From the NCBI GenBank assembly GCA_947175195.1, contig CAMWLQ010000009.1, positions 1 to 50,623 on the forward strand: a stretch of 50,623 nt of DNA. Direction: 5' to 3'. Positions within the stretch are counted from its first letter, which is position 1. Each line of letters opens with the position of its first letter. Origin of the DNA: an uncultured Clostridia bacterium. Its GTDB lineage: Bacteria; Bacillota; Clostridia; Christensenellales; Pumilibacteraceae. Of this stretch, positions 1 through 50,623 are shown in pieces. The translations under genes and the position numbers were made by a program. The notes under the pieces are model-generated. The model was not told the DNA's origin and did no database searches. It saw only the letters and a list, made by a program, of their open reading frames with translations.

Positions 1-3000
1 CGGGTTTCCTGCCGCGCTTTTTGCCCGTTCCCGTGCTTGCCGCAGGTTTCTTTTCCTGTTGCTTGGGTTGATCGGGCTCCATAATGCCGGCAATTTCGTT
101 AAGCTGTTCCTTCAAGTCGGACAGCGAATCGGAAAGGTCTACGTCCGAATCGAGGTCGCGGACTCTTTCGCGTTCGGCAAGCACCGTTATTTCGTCGCGG
201 AGCCGCGAAATAGCGTCGAGTATGAGCGCGTTTTCTTGGCTGGGCTTTTCTTTGCTGAGCTCTTCTCTAAGATCGGCAAGCTCGGCAAGAATGGTTTCGT
301 TGTCGGATGCGTTGCCCGTTTGCGTCATAACCTCGCGCAGTTTTGCCACCTCTTCGGCAACGGCGTCGCTGGACGCTATTTCCGCTTTGAGGCTTTCAAT
401 CTCGTCGGTAATCTTAGTGCCCGCGTTTTGCGTGAGGTACTGGTTTTGGCGTTCCAAAAGGTGCGCCATTTCCGACATAAAGTTGAGCGTTGTAAGGTCC
501 GCGTCGCGCTGGTTAGCCATGTCGGTGCGCAATACGCTGAGCTCTTCCAAAATCCTGTTGTTGGTTGCGTCGTTGCCGAGCGATGCCACCCTGTCCGCAA
601 GTGCCTCGACCACAGCCTCGCGCTTGTCGATTGCAGCCTTGAGCTTGGCAAACTCTTCCGAAATTATCTCTATATCTCTTGCCGAGCCGGCAGCGGATAC
701 TTGGTCGCGGAGTGACGCAATCTCGTCGAGAATTATATTGTTGTAGCTTTCGTAATTGGATTCGCCGGATGCGGGATCGTTTACGTTAGCCATGCTGATA
801 GCGAACAGCTGGTCGCGGAGCGACTGAATTTCCGCCATAAGCGTGTCGTCCGACTCGCTGTCCGTTTCGCCGGCAATGCGTTTTACGTCCTCGATTTGCT
901 CGCGCAGCGCCTGGAACTCGTCGCGCAATGCCAAAATCTCGCTCATAACGCCAAGATCGGGCTCTTCCTTCAATGACTGAACGTCCGCTCTGATTGCCGT
1001 TACGTCCTCGGCTACGCCGAACATGCTGTCGGGCGACGCGAGCATAGCCTTGATTTCCGCCAGCTCGTCCCTGAGCGATTGTACCTCTACGCTGTTGCCG
1101 CCGCTTTCCGCCGCTACGGTGGTAAGCGAACGCAGCTGCGCTATTTCGTCGCGTATCTCGCCCAGCTCTCCGATAAGCCCTTGCTGTTCGGTTTGAGCGG
1201 CAAGCATGTCGCGTATATCCTGCAAAGCTTGCTCGTCCAGCCCCGCAGTAGCCTGTACGGGCTCGACGTTGACTGCCGCAACTTGTTCTTTAAGCTCGCG
1301 GATTTCGTCGATGAGCGTTGCGTAAGACGCGTCGCCGTCAGTTGTTGCCGCGGGCGTGGCTACCGCCATATCGCGTATAAGGTCTTTAAGCTCGTCTATT
1401 TGTACGGAAAGCACGTCAGTGCCGTCCGTCTTTAACTGTTCGTTTTCGGCGCGAAGTGCCTCGATTTCCGCACGCATTTCCGCCATTTCCGCCGCGTAAT
1501 CTACGGGCGCCATGTCCGCAAGAGCGGATTTAATATCCGCCATTTCTGCGGCAAGCTCGTCAAAGCGCTCAGCAAGCGAGCCGGTAGCCGCGCCGCCTTC
1601 CTCGGCGACGGTAGCCTCCTGCACAAGCCTAATATCTTGCAAAGCCGCATTGACTGCGTCCAACTGCTCGAGTACGGGCGTAAGGTCGACTTCGGCGGTT
1701 ACGGGTGCACTTTCAGCATAGGTTTCCGTTGTCGTTTCGGCGCCAATCTCAGCCGAGTTGTTTCTCAGCTCGTCGAGCACGGCGCGAATATCTTCCACTT
1801 GCTCGGCGATTGCATTAAGCCTATCGCCGCCCAAGCTTTCCTCTATTCTGTCTATGTCGCTCTTGAGGTTGATTATTTCGTCGAGTACAACGTTCAGTTC
1901 GTCGACGTTTGCGACTGCACCTTCCTCGTCCCCGCTCGAAACGGTCGTCCTGCGACTGACAAGGTCTTTAAGCTCGTCGATGTTCTCGTTAAGCGCGGTT
2001 TGGTCGGCACGCAATGCGGAAAGCTCGTCAAGCACGGTCAACATATCTTCGGAGTTTTCAGCTGCTTGTACGGGTTGTTCCTCTTGAGGCTCCGCAACAC
2101 CTGTTGCGTTGAGCACCTCGTCCTTGAACGCAAACACTTCGTCGCGCAAGGACACTATCTCGTTGAGTACAAGATTGATTTCGCCGTCGGTAGCCGCGGA
2201 TCCTTCGCCGTCGCCCACGGGCAGGTTGGCAATATCCTCGCGCAGGGCGCGGATTTCGTCCAGTATGTTGCCCGACGATATGGCGGCAAGCTCGTTCTTA
2301 ATAGATTCCAGCTCACCCGACACTTCGTCTTGGTCGACTATGCGCGCTGCCTTGATGTCCTCGCGCAAGGACAGGATTTCCTCGACGGTGTCGTACTCGG
2401 ACGACGCATCGAGTTTTTCCTTGATTGAGGAAAGTTCGGCAATGAGCGCCTGCATATTGTCCGCATCGAGCTGTTCTTGGTCGGCTTGATCGTCCGTTTC
2501 CGCGGCAAGCCCCTCCAACATGGACTGCAGCTCGCCGAGCTGGGCGGAGATTTGTTCGATAGCGGATACGTTTAAGTCGTTGACCGTTTGAGTAGCGCTT
2601 TCGATATTGCCCAAGCGTTCGCGTATTTCGGCAATCTCGCCCAAAAGCGCCTCGCGGGTTTCTCCGTCTATACCGGACGCGGACATATTCTCGTCCAGCG
2701 TGTTGATGTGAATTTCTTCTCTTATACCGCTGACCGCGTCGATTATATCTTGCTTATTTGCAGCGGAGGTTTGCTCGTACAGCTCGATTTTTTCAAGAAC
2801 AAGCCTAATATCCTCGGCCGTGACGTCCAGCGATTCGCGGAGCGCGGTTATCTCGTCTATAACGGGCTGATTGTCGGCGGGCGTTTCGGCAAGAACTGCT
2901 ACGCTTTCCGCAAGTCCGTTGACCGATTCGAGCAACGTGGTTACGTTTTCACGAATGAGTGCAACGTCGTCCGCTTGCGGCATTGTTGCAAGCGCGTCGA

Positions 3001-5965
3001 GTATGGCAAGCGTATTGTCGCGCGCGACAACTACGTCGTCCGACTGCGGCATAAGCGTGAGCGTGTCGAGTATGGAGTTCAGGTTGTCGCGTATAATAGC
3101 AAGCTCGTCCGCAGTATATTCGGTTTCCTCGACGGTTTGTTCCGTTTCGGTCGCAGTAGGCGTTTCGAGCCTTTCGAGTATGCTGTTTAACTGCTCGGTT
3201 ATGGGCGTAAGTGCGTCGAGCGCGGAGTTAGCCGCGTCGCGTGCCGCAACAACGTTTTCGCCCATAGCGTTTACGTTGTCGTTGATTACGGCAAAATTAT
3301 CGTTGACGGCAACAAAGTTGTCGTTGATAGCCGCAATGCTGTCGCTCGCTGCCGCAACGCTGTCCGTAACGGCGGACAATGCGTCCGACACGGCGGCTAC
3401 GTTGTCCGACACAGTAGCTACATTATCGCCTATTGCCGTTACCGTTTCCTTGGTTGTTGCGGTGTCTTCGGCAACCGTATTGATCAAAGACACACGCGCC
3501 GCAATTTCGTCCATATAGTCGACAAGCTTTTCGCTGTCCTGAACTGCCTCGGCGGCGTCGGGGATTTGTTCGCTTTCCGCAATGGCAAGCTCGGCTTGCT
3601 CACGCAGGAACGCTATATCGTCCAGCAAACGCTGTCTATCCGACGTTGCAGCCTCGGTGTTTACCGTGGACGAATCTATAAACGAATTTACGTCGGCGCG
3701 GAGCTGTTCGATAGCCTCCGTCGTGGGCGACATAAGTATGGCGTCCGATACCGTGGCAAGCGATTCCCTGATGGACTGCGTGTCGGCAAGAATGTCCGCT
3801 TTGGCTGCCTCGATTGCGTCAACCGTAGCACTGCCGTCGCCCAGCTTGCCTATGATATTGGATTCCGATTCGATAATTACGTTGGTAACGTCCTCGTACA
3901 GCTTGTCAAACTGCGCGGTAATTTCGGTCGTAAGCGTTGTGACCTGTTCCGCAAGCTGTTCGGAGAAATCAGCACTGCCGCCTGCCGAATTCAGTTCCGT
4001 GCGCAGGTCGGACAAATTGTTGAAGAACGTTTCGTAATCGTCAAGCTTTGCACGGATATAACCGAGGTCGTCAAGCATGATTTGACGCTCCTCGTCCGTC
4101 ATTGCCGCTCCGCCCGTCGTTTCGGTTGTCGTTTCGACGGTTATCGGCTCTTGCAATTTTTCGGAAATATCGACAATGCGATTGGTTATATCAAGATAGT
4201 TATTGCGCAGCTCTTCCAGCGCACCCGCAACGTCGTTGTTGCCCGTGGCGCTTTCCAGCTTGTTTTTAAGGTCGTCTACCGAATACAGTATTTGCTGTAA
4301 CGCCGCCTCGTCTACCGACAACTCGCCGTCCGCCGACGTGGGTATTATCGTGGGCGGTCTGTCCATAACCGCGGACTTAAGATCGGCAAGCTTGGTAAAC
4401 AGAGTTTCGTCGTTTTCGACGCGCGCGGGCTTGTACGATTTGGGCAAATCCATTTCGGGCAAATCCAAAATGTCAGCAACGGTGATGTCAACAAGACGTT
4501 CGACCATTTCCTTAACGGCGGATTTATCGCCGTTTTCGTCGAGCAACGCCGTGGTTATCTCCCCGACCGCGGCGGCATTATCCGCCTCGTACTTGTTACC
4601 CTGAAGGGTGTTGAGCTCCTCTACAAGATCGGGCAAATAGTCGCCGTACGATTCAACGTTGGCGTCCGAAATTTTATTTACAATGTTAAAGAAACGATCG
4701 GCACTGTCGCGCATAGCCGACGTTATGGTCGTCATGCCTCGCTCGGCACAGAATTCCGCCACAGCCGTAAACGACTGCTTGTTGAGCGGCTGAGCGCCAA
4801 GCTCGTCTATAAGCGAATTAGTGGCTTGCACCAAGTCGATAGCGTCGGGCTCGTTGCTGTCCGAAAGGCGTTTTACGTACGCGTACAATGCATTGAGCTT
4901 GTCTTTGTATGATGCGGATTGCGAGTGAACATCGTATGTAACTTTTTTGAAGTCATTTACAAGCTCGGAAATTGTTTGTGCGCGCTTAACGGCGGCAGGC
5001 GACGCATTGCCTATAGCCGTTTTTATTTCGTACAGCTGGCGCAAAAGCTCGGCTGCGCTCACTTCCGAAACAACAGGAGCGGTCGCGGCAGGCGCGGCGG
5101 CAGCGGTAGCAGTAGGCATAGGCGCGCCTTCCAGCACAGCCTTTAACGCCGCAATCTCGCCCGAAAGCTTGGTAAGACTGCCGGTATCCATGCTGTTGGC
5201 GGCTTTTTTCATAGACGAAACCGCGCCGTTAAGTTCCTTAACGGACGGCATTTCGTCCAACTGCTTTTTAAGCTGACCTATTTCGTTTTGAACGCGCGCA
5301 TCGGTGTCGCGCATCGCACGCAAAATAGCCTCGTTAATCGAAAGTAGTTTGTCTATATCCAACGTCGATTTTCCGCCCTCAACGTTAGCCTGTTCTTGAC
5401 CGACAGGCAGCTCACCTTGAGGGCTTGACCCGTTTTTTAGTAGGTCGTCGATTCTACTCTGCAACCGTTGGATTTCCGCTTTGTACTGAGCCTCCGCAAA
5501 CTTTTGGTCGCGTTGCATATCTTCCTTGATACGCGTAAGCTCTTTTTGCATCTCCAAGCTGCTCTGGTTACGGGCAAGCTCGTCGCGCAAACGCGAAATT
5601 TCGTTGTACATTACAACCTCGCTGCCGGCAGGCGGAGCGGTGGGTTGGTAAATGTACTGAGGCGGCATAATGGGCTGAGGCTGCTGTTGCGTAGCCGGTA
5701 CCATTCCCCTCTTTAATTCGGCAAGCTCGTCAAGGACTTTGTTCAGGCGATCGTCGTAGTAATCGTCGTTGTAACCGTCGTCGTACTCCTCGTCACCGTA
5801 GTCTTCGTCGCCGTAATCCTCGTCGTACTCGTCGTCGTACTCTTCGTCGTCGTAGTATTCATCGTCCTCGTAGCCGTCGTCGTACTCTTCGTCACGCTCG
5901 GTTACTTCTTCCTCTACGATCTCCTCATCATCCAACGAAAAAGTCGTCTTGTCTTGGTTGTCCAT
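1..5965 (-). CDS. Giant cytosolic coiled-coil protein with acidic Tyr-rich N-terminus (partial, 3' end outside window)
   Basis: The frame is open from the ATG at 5965 to the window edge: 1,988 codons with no stop, so the C-terminus is missing. A GAGG Shine-Dalgarno lies about 7 nt upstream of the start. Residues 1-72 are almost only Asp, Glu, Tyr and Gly (blocks such as DDEYYDDEEYDD and DYGDEDYGDEE). A Pro/Gln linker follows, then about 1,850 residues of predicted coiled coil built on recurring patterns like IxxLRxEL and LDELxxLK, with Thr/Ala/Glu-rich spacers. The last visible residues are basic (KKRGRKP). There is no signal peptide and no membrane segment, so it should be cytosolic. It is the third gene of the giant-protein operon, 105 nt after the second. 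I recognise no family; a scaffold or filament role is inference from composition and context only. Confidence 0.85.
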   Translation of the reverse strand, partial: MDNQDKTTFSLDDEEIVEEEVTERDEEYDDGYEDDEYYDDEEYDDEYDEDYGDEDYGDEEYDDGYNDDYYDDRLNKVLDELAELKRGMVPATQQQPQPIMPPQYIYQPTAPPAGSEVVMYNEISRLRDELARNQSSLEMQKELTRIKEDMQRDQKFAEAQYKAEIQRLQSRIDDLLKNGSSPQGELPVGQEQANVEGGKSTLDIDKLLSINEAILRAMRDTDARVQNEIGQLKKQLDEMPSVKELNGAVSSMKKAANSMDTGSLTKLSGEIAALKAVLEGAPMPTATAAAAPAATAPVVSEVSAAELLRQLYEIKTAIGNASPAAVKRAQTISELVNDFKKVTYDVHSQSASYKDKLNALYAYVKRLSDSNEPDAIDLVQATNSLIDELGAQPLNKQSFTAVAEFCAERGMTTITSAMRDSADRFFNIVNKISDANVESYGDYLPDLVEELNTLQGNKYEADNAAAVGEITTALLDENGDKSAVKEMVERLVDITVADILDLPEMDLPKSYKPARVENDETLFTKLADLKSAVMDRPPTIIPTSADGELSVDEAALQQILYSVDDLKNKLESATGNNDVAGALEELRNNYLDITNRIVDISEKLQEPITVETTTETTGGAAMTDEERQIMLDDLGYIRAKLDDYETFFNNLSDLRTELNSAGGSADFSEQLAEQVTTLTTEITAQFDKLYEDVTNVIIESESNIIGKLGDGSATVDAIEAAKADILADTQSIRESLATVSDAILMSPTTEAIEQLRADVNSFIDSSTVNTEAATSDRQRLLDDIAFLREQAELAIAESEQIPDAAEAVQDSEKLVDYMDEIAARVSLINTVAEDTATTKETVTAIGDNVATVSDNVAAVSDALSAVTDSVAAASDSIAAINDNFVAVNDNFAVINDNVNAMGENVVAARDAANSALDALTPITEQLNSILERLETPTATETEQTVEETEYTADELAIIRDNLNSILDTLTLMPQSDDVVVARDNTLAILDALATMPQADDVALIRENVTTLLESVNGLAESVAVLAETPADNQPVIDEITALRESLDVTAEDIRLVLEKIELYEQTSAANKQDIIDAVSGIREEIHINTLDENMSASGIDGETREALLGEIAEIRERLGNIESATQTVNDLNVSAIEQISAQLGELQSMLEGLAAETDDQADQEQLDADNMQALIAELSSIKEKLDASSEYDTVEEILSLREDIKAARIVDQDEVSGELESIKNELAAISSGNILDEIRALREDIANLPVGDGEGSAATDGEINLVLNEIVSLRDEVFAFKDEVLNATGVAEPQEEQPVQAAENSEDMLTVLDELSALRADQTALNENIDELKDLVSRRTTVSSGDEEGAVANVDELNVVLDEIINLKSDIDRIEESLGGDRLNAIAEQVEDIRAVLDELRNNSAEIGAETTTETYAESAPVTAEVDLTPVLEQLDAVNAALQDIRLVQEATVAEEGGAATGSLAERFDELAAEMADIKSALADMAPVDYAAEMAEMRAEIEALRAENEQLKTDGTDVLSVQIDELKDLIRDMAVATPAATTDGDASYATLIDEIRELKEQVAAVNVEPVQATAGLDEQALQDIRDMLAAQTEQQGLIGELGEIRDEIAQLRSLTTVAAESGGNSVEVQSLRDELAEIKAMLASPDSMFGVAEDVTAIRADVQSLKEEPDLGVMSEILALRDEFQALREQIEDVKRIAGETDSESDDTLMAEIQSLRDQLFAISMANVNDPASGESNYESYNNIILDEIASLRDQVSAAGSARDIEIISEEFAKLKAAIDKREAVVEALADRVASLGNDATNNRILEELSVLRTDMANQRDADLTTLNFMSEMAHLLERQNQYLTQNAGTKITDEIESLKAEIASSDAVAEEVAKLREVMTQTGNASDNETILAELADLREELSKEKPSQENALILDAISRLRDEITVLAERERVRDLDSDVDLSDSLSDLKEQLNEIAGIMEPDQPKQQEKKPAASTGTGKKRGRKP

Positions 5966-6070
5966 AAATGTTCCTCGCATTTGTTATTTGTTTTTACACT
6001 TATTCCTACCGCTTTTGCGGAATCGAATCGTTTGGTTGTTGCATTCAACGCCTAATCGCGCCGCTTTGCC

Positions 6071-9000
6071 TTACTTGGGTCTTTTGGGACCGCCCGGGCG
6101 TGCGCCGGGACGTGCACCCGGTCTTGCACCGGGGCGTGCTGCCGGTCTTGCGCCGGGACGCGCCGCAGGACGTGCACCCGGTCTTGCGCTTGCGGGACGT
6201 GCGCCCGGTCTTGCGCCGGGACGCGCCGCAGGACGTGCACCCGGTCTTGCACCCGGTTTACGCTTAGGTATGCGGTTGACGCGTTCCGTGACCTTGCGGA
6301 CAATACGTTGCGGCTTTTTGGCGTTTTCGGCTTTTAACCGCGCTATCTCGCCGCTGCTTTGAATATCGTCCATGGTCTTGTTGTAGAAGTCCATAAGCTC
6401 GGTAGAGCCGCGCTCGTCCTCGTCGAACGTGAGCTGCAAATTGTACAGCCGTTCGCGCAAGTTCTTTGCCTCTTCGTCGCCCTTGAGCTCCTTCATTTCG
6501 TTGCGGATGGCTATAATTTGATCCCTACGCAACGCAACCTTCTTGGCAATAGCATCCGCACGCTCGGCCTCAGCCTTTTGACGAGCCTCTTCTTCCTTGC
6601 GCTTGTTCTCTTCCTCCAAACGCTTGGCCTCAGCCTCCTCGTCGGCTTTGCGGCGCATATCCTCGATTTCCTCTTGGGCTTTGCGCTTTGCCTCTTCCGC
6701 CTCTTCCTCGGCTTTGCGTTTTGCCTCCTCGGCATCCGCCTCGGCTTTGCGGCGCGCCTCTTCGGCGTCTTCCTCCGCTTTGCGCTTTGCCTCTTCCGCC
6801 TCGGCAGCCATTGCCTCCTCAGCCTCTTTGCGCGCTTGCTCGGCGGCCTCTATATCTGCTTTCGCCTTTTCCTCAGCCTCGATACGCGCTTTCTCAGCAC
6901 GCTCTACAGCCTCCTGCGCGTCAGCCTCGGCTTGACGGCGAGCCTCCTCGGCCTCTTCCTGCGCCTTGCGACGTGCCTCCTCGGCTTGCTCTTGCGCCTG
7001 CTGCGCGGCAAGACGGGCTTGCTCCGCCTCAAGTTTGGAACGCTCAAGCTGCTTTTTGAGGTTTTCCGCCTCGATTTTGGCTTGGTCCTTACTGATTATA
7101 CCGCTGCCCGATGTAATAAGGTCGAGCGGGTTGGTGTTGTTGACAAACTCGTCGAACGACTTGCACGCTTGCTCGAAGTCCTCGTTGGCTCTGTCGAGGT
7201 CGGTGCGGGCGCGTTCAAGATGCTCGTCGTATTCGGACTGAGCCTCCATCTTGCGCTTGGTGCCGTCGATATTGGTTTGCTCGAGCCTGGCTTTGAGCTC
7301 TTCCAGCTTGTCGGAAGTGTCGCCCTGAGCAACCATAAGCTCCAGCCTTTCGTCCTCGGACGCCGCCTCCATTTGCGCGTTAATATCGTCGAGCTGGGTT
7401 TGTACCTGAGCGATTTCCTCTTCCAGCTCGGATATAGCCGACGCAACCTCCATAGCAATCATGGTCACGTCGTTGGACGATGCGGACAAATCGTCGTAAA
7501 CGGCTTGTGCATTGGCTACAGCCTTTTCCGCCTCTTCCTTTTCCTTTTCGCGCCGTGCCTTGACCAGCTCGAATTCTATCGCGCCCAAAACCTTGTCGTC
7601 CGCTTTGATAACCTCTTCCAGCGGGATTTCGTTTTTGGTGATAAAGTCGTTTGCCTTGCGGCGCTGCGAGTTGAATTCGATATTGAGGTCGGACTTTTGC
7701 TTTGTAGTTTTTGTGATTTCGCGTTCAAGCTCGGACAGCCGCGCGTTGGCGTCGGATATTTGAGCGTTGAGGTCGGCGATAATGCCGAAATCGGTAGCGC
7801 CCAAAATTTGCGACTTGGCCTGAGCGACCGCGGACTTGAGCGACTCGCGCTCTTTGTCCTGCTCTACCTCAAGCGCGTCTATACGCCTAAGCTCGTAATC
7901 GGTTTTGTTGACGTCTTCCAGCAACGGCTCCAAAGTGACGACCTTTGCCTCGAGTTCCTGACGCTTGCGCAAAAGCTCCATACGCTCGACATACGCGTCG
8001 TATTCCTTTTTGGCTTTTTCGAGGTCGGAAACCGCACGTTCCAAATCCGCATTCTTTTGCTGTTGCACATCGCTGAGCTTGGAGTAAATGCCGTTTATGC
8101 GATCGCTGTTGCCCAAAAGGTCTTCCAGCTCTTGACGAAGGCGTTCGAGCTCGTCGCTGTTGCGCTTTTTCTTTTCCTCTTTGATGCCGATGTCGCGCGT
8201 GATAATGGGTTTGTCTTTGTTCTTAGCCGAGGCGAGCTTAAACTCAAGCTCCTCGATGTCCTTGGCATACTGCGCGTCGTCGTTTTCCGCCTTGGCGATT
8301 TTTTCGCGCAATTCCTCTTCCATAGTCTTGGCGCGGTCGACCTCGGTTTGCACCTTATCCAAACGCGTCTTAAGCTCGGCAAGCTCTTTGTTCAAAATTG
8401 CGTTTTGACGCTCGATATTGCGCAGCCTGCTCTCCTCCGGCGAGGTGTCTATATCGATCTTTTCCTCGGTAAACTCGTCGGACGTATTTTCCTCTTCGAC
8501 GTACAGCGGCGAATCGGGATCGAAATCGAGCACGAACATTTCGACAGGACCGGACTCGGTTGCCATAGGCTCGGACGTCGCGGCGGGCGTAGAGGTCGCA
8601 CCAGCGTTTTTGATTTCCGTTTCGCTCATTATCGCCTCGTCCATAGGCATGGGCGACTTGTAACGCTCGATAATGCGTTTCTTTTCCTTATCCAGCTCGC
8701 GCGCCTGCAAATCCTTGGACTTGAAGAACGTGCGGCGTACCATGCCCTTCGGCTCGTACTTTTCGGTGAATATGCGCTCCAAAAGCTCGTCGTCCGAAAT
8801 GTACTTGGCGATAAGCTCATTCAAGTTTTCATCCCCGTCGGTGGGCGGCACGGTTGCCTGCGGCTCGCTCATAAGCGGCGACGAAGGCGACGACATAGCC
8901 GGCGACGAAGGCTGACCGGTTGCAAGCTGCAACGTGTCGGGCAGCGGCGCCGCGCCCGTGGCGGGACCTGCGCCCAAAAGCATTTGCGTGCTTGCTTGCG

Positions 9001-11119
9001 ACAAAGCTTGATTTTGCGCCGCGCGCGCCTGTGCTTGAGTTGCGGCTATAGTGGAATTAAGCTTGACAATGTACGACGATACAGGCGCCTGCATGGCAAG
9101 CTCGTCCTGCCTGCGCTTGGACAGCGCATGAAGGAATATCCACACAATGAACAGTATTATAATCAATCCGCCCAAGCATGCAGCGGCAATTATAAGCGCT
9201 GCCTCCCACGTTTCGAAACGCCTGAACAAATCGCCCGCGTTGGGATCGATAGTGAACAACTCCGAATCGAAAGTAATGGTTTGCCTGTTGTTGTTTGTGA
9301 ATGTGAGCCTTACCGACGCTTTGACCTGACCCTTGATATTATCCACGTTGGGGTCGAGCTTTAACACGTTGTTATCAAAAGTAACGGTGAGCCAATCCTC
9401 GTTATTTGATTTAGCGTCCGTAAGCAAATATCCGAGTTCGCGCATCTTTGCAAACTTACCCGAATTAAGAGCGTTGTACGATACGGCATCTTTGCCCTTG
9501 ATAGTATCGAAACCGACCGAATATCCGCCGTACGTTGTGACAATAATAGTTGCGGGATAATTTTGAGCGGCAGCGCCCTCACTCGTGCGGTAACGTATAT
9601 TGAACGTAATCGTATACGTACCGTCGTTGTCGTTGTTGGGGACCTTTTTACCGGTAATTCGGTACATATCGACAATATATTTTTCTTCATTCGTTTCGGT
9701 TGTTTCGTCAAGTACGTAGTTGTCCCCGTCTTTCCTTACGCGCTCGATAGTAAGACCGTCAACCTTAAGCTCATCCGTTCCATCAAGTTGTGTCTTAGTG
9801 TGATCGAACTTAGGGGCCTCCGCACTGGTGGGATCTATGGGCGAGCTGTACTCCATAAGATCGGTCGGCCTGACGATAATCGAACAATGATCGAACGAAC
9901 TGTCGTTTTGCGACAAATCACATACGGCGTCCGATGTGACGTTAAGACGCAAAGCCTTGGAATTTACCGCTTTCTCCTGCGGGTTGGCAGGCTGGAACTT
10001 GATGGGAATTAAAATCACACACCTTGTTGTGTTGGGCAATGTGAAATTTTCCACACTGCTGGGCGTATTTTGCGCCGTCACTACACTGATAGTGATTTCC
10101 ATTATGTGCGTTTCCGCCCAAAAATTCTTGCCACTGTCTTGATTGTACAGGTTGACTATGGACGAATACACCTCCACATCACCCGTGACGCGCGGTGAAA
10201 TGCGAACAAAGTCGCTGACGGTATTGGTTGTGACTTGGTCTTTCAAACTCAAGCTGGGAAGATTACGGAATGATACGCTGTCGATTTTGATATTAGTGAC
10301 GGACTTGATTGTCCACTTTTTTGTGGAGCCGTCGGTAAGCGCAGTATCCGTTCCGCCAACCGCGGTATTTTCCTCATACAACGCGCGACCCAGCAAATAC
10401 TCACTGAGGTCAAGCTCCAACGTAGCGAAATTGGACACATTCAATATGGACGCATGCCCATTGCTGGCTGAGCTGGCATCATACGACGGGGTGGTTTCCT
10501 CGCCGTTGGCATTTACTTCATTACCGACATACAAGGACTTAAGGTTGTTGCCGCTTGCAACACCGCCCTGTACCAACGTGTCGTTGATAACGACCTCAAA
10601 GTACGCAGTAGTTGTTGCGGTGACGCCGCGCTCATCCTTGCGAATGTCAATGGAAAAATTGCCGTTTACACTACGGGCAATATAAGACGTTGCCTCTACC
10701 GTTATAACGTTATGTTCCGAATCCTCCGAGTCGGATCCTGTGAATGCAACGGAAAATTGAGTATTGCCGTTTATCAAAGACGCTTTAACAAACGTATACT
10801 CATCACCGCTTACATAGCCGGGAATTATCCTTTGAGCTATTGCATTTGCGGTGATAGTGCGTTTTCTAAACTGCTTAACGTTGTTTTCTGTGATTTTAGC
10901 GGCAGTATTGTCTTGGTCGGACTGTTGAGCCTCCTTTCCGTTTAAGTCGAACACGAGCGGAATAAAGCCGCTACCGTTGCTGGCTGTGCCGCCTGCATTG
11001 TTGCCGACATCGGCGGAAACGGCAGCATGCGGCAAAAACACTGCCACGAAAAGCGCCAAAACCGCTATAACAAGGATGGAAAACAGTAATATGTTGCGTT
11101 TTAATGATGTTCTTTGCAT
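6071..11119 (-). CDS. Giant two-pass membrane protein with cytosolic coiled coil, single-alpha-helix region and Arg-Pro-Gly-Ala tail
   Basis: 1,682 residues. The frame extends further upstream, but ATG 11119 is preferred: it has a GGGGGAGG Shine-Dalgarno in the 19-nt gap after the previous stop and opens directly into a signal-anchor. Residues 9-30 are hydrophobic (signal anchor or signal peptide). Residues 31-635 form a Thr/Asn/Ser-rich beta-type extracytoplasmic region. Residues 638-664 are a second membrane segment followed by SKRRQDE. After a Pro/Ser-rich linker, about 895-1330 is coiled coil, 1345-1530 is an Ala/Glu/Arg/Lys-rich heptad stretch typical of coiled coil or a stable single alpha helix, and 1620-1682 is a tandem RPGA tail of high positive charge. 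No enzymatic motif is visible. It is the middle gene of the operon and probably links the cell surface to a cytosolic structure (inference). Confidence 0.9.
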   Translation of the reverse strand: MQRTSLKRNILLFSILVIAVLALFVAVFLPHAAVSADVGNNAGGTASNGSGFIPLVFDLNGKEAQQSDQDNTAAKITENNVKQFRKRTITANAIAQRIIPGYVSGDEYTFVKASLINGNTQFSVAFTGSDSEDSEHNVITVEATSYIARSVNGNFSIDIRKDERGVTATTTAYFEVVINDTLVQGGVASGNNLKSLYVGNEVNANGEETTPSYDASSASNGHASILNVSNFATLELDLSEYLLGRALYEENTAVGGTDTALTDGSTKKWTIKSVTNIKIDSVSFRNLPSLSLKDQVTTNTVSDFVRISPRVTGDVEVYSSIVNLYNQDSGKNFWAETHIMEITISVVTAQNTPSSVENFTLPNTTRCVILIPIKFQPANPQEKAVNSKALRLNVTSDAVCDLSQNDSSFDHCSIIVRPTDLMEYSSPIDPTSAEAPKFDHTKTQLDGTDELKVDGLTIERVRKDGDNYVLDETTETNEEKYIVDMYRITGKKVPNNDNDGTYTITFNIRYRTSEGAAAQNYPATIIVTTYGGYSVGFDTIKGKDAVSYNALNSGKFAKMRELGYLLTDAKSNNEDWLTVTFDNNVLKLDPNVDNIKGQVKASVRLTFTNNNRQTITFDSELFTIDPNAGDLFRRFETWEAALIIAAACLGGLIIILFIVWIFLHALSKRRQDELAMQAPVSSYIVKLNSTIAATQAQARAAQNQALSQASTQMLLGAGPATGAAPLPDTLQLATGQPSSPAMSSPSSPLMSEPQATVPPTDGDENLNELIAKYISDDELLERIFTEKYEPKGMVRRTFFKSKDLQARELDKEKKRIIERYKSPMPMDEAIMSETEIKNAGATSTPAATSEPMATESGPVEMFVLDFDPDSPLYVEEENTSDEFTEEKIDIDTSPEESRLRNIERQNAILNKELAELKTRLDKVQTEVDRAKTMEEELREKIAKAENDDAQYAKDIEELEFKLASAKNKDKPIITRDIGIKEEKKKRNSDELERLRQELEDLLGNSDRINGIYSKLSDVQQQKNADLERAVSDLEKAKKEYDAYVERMELLRKRQELEAKVVTLEPLLEDVNKTDYELRRIDALEVEQDKERESLKSAVAQAKSQILGATDFGIIADLNAQISDANARLSELEREITKTTKQKSDLNIEFNSQRRKANDFITKNEIPLEEVIKADDKVLGAIEFELVKARREKEKEEAEKAVANAQAVYDDLSASSNDVTMIAMEVASAISELEEEIAQVQTQLDDINAQMEAASEDERLELMVAQGDTSDKLEELKARLEQTNIDGTKRKMEAQSEYDEHLERARTDLDRANEDFEQACKSFDEFVNNTNPLDLITSGSGIISKDQAKIEAENLKKQLERSKLEAEQARLAAQQAQEQAEEARRKAQEEAEEARRQAEADAQEAVERAEKARIEAEEKAKADIEAAEQARKEAEEAMAAEAEEAKRKAEEDAEEARRKAEADAEEAKRKAEEEAEEAKRKAQEEIEDMRRKADEEAEAKRLEEENKRKEEEARQKAEAERADAIAKKVALRRDQIIAIRNEMKELKGDEEAKNLRERLYNLQLTFDEDERGSTELMDFYNKTMDDIQSSGEIARLKAENAKKPQRIVRKVTERVNRIPKRKPGARPGARPAARPGARPGARPASARPGARPAARPGARPAARPGARPGARPGARPGGPKRPK
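6074..6262 (-). repeat. Coding tandem repeat for the Arg-Pro-Gly-Ala tail
   Basis: The 3' end of the second giant gene consists of GC-rich near-identical units that alternate PGARPGAR and PAARPGAR, running from the codon of residue 1620 to the stop. Such arrays change copy number easily by slippage or recombination, so tail length may vary between strains. The regular Arg spacing without acidic residues suggests an unstructured polycationic linker. Confidence 0.85.
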
Positions 11120-11138
11120 AATTACTCTCGCCTCCCCC

Positions 11139-14100
11139 TTACATATTTCCGTCGCCCATATCGGACGCGTCGAAAATAATATCGCTGCCGTCGATGCTTT
11201 GTGCGCCGCCGTCGCCAAAGCCACCGTCGCCAAAGCCGCCGTCATTGGGCGCATACCCACCGTCCGCGGCAAAGCCTGCGTCGGGCGTTACAAACCCGCC
11301 GTCACCGCCGTAGCCACCGTCAGGCGCGACAAAGCCGTCGCCGTCCAAAGGAACTTCGGTTGCAAACGGATTTACGGGCTGAGCGTTGCCGGCTTGCGCG
11401 GCTGCGAACGCCGCTTTCTTTGCCGCCAACTCCGCCTTCAATTCCGCAACGGATTTTTTGCCGCCCTTCTTCTTTTTCTTTTTGGTCTTTTTGTCGGCGG
11501 TAGCCGCAAGGTCGGAATTGACCAGCGCTACGCCGCTTTCCTCTTCCTTATCCCTACGCATATCGTTGAACATTTTTGCGTACTTGGGATCTTCCATTTT
11601 AAGCTTGGATTTGACCAGCTGCTCACGCGAGGCTGCGTTTGCCTTGCCATGCATACGGTCGCGCAAACGAATAAGCTCTTGGTTGCGCTTGATAATGGCG
11701 CGCTGCTTAGCTCTGCGGCGCATATACACTATAAAGCGAATCATAAAGATTATAAACAGCACGCCGAACACGATAGCAAGCGAGTACAGCCAAATATTGC
11801 CGTAGCCGATAATACCGTCGTCATCCGTCATAACGGGCAATTCGGTGAGAATACCCTTAACCGATACTTCAAACGTAAGCACCTTTGTGGTTTTGTCGGA
11901 ATCGTTGTACACCGAAACGCTAAGCTCGTAGTTTTTATCAGTATTGAGCTTGGGCGTAATTTCTATGGATCTTTCGTTGCTGCCCTTGTCGTACTGGAAA
12001 TACTTGGTGGCGGCACTGTCTGCCGACAAAAGGAATATAGTGCATTTGTCCGAGCCCGCAGTTTTATCGAGATCGAGCAAATATTGCAGGTCTATAGATA
12101 TGTGCGTATTCAGCTTGTCGCCTGTTTGAGTCCACCAGTCGGCTTTTTCCTTGTTACGGCAATCTATATCGGCAACCAAATCGCCGCCCTTTTTGTCGTC
12201 CTGCAGCTTAACCTTACCGGAAGAGATGGGAATGACAATTTCTATTATCGATTTATCCGCAGGAACGTCCTCGTACTTATCTATTCCCTCGGGCGCGTCG
12301 GTATAGCGCACGTACATTTTGTACGTCTTGCTTTGATTGGTGGAGCTGTTGCTCGCCTTTATGCGTATAGTAGCGTTGCTTGTATTGGCACGCTCAATCT
12401 CTACCTCATCTACAAACGGGGGGTTGCCGGTATTGCCGTCCTCATCCTCGAAGTATATAGCGCCGGCTACGTCTTTTTGCAAAATCCTATACCCGACGTA
12501 CGAAGAATTTCCGTTTTCATCTTTAAAGGTATTGGCACTGCGAATTGCGGCGTCAAGCTTGGACACAGGGATATACTCGTAATCTATCAGCGATATTTTT
12601 TCGCTATCGCCAAGCTCGGTAATAGCCGAAACGTTGATTGTAAGCTTAAAGGTTAAGCTCTTGTCGTAAACGTTTGCCGAAAATACGATAGTGCCAGTGC
12701 CCGAACGTTTGGGCGTGATTGTGAACTTTGTTTTGTCAACGGAGGCCTGCGGGTCGTTGACAATGAACAATCGTTCGTTTTCCGCCTTGTCTTTTTCCGA
12801 GTATTGCAAACCGTAAATTTGAACGTTTGCCTTGAGCGTGTCAAATGCATTTTGGGAAATTTGGCTACCGCCGGACGCCGTTATGTTTACAAACGATTTG
12901 GCATTTTCTATTCCAACGCTACCCTCACCAAACAGGTCTATAGTAGTGTTTTTGGTTATAGTGTAACTCGTTTCGGCGTCGCCTTTAGAGAAATTAAAGC
13001 CGACAATGTTGTTAAAGTTGAACGTAAGATAAATCTTTTCGTCAACGTCGTTGCCGTTTTTAAAATACCTTGTTCTTCCGGCATTAACAAAGCGCTGAAT
13101 TTCGACCGTAAAGTTGATGGGCGCCGCCGTTGTGGGATGTACGGAAATTGTGTTGTCAGTCAATGTGACAATACGCATATTGTGTCCGGTAAAGTCCTTA
13201 AACTGATTGGCAAATTCCGCAAGACTGGCGGTATCTGCGGGACTGACCGGATTGGTAGGATTAGTGGCAGCCGATGATTTGCTAAACGCAAAGCTGATGG
13301 TTTCGAGATTGGTATTTGCCACATAATCGGTAAGCCTGATCGTAATGGTATCGCCCACGTACAGCGGATCGGTTGTCGTGTTGCTGTGCGTTTCCACATA
13401 TGTGTTTTTGGATCCGCTTGCTTGACCGTTTGTATCTTCCTGAACGCTGTCTTTAAGCCTAAGCGAAGGCAAAGCGAACACGTGCACAACGCCCGACAAG
13501 TTCTCTCTGGGCGTATCCCTATCCTGAGGGCTCTCTACGTAACCTGCAGCGTCGGTATACGTGTATTTGTTGAATGTGCGCGATATAAAGCTCGCCGTTG
13601 CGTGCGGCTGATTTTGCACTGTGTTGTAGTCGGTAACACTTGCTGCCTCCGTAGCTGTACCGGTATAACCTATTACACCCGTACCTGCCTTTGCAGTAAA
13701 CGTGAGTACGTCATAGCTAAACGAAAGATAGTTTTTACCACCCTCGGTTGTATACTTAAATTCATATAAACCGTATCTATTGTCGAATTCGGCGGCAATG
13801 GTTTTAAGCAACGTAGCGCCGAAATTATCCGCGGTCAAATCAGCATTAACGCCTGTGATGCCGTAGCTGCTCGGCAAATATTCAACCTTGACAACTATCG
13901 TTTTGATTTCGCCTTCTACGGCAGTGCTCGACATAATATCACTGTTTTCACGATTTTCGAGCTTGATTCTTTCGCTGTCGCGGTCGGTAAACATAAACTG
14001 ATAAATGCTGTCGTTTGCACTCATCGTATTGTTGCCGCTACTGTCTTTAATATAATTATACTTTTTTAAGTCCTCGTTATTCAAATAGTAGGTAAGGTCG

Positions 14101-16925
14101 CCCTTTTCTACTTTTTCACTATCTGGGAAACCGATGTCCTTTTTCATTTCGGTCATTACTGCCGTTTTGAAATTGGTATTGACATTTTCGCCGCCGGTGA
14201 GGAATTTAATAAGCTCGTTGACACCTGTGGAAACGTCCTGCACCGCTATGGAATAATATTTGTTGTACGGATTGTTGGGATCCAAAAGCGGAATATTGCT
14301 CTTGTTGGCATTTGTCGAATTATACGCCGAATAGGTAACGACCGAAGGCGTATCGGCAATGGAGAATATTATACTGCACAGCTTGTAATCGTAGTAAATG
14401 GCATTGTCGCCGTTGGTGACGTTGCTGAACTTGCCGTAGCTGTTGTAACGAGCGATATAAAAGTCTACCCTTATGTTCTTGCCCTTGGACGACTGCTTGG
14501 GCTCGATGTAAATACCGACTCCCTCGCCGTTGTCGCCGTACACTTCGCGGAACGTGAACATATTTTGCTGCTGTTTCGTGCTCATAAGGCTGCCGCCCGT
14601 GCCGTTCTCATTGCTGTCAAAGTAGAACTTGGGCGCGTAGTAAGTGAGCTCATTAATATCTGTATTCAAATTATCGGCTTTAAGATAATTTATGCTCGCG
14701 TCCGCGGCGGAAAGTCCGATAATTCTATACGCGTCGCCTATTGCATTTGTCGAAACAAGCGGTTTATACGCAGTTTTGCTACCGCCGTTTATCTCTATAT
14801 CCTCAGACTCCACGTCGGCGTTTTCCTCGCCCTTGGTAAGCACGGTTGCCGACCAAACGTAGAACGTGGCGTTGCCTAAATAAGGCGACACCTGCTGTGC
14901 GGCGGGAGCGTCTTCGTCTATCGTCGGAACGTTAAACACAACCTTGTTGGTTTTGTCAACCGTCCAGTTATCTATCTTAACAGCATTGCCCGCAGCATTT
15001 AAAGTATAAAACTCGTCGTAAACATACTGCTCAAAATCGGTGCCTGCCGAGTTTTTGGTAATGCGCACCAGCTTGCCGCTTTCGGTAACGGCATACAGGA
15101 TTTCGCCGTAGCCGGAATACACGGCGGCAAAGCTTTCTTTTTTGTTGCCGCTTATGCCCATGTAGGTAAGCTGCTTTACCTCTGATATGCCGTTGCTCCA
15201 AGCGTAAATATCGCCGCTCGTTGTGAGAGCGCCGGTTATATATCCCTGCTCGTTTTTAACACCGTCGGCAAACGTCGTGCCGCTAAACGTTGTGTTAGTA
15301 CTGAAGAACGCCCTGTCCGTCTTGGATTTTTGCTTACCTGCGGCGACGGACATGAAATTGACGCTGCTAAGCACCGCAGTAGGCTCGTCCTTATTGGTGC
15401 CGTTCACCCCGGGGGTAATTTGACCGTAGGCGTTGTCGCCCCAGCCGTACAGCTTGCTGTTGGCTATGCCGTAGCCTATATCGTTGCCGAGCGCAACGGC
15501 GTAACGCGTGGGTTTAAGCGCCGTTTCGGTTGTGGTTGTGGGCTGACCCTGAGCATTTACTCCTGCTACCTGATAGCTTTCGATTCTATTGTCGTTGCCT
15601 GTTCCCGCGGCCTTGGAGTTGATAAGGAATCCCGCCTCGTTGCCCGAGATGTTATACCTAACGCTACCCGCTTGACGCGCATAATACTTTTCGGTGTCTT
15701 TTCCATAGAGCGAGCCCGATCCCGAATCATTGATACTGTTACCGCCGGCGAGTGCGCCGAGATACGACGCGCCGTTCCATGTTATGTTTGTGGCGTTATC
15801 CGTTTCGGTCATTACAAGCTTTGCGGTATTAACTACGTTAAAGTTGCTGTCCGCCGACGTTACGCCCTGCGTTGTTATAAAGTTGCGACCGCGCAGCTGA
15901 AGGGTCGTACCACCAGTAACGTTTGCCGCGGTATTATTAATGCCTACCGTGTAACCGCCGGCAACAGCCGTAATAATTCCGGTAGAGCTTGACGAAATAA
16001 ACGTGTTGAAAACTTTGCGGCCGTTTTCTTGAACAGTTATCGAACTGCTGGAATAAGAAAAGGATGCGCTGGGAATTGTGTTTATCGCATTATACAGTGC
16101 GGAGCCCCAAACATAGGTGTGATACATATCACCCCTTTCGGAATGTCCTGCAAGCGTGCCGCTACTGGGATAGTTACGGATAAACGCAAGTATATAGTTA
16201 TATTCGCCCGCAGCCAACGACGAGAACGTAGCGGAGTCGTTGGTGGGGATCATTTGCTCGGTGGAATATTTGGCTGTAAAGTCGGCAGAAGACGTAGCAG
16301 CGCCATAGTAATAGTAATCTATAATGTAAGGGACTTTCCAAGAATATTCTTTGGTTTCGTCGGTTTCGCGCAACAATAAGTAATGTTCGCCCGAGGCGTC
16401 GTTGTGCGGTACGTCATGCTTTACGTCGGTGTCCACGCCCCAAGTATACAAATAGCCTCTTTCGGTTACAAACGCCGCGGTAGTGCCCGTGGCGGCAATG
16501 CTTTTGATTTTATCGTCGGTGCGCGGAGTATGATAGTTTATCTCGGTACCCGTGCTGCCCCATCTATAGCCGCTGCCCGACGCGCCCCTACGGAACGTGA
16601 CTTTGATTTCCGTCGGGTCGTATGAGTAATAGTCGCCCAGCGATTGCATATTTGACGTGTCGCGCTTCTCTTTGGTACTCCAACCGTAAAGCTTACGGTC
16701 GTACGTAAGACCGATAGCAAAGTCGTAGCCGGCTGCGACCTGAACAAAACGTATACCGTCCGTAACCTTTGCGGCGGGCGTTGTCGCCCCGTCCCCATCG
16801 GCACGCGCTATGCGGTCGGGCAAGATATATCCCAACGACAGTACCGCGCAGAGGATAAGCGCTATCACTGCGACAAACGATACTATACGTGATTTGATTC
16901 TATTAGATTGCTTTGTCAATTTCAT
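11139..16925 (-). CDS. Giant secreted RCC1-like propeller protein with C-terminal membrane anchor and basic/Gly-rich cytosolic tail
   Basis: 1,928 residues. A signal peptide spans about residues 1-42 (hydrophobic core, then an ARA site before DGDG). Residues about 52-625 contain RCC1/ATS1-like units with the typical pattern 'VAAG..fai.l...g.lYgWG' (for example VQVAAGYDFAIGL with LYGWS, IAATGTTAAFV with YLYTWG, and KLYGWGDNAYGQ), predicting a beta-propeller outside the membrane. A long beta-rich region of unknown type covers about 640-1700. One membrane segment lies at about 1710-1732, followed by MRRRAKQR, a coiled basic stretch, a poly-Lys block near 1815 and a Gly/Asp/Phe-rich tail (GGFGDGGFGDGG). 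It is the first gene of the operon, 19 nt before the second. RCC1 propellers usually bind proteins; the ligand is unknown. Confidence 0.9.
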   Translation of the reverse strand: MKLTKQSNRIKSRIVSFVAVIALILCAVLSLGYILPDRIARADGDGATTPAAKVTDGIRFVQVAAGYDFAIGLTYDRKLYGWSTKEKRDTSNMQSLGDYYSYDPTEIKVTFRRGASGSGYRWGSTGTEINYHTPRTDDKIKSIAATGTTAAFVTERGYLYTWGVDTDVKHDVPHNDASGEHYLLLRETDETKEYSWKVPYIIDYYYYGAATSSADFTAKYSTEQMIPTNDSATFSSLAAGEYNYILAFIRNYPSSGTLAGHSERGDMYHTYVWGSALYNAINTIPSASFSYSSSSITVQENGRKVFNTFISSSSTGIITAVAGGYTVGINNTAANVTGGTTLQLRGRNFITTQGVTSADSNFNVVNTAKLVMTETDNATNITWNGASYLGALAGGNSINDSGSGSLYGKDTEKYYARQAGSVRYNISGNEAGFLINSKAAGTGNDNRIESYQVAGVNAQGQPTTTTETALKPTRYAVALGNDIGYGIANSKLYGWGDNAYGQITPGVNGTNKDEPTAVLSSVNFMSVAAGKQKSKTDRAFFSTNTTFSGTTFADGVKNEQGYITGALTTSGDIYAWSNGISEVKQLTYMGISGNKKESFAAVYSGYGEILYAVTESGKLVRITKNSAGTDFEQYVYDEFYTLNAAGNAVKIDNWTVDKTNKVVFNVPTIDEDAPAAQQVSPYLGNATFYVWSATVLTKGEENADVESEDIEINGGSKTAYKPLVSTNAIGDAYRIIGLSAADASINYLKADNLNTDINELTYYAPKFYFDSNENGTGGSLMSTKQQQNMFTFREVYGDNGEGVGIYIEPKQSSKGKNIRVDFYIARYNSYGKFSNVTNGDNAIYYDYKLCSIIFSIADTPSVVTYSAYNSTNANKSNIPLLDPNNPYNKYYSIAVQDVSTGVNELIKFLTGGENVNTNFKTAVMTEMKKDIGFPDSEKVEKGDLTYYLNNEDLKKYNYIKDSSGNNTMSANDSIYQFMFTDRDSERIKLENRENSDIMSSTAVEGEIKTIVVKVEYLPSSYGITGVNADLTADNFGATLLKTIAAEFDNRYGLYEFKYTTEGGKNYLSFSYDVLTFTAKAGTGVIGYTGTATEAASVTDYNTVQNQPHATASFISRTFNKYTYTDAAGYVESPQDRDTPRENLSGVVHVFALPSLRLKDSVQEDTNGQASGSKNTYVETHSNTTTDPLYVGDTITIRLTDYVANTNLETISFAFSKSSAATNPTNPVSPADTASLAEFANQFKDFTGHNMRIVTLTDNTISVHPTTAAPINFTVEIQRFVNAGRTRYFKNGNDVDEKIYLTFNFNNIVGFNFSKGDAETSYTITKNTTIDLFGEGSVGIENAKSFVNITASGGSQISQNAFDTLKANVQIYGLQYSEKDKAENERLFIVNDPQASVDKTKFTITPKRSGTGTIVFSANVYDKSLTFKLTINVSAITELGDSEKISLIDYEYIPVSKLDAAIRSANTFKDENGNSSYVGYRILQKDVAGAIYFEDEDGNTGNPPFVDEVEIERANTSNATIRIKASNSSTNQSKTYKMYVRYTDAPEGIDKYEDVPADKSIIEIVIPISSGKVKLQDDKKGGDLVADIDCRNKEKADWWTQTGDKLNTHISIDLQYLLDLDKTAGSDKCTIFLLSADSAATKYFQYDKGSNERSIEITPKLNTDKNYELSVSVYNDSDKTTKVLTFEVSVKGILTELPVMTDDDGIIGYGNIWLYSLAIVFGVLFIIFMIRFIVYMRRRAKQRAIIKRNQELIRLRDRMHGKANAASREQLVKSKLKMEDPKYAKMFNDMRRDKEEESGVALVNSDLAATADKKTKKKKKKGGKKSVAELKAELAAKKAAFAAAQAGNAQPVNPFATEVPLDGDGFVAPDGGYGGDGGFVTPDAGFAADGGYAPNDGGFGDGGFGDGGAQSIDGSDIIFDASDMGDGNM

Positions 16926-16972
16926 AAGACCCTACTTATGACCGTATTGCCCCGAAAACGTGGCTATAACGC

Positions 16973-16991
16973 CGAATATGTATACTATTCG
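16973..16991. promoter_or_regulatory. Inverted repeat in leader of the giant-protein operon (possible operator)
   Basis: CGAATA and TATTCG flank a central GTATAC palindrome, giving a nearly perfect 19-bp dyad. It sits about 10 nt downstream of the predicted transcription start and 48 nt before the start codon at 16925. This position fits a repressor site or a small leader hairpin. No cognate regulator is identifiable. Confidence 0.4.
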
Positions 16992-17008
16992 ACATTATTC
17001 ATTTATTA

Positions 17009-17037
17009 AGTATAGTACATTTCGGTGGTATTGTCAA
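17009..17037 (-). promoter_or_regulatory. Sigma-A-type promoter of the giant-protein operon
   Basis: On the minus strand TTGACA (17032-17037) and TATACT (17009-17014) are separated by exactly 17 bp. Transcription would start near 17001, leaving a leader of about 75 nt before the first giant gene. No further promoter of similar quality is seen before the second or third gene. Confidence 0.8.
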
Positions 17038-17046
17038 TATAAACAA

Positions 17047-17071
17047 CTCAAAAAATATGCAATTTTTTGAG
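17047..17071. other. AT-rich inverted repeat upstream of the promoter
   Basis: CTCAAAAAAT and ATTTTTTGAG form a 10-bp stem around a five-base centre. It lies just upstream of the giant-operon -35 box. It could be a weak bidirectional terminator or a bent protein-binding site; the sequence does not decide. Confidence 0.4.
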
Positions 17072-17114
17072 CTATATTCATAGTTTATTCATATTCTCAA
17101 ACATTTATAAAGGC

Positions 17115-17151
17115 AAAAAACGGCAAATTTTGCAAATTACCGAATTTGCCG
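17115..17151 (-). terminator. Rho-independent terminator after the two polytopic membrane genes
   Basis: On the minus strand a 9-bp stem CGGCAAATT/AATTTGCCG is followed by six T. It lies 42 nt after the stop at 17193 and separates this pair from the giant-protein operon. Confidence 0.85.
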
Positions 17152-17192
17152 CGCATATTTGCCGTCGAGCAGTATATATATCTATTTCAATA

Positions 17193-18095
17193 TTATAACA
17201 CGTTTTCCATAGGCGGCGTAAACACCGTGCCGTCTATATAGTACCGTTTGCCCGTCTTGTTGTAGTATACTGTTATACCTATATAAGCGAGTATGCACAT
17301 TGCAAACGGGAAAGCGACGATTATTCCCACGCCGAGCGTGAATATGGTTATGAACAGTCCGCATGCGACTATCAGTATCCACATTACTATATAAGTTGAA
17401 TATATCGACCCAAACCGTTTAAAGCATATTTCGCACGATCTTGCAAAAGCCTTGACAACGCCCATGCCGCCCGCAACGCACGGCGCCCAGCTCGAAGTGA
17501 GCGAGCTACGGAACGCGCGCATAACTATTATTACCAGTATTATGACAAACGGCAACGCCACGTTTAAGCCTATCAGCAACGTCAAGCCGTAGATTATTGC
17601 AAACGATATTGCGTCTATCGCTATCATTATCGGCATTTTTGCCAGCGAAAACCGCACCGACACGCCGAGCGTAGATATAAACTTGCCGACAAAGCTGTAG
17701 CCCGCATTGCATGACATTCGCCCATCCATAACCGTGGCGAGCGGGATTTCGTACAGTCCGAAAAAGAATCGGAACGCAAGCAGCAATACGAATATGACAA
17801 ACATTCGCGCAAGCGACACTACCCTGCCGTTGCTGTTGAACACGCCTATTATTTTGTTGTACACGTCAAACAAGCCGTCCCAAAATCCGTTCCAGCCGCC
17901 GTCACCCATCAGCACGGTGAACGCCTTGCCTATTCCCGCAAACACGCCCGCTTTTTCAAACGCGTTTGCAATCGGCAAAATGAACGGCAAGCTCAATCCG
18001 ACAATGATTGCCGAGCAAACGATTAAGTACAGCAGCACCGCCCACACTACGCCGAAGTGCGCTATTAAATTTTTGAACGCGTTTTTAAAGGACAT
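17193..18095 (-). CDS. Polytopic membrane protein of unknown function
   Basis: 300 residues from the ATG at 18095, chosen because an AGGAGG Shine-Dalgarno stands directly upstream and the start overlaps the previous gene by 11 nt, indicating translational coupling. About six hydrophobic segments are visible (for example VVWAVLLYLIVCSAIIVGL near the N-terminus and MWILIVACGLFITIFTLGV near the C-terminus). A loop with GWNGFWDGLFDVYNKIIGVF follows the first segment. There is no signal peptide cleavage site, catalytic motif or ATP-binding site. It ends in a short soluble tail and is followed by a terminator. It may function with its overlapping partner; the exact family is not recognised. Confidence 0.85.
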   Translation of the reverse strand: MSFKNAFKNLIAHFGVVWAVLLYLIVCSAIIVGLSLPFILPIANAFEKAGVFAGIGKAFTVLMGDGGWNGFWDGLFDVYNKIIGVFNSNGRVVSLARMFVIFVLLLAFRFFFGLYEIPLATVMDGRMSCNAGYSFVGKFISTLGVSVRFSLAKMPIMIAIDAISFAIIYGLTLLIGLNVALPFVIILVIIVMRAFRSSLTSSWAPCVAGGMGVVKAFARSCEICFKRFGSIYSTYIVMWILIVACGLFITIFTLGVGIIVAFPFAMCILAYIGITVYYNKTGKRYYIDGTVFTPPMENVL

Positions 18096-19056
18096 AGTCG
18101 TCCTCCTTTTTGGGCTTATGCTCATTCTTCGGCTTGGCGCTCGGTTGCTTTTTTGTTTTCTTTTTGTCGGCGCTCGGCACTTTGTCATTGCGCTCCGCCG
18201 TTTCGGGTGCAGACTGCGCGGAGCTTAAGTTCAGCATTGCGCGCTTGTACGGCTCTATGTCGCGCCTATCAAGTCCGCTTATGTCGTAGAACGCTATCAT
18301 GGTGTACACCGTTGTGTACACGTTGGTAAACAGGAATATTACAAAGTTCACTGCGTAAGCTATTGCGACGTGGACCTGCAAAAATCCGACGAGCAGCTGT
18401 ACGCCCGCGCAAATAAGCATGGGCAAAAACAAGCTCCAAAACACCTTTTTGCCCGAAATGAGCTTGAACGACATTGCCGCCGCGTCACGGAATTTATATC
18501 CGTATATGAACATTATGGGCGCCCACATCAGCATTGGCAAAAGCAGCAGCGCGTGCAAAACGAACATTCCAATTGCCGCCGCCGCTATCACGGCAAGCGT
18601 AACGCCCGACGCCACCGACATCGAGCCCAGTATTACCTGCACCAGCGATACAAGCCCGAACAGCAAAAACCTCAGTATTATTGCGGTCAGGCTCATCACC
18701 GCCACGCCTATAGCTATCGGAAAAACGGAAATATTGACAAGCCGCACCGGCGATTTGAACGACAGCATGCCGGTACGGAAATGCCTATCCAGCGACGACA
18801 TGATTATAGCCGCGCCGAAAACCTGCAATATTGCGACGACAATAACGGGCCAAACGTACTGCCATGAATCGCCGAACAAAATCACCAGCGTTTGACCCAC
18901 CGTTTTGTACGGCTGAAAATCGAAACCAGCAACAAACGACACTTCCCAATACGGCGTATACAAAAAACACGCCGCTATTGCAGGAATAAGCATTGCAAGC
19001 ACAGGTAGCACGAAATGCTTTTTCAGGTATGAAAAAGTCAAACCGATATATTTCAC
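18085..19056 (-). CDS. Polytopic membrane protein with Lys-rich cytosolic tail; predicted leaderless GTG start
   Basis: The frame can be extended to a TTG at 19104, but a consensus promoter lies inside that extension. Its -10 box ends 6 bp before the GTG at 19056, so the product most likely begins MKYIGLTFSYLKKHF and has 323 residues. About six membrane segments are visible. The final 55 residues are hydrophilic and very Lys-rich (DKKKTKKQPSAKPKNEHKPKK). The 3' end overlaps the next gene by 11 nt. No motif assigns an activity. The basic tail resembles in composition those of the nearby giant membrane proteins, but no homology is claimed. Confidence 0.75.
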   Translation of the reverse strand: MKYIGLTFSYLKKHFVLPVLAMLIPAIAACFLYTPYWEVSFVAGFDFQPYKTVGQTLVILFGDSWQYVWPVIVVAILQVFGAAIIMSSLDRHFRTGMLSFKSPVRLVNISVFPIAIGVAVMSLTAIILRFLLFGLVSLVQVILGSMSVASGVTLAVIAAAAIGMFVLHALLLLPMLMWAPIMFIYGYKFRDAAAMSFKLISGKKVFWSLFLPMLICAGVQLLVGFLQVHVAIAYAVNFVIFLFTNVYTTVYTMIAFYDISGLDRRDIEPYKRAMLNLSSAQSAPETAERNDKVPSADKKKTKKQPSAKPKNEHKPKKEDDYVL

Positions 19057-19062
19057 ATAGTT

Positions 19063-19091
19063 ATTATACCGCGTTATTACCGAAATGTAAA
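19063..19091 (-). promoter_or_regulatory. Promoter predicted to give a leaderless transcript (gene at 19056)
   Basis: On the minus strand TTTACA (19086-19091) and TATAAT (19063-19068) have a 17-bp spacer. Only six bases separate the -10 box from the GTG at 19056, so the first transcribed base should be at or next to the start codon. No Shine-Dalgarno is present. Confidence 0.7.
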
Positions 19092-19101
19092 GACATTTTG
19101 A

Positions 19102-19194
19102 CAATTCGAAATTCGGAATTATGAATTCGGAATAATTTGTGTAGTACGCTTTGCGCGCCTTTTTCTTAATTTTGGATTCTTAATACTTAATTTG
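19102..19194. repeat. MITE-like AT-rich dispersed repeat that forms the ftsW 3' end
   Basis: The segment begins with repeated AATTCGGAATT-type blocks and ends with AATTAAGAATT-type blocks in the opposite orientation, giving imperfect terminal inverted repeats of about 18 bp around a short GC-rich core. This is the look of small non-coding dispersed repeats. It encodes the last ~20 residues and the stop of ftsW. Copy number elsewhere in the genome is unknown. Confidence 0.45.
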
Positions 19195-20351
19195 CTAAAC
19201 ATAAACTCACTGCTCTTGTGGCTACGGCGTTTAACGCTGTTCAGCACGCCTATACCCGACATGAACACGATCAAGCCCGAGCTGCCGCTGCTTATAAACG
19301 GCAAAGGCAAGCCCGTGGGCGGAATACTGCCAGTAACCACCGCAATGTTGACCATAACCTGTATGGCGATTATTGCGGCTATGCCCGATGCGAGGAGCGA
19401 TCCAAACCTATCCGACGCGCCCATAGATATTTTTAGCGCGCGACGAATTATAAACAAATACCCGAGCATTACCAGCATGCAGCCGAACAGCCCGAACTCC
19501 TCGCCTATCACGCTGAATATAAAGTCGCTTTCGGCAAACGGCAAAAACAAATATTTTTGTCGGGAGTTGAACAGTCCCACTCCGAACAGTCCGCCCGCGC
19601 CCAAGCCGTAATACGATTGAATGAGCTGATACCCTTCCTCCAACGGGCTTTCCCACGGATCTAAAAACGCCATAAGCCGCGCAAACCTATACGGCTCTAT
19701 CAATATCAATACCACCGCAAGCACGATTAGCGGCACTATTATCATCAGCAGGTGTTTTATCCGCGCTCCGCCCAAAAACAGCATGACTATCATAAGCAGC
19801 GCCATGCATATCGTCACCGACATGTTCGGCTCCAAAATTATGAGCAGGCATATAACACCGCCCACCGCTATTACAGGCAATATGCCCTTGAAGGTAGTAA
19901 TCTTGCCTTCGTGTGAGCCTATGTAAGCCGCCGCAAACACTATAAACCCGAACTTGGATATTTCGCTCGCCTGTATGGTGAAGAACGGAAGGTTTATCCA
20001 CCGCCGCGCGCCGTAGTTGGTTATGCCCACACCTGGTATAAACACTATTGCAAGCAGTATTACAGACACGGCAAGTATCACGTATCTGAGCTTGTGCAGT
20101 ACGTGATAGTCTATGCGCGAAAACAAAAACATCGACGCCGCGCCCAGCGCCGCGCCCATCAACTGCTTGTACACATAGTAATATTTTGTGCCATATATAC
20201 GTTCGCCCGTATAAGAGCCCGCGGAATATACCATAAGCACGCCGAACGCCACAAGCGTAAACATAACTATTACCAGCCATACGTCCGACTTGCCGACGGT
20301 CTTGTCCGAAAGCATCGTGTTGTTGGAAATGCGTTTTTTCATATCATTCAT
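19119..20351 (-). CDS. ftsW: FtsW/SpoVE-type peptidoglycan glycosyltransferase (SEDS family)
   Basis: 410 residues from the ATG at 20351, which overlaps the murD stop (ATGAATGA); a second in-frame ATG follows at 20342. SEDS proteins polymerise lipid II into glycan strands together with a class B penicillin-binding protein, here probably the product starting at 26173. Ten or so membrane segments are visible with family motifs: GARRWINLPFFTIQASEISK, a long extracellular loop with EEGYQLIQSYYGLG, ESDFIFSVIGEEFG, and PFISSGSSGLIV near the end. The last ~20 residues are basic and encoded by a repeat-like segment (19102-19194), so the C-terminal tail may be a recent replacement. It is the last gene of the dcw cluster here. 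Confidence 0.95.
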   Translation of the reverse strand: MNDMKKRISNNTMLSDKTVGKSDVWLVIVMFTLVAFGVLMVYSAGSYTGERIYGTKYYYVYKQLMGAALGAASMFLFSRIDYHVLHKLRYVILAVSVILLAIVFIPGVGITNYGARRWINLPFFTIQASEISKFGFIVFAAAYIGSHEGKITTFKGILPVIAVGGVICLLIILEPNMSVTICMALLMIVMLFLGGARIKHLLMIIVPLIVLAVVLILIEPYRFARLMAFLDPWESPLEEGYQLIQSYYGLGAGGLFGVGLFNSRQKYLFLPFAESDFIFSVIGEEFGLFGCMLVMLGYLFIIRRALKISMGASDRFGSLLASGIAAIIAIQVMVNIAVVTGSIPPTGLPLPFISSGSSGLIVFMSGIGVLNSVKRRSHKSSEFMFSKLSIKNPKLRKRRAKRTTQIIPNS

Positions 20352-21618
20352 GCTCGGAAAGAGCGCGAACTTCGGCTTTAAAAAATTCACCGCGCTCGGA
20401 GTACGACCTGAACTCGTCAAACGACGCGCAAGCCGGAGAAAGCAACACCGTTTCCGCGTCCGACGTTGCGGCAACGCGCACCGCGTCCGACAGGCAGTTG
20501 ACCACTGTAACCTTTAAATCGGGTTTGGCTTTGCACGCGCAGTCGCGCACGGCTTGAGCCGTTTCGCCCATTGCCACAACCGACGTCACGCGGCTATCCA
20601 GCACGTCGAACAGCTCGTTAAAATCGGTATCCTTGCCGCGCCCGCCCAGTATAAGGCACACCGTCCCAACTGTCAACTCTATCGCCGCAAGGCACGCCGA
20701 CACGTTTGTGCCCTTGCTGTCGTCTATCCACAGCTTGCCGCACGCCCTGCCAGCTACCTCGTTTCGGTGCGGGCTCGCCTCCGCACTCGACATTGCCGCG
20801 AGTATGGCGGAATTGTCCGCGCCCATGCATTTTGCGGCGGCTATTGCGCACAGCGCGTTTTTTATGTTGTGCGCGCCCGACAGCCGCAAGTAATCGGTCG
20901 GACAAACGCGGTTTCCGTCAAACTGAAAATATCCGTCAAGCAAATACGCACCGTCGCACACCCTGCTTGAAGAACACCACACTATTTGCGCATTTGTATG
21001 CAATGCGTCGAGCGCACCGACGGTAATGTCCTCGCCAAGCACCAAGTACCCGCCGTCCATATTCGCCGCGATATTACACTTGGCGGCGTGGTAGTTTTCT
21101 ATACCGCCGTGCCAGTCGGCATGGTCGGACGCCATGTTTGTGATTACCGCCACGTCGGGCGAAATATTCGCATTGTATAACTGAAAGCTGGACAGCTCGC
21201 ATACGAGCGGCGCCGTCGATTTTTCGCACGCCGCCGCCGATAACGGATAACCTATGTTGCCGCAAGCCACGCCGCCCAGCATATCGGCAATGAGCCGCGT
21301 TGTAGTTGTCTTGCCGTTGGTGCCTGTAATGCCCACAGTTTTGCGCCCTGCGCTTTTTGCTATGGCAAAGCCTATTTCCGCCTCGCCCACCGCTTTTATA
21401 CCGTGCTCGGCGCAATATGCATATACCGCGTGATTGGGGCGCACTCCGGGACTTATCACCGCGCCGTCATAACTTTTGTCGAGCGGCGCGACAAACCGCC
21501 CGCAGTCGTCGGTATAGATTTTGGCTTTACCGCCATGCTTTTTTATTGCGTGCGCAGCCGCCTTGCCCGACGCGCCGTTGCCGTAAACAAAAAACCGCTT
21601 TCCGTCGAAAATACTCAT
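20344..21618 (-). CDS. murD: UDP-N-acetylmuramoyl-L-alanine--D-glutamate ligase
   Basis: 424 residues, near the usual length of MurD (about 440). It adds D-glutamate to UDP-MurNAc-L-Ala in the cytosol. The N-terminal Rossmann-like region has the YGNGASGKAA glycine motif, the central ATPase domain has the Mur-ligase P-loop GITGTNGKTTTTR, and downstream are the NAH-type (SGAHNIKNALCAIAAA) and DDSKGTN motifs of the C-terminal domain. The start ATG at 21618 has no strong Shine-Dalgarno. It follows mraY by 48 nt, and its stop overlaps the ftsW start by 8 nt, which suggests coupled translation. Confidence 0.96.
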   Translation of the reverse strand: MSIFDGKRFFVYGNGASGKAAAHAIKKHGGKAKIYTDDCGRFVAPLDKSYDGAVISPGVRPNHAVYAYCAEHGIKAVGEAEIGFAIAKSAGRKTVGITGTNGKTTTTRLIADMLGGVACGNIGYPLSAAACEKSTAPLVCELSSFQLYNANISPDVAVITNMASDHADWHGGIENYHAAKCNIAANMDGGYLVLGEDITVGALDALHTNAQIVWCSSSRVCDGAYLLDGYFQFDGNRVCPTDYLRLSGAHNIKNALCAIAAAKCMGADNSAILAAMSSAEASPHRNEVAGRACGKLWIDDSKGTNVSACLAAIELTVGTVCLILGGRGKDTDFNELFDVLDSRVTSVVAMGETAQAVRDCACKAKPDLKVTVVNCLSDAVRVAATSDAETVLLSPACASFDEFRSYSERGEFFKAEVRALSEHE

Positions 21619-21666
21619 ACGGTATTCTATGATGAAAAGCGGCTGTTTAGAATTTTGTACAACTAT

Positions 21667-22656
21667 TTAATACAGCACCAACATTAACGCTACGGTGATT
21701 ATTCCGCATACCAAGGTTACAAGCGTATACACAGTTGCTATCTTGCCCTCGAACACGCCTTTGCGCTCGAAGTGGTGGTGGAGCGGCGCCATCAAGAACA
21801 CGCGTTTACCGCCCGTCGCCTTAAACACGGCGACCTGAATTATCACCGACAGGCTGGTTGCTATATACATTACGCCGACAAGCAGCATGCTGAGCGACAT
21901 TCGGCTGAGCACTGCCACGCACGCCAAAAATCCGCCCAGCGCAAGCGAGCCCGTATCACCCATGAATATCTTGGCGGGATGAGTATTAAAGCACAAAAAC
22001 GCGCACAGACTGCCGCCGAGCGCCGCGCACAGTATTATCATATTGAGCGTAGACTCGCCCACCAGCACGCCCGCAAAATACGCTATGCCGAGCATGACGC
22101 AGCAAACAAGCGCGTTCGTCGCAGTGACCGACGCCGCCAATCCGTCCAGTCCGTCGGTCAGGTTTACCGAGTTGGTAAACGCCAAGAATATAAGTATATA
22201 GTATATAGGCGCGAACACGCCCAGCTCTATCTTTTTGGGCGCGAACGGCGCGTACACCGCCGATCCCACGCTATCGTTATAGTACGCGTACAGTGCAATA
22301 ACTATCGCAAGCAGCAGTTGAAAAACTATTTTTTGTATGGGCGAAAGACCTTTATTATTGTGATACCGCACTTTAATAAAGTCGTCTATAAACCCTATAA
22401 GCGCGTAACCCACTGTTATTACTATAATAATGTATGTGGTGTTATCGCCGTGCGCGGTAAAGAATAGCGCGGGCAGCAGCGCAAGCACGATTGACGCGCC
22501 GCCCATTGTGGGCGTGCCCTGCTTGCTTTTGTGGTTGTCCACGTACGACAGTATGGGTTGTCCGCCCTTGAGCTTTCTTACCAGCTTGATATTGAGCGGC
22601 AGGAGCAACATTCCCACGGCAAACGCGCTTAGAAATCCGCAAAGAACGCTTATCAA
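21667..22656 (-). CDS. mraY: Phospho-N-acetylmuramoyl-pentapeptide transferase
   Basis: 329 residues, full length for the family. It transfers phospho-MurNAc-pentapeptide to undecaprenyl phosphate, forming lipid I at the membrane. About ten membrane segments are seen, with the family signatures GTPTMGG near residue 50, FIDDFIKVRYHNNKGLS, NLTDGLDGLA, FMGDTGSLALGG and the HHHFE loop. The start codon is TTG at 22656, overlapping the murE stop (TTGA), with GGGAG placed about 9 nt upstream inside murE. murF, which often lies between murE and mraY, is absent here. Confidence 0.96.
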   Translation of the reverse strand: MISVLCGFLSAFAVGMLLLPLNIKLVRKLKGGQPILSYVDNHKSKQGTPTMGGASIVLALLPALFFTAHGDNTTYIIIVITVGYALIGFIDDFIKVRYHNNKGLSPIQKIVFQLLLAIVIALYAYYNDSVGSAVYAPFAPKKIELGVFAPIYYILIFLAFTNSVNLTDGLDGLAASVTATNALVCCVMLGIAYFAGVLVGESTLNMIILCAALGGSLCAFLCFNTHPAKIFMGDTGSLALGGFLACVAVLSRMSLSMLLVGVMYIATSLSVIIQVAVFKATGGKRVFLMAPLHHHFERKGVFEGKIATVYTLVTLVCGIITVALMLVLY

Positions 22657-24080
22657 AATCCGAACTCTCCCGCCAATTCCATAACGTATTGCTCGTCGTT
22701 GTACGGCGTGCGGTTGCCCATAACGTCGTTGTAACGCTCCGCGCCCTTGCCAGCTATAAGCACTATATCCTGCTTATCTGCCATGGCAATCGCCGACTTA
22801 ATCGCCTGCTTGCGGTCGACTATCTTGGTATAGTTTGTGCCGCCTATCTCATCTATGCCGCTTGCTATCTCGTTAATAATATCGAGCGGCGGCTCAAACC
22901 TCGGATTATCGCTGGTGACAAAGCAGTAGTCGCTCATTTGCGACACAATCTTGCCCATAACCGCGCGCTTGGACTTGTCGCGGTTGCCGCCGCAGCCGAA
23001 CACCGTTATTATCCTGCTCGGCGCAAACTCGCGTATGGCGCGCAAAATGTTCGCAATCCCGTCGTCGGTGTGCGCAAAGTCGATAATGACATTGCACTTG
23101 GACATATTTATAATGTTAAACCTGCCGTCTATCTTTTTTACGTTGCGTATTCCGGCTATTACCTGCTGCAAACCGAATCCGAGCGACGCCGCAATAGCCG
23201 CCGCACACAGCGTGTTGTACATATTAAACCTGCCGGTAAGACTGAACTTGACCTGCCCCACGCTGTCCGCCATATTTATAACGTACGACAAGCCGTAGGC
23301 GCTCATCGAAAGGTCTATGCCGAACACGTCCGACGGATTGTCCACGCCGTAGGTTACTGCGGGGAGCTTGCTTTCCATTAAAATAATTTTTCCCAGCTCA
23401 TCGTCTACGTTGACCACCGCGCTCCTTGCATGCTCGATGGAGAAAAAGCTCTTTTTGGCGGCTGCGTAATTGTCCATGCTGCCGAAAAAGTCCAAGTGGT
23501 CGCGCGAAAAATTGGTGAATGCCGCCACCTCGTATACAATACCGTCCGTCTTACTGAGCTTTAGCGCGTGCGCCGACACCTCCATTACCACGTATTCCAC
23601 GCCCGCGTCCGACATTTCTTTGAGTATGGCGTGTAGCTCTATCGGATCGGGCGTGGTCAGCCGCGCGTCCGACTTGTTGCCAAAATATTCCACCGCATTG
23701 GTGCCTATCAGCCCGCAGCTATGCCCCGCCGCCTCGATTATGCTTTTTACTATATACGTGGTGGTGGTCTTGCCGTTGGTGCCCGTTATGCCTATCATTT
23801 TCAGCCGCTTGGACGGATTGCCGTAAAACTCCGATGCAGCATGCGCCAATGCCTTGCGCGCGTCGCTCACCTCTATTTGCGGCACGTCCAAAGCGAGCTT
23901 GCGCTCCACAACCAAAGCCACCGCGCCGCGCGACACCGCGTCCGCCGCGAACGTGTGTCCGTCGTTTTCCGTACCGACAAGGCAAAAGAACAAATCGCCC
24001 TGCTTAACCCTCGAGCTGTCAAAGCACAAGCCCGAAATTTCTATATCGCTTTCGCATTGCAATAACTCGCTTAATCGCAT
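22653..24080 (-). CDS. murE: UDP-MurNAc-tripeptide synthetase, probably meso-diaminopimelate-adding
   Basis: 475 residues with ATG at 24080 and a GGGAGATGACG Shine-Dalgarno. It adds the third amino acid of the peptidoglycan stem peptide. Visible are the N-terminal UMP-binding domain, the P-loop GITGTNGKTTTTY near residue 110, the substrate-proximal NFSRDHLDFFGS, and DNPRFEPP near residue 405. DNPR is the signature that in characterised enzymes selects meso-diaminopimelate rather than lysine, so a DAP-type wall is inferred. It overlaps mraY by 4 nt. It is separated from the upstream pbp gene by 200 nt with only weak promoter-like sequences. Confidence 0.95.
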   Translation of the reverse strand: MRLSELLQCESDIEISGLCFDSSRVKQGDLFFCLVGTENDGHTFAADAVSRGAVALVVERKLALDVPQIEVSDARKALAHAASEFYGNPSKRLKMIGITGTNGKTTTTYIVKSIIEAAGHSCGLIGTNAVEYFGNKSDARLTTPDPIELHAILKEMSDAGVEYVVMEVSAHALKLSKTDGIVYEVAAFTNFSRDHLDFFGSMDNYAAAKKSFFSIEHARSAVVNVDDELGKIILMESKLPAVTYGVDNPSDVFGIDLSMSAYGLSYVINMADSVGQVKFSLTGRFNMYNTLCAAAIAASLGFGLQQVIAGIRNVKKIDGRFNIINMSKCNVIIDFAHTDDGIANILRAIREFAPSRIITVFGCGGNRDKSKRAVMGKIVSQMSDYCFVTSDNPRFEPPLDIINEIASGIDEIGGTNYTKIVDRKQAIKSAIAMADKQDIVLIAGKGAERYNDVMGNRTPYNDEQYVMELAGEFGF

Positions 24081-24280
24081 AACGTCATCTCCCGCAATTA
24101 GTATATGTTTATTTTAAAGCTAAAATAGAACAGCGGCACACTTTTGCAAACAATGGTATAATTCGACACAATCACGGATTGAATCTTTTTCTTATGTGAA
24201 CTTGTACGCAACTCATTTTCTTATCCGCATAATAGATTGCTTATTGTTCTTTATTTGCGTTTTTCTATATATTTCTATTG

Positions 24281-26173
24281 CTATTCGCTCAAGCGCACTA
24301 ACACACTATCGTTGGTGGCAACGCGCTCGTTGGGTATGGGGACTTGGGATATTACGTTGCCGCCCTCGCCCACGACCTCGACATGCAAACCTATTTTTTC
24401 CAATGCCGCTACGGCGTCCTCGGCGGTATCGCCTACTACGTCGGGCATTGTCGTATATTCGAGTTCGGGCAGCATGGTGGGCGGAATATTTTTGTAATCG
24501 AATATTTTGCCGAACACGTTGCCCGCATACGGCGCGGCGACAAGACTGCCGTAATACATATAGCCCTGCGGCTCGTCTACTATCATAAGCACTGCGTACT
24601 TGGGATTATCCGCGGGCGCAAAGCCGATAAACGACGATATATACTTGCCCTGCGCTATCGCGCCGCCCGAATACTTTTGCGCCGTGCCCGTCTTGCCGCC
24701 TATCGCGTAACCGACCACGCCAGCCTTGCTGCCGCCGCCGTTTGCCACCACGCCCACCAGGTACTCGCGCATCTTTTTGGACGTAGCCTCGCTGATAGTG
24801 CGGCGCACGGCTATTGGCTGACGGGTCGCAAGGTTTTTGCCGTCGCACGAATCAACGGACGACACCAAATACGGGCGGTACAGCGTGCCGCCGTTGACAA
24901 CCGAGCATACGCCTGTTATCAGCTGCAACGGCGTTACAGCCACCGCCTGACCGAAACCGATACGCGCAAGGTCGACCGTTTTTACGTTGCTTTCCTTCAT
25001 CAGCATGCCGCTGCTCTCGCCCGAAAAGTCCACGCCCGTCTTTTGCCCCAGTCCGAATATTTCGAGCGCGTCGTAAAACTTGCTCGTGCCCATGCGCAAC
25101 GCCAAGTCCATAAACACGCAGTTGCACGAATTTTTTACGCCGTCGGCAAGGTGCTGACTGCCGTGTCCGATAGAACGCCAGCAACGTATACGCTGCCCGT
25201 CAACCGTGCGCGACCCGCCGCAAAAGAATGTATCGTTATCCGAAACCACGCCCGCCTCTATCGCCGCGGCGGTGGTAAATATCTTAAACGTAGAGCCCGG
25301 CTCGTACATATCCACTATCATTGTGTTGCGCGACAGCTCGTTGAGTAAATCCATATCGTTGCGCGGCGGATCGTTCAAATCGAACGCGGGACTCTTTGCC
25401 ATTGCTATAATGCCGCCCGTGTTGACGTCCATTACAATCATTTGCGCCGACTTAGCCGAAAACTCGGTACACGCCGCCGTCACCGCGTCGTAGGCAAAGC
25501 TTTGTATATTGGCGTCCAGCGACAGCGTTATATTACACCCCGCAATCCCCGGAACATACTTAGTGATCGAGCCGTCCACCTCGCGCCCCGCCATATCGGT
25601 AGAGGTGTACGCAAAGCCGTCCACGCCAGTCAGGTATTTATCGTAATAGCTTTCCAGCCCCGACTGCCCCACATTGTCGATATTGGTAAAGCCGAGGATT
25701 TGCGACATATTGCTCATGTACGGATAGTTACGCTCAGTGTCCAGCGTGTAGTACAATCCGCCGATGTTTTGCTGCCTTAATTCAAGCGCGACGTCGGCGT
25801 CTATCTTACGCTTTATCGTCACCTCGCCAACCGAAGTGTTAAGCTTTTCCAAAACGCTGTCGTAGCTCAATCCGAGCGCGGAGGCAATCGCCTGCGCAGT
25901 GGCGGGCTTATCCTTGACGGCGTTGGGGCGGGCGTACAGCGTGAATACGTCCTTGCTGTCCGCAAGCACGCTGCCGTTACTATCGAGTATCTTTCCGCGC
26001 GTAGCCTTTAGCGGAAGATCGCGATACCACTGCTCCGCCGCTTTTGCACGCAAAAAACTGCCGTCGACTATTTGCAAGTAGAACAGCCTGCCGAACAGCG
26101 CGACAAAAACCACCGCAAGCGCGATAAACGCCGTCAATAACCTTTTTCGCATAAGCATTGAGCTCGCCTTCAT
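24281..26173 (-). CDS. Class B penicillin-binding protein, SpoVD/FtsI type, with one PASTA domain
   Basis: 630 residues from ATG 26173, preceded by GAGAGGTGG; the open frame runs 72 codons further but only through a palindromic repeat. A single membrane anchor (about 10-34) is followed by the pedestal domain and the transpeptidase domain with the three active-site motifs: SxxK as STFK (Ser294), SxN as SCN (349-351) and KTG at 494-496 (GGKTGTAQ). Residues about 575-630 form a single PASTA domain. One PASTA is the arrangement of sporulation-type SpoVD; division-type PBP2B/2X often have two, so its use in division or sporulation is open. It would cross-link septal peptidoglycan and partner with FtsW. 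A terminator and a long palindrome lie between it and the ftsL-like gene. Confidence 0.93.
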   Translation of the reverse strand: MKASSMLMRKRLLTAFIALAVVFVALFGRLFYLQIVDGSFLRAKAAEQWYRDLPLKATRGKILDSNGSVLADSKDVFTLYARPNAVKDKPATAQAIASALGLSYDSVLEKLNTSVGEVTIKRKIDADVALELRQQNIGGLYYTLDTERNYPYMSNMSQILGFTNIDNVGQSGLESYYDKYLTGVDGFAYTSTDMAGREVDGSITKYVPGIAGCNITLSLDANIQSFAYDAVTAACTEFSAKSAQMIVMDVNTGGIIAMAKSPAFDLNDPPRNDMDLLNELSRNTMIVDMYEPGSTFKIFTTAAAIEAGVVSDNDTFFCGGSRTVDGQRIRCWRSIGHGSQHLADGVKNSCNCVFMDLALRMGTSKFYDALEIFGLGQKTGVDFSGESSGMLMKESNVKTVDLARIGFGQAVAVTPLQLITGVCSVVNGGTLYRPYLVSSVDSCDGKNLATRQPIAVRRTISEATSKKMREYLVGVVANGGGSKAGVVGYAIGGKTGTAQKYSGGAIAQGKYISSFIGFAPADNPKYAVLMIVDEPQGYMYYGSLVAAPYAGNVFGKIFDYKNIPPTMLPELEYTTMPDVVGDTAEDAVAALEKIGLHVEVVGEGGNVISQVPIPNERVATNDSVLVRLSE

Positions 26174-26257
26174 ACACCACCTCTCAACTCTATGTATATG
26201 AAAGCAATCACGTAATAAAAACCTGCACCAATGATTAGCCTCGAAATTGCAGCCCAG

Positions 26258-26387
26258 CCTCGGCGACGCAGGCGCGTCGCAGACGAGCAACAGTCGGCAA
26301 GGCGGCGACGGGAGTGTACATAGACGTACATGACCGAGCCGCCGCGACGAACGTAGCCCGTATCCGACGATGCATGCGCCGTCGAGC
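26258..26387. repeat. Long imperfect palindrome inside the dcw cluster (REP/MITE-like)
   Basis: Two arms of roughly 60 bp are imperfect reverse complements: the outer ends CTCGGCGACGCAGGCG and GCGCCGTCGAG, then GTCGGCAAGGCGGCGAC against GCCGCCGCGACGAACG, around a centre at about 26322 with TGTACATAGACGTACAT. The whole 130-bp segment could fold as one hairpin. It is non-coding, GC-rich compared with its flanks, and sits 84 nt before the pbp start. Confidence 0.6.
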
Positions 26388-26428
26388 AAAAAAAACCGCC
26401 CGAGCGGAGGGAAAACGCATCAGGCGGT
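26388..26428 (-). terminator. Rho-independent terminator between ftsL-like gene and pbp
   Basis: On the minus strand ACCGCC and GGCGGT pair across a 22-nt loop and are followed by eight T (26388-26395). It lies 29 nt after the ftsL-like stop. It would end or attenuate transcription from the mraZ promoter before the pbp and mur genes. Confidence 0.75.
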
Positions 26429-26457
26429 AAATAAAGCTAATTTATGTATTTTGTCGT

Positions 26458-27201
26458 TTAGTTGAATATTTTGGACATTGCGTCGAAGAATTCGTCCCAG
26501 CCGTCGGTGCGGGGTGTCGCCTCGGGATATCCGACCGTTTGAACGTTGCTTACAGAGTAAGCGGGCTCGCCTGCGGGAACCATACCGTTTTGCAACGCTT
26601 TGCCGCGAATGGCGTCGTCGTCACGAAGGAGCGCAAGCTCTTGCTCCTGCTGAAGAACGATAGCCTGCTTTTGCGCGACCTTGTTTGCCATTGCGTCAGC
26701 TTGCGCCGATGCGTTGGATATGGATACGCCGGTAGCAATAACTGCAATCGCCAAAACGAGCGCCACCACTACGTACACGCAAAGCAAAATCTTGGTCTTG
26801 GTGTCGAGCGATGCACGGGCACGCTTTGCGGGCACTGCCTCCTTGTGCTGTTCTATATCCTGAGCGGGCTTTTCCGTAGCGTATGCGCGCGTCTTGACGG
26901 TGGGCAGCAAGTCCTCCTTGTCGCGAGGCGGCGCGTTTTTAACGGGACGCTCGACATGAGCAAGCTCGGGCGCGGGCGTTTCGGTTTCGGCAAGCATTTC
27001 GGGCGTGGTGTACATGGACTCGTCCTTTTGTACGTCGTCGGAAACAAGCATGCTGCTGCCTGCCCTTGCGGGTTCGGTTATGGGATCAATATCGGAAATG
27101 CGCGAGTAATCGGAAATATCCGGAATACCGTCTATCTCCGTATTGTAAAAACCGCCGAAACGGTCGCTATCGCGTCTTATTTGTCGTTTTGTTGTAACCA
27201 T
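26458..27201 (-). CDS. FtsL-like division protein with long cytosolic extension
   Basis: 247 residues, ATG 27201 with AGGAAGTGAG upstream. The layout is: 1-135 hydrophilic, Pro/Glu-rich and probably disordered cytosolic part; 137-158 a single membrane segment; 165-197 a short Gln/Ala/Leu heptad region outside the cell; then a polar tail. Position (between rsmH and the class B PBP), one membrane span and the extracellular coiled coil fit FtsL, which links DivIC/FtsB to the FtsW-PBP pair. FtsL is poorly conserved and usually about 100-120 residues with a short cytosolic part, so the N-terminal extension is unusual. Identity rests on context and architecture, not on sequence motifs. A terminator follows directly. 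Confidence 0.75.
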   Translation of the reverse strand: MVTTKRQIRRDSDRFGGFYNTEIDGIPDISDYSRISDIDPITEPARAGSSMLVSDDVQKDESMYTTPEMLAETETPAPELAHVERPVKNAPPRDKEDLLPTVKTRAYATEKPAQDIEQHKEAVPAKRARASLDTKTKILLCVYVVVALVLAIAVIATGVSISNASAQADAMANKVAQKQAIVLQQEQELALLRDDDAIRGKALQNGMVPAGEPAYSVSNVQTVGYPEATPRTDGWDEFFDAMSKIFN

Positions 27202-27212
27202 AACTCACTTCC

Positions 27213-28109
27213 TTATAGTTTTTCCGTTACTCTTAGCGTAGCGCTTGTGCTACGCGGGTTTGTCTGTTGTTCTTGCTCCGACGGCTTTTGTTTGAGCACC
27301 GTCTTACCTATCGCGCGGTGGTTGCACACGCACACGGGCAAACGCTTGGGGCAAATGCAGTCGGTTGCAAACTCGGTGAACGCCGCTTTTACTATGCGGT
27401 CCTCCAGCGAGTGAAAGCTGAGTATTGCCAGCCTTCCGCCCTTTTCTATCATTCCGAATATGCCGCAAATCGCGTCGTACAGCCCCTTAAGCTCGCCGTT
27501 GACTTCTATGCGGATAGCTTGAAAAGTCTTTTTGGCGGGGTGTCCGTTTTTGCGGTACGGCACCGAACTGCGTATAAGCTCCGCCAGCTCGACCGTTCGC
27601 TCAATGGGCTTTGCCGCCCTGCGCTTGACTATCGCGCCTGCTATGCGCCGCGCAAAGCTTTCCTCGCCGTAGCGCCTTAGTATGTCGGTCAGCTCTTCCT
27701 CACTGTACCCGTTGACTACGTCGTAAGCCGAAAAGTCTTGCGACTTGTCCATGCGCATGTCGAGCGCGCCGTCGTGCATATAAGAAAAACCGCGGCTCGC
27801 CTCGTCCAACTGATGCGACGACACGCCAAGGTCTATGACCGCGCCGCTTATTGTTGTGATGCCCTTTTCGCCGAGCAGCTTTACAGCATTTTCGTATTGA
27901 CCTTTAATGTACGTAATGTCGCCCGTAACATGGGCTTTGCAGTATTCGATGGCGTCTATGTCGCGGTCGATTGCGACCACCCTGCCGCCCGCGTTGAGTA
28001 TCGCTTGGGAATGTCCGCCGCCGCCGAGCGTGCCGTCCAGGTACAGTCCGTCGCGCTTAACGTTAAGCGATTCCACTATTTGTTGCGCTAAAATAGGTAT
28101 GTGATACAT
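27213..28109 (-). CDS. rsmH: 16S rRNA (cytosine-1402-N4)-methyltransferase
   Basis: 298 residues from ATG 28109, which shares one base with the mraZ stop (TAATG); the frame extends upstream inside mraZ but MYHIPILAQQIVESLN is the conserved family start. It methylates N4 of C1402 in the decoding centre of 16S rRNA using S-adenosylmethionine. Visible are the SAM-binding LDGTLGGGGHSQAIL, the following VVAIDRDIDAIEYC, DLGVSSHQLDEASRGFSY and the C-terminal SFHSLEDRIVK. It is the second gene of the dcw cluster (also called mraW). Confidence 0.96.
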   Translation of the reverse strand: MYHIPILAQQIVESLNVKRDGLYLDGTLGGGGHSQAILNAGGRVVAIDRDIDAIEYCKAHVTGDITYIKGQYENAVKLLGEKGITTISGAVIDLGVSSHQLDEASRGFSYMHDGALDMRMDKSQDFSAYDVVNGYSEEELTDILRRYGEESFARRIAGAIVKRRAAKPIERTVELAELIRSSVPYRKNGHPAKKTFQAIRIEVNGELKGLYDAICGIFGMIEKGGRLAILSFHSLEDRIVKAAFTEFATDCICPKRLPVCVCNHRAIGKTVLKQKPSEQEQQTNPRSTSATLRVTEKL

Positions 28110-28543
28110 TATATTTTGTTGCGCGATCCGGTAAACTGTGATATAATACGTTTGAAGTCCGTCGAATTTTTGTGATCGCGGTAGACTCCCTCGTCCCATA
28201 TCTCCACGTGGTCGTAAGCGCCTATGGTGATTATGTCCTTGGTGAGTCCACATTCTTCGATGAACGCCGAGTTGAGCGAAACCCTGCCCTGCTTGTCCTC
28301 TACAAGCTCTTGCGTGGACGAGAATATGGCGCGCTTAATGTCGTTCATATCCATATCCAGCATGTCGGCGTCTTTGAACCGCTCGATTACGAGTTTGTCA
28401 AAGTCGTCGCGCGGGTATATGCACAAGCACCTTTCAAAACCGCAAAAGATCATAGGATTATCACCCAGCAAGCGACGAAAAGCGGGCGGTATTCTTAACC
28501 TCCCCTTGTCGTCTAATTGATGATGATGCTGTCCGATGAACAT
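28109..28543 (-). CDS. mraZ: Transcriptional regulator MraZ
   Basis: 144 residues from the ATG at 28543, giving the usual MFIGQHHHQLDDKGRLRIPPAFR start with AAGGG 9 nt upstream; longer starts lie upstream but break family alignment. MraZ has two SpoVT/AbrB-like DNA-binding units, each with a DxKGR motif: DDKGRL at the N-terminus and EDKQGRVSLN in the second half. In studied bacteria it forms a ring, binds short TGGG-type repeats before its own gene and controls the dcw cluster. It is the first gene of the cluster here. Confidence 0.95.
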   Translation of the reverse strand: MFIGQHHHQLDDKGRLRIPPAFRRLLGDNPMIFCGFERCLCIYPRDDFDKLVIERFKDADMLDMDMNDIKRAIFSSTQELVEDKQGRVSLNSAFIEECGLTKDIITIGAYDHVEIWDEGVYRDHKNSTDFKRIISQFTGSRNKI

Positions 28544-28574
28544 ATCCATTAACCCTTTTCGATACTGTATGGAT

Positions 28575-28604
28575 AGTTTATCATACCCCATCGACCCTTG
28601 TCAA
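28575..28604 (-). promoter_or_regulatory. Likely promoter and MraZ control region
   Basis: TTGACA (28599-28604, minus strand) has only moderate -10 matches, TAAACT at 18 bp or GATAAA at 16 bp. AGGGG, AGGGT and TGGGG words overlap the -35 and spacer. They resemble MraZ-box cores, but their spacing is not the regular 10 bp known from E. coli, so operator function is tentative. Confidence 0.55.
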
Positions 28605-28758
28605 CCCCTTTTGACCACATTTACCAATTTTTTTGCGGAAAACCGCCTATTTTTCGATGGAATTCGATATTTTTTGCTGTCGAATAAATAATATCGGTGG
28701 CGTACCACGCATAATCATAGGGAAAGATTATATATCTTATCGCAATTTGACCACACAA

Positions 28759-28788
28759 CAAAAAAGCTCTCGTATAACGGGAGCTTTT
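28759..28788 (-). terminator. Terminator between the phosphoesterase gene and mraZ
   Basis: AAAAGCTCCCG pairs with CGAGAGCTTTT (one G-A mismatch) and runs into T residues on the minus strand. It lies 15 nt after the stop at 28804 and insulates the dcw promoter from the upstream gene. The plus strand also ends in T, but no plus-strand gene precedes it. Confidence 0.8.
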
Positions 28789-28803
28789 AATTTGTATATT
28801 CTT

Positions 28804-29487
28804 TTATAATACAGTCACCGCAGTGTTGTTTATAAGGTCGCATGACGTGAGTAAATACCTTATGCCGTTTTTTACGAGCGTCTTTTTGGCGTAGCAGTTT
28901 TTGCCGTGAATGTGCCCGTACACGACCGCGTCAATGCCGTACTTTTCAAACAGGTCGGTTACGGGCGTATTTTCAAACTTAACGGTGAATGGCGGATAAT
29001 GTATCATAAACACCAGTCTATCGCCGTCCGCCTTGAGCTTTTGCATTGCTTGCAGGGACATTTCTATGCGCAACAGCTCGCGCGCGTAAAGGCGCTTGCC
29101 GTCCTCGGTCTTGTCGTCCGCGCTCCAGCCGCGGCTGCCGCCCACTATTACGTCACCTATCTTGACGCAGTCGTTTTGTATGGCGTAAACGTCTTGCGGG
29201 AGCGCGCCACGCACGGCGGATATGCTTTTCCACCAATAGTCGTGATTGCCGCGCGTAATGATTTTTTTGCCGTTCAGCTTGCCTATGTACTGAAGGTCGG
29301 GTACAGCCTGCTCGAGCGTCATAGCCCAGCTTAAATCCCCCGCAAGCAAAACCAAATCGTCCGCCTGAACGCACTCGAGCGATTTTTCTATATCGTCCAA
29401 ATAGTTATCCCACACCTCGCCGAAAATGTCCATCGGCTTGGGATTGTTTATTGACAAATGCAAATCGGAAATTGCGTAAACCTTCAT
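28804..29487 (-). CDS. Calcineurin-like metallophosphoesterase
   Basis: 227 residues from ATG 29487. An ATG two codons earlier (29493) directly abuts the -10 box, and the 6-bp rule seen at other promoters here selects the second ATG. All metal-binding motifs of the family are present in order: SDLHLS near the N-terminus, LLAGDLSW, TRGNHDYWW, MIHYPP and YGHIHG. No membrane segment or signal peptide is seen, so it is cytosolic. Substrate cannot be read from sequence; close family members act on cyclic nucleotides, nucleotides or nucleic acids. It stands alone with its own promoter and terminator. Confidence 0.9.
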   Translation of the reverse strand: MKVYAISDLHLSINNPKPMDIFGEVWDNYLDDIEKSLECVQADDLVLLAGDLSWAMTLEQAVPDLQYIGKLNGKKIITRGNHDYWWKSISAVRGALPQDVYAIQNDCVKIGDVIVGGSRGWSADDKTEDGKRLYARELLRIEMSLQAMQKLKADGDRLVFMIHYPPFTVKFENTPVTDLFEKYGIDAVVYGHIHGKNCYAKKTLVKNGIRYLLTSCDLINNTAVTVL

Positions 29488-29493
29488 ACGCAT

Positions 29494-29522
29494 ATTGTAA
29501 CACTACACAGCTAAAAAGTCAA
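29494..29522 (-). promoter_or_regulatory. Promoter predicted to give a leaderless transcript (gene at 29487)
   Basis: Minus strand: TTGACT (29517-29522), 17-bp spacer, TACAAT (29494-29499). Six bases (ATGCGT) separate the -10 box from the ATG at 29487. The upstream ATG is inside those six bases and would not be transcribed as a full codon. Confidence 0.7.
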
Positions 29523-29528
29523 TTAATT

Positions 29529-29627
29529 AAGGTTGAGATTCCTCGCGTTGCTCGGAATGACAAAATAGCTTGATAATATAGCAAAATTACTTTTGTCACT
29601 CCGAACGCAGTGAGGAGTCTCAACCTT
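29529..29627. repeat. Palindromic dispersed repeat (38-bp imperfect inverted arms)
   Basis: AAGGTTGAGATTCCTCGC...GGAATGACAAAA at 29529-29565 is the near reverse complement of TTTTGTCACTCCGAACGC...GAGTCTCAACCTT at 29590-29627, with about 25 bp of AT-rich spacer. Families of this kind (TGTCATTCCGAGC...GAGGAATCT) are widespread intergenic repeats in many bacterial genomes. No protein is encoded. Confidence 0.75.
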
Positions 29628-29646
29628 ATTCATAATTCTACATTAT

Positions 29647-30234
29647 CTAAGTTTCTTCGTCGCCGAACGTCGGGAAAATATTATCCACGCCCGGGCAGGC
29701 GCAGCCCGTGCAAGGCGGATACTGACAATACCCGTATGTGGGCACAAGAATATCCACCGGTGCGGTAACCTTGATTATTTGAATACGACAGCCCGATATA
29801 CTGACGGCGTTTGTGCCGATTATAGCGCCGCCCGCGATATTCATATTTGTTTGCACCTCGATCGAAAACGTAACTGCGGTATTGTTAAACGGCAAACGCA
29901 ACAATACGTCCTTGTTCTCCCTGTACGTAGCCTGCACGGTGGTAAGCTGCCCGTTTGCCGAATACGTTACGGCAAACGTGGTTACAATCTCGCCCACCAC
30001 CCTGCTGCAGCCGTCGCCGCACGAGGTTACCGAAAAGCCCTCGAACTCGCTGCCGATGACACGCGCCGACACAAACTCCGCGCCCTGCGGAATTTGATTG
30101 ACCGTAGTGAGAGTAAGCGTTATATTTTCGTCGGTCGTCGCGCAACCGTCAAACACGCGCTTGACCTCAATCACCATACGGCAACGCAAACCGTCCTGAA
30201 AGTTACCGCCGCAACCCGCCTTAACTACCGCCAT
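29647..30234 (-). CDS. Cysteine-rich protein resembling clostridial spore-coat/SPOCS-type proteins
   Basis: 195 residues, ATG 30234, with GGAGGG 12 nt upstream inside a hairpin. No signal peptide or membrane segment. The pattern IEVKRVFDGC, a beta-rich middle with TSCGDGCSR, LRLPFNNTAVTFSIEVQ and the ending PVDILVPTYGYCQYPPC, CTGCACPG resembles a large group of uncharacterised clostridial proteins that share VKRVFD-C and VPTYGYC-type motifs and are often linked to spore coats. The seven-plus cysteines could bind metal or cross-link. The assignment is from remembered patterns and is tentative. Confidence 0.8.
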   Translation of the reverse strand: MAVVKAGCGGNFQDGLRCRMVIEVKRVFDGCATTDENITLTLTTVNQIPQGAEFVSARVIGSEFEGFSVTSCGDGCSRVVGEIVTTFAVTYSANGQLTTVQATYRENKDVLLRLPFNNTAVTFSIEVQTNMNIAGGAIIGTNAVSISGCRIQIIKVTAPVDILVPTYGYCQYPPCTGCACPGVDNIFPTFGDEET

Positions 30235-30295
30235 AAAAAATACCGCCCTCCATGCAAATTTCTACTCGATTAATATATGCACGGAAAGGCGGTAT
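30235..30295 (-). terminator. Two-part hairpin with T-run directly before the next start codon
   Basis: Minus strand: ATACCGCC pairs with GGCGGTAT; inside it CCGTGCA pairs with TGCATGG around a 21-nt loop. Six T follow (30235-30240), then the ATG at 30234. It ends the lipoprotein transcript. Because the GGAGGG of the next gene lies in the descending arm, readthrough mRNA would also hide that ribosome-binding site. Confidence 0.75.
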
Positions 30296-30321
30296 AGTTA
30301 CTTATAGATTAATTAATGGGC

Positions 30322-33024
30322 TTAGTTAAACTCGACGGCATCGCCGATATATTCGATAATGTAGTCGACGGTAATATCGGATTTGTTTTCGATAAACTCG
30401 TCCACAAGCGTGTCGTAATCGTCGAGCTGTTTGTTAAGATTGGTTGTGGAAATATTTACCGAAACATTAACGCCGCTGTTCTTGTCTGCTACGTCCGCGG
30501 TAAGAGTTCCGTAATTCTCCTCTTGCACAAACAGCATAGGCACCTTAACCGCGACCTCAACCACCTCGCCGTCTTCTATGGCGTAAAAGTACTGCGTGCG
30601 GAATTCTATATCATATCTACGCGACGCGGTTTTCAAACTAATACCGCCAACCTTTTTAGCCTCCCAAGCAGTAGACGAGTTGTTTACGTAAAAGTTTTCG
30701 GTTTTGTCGGTCTTTTCGTACTTAACGGAATTTATTCCGCTTACATCGGCAAGATCGAACCACAGCGTATTAAACGTTAATGATGACTTTGTTTCGCGTA
30801 CCTCGTAGGAAATAAGCTTGCCTGTTGTGGCATTGTACAGCTCGCTGATATAGCCGTCAAATACTACCATGCCGTCAGCTTTGTTACCGACAGCGGATAC
30901 GTAGTTGCCGTCGATGTAGAAGTCCGCCGCGCTTGCAATAGCCCTGTCGGTTACGCCGCTTGCCGTCAGGAACTCGTTGATATGTCCCGTCACCTTGCCG
31001 TTAGCGTCGCGCGACACGTCGAACATTGCACGGCGCACACCGAGATACTTAATGGCGAAAGTGTATCCGTTGTCCGTTATCGTATACGTAAGCGCATTAG
31101 CGTCGCTCAACTGAATACGAACGTTACGGGCGCCGCCCAAAAGGTTCATAGAGAGTGCGATTTGCATTTCCTGACCGCCAATCGTATAGTCAAGCACGTA
31201 GTATATTTTGCCGCCGCTGCAATCTATGGTTACGTCGTATATTCCGTGCTTAAACGCATAGTGCGCATAGTCGGACGGATTGCTGTCCACATGATTGTTA
31301 AATATTGTTACGGTAGCCGCGCTTACGCTTTCCACAACGGACAACGCATTGAAAAAGCGCTCGGACTGTTTAAGGTTGTCGGCTATCATGTGCCACTGCT
31401 CGCCAAAGCCCTTGCTCGGCATTTGCGATTTGCTCACGAACGACGAGTAATCCTCCTCAGTCTTTTTTACGGTGCTCGCGTTGACCAAATTGGTGGAGTA
31501 ATCGGGTAACATAGCCTCGGGTATGTACGAATACGGATCGAGCTGATAGCCCGAAAGCAACGAGCTCAACAACGCCTTTACGTCCACGTTTTCCCCGTAT
31601 GCCGCGTACAGCGTAACGTTGCTCGTTACGGTAAGCGGGAATGTGGCTACGTTTTGGCACGCGCTGTCAGTGCACCAACCGAGGAAACGCTTACCTTCGG
31701 GCGGCGTGGGTGCAGTAGGATTGACAATAGTATCGCCGTAGTCCTTTTGCACGGACGGAACTGCGCTACCCTCGCCGCTGTTAAACGTTACGGTATACTT
31801 TTGCTTTACCTTGCTGACTATTGCATAGTACGACGCGTCGGCGTTTGCATTAGGCAATGTTTGCAACACTGCGCCGCCAGCCGTCAAGCTCCATCCCTCG
31901 AACGTGTAATCCCATTCCGCGGTGTCTTGCTTGCTGTAAGCGTAGGGAACAACGGTAGCGCCTTCCTTTAGCTTTTGGGTGGAAAGGCTGTTGCCGTCCT
32001 CGTCATACCAGCTGATAGTGTATTCTATATCGGCATACGCCGCATACAGCGTAACGTTGCCCGTGACTGTCAGCGGGAACGTAGCGGCGTTTTGGCACGC
32101 GCTGTCCATGTACCAACCGACAAAATACATACCTCTCGGCGCCGTGGGCGACGTGGGGCTTTCCAATGCGGTGCCGTAATCCTTTTGCACGGACGGCACA
32201 CTACTGCCCGCTCCGCAATCAAACGTAACGGTGTATTTTTGTTTTACCTTGCTGACTATCGCATAATACGACGCGTCGGCGTTCACCTTGGGCAGCGTTT
32301 GCAAAACAGTGCCGCCAGCAGTCAAGCTCCAGCCCTCGAACGTGTAATCCCATTCCGCGGTGTCCTGCTTGTCGTAAGCGTATGCGGCGGTAGCGCCCGT
32401 CCTCAGCGTTTGCGTGGCAAGGCTGTTTCCTTCCTCGTCGTACCAACGGACGGTATATTCGGTTGCCTCGCCCTCGCCGTACTTTGCATACAGCGTGACG
32501 TTGGCTGTTACGGTAAGCGGCAATACGGCAGCGGTGTTGCATGCGCTGTCAGTGCACCATTCAATAAAATACTTACCGTCGGGCGGAGTGGGCTCGGCGA
32601 GGTTTTCCAACGTATCGCCGTAATCCTTTTGCACGGACGGCACGCTGCTGCCCTCGCCGCTGTTAAACGTAACGGTGTATTTTTGCTTTATCTTGCTGAC
32701 TATCGCGTAGTACGACGCATCGGCGCTTACCTTGGGCAACGTTTGCAAAACAGTGCCGCCCGCAGTCAAACTCCAGCCCTCGAACGTGTAATCCCATTCG
32801 GCGGTATCCTGCTTGTCATAAGTGTACGTGGGAGCAGTACCCTCTTTCAAATTTTGCGTAGCAAGGACGTTGCCACTCTCGTCGTACCAAGCTATCGAGT
32901 ACGTAACGTCGTCTTTGCCGTCGTCCGGCGTTTCCGACGAATTGGTGCCGCCGCAACCGACGGCGCAAACGGATATTAACGACGCCGACGTAAGCGCGGC
33001 TAATGCGGTCAAAAGTTTCTTCAT
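30322..33024 (-). CDS. Surface lipoprotein with three Listeria-Bacteroides-type (Flg_new/InlB) repeats
   Basis: 900 residues, ATG 33024 with AAAAGGAG. A lipoprotein signal peptide ends in AVGC (lipobox), so Cys24 would be lipidated and the protein anchored outside the membrane. Residues about 40-490 are three near-identical units of about 147 residues, each holding two beta-grasp-like subrepeats: YTFEGWSLTAGG with YYAIVSKVKQKYTVTF, and FxGWCTDSACxxAAxFPLTVTxNVTLYAAY. Such repeats are typical of surface proteins of gut Bacillota and of InlB. The C-terminal 410 residues are beta-rich and not recognised. It follows the XRE gene by 30 nt, probably in one operon. Confidence 0.92.
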   Translation of the reverse strand: MKKLLTALAALTSASLISVCAVGCGGTNSSETPDDGKDDVTYSIAWYDESGNVLATQNLKEGTAPTYTYDKQDTAEWDYTFEGWSLTAGGTVLQTLPKVSADASYYAIVSKIKQKYTVTFNSGEGSSVPSVQKDYGDTLENLAEPTPPDGKYFIEWCTDSACNTAAVLPLTVTANVTLYAKYGEGEATEYTVRWYDEEGNSLATQTLRTGATAAYAYDKQDTAEWDYTFEGWSLTAGGTVLQTLPKVNADASYYAIVSKVKQKYTVTFDCGAGSSVPSVQKDYGTALESPTSPTAPRGMYFVGWYMDSACQNAATFPLTVTGNVTLYAAYADIEYTISWYDEDGNSLSTQKLKEGATVVPYAYSKQDTAEWDYTFEGWSLTAGGAVLQTLPNANADASYYAIVSKVKQKYTVTFNSGEGSAVPSVQKDYGDTIVNPTAPTPPEGKRFLGWCTDSACQNVATFPLTVTSNVTLYAAYGENVDVKALLSSLLSGYQLDPYSYIPEAMLPDYSTNLVNASTVKKTEEDYSSFVSKSQMPSKGFGEQWHMIADNLKQSERFFNALSVVESVSAATVTIFNNHVDSNPSDYAHYAFKHGIYDVTIDCSGGKIYYVLDYTIGGQEMQIALSMNLLGGARNVRIQLSDANALTYTITDNGYTFAIKYLGVRRAMFDVSRDANGKVTGHINEFLTASGVTDRAIASAADFYIDGNYVSAVGNKADGMVVFDGYISELYNATTGKLISYEVRETKSSLTFNTLWFDLADVSGINSVKYEKTDKTENFYVNNSSTAWEAKKVGGISLKTASRRYDIEFRTQYFYAIEDGEVVEVAVKVPMLFVQEENYGTLTADVADKNSGVNVSVNISTTNLNKQLDDYDTLVDEFIENKSDITVDYIIEYIGDAVEFN
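31570..32910 (-). repeat. Three tandem ~440-bp coding repeats in the lipoprotein gene
   Basis: The DNA of the three units is nearly identical in long stretches (for example the coding of KQDTAEWDYTFEGWSLTAGG recurs three times). Unit count may vary between strains by homologous recombination and may confuse short-read assembly. Confidence 0.85.
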
Positions 33025-33054
33025 TGTTTTCTCCTTTTAAATTACAAATTATCT

Positions 33055-33933
33055 TTACAGCTCTTCGCCCTTGTTGAGCTTGTGCATTTGCGGTACAAAC
33101 ACGAACGTCGCAACCACCATTGCAACAAATATCATAAACAGGAACGTGAGCATGAATATGAGCATCTTGATTACTGCAAACAGGATTTTTACGACAATCA
33201 AGAATATTATGCCGTCAAGGTCGAGCGAGAATATTACGCCGGGCATACCGACTATCTTGCCGCCGACCAAAACTATATCCACAACGATGCCGTCCCAAAA
33301 CAGCTGAGCAAAAAACGGATAGCCGCACACTACGGTAAACGCCATTATTGCTATGTACATAACGGTGTCCTCGGGACTTTTAATAGCAAGGACGGTAAAC
33401 AGCACCAACAGCGCGACCGTAATGATTGCCGATACTATAAGTCCGCGGTTACGGCGTTTTTTGCCGCGGTCGACCTCCGCTTGCTTTTTTGCTTTTACCG
33501 CACGTTCCGCCTGCTGCTTTTGTAATTTTTGCTCGTTTTCCTGAACTTTCTTTATATTTTCTCTACGGAGCGCGCACTGCTTGCAAATTACGACGGGCGT
33601 AGTGCAAGACTCCTCACCCTCATGTACAAGCTTGCCGCAATCCTTGCAAAAACCCACTACCTTTCCGCTTTCGGTTTTACCGAATTCATCGGCGGTAGCA
33701 GTTGCCGCCGTTTCGGTTACGTTTTCGCCGCCCTCCTCGAAATAGCTTATAGGCACGCCGAATATCTTAGCCATTTTGGACAGCGTTTCAAAGTCGGGAT
33801 ACGACTTGCCGCTCTCCCACTTTGACACGGCTTGAAACGTTACGTTCAGTTTTGTTCCCAGTTCCGCCTGCGTCATATTATTGGACTTTCGCAGCGCGGA
33901 AATTTTTTCGTTGATTTCCATATCCTTTTCCAA
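33055..33933 (-). CDS. XRE-family regulator fused to a Cys-ribbon and a membrane domain
   Basis: 292 residues from TTG 33933; GAGGAG stands 5 nt upstream, whereas the ATG at 33921 has its AGG too close. Residues 7-66 are a HTH_XRE domain (MTQAELGTKLNVTFQAVSKWE is the DNA-reading part). Residues 94-121 have FCKDCGKL and ICKQCALR, a likely zinc ribbon. After a basic coiled linker (125-163), four or so membrane segments occupy 164-282. It is thus a membrane-bound transcription factor or one tethered near the envelope. It has its own promoter with upstream repeats and heads a two-gene unit with the repeat lipoprotein, which it may control. Confidence 0.88.
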   Translation of the reverse strand: MEKDMEINEKISALRKSNNMTQAELGTKLNVTFQAVSKWESGKSYPDFETLSKMAKIFGVPISYFEEGGENVTETAATATADEFGKTESGKVVGFCKDCGKLVHEGEESCTTPVVICKQCALRRENIKKVQENEQKLQKQQAERAVKAKKQAEVDRGKKRRNRGLIVSAIITVALLVLFTVLAIKSPEDTVMYIAIMAFTVVCGYPFFAQLFWDGIVVDIVLVGGKIVGMPGVIFSLDLDGIIFLIVVKILFAVIKMLIFMLTFLFMIFVAMVVATFVFVPQMHKLNKGEEL

Positions 33934-33956
33934 TTTTCTCCTCGAATACTAAAAAA

Positions 33957-33985
33957 ATTATACCACGCCGACCGGAATATGTAAA
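33957..33985 (-). promoter_or_regulatory. Promoter of the XRE-lipoprotein operon
   Basis: Minus strand: TTTACA (33980-33985), 17-bp spacer, TATAAT (33957-33962). A short T-rich leader leads to GAGGAG and the TTG start, so this mRNA has a normal ribosome-binding site. Confidence 0.8.
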
Positions 33986-34005
33986 GATTTACGACTAAAC
34001 TATCG

Positions 34006-34034
34006 GTTGAATACGCTTTACTTTCAGTTGAATA
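34006..34034. promoter_or_regulatory. Two GTTGAATA direct repeats 21 bp apart upstream of the XRE promoter
   Basis: GTTGAATA occurs at 34006-34013 and 34027-34034, two helical turns apart and upstream of the -35 box. A TCAAC-CAAAA-GTTGA dyad follows at 34106-34120. Placement on one face of the helix fits cooperative binding, perhaps by the XRE protein itself. Confidence 0.4.
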
Positions 34035-34060
34035 TCGATTGATTAATTGTTTTTGAGGTG

Positions 34061-34096
34061 AAAAAACCGTGAAATACGTTGATTTACACGGGTTTT
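34061..34096 (-). terminator. Terminator of the lon-engB operon
   Basis: Minus strand: AAACC-GTG-AAAT pairs with ATTTCACGGTTT with two single-base bulges, followed by a run of T. It lies 47 nt after the engB stop. Confidence 0.65.
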
Positions 34097-34143
34097 GAAA
34101 ACAGCTCAACCAAAAGTTGATTGCAGTAGATTTATGTAGAAAA

Positions 34144-34743
34144 TCACTCAGTTTCGGACACCGCCAAAATATCGTTTAGCCTGTTAAGTAGCGCGTCCCT
34201 GCCAGCCCCGCTTTGTCCGCTTGTTACTATCAGGTTATCGCGTGCAAGCCCCAACGCGGCGGCGATTTTTATTACGGCATTGCCTATTTGCGCGCGGCTG
34301 AGCTTGTCCGATTTGGTGAGCACCACGGTAAACGGCAGCTGCAAGTCGCGCAAATAGTTAATCAGCACTTTGTCAAGGTCGGACGGGTCGCGCCGTATGT
34401 CCATAAGGCACAGCACCTGCGCAATGTTATTTCCGTCCTTAAAGTATTTGTCGGTGCGCACGTTCCACTCGTCCGATTCCGACCTGTGCGCCTTGCTGTA
34501 CCCGTACCCGGGCAGGTCGACAAAGTAAAAATCGCGTTCGTCGGTAATAACCTTGAAAATATTGATGAGCCGCGTGCGCCCAGGAGTTTGCGAGGTTTTG
34601 CAAAGCCGCGCGCCCATCAGCGAATTGAGCAATGTGGACTTGCCGCAATTACTCCTACCCGCCACGCAAACCTGCGGCGAAAAGCTCTCGGACGCCGATA
34701 CGTCCGTACAGCTCTTTACGAATACCGCGTTTTTTACTCGCAT
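34144..34743 (-). CDS. engB: Ribosome biogenesis GTPase EngB (YsxC/YihA)
   Basis: 199 residues, the usual length. EngB is an essential GTPase in 50S subunit assembly in studied bacteria. The GTPase motifs are all present: G1 GRSNCGKST near residue 29, G2 TPGRTR, G3 VDLPGYGYSKA, G4 TKSDK and G5 TSGQSGAG. The N-terminal VCVAGRSN strand is typical. Its start overlaps the lon 3' end by 10 nt, an arrangement (lon-ysxC) also found in Bacillus, which supports both the identity and the start. Confidence 0.96.
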   Translation of the reverse strand: MRVKNAVFVKSCTDVSASESFSPQVCVAGRSNCGKSTLLNSLMGARLCKTSQTPGRTRLINIFKVITDERDFYFVDLPGYGYSKAHRSESDEWNVRTDKYFKDGNNIAQVLCLMDIRRDPSDLDKVLINYLRDLQLPFTVVLTKSDKLSRAQIGNAVIKIAAALGLARDNLIVTSGQSGAGRDALLNRLNDILAVSETE

Positions 34744-37106
34744 ACAAGCACTTGCGAAAATACTTGATCGACGTTGTCCACAAGTATAATCTTTACCTTT
34801 TGTTTTACTTCGTCGGGAATATCCGCTAAATCCTTTTCGTTTTCACGCGGAATTATGAGCCGCTTACAGCCCGCACGGAACGCGGCGAGCGATTTTTCCT
34901 TAAGCCCGCCTATTGCAAGCACCTTGCCGCGCAGCGTTACCTCGCCCGTCATTGCTACGTCGTGCGCCACCTTGCGCCCCGAAAACGCCGACATCAATGC
35001 AGTCGCTATTGTTATGCCCGCGCTCGGTCCGTCCTTGGGCGTTGCGCCCTCGGGGAAATGCAAGTGCACATCGTTTTCGGTAAAAGTATGTTCGGGGATA
35101 TGATATTCCGCCGCACGCGAGCGCACCAGCGACAACGCCGCTAAGCACGATTCCTTCATTACGTCGCCAAGGCTGCCCGTCAGCTTAAGCTCGCCCTTGC
35201 CGCCCGAAATAATTGCCGCCTCTATAGTGAGCGTAACGCCGCCCACACTCGTCCAAGCAAGACCTGTGGCAACGCCCACCTCGTCCGACTCGTTGGTAGA
35301 GTCGTCCTTGTATTTGGGCGCGCCCAAGTATTCGGTTATATCCTTTTTGGTCACCTTTACGGATGTCGGCGGAGTTTCGGACTCCACCACCTTTAACGCG
35401 ATTTTGCGCATAACCGTGGCGATTTCGCGTTCAAGCTTACGCACACCGCTCTCGCGCGTGTATGCCGAAATTATATACGACATGACCGCGTCGCTAATAT
35501 CCACCTTGATGCCGTCTAAGCCGTTGGCCGTCATCTCTTTGGGCTTTAAGTAGCGCTTGGCTATTTGCAGCTTTTCCTCGTACGTGTAGCCTGAAAGCTC
35601 TATAACCTCCAACCTGTCCAGCAATGCGGGAGGCAGCGGGTCGAGCGAGTTGGCTGTGGTAACGAACATGACGTTGCTCAAATCATACGGCATATCAAGA
35701 TAGTTGTCTTTAAAATTGTAGTTTTGATTAGGGTCTAAGACCTCGAGCAAAGCGGACGCGGGATCGCCGTGAATGTCCGCCGTCATCTTGTCTATCTCGT
35801 CAAGCAGGAACACGGGGTTGTTTACGCCCGCGCCGCGTATGCCGTTTATTATCCGTCCCGGCATAGCCGCAACGTACGTTCTGCGGTGTCCGCGTATTTC
35901 CGCCTCGTCGTGTATGCCGCCCAGCGACATTGTGACTAATTCCCTGCCCGCCGCGCGCGCAATGGAACGCACTATAGACGTTTTGCCCACGCCCGGAGGA
36001 CCTACAAAGCACAGCACGGGCGATTTGAGGTTACGGGTCAGCTTGTACACTGCAAGATATTCGAGTATGCGCGTCTTTACCTTTTCCAAGCCGTAATGAT
36101 CGTCGGCAAGCACCTGCCGCGCAAAGTCGAGCGCAATATCGCCGTCGGTAAACTTGTTCCACGGCATTTCGAGCAAAAGGTCTATATACGACCGCGCAAC
36201 GTTTGCCTCGGGCGTGGAAGGATTCATTTTTTCCATCCGAGAAAGCTCTTTCACTGCCTTTTCGTATGCTACCTGCGGCATGTCGTCCTTCATATCGGCA
36301 AGGCGTTTTCTAAGCTCGTCAATCTCGTCCGCGTCCTCGCCAAGCTCTTCCTTGAGCGCGTGGATTTGCTCGCGAATATAATATTCCTTTTGATTCTTGT
36401 CTATATTTTGCCGCACCTTGGCGGATATGCGCTTTTCCATTGCGCGGATTTCCGTTTCCTTGGTGAGCACGGTGAGTATTTGTTCGTACTGCTCGGAAAG
36501 CGTGCGCGTTTGCAGCACCGTTTGCTTTTCGCTGTCGCTGCCGAAAATGTAGCCCGCAATGGTCGATACAAACCGCTCTCCGTCGTCAACCGACAGCGAG
36601 CTGAGTACGTCCCCCGGCATTTTGGTGTCTATGCGGCGATACTCGCGGAACTGCTCGTCCAGCCTGCGCTTGACCGCCTCGAAATAAATGGGATCGTCGG
36701 GCTCGTATTCGTATTCCTTGAGCGTGACCTCAAAGTACGGCGTGAGCGACACGTAGCTGTCTATTTGCATCCTGCGCCCCGCCATAAACACGACGCGCAT
36801 TGCGTCGCCCGGCAGCCGCTGCACCTGCTTGATTGTAGCCAAAACGCCCACGCGGTAAATATCCTGCGGCGCGGGATTGACCATGGTAGCGCGCTTTTGC
36901 GCCACCAAAAACACGCTCTCGCCCGACTCTACCGCCTGAGCGATTGCCGCATATGACTTGTCGCGCACAAGATCGAAATGCACCGCCTGACCGGGAAAAA
37001 CCACCTTGCCGCGGAACGCTATCATCTTGTACGTTTTGACCTGCTGAATCACTTGCGTGTCCTCAGCCGAATAGCCGTATTTATTGTCCATGCTGTTGTT
37101 GTCCAT
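34734..37106 (-). CDS. lon: ATP-dependent protease Lon
   Basis: 790 residues with ATG 37106 and AAAGGG upstream. Lon degrades damaged and regulatory proteins in the cytosol as a hexamer. The order is the N-terminal LON substrate domain (about 25-220), coiled middle, AAA+ domain with Walker A GPPGVGKTS near residue 368 and Walker B VFLLDEIDKM, and the C-terminal S16 protease domain with catalytic Ser in KDGPSAG near 695 and Lys in GGLKEKSLAA. All key residues are intact. A few extra polar residues (MDNNSMDNKYG) precede the domain; an internal ATG could be used. It is the first gene of an operon with engB. Confidence 0.97.
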   Translation of the reverse strand: MDNNSMDNKYGYSAEDTQVIQQVKTYKMIAFRGKVVFPGQAVHFDLVRDKSYAAIAQAVESGESVFLVAQKRATMVNPAPQDIYRVGVLATIKQVQRLPGDAMRVVFMAGRRMQIDSYVSLTPYFEVTLKEYEYEPDDPIYFEAVKRRLDEQFREYRRIDTKMPGDVLSSLSVDDGERFVSTIAGYIFGSDSEKQTVLQTRTLSEQYEQILTVLTKETEIRAMEKRISAKVRQNIDKNQKEYYIREQIHALKEELGEDADEIDELRKRLADMKDDMPQVAYEKAVKELSRMEKMNPSTPEANVARSYIDLLLEMPWNKFTDGDIALDFARQVLADDHYGLEKVKTRILEYLAVYKLTRNLKSPVLCFVGPPGVGKTSIVRSIARAAGRELVTMSLGGIHDEAEIRGHRRTYVAAMPGRIINGIRGAGVNNPVFLLDEIDKMTADIHGDPASALLEVLDPNQNYNFKDNYLDMPYDLSNVMFVTTANSLDPLPPALLDRLEVIELSGYTYEEKLQIAKRYLKPKEMTANGLDGIKVDISDAVMSYIISAYTRESGVRKLEREIATVMRKIALKVVESETPPTSVKVTKKDITEYLGAPKYKDDSTNESDEVGVATGLAWTSVGGVTLTIEAAIISGGKGELKLTGSLGDVMKESCLAALSLVRSRAAEYHIPEHTFTENDVHLHFPEGATPKDGPSAGITIATALMSAFSGRKVAHDVAMTGEVTLRGKVLAIGGLKEKSLAAFRAGCKRLIIPRENEKDLADIPDEVKQKVKIILVDNVDQVFSQVLVCE

Positions 37107-37161
37107 GCCGATACCCTTTCAACCTTTATGTTTACAGCGTGCGTATAAGTGCACTGATATT

Positions 37162-37263
37162 CCGTCTAATAATTATATCGCAATCACAGATCGATATTTC
37201 GATTTCTTGAGAGTTTATCCAAATACACTTTTCTTTCTATGCCGTCGTTTAATAATTATATCA
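37162..37263. promoter_or_regulatory. Duplicated promoter-like box upstream of lon
   Basis: CCGTC-TAATAATTATATCGCAA (near 37162-37183) recurs as CCGTC-TTAATAATTATATCACAA (near 37242-37266) about 80 bp away. On the minus strand each contains TATAAT followed by TATT and GACGG. Two tandem -10 elements or two copies of a regulator site are possible. Neither copy resembles the CIRCE or CtsR operators known for heat-shock genes. Confidence 0.45.
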
Positions 37264-37283
37264 CAACGTCATTGTTTTTACAA
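37255..37283 (-). promoter_or_regulatory. Promoter of lon
   Basis: Minus strand: TTGTAA (37278-37283), 17-bp spacer, TATAAT (37255-37260). The -35 box overlaps the last codons of the malic enzyme gene. The leader would be about 140 nt and contains the second copy of the box. Confidence 0.6.
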
Positions 37284-38438
37284 CTGTTTTTTTGCCGCTT
37301 GATACACAGCCTCGGCAACTGCTTTTGCCACGCGCTTATCCAGCGGATTGGGCAAAATGTAATCGGCTTTAAGCTCGTCGTCGGATACAAGATTCGATAA
37401 CGCAGTAGCCGCAGCACGCTGCATTTCGGCGGTGATATTCCTTGCCCGCGCGTCGAGCGCGCCGCGGAACAACCCCGGAAAAATAAGCACGTTATTTATT
37501 TGGTTGGGCTGATTGGACGCGCCCGTACCCACTACCGCCGCGCCCGCCTCTATCGCATCGGCGCGCGTTATTTCGGGCACGGGATTGGCAAGCGGAAAAA
37601 CTATCGGATTTTTCGCCATAGCCTTAATCATATCTTTGCTTACAATCTTTGGCGCACTCACTCCCAAAAACACGTCCGCGCCTTTCATTGCGTCTGCCAA
37701 CGTGCCGCGTATGCCCGACTTATTGGTCATTTGCGCAATCTCGTTATGTGCGGGGTTTGTATAGTTTTCGCCGCGAACAAGCACGCCGCACTTATCCACG
37801 CACACGACATCGCCGGCGCCCAGCGCCAAAAAGAATTTGGCTATTGCTATGCCCGCGCTGCCCGCGCCGTTTATCACAATACGCGCCGAGCCTATGTCCT
37901 TTTTTACGACGCGCAGTGCGTTTAATAGCGCAGCGCCCGCCACGAGCGCCGTGCCGTGCTGGTCGTCGTGGAACACGGGTATATCGCACGACTCTATCAG
38001 CCTGCGCTCTATATCAAAGCAACGCGGCGCGGAAATATCCTCGAGATTGATGCCGCCGTAGGTTTTGGACAACGCCGTCACTATTTTCACTATCTCGTCG
38101 GGGTCTTTTGTATCGAGGCAAATGGGCGTTGCGTCAATGCCCGCAAACGCCTTGAACAGCGCGCACTTGCCTTCCATAACCGGCAAAGCCGCCTCAGGTC
38201 CGATGTCGCCCAAGCCCAAAACCGCAGTGCCGTCGGTTACGACCGCAACGGTGTTGTGCCGCCGCGTTAAGGCAAACGATTTACTCTTGTCCGCGGCGAT
38301 TTCCAAGCACGCGCGCGACACGCCCGGCGTGTAGCACAAAGCCAAATCATCGAGCGAGTTAAGCGGCGCGCGCAAGGTTATTTCGTACTTGCCCGCCCAT
38401 TCGTAATGCTTTTCAAGTGATTTTTCGTAAACGTCCAT
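37278..38438 (-). CDS. NAD(P)-dependent malic enzyme (oxaloacetate-decarboxylating)
   Basis: 386 residues from ATG 38438, chosen because the longer frame runs through the promoter and leader hairpin. It converts malate to pyruvate and CO2 with reduction of NAD(P). Family landmarks: YTPGVSRAC with the catalytic Tyr, [25 protein letters not shown], the metal- and substrate-binding region [13 protein letters not shown] and [25 protein letters not shown], the nucleotide fold [14 protein letters not shown], and [19 protein letters not shown]. The length is that of the short bacterial form without the phosphotransacetylase domain. It has its own promoter. Confidence 0.95.
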
Positions 38439-38459
38439 TATACACCGCACAAAACAATT

Positions 38460-38490
38460 TAACGGCAACCGCTGATTACGGCTACCGTTA
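38460..38490 (-). promoter_or_regulatory. 12-bp leader hairpin of malic enzyme mRNA
   Basis: Minus strand: TAACGGTAGCCG pairs with CGGTTGCCGTTA (two G-U pairs) around a 7-nt loop. It lies within 5 nt after the -10 box, so near the 5' end of the mRNA, and is not followed by a T-run. It could stabilise the transcript or act as an operator. Confidence 0.5.
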
Positions 38491-38493
38491 TTA

Positions 38494-38522
38494 ATTGTAA
38501 AATAATATATTAAAAATGTCAA
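38494..38522 (-). promoter_or_regulatory. Promoter of the malic enzyme gene
   Basis: Minus strand: TTGACA (38517-38522), 17-bp AT-rich spacer, TACAAT (38494-38499). It lies in the short gap after the Nudix gene. Confidence 0.75.
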
Positions 38523-38527
38523 TTAAT

Positions 38528-39031
38528 TCACTCTTGCGTTTCGTCCGTCACTATGCTTTCCGCATACAAAGGAAGGTCGTTTATACGACTCGCCAAAAAC
38601 GTAGGGAATACGCGCAAGTCTTTCAGTTTATCTATCGGCACCCATTCAAACCGCTCAATGCCGACGCTGCAAAGGTTGTTGGCAAAAGTCTCCTTTTTGC
38701 CGCGCGGTTTCATAACAAAAAACATCGCAAGCTCGTGGATTTTTTTGCCCTTGTTAGCGTCGCCCGACGAAATAAAAAAGTTCTCGTTGATAAACGCAAG
38801 CCTATCCACCTCGTAGTCCACGCCCGTTTCCTCTTTTACCTCGCGCAGCACCGCGTTATATGCCGTTTCGCCGAAATGCACTCTACCGCCAAGTGTGTAG
38901 TAATAGTCGGCGCCCTCGTTGGTAGCAAGCAACACGCAACCGTCCTCTATTATTATAGCGCACACGCGGTAGCTGAATTTGTCGTTGCCCCTGTTAAAGC
39001 TGCAATTTAATTGTTCGTCGTCTATGTACAT
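38528..39031 (-). CDS. Nudix hydrolase
   Basis: 167 residues, ATG 39031 with GGGAGG close upstream. The Nudix box is complete: GRVHFGE then REVKEETGV, matching Gx5Ex7REUxEExGU, which binds the catalytic metal in hydrolysis of nucleoside diphosphate-linked compounds. The N-terminal part (YRVCAIIIEDGCVLLATNEG) and C-terminal FEWVPIDKLKDLRVFPTFL fit the fold. The substrate is not evident. It follows the small membrane protein gene by 57 nt that include a hairpin. Confidence 0.93.
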   Translation of the reverse strand: MYIDDEQLNCSFNRGNDKFSYRVCAIIIEDGCVLLATNEGADYYYTLGGRVHFGETAYNAVLREVKEETGVDYEVDRLAFINENFFISSGDANKGKKIHELAMFFVMKPRGKKETFANNLCSVGIERFEWVPIDKLKDLRVFPTFLASRINDLPLYAESIVTDETQE

Positions 39032-39040
39032 GCCCGCCTC

Positions 39041-39065
39041 CCGAGTATATAAACATGATACTCGG
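39041..39065 (-). other. Hairpin before the Nudix gene
   Basis: CCGAGTAT pairs with ATACTCGG over a 9-nt loop, just upstream of the GGGAGG ribosome-binding site. There is no T-run on either strand, so it is not a typical terminator; an RNA-stability or operator role is possible. Confidence 0.45.
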
Positions 39066-39088
39066 CAGGTGCGGCAAAGTCAAGCAAA

Positions 39089-39712
39089 CTATTCGATTAT
39101 CGCCGTTTCGCCGTTTTCGTCTTTTTTGCCAAAGCGTTTGAGCCCGCCGTGTAAAGCTTTGTTGCCGATAAGCAGCACCACGCCCACTACAAAAAGCCCG
39201 ACCAATGCGGACGCGCCCACAAGCGAAAGATTCAATACGGATATGATGTTGGGATCGAACTGCGGGTATACGGCATGGCTGCCCAGCACGCCGAACAGCA
39301 CCATAAACACGTAGTAAGCCGTGGGGAACACGAGCGCCGTCAGCACGTGCGGCACTTTGCAATTTCGCCCGTTGCAAAACTTGAGATAATACACAAATAT
39401 TACAATCGGATTGACCAAGTGCGGAATTATCGCAAACCCGACTACGAGAAAGGTCGGCTCGAAAATCGAACACGCAATAACTACCGAACTCATCAGCACC
39501 GCGCAATCGAGGTACAAAAAATGCGGAATGTCGCGCTTGAATATAAGCGCATAAACGCCGCCGATAAGTAGCACGACACCCGTAGCGGCATTGGACATAA
39601 AAGTCATTTCCACGCATTTATCCCAACACCCGATATACCTAACGATTACCGTGCCCAAAAACAAAAACGATAGTACAATATTGGCGAAAGCCTTTCTCTT
39701 TATGTTGTTCAT
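39089..39712 (-). CDS. Small polytopic membrane protein, possibly Pr6Pr/FAR-17a-like
   Basis: 207 residues with AGGGAAAG upstream of ATG 39712. Six membrane segments are visible. The phrase VEMTFMSNAATGVVLL after the first segment and IPHLVNPIVIFVYYLKF in the middle recall the Pr6Pr/FAR-17a/AIG1-like membrane family, where a FTxxSN motif follows the first helix. No enzymatic residue is proven. It is 40 nt downstream of the RNA methyltransferase gene, likely in one transcript. The family call is tentative. Confidence 0.8.
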   Translation of the reverse strand: MNNIKRKAFANIVLSFLFLGTVIVRYIGCWDKCVEMTFMSNAATGVVLLIGGVYALIFKRDIPHFLYLDCAVLMSSVVIACSIFEPTFLVVGFAIIPHLVNPIVIFVYYLKFCNGRNCKVPHVLTALVFPTAYYVFMVLFGVLGSHAVYPQFDPNIISVLNLSLVGASALVGLFVVGVVLLIGNKALHGGLKRFGKKDENGETAIIE

Positions 39713-39752
39713 AAAAAATAGCTTTCCCTATTGCGCAAAAATTAATAACCTT

Positions 39753-41081
39753 TTACTTGCGTTTAAGACAAATAAGAGTTTCGCAATGGTGCGTGCCGAC
39801 AAACATATCAAACACTTTTACGCTCGTTATCTCGTAATCGGGCGACGCGTCCAAAAACGCGCGAATATCGCGGCACATTGTGGCGTGGTTGCATGATATG
39901 TATATCAGCGTTTTGGGTTTGACCTCGGCAATAGCACGCGCCACGGACTCCCCGCACCCCTTGCGCGGCGGATCGATAAGCACGTCAACGTCGCCGTTGC
40001 ACTCTCCCACCACGCGCGGCAAAACATCCTCGACGTTTCCGCACACGTTGGTTATTTTGTCCGCATTGCCGTTTAGCTCTGCGGTATAATCGGCGTCCTT
40101 GACGGCTTGCGGCACACATTCCACCGCTATAACCTTACCGCATTTTTTTGCGGCAAGATTGCTTGTTATGCCTATACCGCTGTACAGGTCGATAAGCGTG
40201 TCGCTCTCCACCTCGTCCATTGCCGCGGTGTACAGCCTGTCGCGCATGTAATCGTTGACCTGAAAAAACGACAGCGGCGACAGCTCCGCCTTTACGCCGA
40301 GCACGTTTACGCTCAGCCGATTGTTGCCCTTTACAAGCCGCACCGAGTTGCCCATAATCACGTTGTTGCGCGCGGTGTTGGGACAAACAAAAAAGTCCAC
40401 GTTGTCGGGCAGCAGCTTAGCCAATTCTTTTTCGACGTCGAATTTTTGCGCGTTGATTACAAGCGTAGCCGACGCACGCTCGCCCGCCGTCCTCACAACC
40501 AAATGCCGCAACAGTCCCCTGCCGCTTTTTTCGTCATACACGGGCAAACGCTTTTTATTGGCAAAATCGCATACAATATCGGCTATGCTTTTTGCTTTTT
40601 CGCCCGACATATCGCACGACACAGGCTCCACAACGTGTGTATTTTGCCTGTACAGCCCCAAAACGATTTTGCCGTCTATCAATCCGAACGGCATAGACAG
40701 CTTGTTGCGCGGCGGCACAGTAGCCGTGTACGGCTCGAATCCGATATTATCGTAATCTATATTCGCTATCTTTTTGAGATTGTTTTTAAGCTCGGCTATT
40801 AGCACCTGTCTACGGTAGTCGAGCGTGATATGTCGCGCGTCGCACCCGCCGCACTTGTAGTAATGCGGGCATTTCGGATCGGCGCGGTACTCCGACTGCG
40901 ACAGGACTTTGACCACCGAACACACCGCATATTTCTTTTTAACCTGCTTAACTTTGGCGCGAACGCGTTCACCTTTTAGGGTATACGGCACAAACACGAC
41001 CTTGCCGTCGCAGTGCGCCACGCCCTCGCCGTTCATTCCGTTAGACGTTATTTCAAGCTCGATTATTTCGTTTACGTTCAT
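39753..41081 (-). CDS. 23S rRNA (uracil-5-)-methyltransferase, RlmD/RlmCD type
   Basis: 442 residues from ATG 41081; the frame goes five codons further, but the -10 box ends 6 bp before this ATG. It methylates C5 of uridine in 23S rRNA using S-adenosylmethionine. Order: N-terminal TRAM domain (about 5-60), a 4Fe-4S ligand set Cys71-x5-Cys77-x2-Cys80 with a later Cys in VEPVSCDMS, the SAM site DLYSGIGITSNLAAKK, DVLIDPPRKGC, and the catalytic Cys in YISCNHATMCRD near 397. RlmD, RlmCD and TrmA-like relatives cannot be separated by eye, so no symbol is given. Confidence 0.92.
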   Translation of the reverse strand: MNVNEIIELEITSNGMNGEGVAHCDGKVVFVPYTLKGERVRAKVKQVKKKYAVCSVVKVLSQSEYRADPKCPHYYKCGGCDARHITLDYRRQVLIAELKNNLKKIANIDYDNIGFEPYTATVPPRNKLSMPFGLIDGKIVLGLYRQNTHVVEPVSCDMSGEKAKSIADIVCDFANKKRLPVYDEKSGRGLLRHLVVRTAGERASATLVINAQKFDVEKELAKLLPDNVDFFVCPNTARNNVIMGNSVRLVKGNNRLSVNVLGVKAELSPLSFFQVNDYMRDRLYTAAMDEVESDTLIDLYSGIGITSNLAAKKCGKVIAVECVPQAVKDADYTAELNGNADKITNVCGNVEDVLPRVVGECNGDVDVLIDPPRKGCGESVARAIAEVKPKTLIYISCNHATMCRDIRAFLDASPDYEITSVKVFDMFVGTHHCETLICLKRK

Positions 41082-41087
41082 ACCGCA

Positions 41088-41116
41088 ATTATACAATTAT
41101 CATGCCGATTTGTCAA
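41088..41116 (-). promoter_or_regulatory. Perfect-consensus promoter predicted to give a leaderless transcript (gene at 41081)
   Basis: Minus strand: TTGACA (41111-41116), 17-bp spacer, TATAAT (41088-41093), then six bases (TGCGGT) and the ATG at 41081. There is no room for a ribosome-binding site in the mRNA. Confidence 0.75.
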
Positions 41117-41126
41117 TCCGTCACGC

Positions 41127-41155
41127 TTGACTTTTGCCGCGCTTTATATTATTAT
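41127..41155 (+). promoter_or_regulatory. Divergent promoter for the membrane protein gene at 41196
   Basis: TTGACT (41127-41132), 17-bp spacer, TATTAT (41150-41155). It is only 11 bp from the -35 box of the opposite promoter, so the two could compete for RNA polymerase. Confidence 0.7.
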
Positions 41156-41179
41156 CGGTGTACGGGTGTTCAACACCGA
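41155..41179 (+). promoter_or_regulatory. Dyad/hairpin at the 5' end of the 41196 transcript
   Basis: TCGGTGT pairs with ACACCGA; alternatively GGTGTT-C-AACACC forms a 13-bp palindrome. It covers the predicted transcription start and lies 16 nt before the start codon, fitting an operator or leader structure. Confidence 0.4.
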
Positions 41180-41195
41180 TACAAAGGACAATGCA

Positions 41196-42146
41196 ATGAT
41201 TAAACAAAGCATAAAAAATTACTTTAAATGTTTTAAGTACGTGTTCACTCCGCTCGGGATAATCGCGCTCGGATTGGTTTGCGGACTGTCTGTTGCTATC
41301 CCCGGCATTATCGACGCGGTGTCCGAAATGTGCGAACAAGTGTTGGATATTTCGGGCAAATCGATCGACTTTAAAGTGCTCATCGCAAACATTACGGCTG
41401 CGGTGGAGGCGCTTGACTGGTCTAATCCCGTGACTGCGCTCGGCACTATGTTCAGTAAGCAATGGTTTTACGATACTATTATCAGCGGGCTGAATCCTAT
41501 AGTAAGCGACATAGAAAGCTATATGGCGCAAATCGGAAAAGCCGTAAACGCCTGCATCGGTCAAATAATCGTATACGCCATTGTAGTTTTAATCTTTGTT
41601 ATAATCGCGTTTATCGCAAGCTATTTCCTCACCAAGTGGATGATACGCAAGGACATAGCAAAACGCACTATCAAAAAATTTATAATAAGCACGCTCATAG
41701 GCTCGGTACTATCGGCGACGGTGGCGTCGGTAAGCATTTGGCTTGGTATAAAATGGCATAGCAGTATTTACATAACGGTAATCGTCGCGTTTATTTTGGC
41801 GCTTTTGTTTTCGCTGTTCAATGCCTATATCACCCACGGCTACAAAAAAGTCCCGCTGAAATCGGTCGTAAACGTAAAGAACGCCGCAAAGCTGCTTTTG
41901 TCCGACTGCATTATATTTGTAATAGGCGTCGCAATATCCGTACTGATAGCCGTAATAACAAATATTGCCGTGGGCGTGTTTGTTGCAATCGGGCTTATAT
42001 CGGTCACGGTTGCGGTTATGGAAATGACCGCCGAGGCATACGTTAAAGAGCTGGCTGACAAATGCTGCGACACCACGGCAGATTCCACTGCCGATACCGC
42101 CCAAACCGCGGAGGCAGCCGCCACACAAAATATCAATGTCGATTAA
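41196..42146 (+). CDS. Polytopic membrane protein of unknown function
   Basis: 316 residues from ATG 41196, chosen for AAAGGA 11 nt upstream; an earlier ATG at 41191 is out of frame and stops at once. Membrane segments are seen at about 18-38, 120-146, 160-184, 190-212, 236-256 and 258-278. An amphipathic extracellular-type loop (about 40-118) follows the first. The C-terminal 30 residues are Thr/Ala/Asp-rich. There is no motif for transport or catalysis that I recognise. It is monocistronic with its own divergent promoter and is followed by the tRNA gene. Confidence 0.85.
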   Translation: MIKQSIKNYFKCFKYVFTPLGIIALGLVCGLSVAIPGIIDAVSEMCEQVLDISGKSIDFKVLIANITAAVEALDWSNPVTALGTMFSKQWFYDTIISGLNPIVSDIESYMAQIGKAVNACIGQIIVYAIVVLIFVIIAFIASYFLTKWMIRKDIAKRTIKKFIISTLIGSVLSATVASVSIWLGIKWHSSIYITVIVAFILALLFSLFNAYITHGYKKVPLKSVVNVKNAAKLLLSDCIIFVIGVAISVLIAVITNIAVGVFVAIGLISVTVAVMEMTAEAYVKELADKCCDTTADSTADTAQTAEAAATQNINVD

Positions 42147-42160
42147 TTCACCCAAAACAG

Positions 42161-42189
42161 TTGACAAAAGGCTTTGTATGTGTTAGAAT
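42161..42189 (+). promoter_or_regulatory. Promoter of tRNA-Ala
   Basis: TTGACA (42161-42166), 17-bp spacer, TAGAAT (42184-42189). The mature tRNA starts 12 bp after the -10 box. Confidence 0.85.
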
Positions 42190-42200
42190 GACAAAGCCGT

Positions 42201-42276
42201 GGGGGTATAGCTCAGTTGGTAGAGCGCTTGAATGGCATTCAAGAGGTCAGCGGTTCGAACCCGCTTATCTCCACCA
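42201..42276 (+). tRNA. tRNA-Ala (anticodon GGC), CCA encoded
   Basis: A 76-nt cloverleaf: acceptor stem GGGGGTA/TATCTCC with G-U pairs, D-loop AGCTCAGTTGGTAGAGC, anticodon stem CTTGA/TCAAG with loop ATGGCAT (anticodon GGC), T-arm with GGTTCGAAC, discriminator A and CCA at 42274-42276. It reads GCC and GCU alanine codons. The 3' end is the target of the direct repeat that bounds the islet downstream. Confidence 0.97.
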
Positions 42277-42306
42277 CGTAGACGGACGCATATGCGTCCG
42301 TTTTTG
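42269..42306 (+). repeat. 38-bp direct repeat, copy 1 (attL-like): tRNA 3' end plus terminator
   Basis: The last 8 nt of the tRNA (CTCCACCA), CGTAG, the terminator dyad and TTTTTG are repeated exactly at 43360-43397, a shift of 1,091 bp. Duplication of a tRNA 3' end is the usual scar of site-specific integration. Confidence 0.85.
42282..42305 (+). terminator. Terminator of tRNA-Ala
   Basis: A perfect 20-bp dyad (half-site ACGGACGCAT) is followed by TTTT. It starts 6 nt after the CCA end. Confidence 0.9.
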
Positions 42307-42308
42307 TT

Positions 42309-42323
42309 TGGTGGAGATAAGCG
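42309..42323 (-). repeat. Inverted copy of the tRNA-Ala 3' end (15 bp)
   Basis: TGGTGGAGATAAGCG is the exact reverse complement of 42262-42276 in the tRNA. Together they bracket the terminator, so a transcript reading through could pair these 15 bases and mask the acceptor stem. It may be a second, inverted attachment core. Confidence 0.7.
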
Positions 42324-42410
42324 TAGATTGTGAGAACTCGCTCCACGTAAAATACTATTTATTGTTAGCTTAAAAAAAACATAAGACAATATTAAATAGT
42401 ATATACATTT

Positions 42411-42478
42411 GGCGCGAAGTTCGCTAGGCACTTGCGCGTAGCGCAAAGCCCGCCGCGAATCCGCGGCAACCCGCTTTG
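42411..42478. other. GC-rich cluster of hairpins in the gene-free part of the islet
   Basis: The 343 bp from the tRNA end to the next gene hold no ORF. At 42411-42478 several stems abut: GCGAA-G-TTCGC, TTGCGC-GTA-GCGCAA, and CAAAGC enclosing GCCGCG-AATC-CGCGGC and closing with GCTTTG. The composition differs sharply from the AT-rich surroundings. It could be a structured RNA, a recombination site or a dispersed palindromic repeat. Confidence 0.5.
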
Positions 42479-42561
42479 ATTTTACGGCACATATAGAATT
42501 AACGCGCGGCGCACTTGTTATATATCAAGCACTCGCCACAGTGCCAAAGTAAAATAAATAC

Positions 42562-42590
42562 TTGATTAAGGTGTTTGTTCGTGATATAAT
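42562..42590 (+). promoter_or_regulatory. Promoter of the islet gene
   Basis: TTGATT (42562-42567), 17-bp spacer, TATAAT (42585-42590). A GGAG ribosome-binding site follows before ATG 42620, so this gene has a normal leader. Confidence 0.75.
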
Positions 42591-42619
42591 AATTTGATAA
42601 AATATGCTATGGAGATTTT

Positions 42620-43336
42620 ATGAATATTCAAGAATATGAGCAAGTAAAAAACCTTACATATTTAGAATACTGCGATTACTTGCAAAAGAAATACGGCATT
42701 GGGTTATGCGATTATATGACTAAATCGTGGAATTCCAATCAAAAGTGTTCACGAACACAAGATGGTTTATTCGCACACCATAAATTTGAAGACCATGCAA
42801 TAAGATTATCCGATAAAGAATATGCTATGAAAAATCCTTTTGAATGGCAATTAGCTGAAAATATTGTTTATTGCGATTATTTAGAACATTTGTTTTTGCA
42901 TATTCTTATTTGCGAATATCCAGCAGTTGATAAGAATGAGAATGAAGTTGTTGGTATAGGTGGAATTTTGGATTATCTAATTCCAGAACTCAATGATTTA
43001 TATAGCGCTATCGATGCAAGAAAGTGGTTTGAAGAAACTAAAAATGAGTGTGATGATAAGGTGGCGGCTTTGTGGGATGAAGCGATAAGGGGGCTGGAAC
43101 CAAGATTAAAATGGAAAAGAAATTGCCGACAATTAGTAGCAAACGATAAAGAAGTATATTTTACATTATTAAAGAGATTTAAGATTTCATACGAAAAACA
43201 TTATAAGTATAATAGAAATAGTTTTTGCAAAAGTAAATTTGAAAAGCGTTGCTTGTTTGGTGACAAAATGGATAGATTGTTTCGTATGGAGTTAGTAAAA
43301 GATATATATAGGCAAATTAGAAAAGAGCTAACATAA
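42620..43336 (+). CDS. HNH-like protein of the tRNA islet
   Basis: 238 residues, ATG with GGAG 6 nt upstream. Around residues 53-95 the pattern GLFAHHKFED...AENIVYCDYLEHLFLHILI resembles the His-His, Asn and His spacing of divergent HNH nucleases, where 'HH...NLV.L...EH...H' is usual. The second half is Lys/Arg-rich with YEKHYKYNRNSF. No membrane segment is present. Codon use is AT-rich, unlike the tRNA-proximal neighbours. A nuclease role, perhaps in defence or element maintenance, is inferred from the motif only; it may instead be a protein of unknown fold. Confidence 0.7.
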   Translation: MNIQEYEQVKNLTYLEYCDYLQKKYGIGLCDYMTKSWNSNQKCSRTQDGLFAHHKFEDHAIRLSDKEYAMKNPFEWQLAENIVYCDYLEHLFLHILICEYPAVDKNENEVVGIGGILDYLIPELNDLYSAIDARKWFEETKNECDDKVAALWDEAIRGLEPRLKWKRNCRQLVANDKEVYFTLLKRFKISYEKHYKYNRNSFCKSKFEKRCLFGDKMDRLFRMELVKDIYRQIRKELT

Positions 43337-43359
43337 TTATTCGTTTTAGGTTGCGATTG

Positions 43360-43397
43360 CTCCACCACGTAGACGGACGCATATGCGTCCGTTTTTG
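43360..43397 (+). repeat. 38-bp direct repeat, copy 2 (attR-like)
   Basis: Identical to 42269-42306, including the last 8 nt of the tRNA and the terminator, but with no tRNA body before it. It ends directly before the promoter of the next gene. Confidence 0.85.
43373..43396 (+). terminator. Second copy of the tRNA terminator, ending the islet gene
   Basis: Perfect dyad with half-site ACGGACGCAT followed by TTTT, 36 nt after the islet gene's stop. The duplicated tRNA terminator thus serves as terminator of the cargo gene. Confidence 0.85.
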
Positions 43398-43398
43398 C

Positions 43399-43427
43399 TT
43401 GAAATAGCTAAAGTTATATGCTATAAT
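43399..43427 (+). promoter_or_regulatory. Promoter of the two-gene unit at 43499-44638
   Basis: TTGAAA (43399-43404), 17-bp spacer, TATAAT (43422-43427). The -35 box begins 2 bp after the direct repeat, so it belongs to the chromosome side of the junction. Confidence 0.75.
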
Positions 43428-43498
43428 AATTTTAACAATAAAGCACGTTGATTACTATTGGCAACGCAAGACATGGACTTGAATATTGGAGATGCGCC

Positions 43499-44113
43499 AT
43501 GAACAACGATACGGATATGGATTTTTCCAACGCAATTTGCAAAGTTAAAGGATACCGATTTACTATGCTCAAACTGCTGGGCATAATTTTCGTTTTCTTT
43601 TCGTGCCTGGCTTTCGGAATAGTTTTCGGAGAGAGAAACAACGTATCGTCACAAACGCTTATAATAACGGGTGTTGTATGCGCAATTACGGGCGCGGCGT
43701 CAATCGGTTTGATTGTTTTTGACCGCGTTAAAAATTCAAATATAAAAAACACAGACTGCGTAATACTTTTTGAGGACGGCATTACCGTGTTTGTAGATAA
43801 GCCGAAAGCTGAAAAGGGTTACAAGCATTTTTCGTTCGACGAGCTGCAAGACTACGGGTTTATAAATATCATAAGAAAAGGCTCCGGCGAAACCAAATTG
43901 AACATTCAAGGGAAACATCGTTCCGGCGATACGTATTTCGCGTCCGATCTTATGAATTACGGATATATGCGCATAACGACAAAGGACGGCGGATACTACA
44001 ACGTACCCGTCGGCGATATTCAAACGGTAAAGGACTTTTTGAAAGAACGCACGCAAATAGAAGAATTTATTTACGTGCGCATTGTAGGCATTCACGATAA
44101 CATTCATCATTAA
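43499..44113 (+). CDS. Two-span membrane protein with C-terminal PH-like beta domain
   Basis: 204 residues from ATG 43499, chosen for GGAGATG 6 nt upstream; the frame extends 17 codons further without a ribosome-binding site. Two membrane segments (about 24-44 and 54-74) are followed by a soluble beta-rich domain: CVILFEDGITVFV, YKHFSFDELQDYGF, TKLNIQGKHR, YNVPVGDIQTVKDFLKER. This layout (two helices and a bPH-like domain) is common in Bacillota proteins of unknown role, such as YcxB-like proteins. The next gene has the same layout, and the two form an operon. Confidence 0.85.
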   Translation: MNNDTDMDFSNAICKVKGYRFTMLKLLGIIFVFFSCLAFGIVFGERNNVSSQTLIITGVVCAITGAASIGLIVFDRVKNSNIKNTDCVILFEDGITVFVDKPKAEKGYKHFSFDELQDYGFINIIRKGSGETKLNIQGKHRSGDTYFASDLMNYGYMRITTKDGGYYNVPVGDIQTVKDFLKERTQIEEFIYVRIVGIHDNIHH

Positions 44114-44149
44114 ATCAAATTAATAATATTACGTACAAGGAGCAATAAA

Positions 44150-44638
44150 ATGTTTGAAAACGCATTGTGGCAAAGTCGACCGCACACCAATCAACCGCTA
44201 TGGTATCTTATGGGACCTATGATAGTGTTTTTGGTGGCTATCCCGTTTGTCATTCACTTTTTCGGCGTAGGCGTTGTATTCGGGATTGACGTAGTGATTG
44301 CTCTCGGCTTGCTGTTTGCAGTTTGCATTGTGGGGCGCAAATTCAAATGGCACAACAACAAGCTGTTATTTGCGGTTATGAGTAACGGAGTATATTTTAC
44401 CGTGACGAACAACAACCAAAACAACTCTTATTTTCAGGAAGATTTTTCCAACGTAAAAGGATACTCGTGCGTGCAGGAGGGCGGCCACAATACCGTTACG
44501 ATATTCTTTAAACAACCTGCAAATGCGGGAGTATTCGGCAATATCACGTTTATGAAAATGATAAAAATAGAAAACTTTGACAAGCTGCAAGAGGTGCTGA
44601 ATTCTTTTTCGATACCGGTAATAGAAAACAACAAATAG
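44150..44638 (+). CDS. Two-span membrane protein, paralogue-like to its upstream neighbour
   Basis: 162 residues, ATG with AAGGAG 9 nt upstream, 36 nt after the previous gene. Two membrane segments (about 18-38 and 42-62) and then a beta-rich domain: LLFAVMSNGVYFTVTNN, FQEDFSNVKGYSCVQEGG, TVTIFFKQPANAG, KIENFDKLQEVLNSF. The order and the final helix parallel the upstream protein (FDELQDYGF against FSNVKGYSC), suggesting an old duplication. Function is unknown. A shared terminator follows. Confidence 0.85.
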   Translation: MFENALWQSRPHTNQPLWYLMGPMIVFLVAIPFVIHFFGVGVVFGIDVVIALGLLFAVCIVGRKFKWHNNKLLFAVMSNGVYFTVTNNNQNNSYFQEDFSNVKGYSCVQEGGHNTVTIFFKQPANAGVFGNITFMKMIKIENFDKLQEVLNSFSIPVIENNK

Positions 44639-44659
44639 TATCGCTACTACCCTATTATA

Positions 44660-44696
44660 AAAACCCGATAAGATAACTTTCCTATCGGGTTTTTTA
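44660..44696. terminator. Bidirectional terminator between convergent genes
   Basis: AACCCGATA pairs with TATCGGGTT over a 12-nt loop with T-runs on both strands. It serves the plus-strand gene ending at 44638 and the minus-strand gene ending at 44707. Confidence 0.9.
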
Positions 44697-44706
44697 TATC
44701 TCGATT

Positions 44707-45486
44707 TTAACGACCGCGTTCATAACGGCGCACATAATGCATAATTGCGCCGTCGGCGCACATCGCCAAAAACACCAACCCGCACACAACGATTATGCCA
44801 ATAGATCCGTCGACTCTGGAAAACACCCCGCCAAATGTGCTGTTGGGAAATCCCAGCCACGGAAATAGGAACAACGCAATGCCGAGCAAAATTTCCAATC
44901 CCCATACAAAACACAAGCGCTTTAAAAAAGACGTTCCGAACAATCCCAATAAAAAATTCATGCCAAATGCATAGAAAAAACAAAAGAAACAAAAGCAGCA
45001 GGAATAACCGATTGCAATAGAGCCGGACGACATAACCACTACCGCTTGAGCGGGGTGCTGCGGGTTTACGTAAATTTGCGCAACCTTTCCTATATCGTCA
45101 CGCCCGAACTCCCTACGCCCCACGTCATCCGTAAACGTATATTCCTTTCCGTCGTACGTATAAGTTATAACTAAGTAATAGTATGTTCCACTGTCGCTTG
45201 AATGGTGCGATTTAACGTCGACTACAGTGCCGTACATTTTTACGTAATCGGACTCGTAGCGGCGCATTCTTATAATATTCCACACAAAAAGACCTATACA
45301 GGCACAAAACAACGCAAACGCTATCGAAAGAAAAATGATTGCCGGTCTTTTATCTTTTTTCTCCCCATACGTAACCTTTCCATTATGCGTGCCCTTTATT
45401 TCCGCAACGCGCTTTTTAAGTTCAAGCAGCTTTTCTTCGACGCTTGACTCGTTGTCGTTTTGAATAATATCTTTATTTTCGTCCAT
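44707..45486 (-). CDS. DUF3592-type membrane protein
   Basis: 259 residues. A coiled N-terminal part (1-45) precedes the first membrane segment (about 48-70). Then comes the DUF3592-like beta domain: MYGTVVDVKSHHSSDSGTYYYLVITYTYDGKEYTF and VGRREFGRDDIGKVAQIYVNPQHPAQAVV, which family members place between two membrane helices. Three more membrane segments follow in the second half. The start ATG 45486 follows a perfect promoter with a leader of about 33 nt but only a weak ribosome-binding site. The function of DUF3592 is unknown. Confidence 0.88.
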   Translation of the reverse strand: MDENKDIIQNDNESSVEEKLLELKKRVAEIKGTHNGKVTYGEKKDKRPAIIFLSIAFALFCACIGLFVWNIIRMRRYESDYVKMYGTVVDVKSHHSSDSGTYYYLVITYTYDGKEYTFTDDVGRREFGRDDIGKVAQIYVNPQHPAQAVVVMSSGSIAIGYSCCFCFFCFFYAFGMNFLLGLFGTSFLKRLCFVWGLEILLGIALFLFPWLGFPNSTFGGVFSRVDGSIGIIVVCGLVFLAMCADGAIMHYVRRYERGR

Positions 45487-45526
45487 TTTCAGTCGCAGGA
45501 TTTCCTATAAGTGTGTGGTTAATAGA

Positions 45527-45555
45527 ATTATATCCTATTACGCTTATAATGTCAA
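45527..45555 (-). promoter_or_regulatory. Perfect-consensus promoter of the DUF3592 gene
   Basis: Minus strand: TTGACA (45550-45555), 17-bp spacer, TATAAT (45527-45532). The start codon is about 40 bp after the -10 box, unlike the leaderless cases. Confidence 0.8.
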
Positions 45556-45642
45556 ATTATGCTGTGTTATTACGGAGTACATTTTTGTAGCGTCTTTGCT
45601 ACTGCATATAAGCGCTTGTTGGTTTCTGGACATACGATACGC

Positions 45643-45671
45643 TTGAAAAAAACTTTCAGTTGTGATATTAT
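45643..45671 (+). promoter_or_regulatory. Promoter predicted to give a leaderless transcript (gene at 45678)
   Basis: TTGAAA (45643-45648), 17-bp spacer, TATTAT (45666-45671), then six bases (AAAACC) and ATG 45678. No Shine-Dalgarno is present. Confidence 0.7.
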
Positions 45672-45677
45672 AAAACC

Positions 45678-46469
45678 ATGAAAGAAAAGATGAAAATAAT
45701 ACTTGATAAATTTCATCGGTACAATACCGAAAACATGGCTTACCTTACGTTTGGATTAACAGCCGATATAACTTATGACGCTTTGGTGGTTACTCCAAGT
45801 TATACTCCATTTAAATTGGAACTCGACACATGTAGCAAAGTTACCACGCTGAAAGAAACCACAGGCATAGCGTCGTACATAATCGAAAAAGATAAAATGA
45901 AAATTGCTTGGGTTACTGTGGGGACTTCGGCAAGAAACTTAATTGACTACTTATCGCTTTGCGCCGAACTGTCGTTTAAAAAAATGATTTTTGTCGGGTC
46001 GGCGGGCGCACTAAATGACAAATTTGAATTGGGCGATATTTGCACTCCCACCTATTGCATTGCGGGCGTATACGCCAATACATATTTGAAAAACTCGCTA
46101 TCGGATTTTATCCCGTTTGAAAAAGTTGTCCCCGATAAAAATTTTATAGACCAAGTAATAAACAACGTAAAATTCGATATTAAAAAGGCGGCAGTTTTTT
46201 GCACCGATTCGCTCGTATTGGAGTATTGCCATTTAGACGAAATCAAAGAGTTCGGTACGGATTTAATCGAGATGGAAACGAGCTCATTCTACCTTATTTC
46301 GGATTTATTTGAAATACCTAGCATAGCATTGTTGGTTGTTTCCGACAACTCGGCAACGGGTGTGCCTTTAGTCGGCAGGTCGGAAGCTCAGGAAAAGAAA
46401 TATTATGACTGCAGGACGACCATTTTATCTCAATTGATATTAGAAATAAGCAACTTGAGTTTGAATTAA
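45678..46469 (+). CDS. Nucleoside phosphorylase superfamily protein
   Basis: 263 residues from ATG 45678. The PNP/UDP phosphorylase fold shows: WVTVGTSARNLIDYL, then IFVGSAGALNDKFELGDICTP, the substrate-binding FGTDLIEMETSSFYLIS with the Met-Glu pair that holds ribose, and LLVVSDNSATG with the base-contacting Asp. The N-terminal phosphate-binding Gly-rich part is weak, so it may act as a nucleosidase or on an unusual substrate. It is cytosolic and has its own promoter predicted to be leaderless. No pathway neighbours are present. Confidence 0.88.
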   Translation: MKEKMKIILDKFHRYNTENMAYLTFGLTADITYDALVVTPSYTPFKLELDTCSKVTTLKETTGIASYIIEKDKMKIAWVTVGTSARNLIDYLSLCAELSFKKMIFVGSAGALNDKFELGDICTPTYCIAGVYANTYLKNSLSDFIPFEKVVPDKNFIDQVINNVKFDIKKAAVFCTDSLVLEYCHLDEIKEFGTDLIEMETSSFYLISDLFEIPSIALLVVSDNSATGVPLVGRSEAQEKKYYDCRTTILSQLILEISNLSLN

Positions 46470-46608
46470 TAATTATTTTTATGGTGTTACTGCAATAAAA
46501 AGCAAATTAAGCAGCAAGTTTATTGGATGAAATAAAATCCATTATATAATGCACAAGTAAATTTTTTAATATAATTCCCGTCTCGAAAACTCGTTACGCA
46601 ACAATACT

Positions 46609-47922
46609 TTACAATACATCCAGCATGAATTTAACTGATTGGATTAATTCCTCTTGTGTATAAATATAAGGCTTTCCTGTAGTAGAATCTTTTCCATCAG
46701 GATGATGCACTGTATTTCTTATGTATATCGGTAAAGTATTTGTAGATTTGCCATTATATTCTCTACTTTTCTGTGGCACATGCGGGTAATTTTCTAAAAT
46801 CCACTTATCAAAAGTGACAAGATTCGTTGCGCCACTTTTTTCCTGCAGCTTACTAAATAAAATTATATGTAATTCGATAGAACAAATATTGAACGCTCTA
46901 TATAATACTTCCGGATAGGCTATAGGTGATATTTTAAAGTTCGTATTATCTAAAATATCATTTCTAGTCATACCTTTATCTTGTCTAAAAACCAAAATTT
47001 GCCGCATATCATTGCCATCAACAATCTCCATCGACCGTTTGAGAATATATTCACTATGGGTTTCAATTATAAATTGTGCATATTGAGATATAAATTCCAA
47101 AAAATCAACTAAATTAATTTGCGCAATTGGATGCAAATAAATCTCCGGATTTTCAATTATAATAGTTGGATTATTAGAAATTTTAATTGCGCCCAAGCAA
47201 GTAATAATTATCGGCAATATAAAACTATATCCGCTACCGGTATTAATTGGTCTTATATTTTTATCATGTCCAAATGTCAACACATATTGATTCGTATAAG
47301 GAACGGAATCAATATTAACTTCCTCTCCCGTTATTTTATTTAGCCAAAATCGTACGTGCTCGGAAAATTTCGGGTTATCAGCACAAACGCTTTCGGAATA
47401 CTTTTCTTTAAATGCTTTCATATAAGAAGCATTCATGGCGTCATCTTGATGTTCAAATAAATAACCAATTGACGAACTTCCATCAACACCAAAAGAACAA
47501 TCGCCTTTTGAGTAAATTTCCATAACCCCATTTCGTACGGATGACAAATAAAACAAATCTTTCTCAAACCCCAACTCTAAACGTTGTTCATTAGCTTCAA
47601 TAACTAACAAATCTTTAGAATCTTGAATAATATCTTCATTTCGTTTAAGTATAACTTTTCGACTGTTTCCGCGGTCATCTTCAATACTTATAGTAACATC
47701 ACCAGAGAGCTGTCGATTCTTTAATTCTGCCAATCCTCCTATTTTTATCATTCTACCATCGAAACTTTTACTGTCCTCATTGCTTTGAAATGTTGCTAAA
47801 ATAGCGTGTATAAATGACGTTTTACCACTAGCATTTTCTCCACACAACAAATTATATTGCTTTAAATTAATTGTTATTTTGTCAATTGATTTAAAATTTT
47901 CAATAGATACCTTCTTAAGCAT
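46609..47922 (-). CDS. OLD/RecF-like AAA ATPase with C-terminal HEPN-like motif (defence operon)
   Basis: 437 residues, GAGGTG before ATG 47922. It is an ABC-class ATPase of the AAA_15/AAA_21 type: the start MLKKVSIENFKSI, Walker A GENASGKTS (27-35), a signature-like NTGSGYSFILP, Walker B PTIIIENPEIYLHP and the H-loop IIETHSEYIL. There is no coiled-coil arm, and no Toprim domain is evident. The C-terminal 90 residues contain YIRNTVHHPDGK, matching the RNxxxH motif of HEPN ribonucleases, but the fold is not proven. It is the third gene of a tight operon with a methyltransferase and a DUF262 protein, 9 nt after the latter. AT-rich, likely acquired. Confidence 0.88.
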   Translation of the reverse strand: MLKKVSIENFKSIDKITINLKQYNLLCGENASGKTSFIHAILATFQSNEDSKSFDGRMIKIGGLAELKNRQLSGDVTISIEDDRGNSRKVILKRNEDIIQDSKDLLVIEANEQRLELGFEKDLFYLSSVRNGVMEIYSKGDCSFGVDGSSSIGYLFEHQDDAMNASYMKAFKEKYSESVCADNPKFSEHVRFWLNKITGEEVNIDSVPYTNQYVLTFGHDKNIRPINTGSGYSFILPIIITCLGAIKISNNPTIIIENPEIYLHPIAQINLVDFLEFISQYAQFIIETHSEYILKRSMEIVDGNDMRQILVFRQDKGMTRNDILDNTNFKISPIAYPEVLYRAFNICSIELHIILFSKLQEKSGATNLVTFDKWILENYPHVPQKSREYNGKSTNTLPIYIRNTVHHPDGKDSTTGKPYIYTQEELIQSVKFMLDVL

Positions 47923-47931
47923 TTATACACC

Positions 47932-49398
47932 TCACTCGACAATTTGTTTTATCCAATGCAAGCGCTCTTCTATATTGTCCTTTGAGTCACGATGATATTT
48001 AATATTGATTTCAAAAGGTGTTTCATAATTCACATCCAATTCTTTCATTTTTTCATCTACATTATAAAGAATCAAATTATTAAGAGCGATTTTGATTTCT
48101 TCATCACTTTTATTTTGCATTAAAGAAACAATTAATAATGTCATTTCAAAAACTATCATATTAATTGGCTTGCCTTCGCCCAACCTAAACGCTTGTTTAC
48201 GTCCGAATATTATAATTGCTCTATTATAAGAATCAATAAAATCATTTTTTATCTTGCTAATATCCTCATCGCTTGCCTCATTCAAATACTTCATTACAAA
48301 CGAAAGAAAATCTGTAATGGACTTAAATTCCACCTTACTATTCCTTTGTAACTTTTCATAATATAGCCGCATTGCAACATAGCGCAAAATAAGATATTTA
48401 TCTTTCATTCGTTTTTTGTCTATAATTTCATTACTGCCATAATACAAATCAGATATAGTATTTAACAATTCCGTAGATTTGCCCTGATGTAAAGCATTTC
48501 TTATTTCTTGCGCGTTTAGTCTTGCACCTTTAGTATTCACACGCTCAAATGTTTCAATTATAAAGGTTTCATCAGTACCATACCTTATTTTAGCAACATG
48601 TAAGCTTCTATCTTCTATTTTAGATCTATATTTTGCCAAATCTCCAACTAGCTGAGAAAACTTCTTGCCATTTAGTTCCGACAGTATAGATAAGCCGGAC
48701 AATCTAAATTTATCATCCATATAATCGAATAAAGTTGATAGTCTTTGCCGCCCATCTATAACGATAAGGGTTCCCTCTTTATCTTCCGAAAGGTAAATAC
48801 TGGGAATTGGTATATTCAAAACTACACTCTCAATAAGCAAGCTCTTATTTTTTCTACTCCAAATGTCGCCATTGCGCTGAAAAGAATCATCCAGCTTTAA
48901 TGTGTTTGCCGTAATACCGCTTCTTAATCTATCATACTTTCTCTTTAAATCCGATACTGAAAGATAAATATTATCTAAAGCAATCGATTTATCCGCAACT
49001 TCAAAACCAGCATTTTCATCTCTAAAATCATCATTCTTTTCTATATCGGCAGAGTACTCATCCCCATCGACATCATTAATATAATCATCATCCATTTCAA
49101 TCAAGCCTTCATTTTTGCTATTCTCTATGAACTCCAATCCGTCTTGATTGAGGCGATATTTACCATCCAAAATATCCACATACTTATTAAGTGTCTTATG
49201 CGAAATCAAATTACGCACTTTTTGCGAAAATACATCATCATTACGTCCCTGAAGGATATCTAAGTCATGGCCGCTAGGGGTAAGAACTAATCTAAGTTCT
49301 TCTTTTAATTCAGTTGTGTTAAGACCATCCTGATTTCCACGTAAAATCAATAAAGCAGGTAAAATCAAATCTCTTTCACTATATATTTTTTTAGACAT
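47932..49398 (-). CDS. DUF262 (GmrS-like) protein with Mrr_N-like N-terminus
   Basis: 488 residues, AGGAG before ATG 49398. Residues about 5-95 resemble the winged-helix N-terminus of Mrr-type restriction proteins (DDVFSQKVRNLISHKTL). A very acidic linker (100-140) follows. Residues about 145-330 are DUF262, the ParB/Srx-fold domain of GmrSD-type enzymes: QRNGDIWSRKNKSLLIES, IDGRQRLSTLFDY, and FERVNTKGARLNAQEIRNALHQG. In studied members it hydrolyses nucleotides and drives restriction of modified DNA. The C-terminal helical part is family-typical. It lies 12 nt after the methyltransferase gene. Confidence 0.9.
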   Translation of the reverse strand: MSKKIYSERDLILPALLILRGNQDGLNTTELKEELRLVLTPSGHDLDILQGRNDDVFSQKVRNLISHKTLNKYVDILDGKYRLNQDGLEFIENSKNEGLIEMDDDYINDVDGDEYSADIEKNDDFRDENAGFEVADKSIALDNIYLSVSDLKRKYDRLRSGITANTLKLDDSFQRNGDIWSRKNKSLLIESVVLNIPIPSIYLSEDKEGTLIVIDGRQRLSTLFDYMDDKFRLSGLSILSELNGKKFSQLVGDLAKYRSKIEDRSLHVAKIRYGTDETFIIETFERVNTKGARLNAQEIRNALHQGKSTELLNTISDLYYGSNEIIDKKRMKDKYLILRYVAMRLYYEKLQRNSKVEFKSITDFLSFVMKYLNEASDEDISKIKNDFIDSYNRAIIIFGRKQAFRLGEGKPINMIVFEMTLLIVSLMQNKSDEEIKIALNNLILYNVDEKMKELDVNYETPFEINIKYHRDSKDNIEERLHWIKQIVE

Positions 49399-49410
49399 TT
49401 TTTCACACTC

Positions 49411-50550
49411 CTAATAATTTGTAATTATAAGATGCGTTGCATCTTTATTATTTCGATTTTGAAAGCTAACAGAATAGCTTTTATTGAATTCTTTTATTAT
49501 CATTCCGTTAGATTTATATAGTCGTTCTATAAAATCAGTCTTTTTTATGACTAACATGAAGTTGCAGCTACATTCCATTTTTAAATAATTCGCTAATCTT
49601 ATTTGATCATCCTTATTAAACTCGTTTTTATCGTATTGACTAAAATTAGTATCATATGGAGGATCTAAAAACATGAAATCATCATTAGTCAATTTTAAAC
49701 TATTAACAAACTTATAAAAATCTTTATTTGATAATAATGTATTTTGAAGCTTATCAATAAGATTTTTGGTTTTAAAGTACTCTATCTTACATTTTAGATT
49801 CTTCTTATTATACGATATCCCACCATATGGAACATTAAATTCTCCATCACTATTAAACCTAAACATAGAGGAGTAACAATACTCACGTATAAACAAATAA
49901 ATAGCAACTTTTCGTGGATTACTTAAATTATTTTCAATCGGATGATTATATAATTCACGAAAATACATATAATACGCACTTTTAACAGCACATTCAAAAT
50001 TATCTTTTATTTCCTCTACACTTAATGCCACCCCCTTTTTAATCTCATTTTTATTTATCCTTTTTATCATGCTTACCATATTTTTTATCAATTGTATCTT
50101 AAAAAGCGGCGGGTGACTTTTATCAAGTCTAAATAATGGCAAGTCTAATATATTCAACGGTTGTACATTCGCTGTTATTATTAGTTTCAAATCTTCATTT
50201 GTTATTTCATGAAATCTATACATATTGAGAGTATCAATAAAAAATTCAAAACTCATATCCACAATACAATTCAGCTGTTCCCAATTACTTTCTATCATAA
50301 CTAACTCGCTAAAAAACTCTTTATTGCCATTTTTGATATATTCATATAATAGCATTAAATCCGTAGAAATATCATTTACGTAATAACCTGCAGCTTCGAC
50401 AGCAAAATAAACCGCTCCACCCCCAAGAAAAGGCTCTATATATCTATTAATTTTTTGGGGCATATTATTAAGAATAATCGGGAGTTCTGAACCTTTTCCA
50501 CCCGGATACTTCAAAAGCGGGGTTAGTATTTTATTAGAAAATTTATTCAT
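49411..50550 (-). CDS. D12-class (Dam-like) DNA adenine-N6 methyltransferase
   Basis: 379 residues, AGGAG before ATG 50550. Motif order of the alpha (Dam) class: motif X as LKYPGGKGSELP at the N-terminus, the SAM-binding EPFLGGGAVYF, a variable target-recognition middle (about 90-250), and the catalytic FLDPPYDTNF near 295 followed by NKDDQIRLANYL. DPPY indicates adenine-N6 methylation. The target site cannot be read. It is the first gene visible in the operon and would protect host DNA, or mark it for the DUF262 and ATPase partners. Strong AT bias points to horizontal transfer. Confidence 0.93.
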   Translation of the reverse strand: MNKFSNKILTPLLKYPGGKGSELPIILNNMPQKINRYIEPFLGGGAVYFAVEAAGYYVNDISTDLMLLYEYIKNGNKEFFSELVMIESNWEQLNCIVDMSFEFFIDTLNMYRFHEITNEDLKLIITANVQPLNILDLPLFRLDKSHPPLFKIQLIKNMVSMIKRINKNEIKKGVALSVEEIKDNFECAVKSAYYMYFRELYNHPIENNLSNPRKVAIYLFIREYCYSSMFRFNSDGEFNVPYGGISYNKKNLKCKIEYFKTKNLIDKLQNTLLSNKDFYKFVNSLKLTNDDFMFLDPPYDTNFSQYDKNEFNKDDQIRLANYLKMECSCNFMLVIKKTDFIERLYKSNGMIIKEFNKSYSVSFQNRNNKDATHLIITNY

Positions 50551-50623
50551 ACTTTTCTCCTAATGACTACGTTACAATACTCACCAACTCTCAATATCAT
50601 ATTTATATCTATATTTATTATAC

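Follow-up and report, generated by a model that had tools for sequence, protein, structure and literature searches.

Three giant genes inside the division and cell wall cluster of Pumilibacteraceae may encode a lineage-specific scaffold that joins the cell surface to the cortex

Few bacterial genes are as well conserved as those for division. In the attachment organelle of Mycoplasma, which belongs to the wall-less bacteria, surface adhesins are tied to large coiled-coil cytoskeletal proteins. The locus described here shares features with several further systems. Like MapZ of Streptococcus, which works with the division machinery, it encodes predicted single-pass proteins that have one domain outside the cell and another part in the cytosol; the N-terminus of MapZ is inside and the protein binds FtsZ directly (PMC7055233). 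Like the Tol-Pal system of Gram-negative bacteria, which is recruited to the divisome, it would form an envelope-spanning set with a beta-propeller protein (PMC7391070). Giant1-5 of Apilactobacillus kunkeei offer a third likeness, being very large, long surface proteins encoded by consecutive genes of a small-genome Gram-positive bacterium (PMC12863079).

The stretch analysed here (the window, 50,623 nucleotides) is contig C9 in its entirety, from a Pumilibacteraceae genome of 1.78 Mb in 32 contigs. At one end it carries three giant genes, P1, P2 and P3, preceded by division and wall genes:

17193..28591, minus strand: upstream division and wall genes mraZ, mraW, ftsL-like, PBP (SpoVD-like), murF, mraY, murD, ftsW, M2 and M1
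17009..17037, minus strand: sigma-A type promoter TTGACA-N17-TATACT, an 11/12 match, upstream of P1
16966..16998, minus strand: 13-bp inverted repeat directly downstream of the P1 promoter -10, found within the genus only
11139..16925, minus strand: P1, 1,928 aa, with predicted signal peptide, RCC1 propeller, beta-rich stalk, C-terminal membrane helix and cytosolic tail
6071..11119, minus strand: P2, 1,682 aa, with predicted signal peptide, beta-sandwich ectodomain, one membrane helix and about 1,020 cytosolic residues
1..5965, minus strand: P3, at least 1,987 aa, truncated by the contig end, heptad-rich and predicted to be without membrane helix

The sizes, the shared strand and the gaps of 19 nt between P1 and P2 (11120-11138) and 105 nt between P2 and P3 (5966-6070) that were given in the initial annotation were reproduced from the ORF coordinates. 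In close relatives (L018, L019) P3 is 2,155-2,206 aa, and the end missing from the window is found as 145 further codons at the end of contig C10 (48089-48520). Both contig ends encode the same ASTGTGKKRGRKP stretch, which probably accounts for the break within P3. We read the trio as one lineage-specific scaffold that reaches from the cell surface to the cortex and is tied to division or wall growth, with a probability of about 0.45; the basis of the division link is gene position.

Upstream of the trio are mraZ to ftsW; beyond the remainder of P3, contig C10 continues on that strand with murA (1.9 kb further), ftsQ, ftsA and ftsZ. The dcw (division and cell wall) cluster therefore encloses the trio, with ftsW on one side and murA-ftsQ-ftsA-ftsZ on the other. 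It had been described as sitting beside this cluster; division genes do adjoin it, but on both sides. The upstream PBP bears PASTA domains, and an FtsL/DivIC-like gene is also present. In the comparison with NCBIfam, the scores of murA (485 bits) and of ftsZ (376 bits) exceeded the cut-offs, and ftsA, at 117 bits, fell short of the required 176; ftsQ, which had no family match, was named by similarity to relatives and by position. There was no match to the MurG family among the 20 ORFs scanned. M1 and M2 (17193-19104, minus strand), which follow ftsW, appear by eye to be multi-pass membrane proteins and have no Pfam or NCBIfam match; relatives of both also occur in loci without the full trio (L109, L110). 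Near the cluster, at 30322-33024 (minus strand), lies a gene for a 900-aa protein with Listeria-Bacteroides/InlB-type repeats (PF09479, 150 bits), with a relative in L050 (G002) and none at that spot in L047, L048, L049 and L052. At 42001-50000 of the window the G+C content drops from about 0.48 to 0.30-0.40, and this may be an acquired segment.

The same gene order (mraZ-mraW-pbp-murF-mraY-murD-ftsW ... murA-ftsQ-ftsA-ftsZ) was found around the trio of relatives, with upstream exceptions in G035 and G089. Of the 16 trio genomes whose upstream flank was retrieved, 14 have M1 as the nearest cluster gene upstream on that strand, followed by ftsW in 12; ftsW is about 30 kb from the trio in G094, and the contig ends at M1 in G088. 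Many relatives have a divergent serC-serA pair (names read from translations) between M1 and the trio. Downstream, murA follows 16 of the 26 P1-P2-P3 runs, the other 10 having 0-2.3 kb of flank. The two exceptions count against a division scaffold: in G035 the trio is off-cluster with its genes still together, and in G089 (genus g5) an mreB-like gene (L128 13390-14403; 262 bits, just below the cut-off of 293) and not ftsW-M2-M1 lies upstream of P1-P2. G035 also has, directly before P1, a gene whose 472-aa product looks like a lipoprotein of RCC1 type (L056 14069-15487).

Position in this cluster could instead point to sporulation, since its synthases score best as SpoVD and SpoVE: the PBP is best as SpoVD (592 bits, below the cut-off of 688), and FtsW is slightly better as SpoVE (365 bits, cut-off 449) than as FtsW (354 bits, above its cut-off of 338). 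Synthases of this cluster can have a sporulation role in spore-forming Clostridia; the precedent is C. difficile, where dcw-encoded synthases serve sporulation (PMC10693644). The SpoIVA ATPase is present in 63 of 74 family genomes. SpoIVA occurs, however, with or without the trio, for instance in g8, g9 and g18, genera for which neither P1 nor P2 was found, and the near-perfect sigma-A promoter before P1 does not favor this reading either, so that a structure of the polar septum, engulfment or coat seems quite unlikely.

That promoter, already picked out in the initial annotation, is the best (11/12) of 15 sigma-70-like matches between 5.8 and 17.4 kb, which is an ordinary number (11.7 expected from shuffles). 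A match of 11-12/12 with N17 spacing recurs in 18 of 19 P1 upstream regions, which include near-identical congeners, and each of these 18 has a shuffle frequency of ≤0.01; at locus L101 the match is just 10/12, and at L037 it lies 301 bp upstream. A near-consensus vegetative promoter before P1 in several genera argues for expression of P1-P2-P3 in growing cells. The inverted repeat adjoins the P1 start in 27 of 178 fetched loci, several of which repeat one genome; among 11 aligned sequences 10 of the 13 pairs form in all, some via G-U/A-U changes, and the repeat may act as a hairpin at the 5' end of the mRNA or as an operator bound by a repressor.

P1-P2-P3 is a conserved genetic unit. Among 74 Pumilibacteraceae genomes, P3 (by a C-terminal profile) was found in 57, P1 in 33, representing 7 of the 18 genera, and P2 in 46, a count that includes weak matches in G032 and G077 and a soluble paralogue in G086, probably not true P2. 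The gene-neighborhood survey proposed in the initial annotation found the expected co-occurrence: P2 is present in all 33 P1 genomes, P3 in 31 of them by profile and in G008 otherwise, the exception being G085 (410 contigs). In 26 of the 33, a single contig carries P1, P2 and P3 consecutively, a count that includes genes cut by a contig end, the split P2 of G007, and G035 and G094 with an extra P3-like ORF; in the remaining seven (G003, G009, G015, G017, G085, G087, G089) a contig ends in or between the trio genes. Across 17 loci, with the first start codon of each frame taken as gene start, the P1-P2 junction ranges between an overlap of 11 nt and a gap of 23 nt, and P2 and P3 are 14 to 163 nt apart. 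That the three are chance neighbors with separate functions would fit the occurrence of P2 and P3 without P1 in several genera, but it is highly improbable given this co-occurrence and the persistence of the group outside the dcw cluster in G035. The extra P3-like ORFs are small and lie between P2 and P3 (L037 12563-13183; L100 10309-10848), and the P2 of G007 consists of two overlapping frames (L031 8246-13349), a frameshift that is either real or an assembly error.

In the surveys made, the trio is confined to one bacterial family, Pumilibacteraceae. A pattern scan of one genome per species (84,980 species), which can detect a gene only if it encodes one or other of two short peptides, returned 38 loci, whose carriers include the Pumilibacteraceae isolates Pumilibacter intestinalis, P. 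muris and Anaerocaecibacter muris. Order-wide (396 genomes), the P3 core profile matched 30 genomes, 28 of 33 in the family and 2 of 363 others. These two (G183, G291; E 7e-4 and 7e-5) were rejected as weak, chance coil matches to 328-aa proteins, which by reading sit in an apparent type IV pilus gene run. The P1 C-terminal profile matched 18 of the 396, all Pumilibacteraceae, and among 398 genomes across the phylum the P3 core was found in the window's own and in none of the 397 others.

Within the family the distribution is largely nested, with P3 alone (down to 122 residues), P2 and P3, or all three. In genus g8, 13 of 14 genomes carry P3 (983-1,134 aa, three loci), with a single weak P2 match, and genus g18 has it in 5 of 8, as proteins of 122-129 aa directly before murA (two loci), with no P2 or P1. 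P2 and P3 occur without P1 in G068 (g10), G022 (g4), G024 and G097 (g6), G030 (g12; P3 not by profile), G031 (g13), and G034 and G092 (g16); in G029 (g11) P3 is present outside the profile search, and a 354-aa ORF is P2-like by reading alone. The nesting is imperfect, as a P3 profile match is found in 39 of the 46 P2 genomes, G008 and G030 having P3 otherwise, and a P2 match without P3 in G085, G086, G090, G091 and G032, of which G086 and G032 are doubtful for P2. No trio gene was matched in some family genomes, such as G027 and G036 (both 96-97% complete), and the trio is therefore not required for division. In a six-protein tree of 45 genomes the full trio falls in three separated clades, with weak deep support (0.08-0.73). 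This would fit repeated shrinkage from the outside inwards, and leaves a late stepwise gain of the trio unsupported; with weak deep nodes, some markers missing, and states labelled by hand from profile results and gene readings, gain, loss and transfer are all possible. The family nevertheless provides a natural size series, from a 122-residue P3 up to the full trio.

The initial annotation saw in P1 a signal peptide, an RCC1-like propeller and a C-terminal anchor, and predictions support all three:

14979..16763, minus strand: predicted RCC1-type seven-bladed propeller, about residues 55-649
11727..11783, minus strand: predicted membrane helix, residues 1715-1733
11526..11726, minus strand: conserved, predicted cytosolic membrane-near segment, residues 1734-1800

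By profile, P1 is assigned to the RCC1 superfamily, with repeats above cut-off (PF13540, 47 bits, cut-off 22; PF00415, 22.0 bits, cut-off 21.7), and its modelled propeller is of the seven-bladed RCC1 type; the score against PF25390 is 47.6 bits, under the cut-off of 150. Heptad periodicity is seen in 2 of 63 windows (p<0.05 uncorrected). There is no SLH or other known wall-anchoring domain among the Pfam matches of P1 and P2. A homology between their ectodomains was considered and rejected as not significant (a 45-column match of probability 57; best BLASTP E 0.21). As for membership in described families, P1 has the known domain RCC1, whereas neither P2 nor P3 reaches the cut-off of any Pfam or NCBIfam family. 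Judged by sequence, P2 and P3 are unnamed protein families with clear signature motifs; against SMC proteins they score 17-29 bits, far from the cut-offs of 567-729.

The following features were located in P2 and P3:

9200..11035, minus strand: P2 predicted ectodomain, residues 29-640
9143..9199, minus strand: P2 predicted membrane helix, residues 641-659
8630..8812, minus strand: P2 best-conserved cytosolic block, residues 770-830
6290..6622, minus strand: P2 conserved C-terminal helical block, residues 1500-1610
6074..6283, minus strand: P2 basic GARP-repeat tail, net charge +21, last 70 residues
5681..5965, minus strand: P3 acidic DY-rich N-terminus, net charge -39, first 80 residues
659..886, minus strand: P3 core motif (LRDQLFAISMANV...YESYNNIILDEI), common to forms down to 122 aa

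The outer part of P2 is predicted to be a chain of beta-sandwich domains: the AF2 model of residues 29-690 has a pLDDT of 81.7, and hits of the ectodomain to SbsB (S-layer) and cadherin make a fold in common with S-layer, cadherin or Ig chains possible. P2 had been annotated as a two-pass protein. AxA-type sites read by eye behind the first hydrophobic stretch of homologues (e.g. VSALA|EGN, TAKA|EGN) speak against this, and mature P2 is most likely a single-pass, type I protein with that stretch as a cleavable signal peptide. The long cytosolic coiled coil proposed for P2, on the other hand, agrees with heptad periodicity above shuffles in its cytosolic part (18 of 55 P2 windows, p<0.05 uncorrected), and P3 as a cytosolic coiled-coil protein is consistent with the lack of a membrane helix and with 27 of 65 windows above shuffles (p<0.05 uncorrected). 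Compact forms of P2 (314-826 aa) seem by eye to be without the ectodomain, and a Pfam scan of these and of the P3 C-terminus gave sub-cut-off matches only. Genus g2 (Pumilibacter) also has a protein of 519-550 aa, soluble by eye, with the P2 C-terminal block (L125 7911-9563; L126 6951-8510), beside genes read as obg and nadD. Electrostatic pairing of the P2 tail with the P3 head, suggested by their charges, was rejected, because P3 retains its acidic N-terminus where no P2 was found (L107), a finding that also weighs against the scaffold reading.

The coils of P2 and P3 could also make up a membrane-attached meshwork for shape or stiffness, anchored to the wall by P1 and the P2 ectodomain. Their heptad periodicity and the mreB-like gene beside P1-P2 in G089 would agree with such a cortex skeleton, but the family genomes in which no trio gene was matched do not, and we consider it improbable.

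The outer and inner parts of the proteins diverge to different degrees. Within the window's genus (11 sequences, 36-55 pairs each), the outer parts of P1 and P2 share 34-42% identity, and the mean is 71% for P1 residues 1715-1800 (membrane and juxtamembrane), 75% for P2 residues 641-700, 93% for 770-830 and 80% for the C-terminal block, and 75% and 82% for the P3 core and acidic N-terminus. Some cytosolic stretches are lower (P1 distal tail, 59%; P2 700-770, 53%; P2 coil, 61%; P3 310-1150, about 50%), and their modest conservation counts against the scaffold reading. Between representatives of several genera the contrast persists, the outer parts sharing 22-28% and P2 770-830 70%, but P3 310-560 drops to 21%. 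Exposed protein parts are generally expected to change faster. Fixed inner blocks with variable outer parts would also be expected of a scaffold whose inner partner stays constant.

The main rival reading is surface adhesion to gut mucus, food particles or neighboring cells, anchored by P3 and with no role in division, the dcw position merely giving steady expression. The RCC1 propeller and the S-layer/cadherin-like chains are folds of recognition and stalks, the outer parts diverge fastest, and the carriers that have a species name come from the faeces or caecum of mice. Adhesion leaves unexplained, however, why P3 is retained at the same dcw spot in genera without a found P1 or true P2, and we regard it as somewhat unlikely.

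The reading as a scaffold tied to division or wall growth would work as follows. P3, a long soluble coiled-coil protein, would be the inner core at the cortex. P2 would be the membrane tether, type I and single-pass, whose cytosolic coiled coil may meet P3, and P1 would be outermost, its propeller borne on a beta-rich stalk with a one-helix anchor and its conserved basic cytosolic segment possibly docking on the inner layer. The largely nested distribution, the location of P3 next to murA-ftsQ-ftsA-ftsZ and the constancy of certain cytosolic blocks in P1 and P2 suggest hierarchical assembly from the inside out, probably P3, then P2, then P1. The variable outer parts would face the wall or the gut surroundings, where their ligand may lie, and the inner parts would work with the division and wall-synthesis machinery encoded nearby, plausibly marking or bracing a growth or division zone. 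The overall plan put forward in the initial annotation, with a recognition part outside, two anchors in the membrane and a long coiled coil in the cytosol, stands by prediction of propeller fold, membrane topology and coiled coil. An adhesion, shape or motility apparatus had been suggested there; among the neighboring genes annotated here, none was seen to be a motility gene.

A bolder form, in which the trio is a new kind of trans-envelope machine coupled to division, with two type I receptors, one of them tipped by the propeller, that connect inside to a giant coiled-coil protein, is unlikely as it stands. If true, a Gram-positive gut bacterium would sense or grip its surroundings and relay this to where it divides or extends its wall, by a logic like that of integrin and talin but without common descent. 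Undescribed giant proteins in the division cluster of many family members suggest lineage-specific division, wall or surface biology, and because P2 and P3 are present in the isolates A. muris, P. muris and P. intestinalis, localization and imaging are feasible now.

No paper describing the trio system was found in the literature searched, mostly without subscription papers. The P1 propeller resembles RCC1-repeat proteins such as RCC1 and UVR8, which act inside cells, and the ectodomains of plant CR4-type receptor kinases, whereas the P1 stalk and tail are without known relative. The adhesin-coiled coil layout is like that of the Mycoplasma attachment organelle, which belongs to wall-less cells. 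Compared with MapZ, P1 and P2 are predicted to be type I (N-terminus outside), are far larger and have a separate coiled-coil partner; they lack its C-terminal outer domain with cytosolic N-terminus, and the MapZ family was absent from the Pfam and NCBIfam matches of the three proteins at E<=0.1. TolA, TolB and Pal families were likewise absent from the Pfam matches of the trio, and Tol-Pal differs in the six blades of TolB and in acting with TolQ-R-A between inner membrane, wall and outer membrane (PMC7391070). Giant1-5 have no predicted membrane helices and attach to the wall through SH3b-like domains (PMC12863079), whereas P1 and P2 are predicted to have membrane helices and are accompanied by a cytosolic partner.
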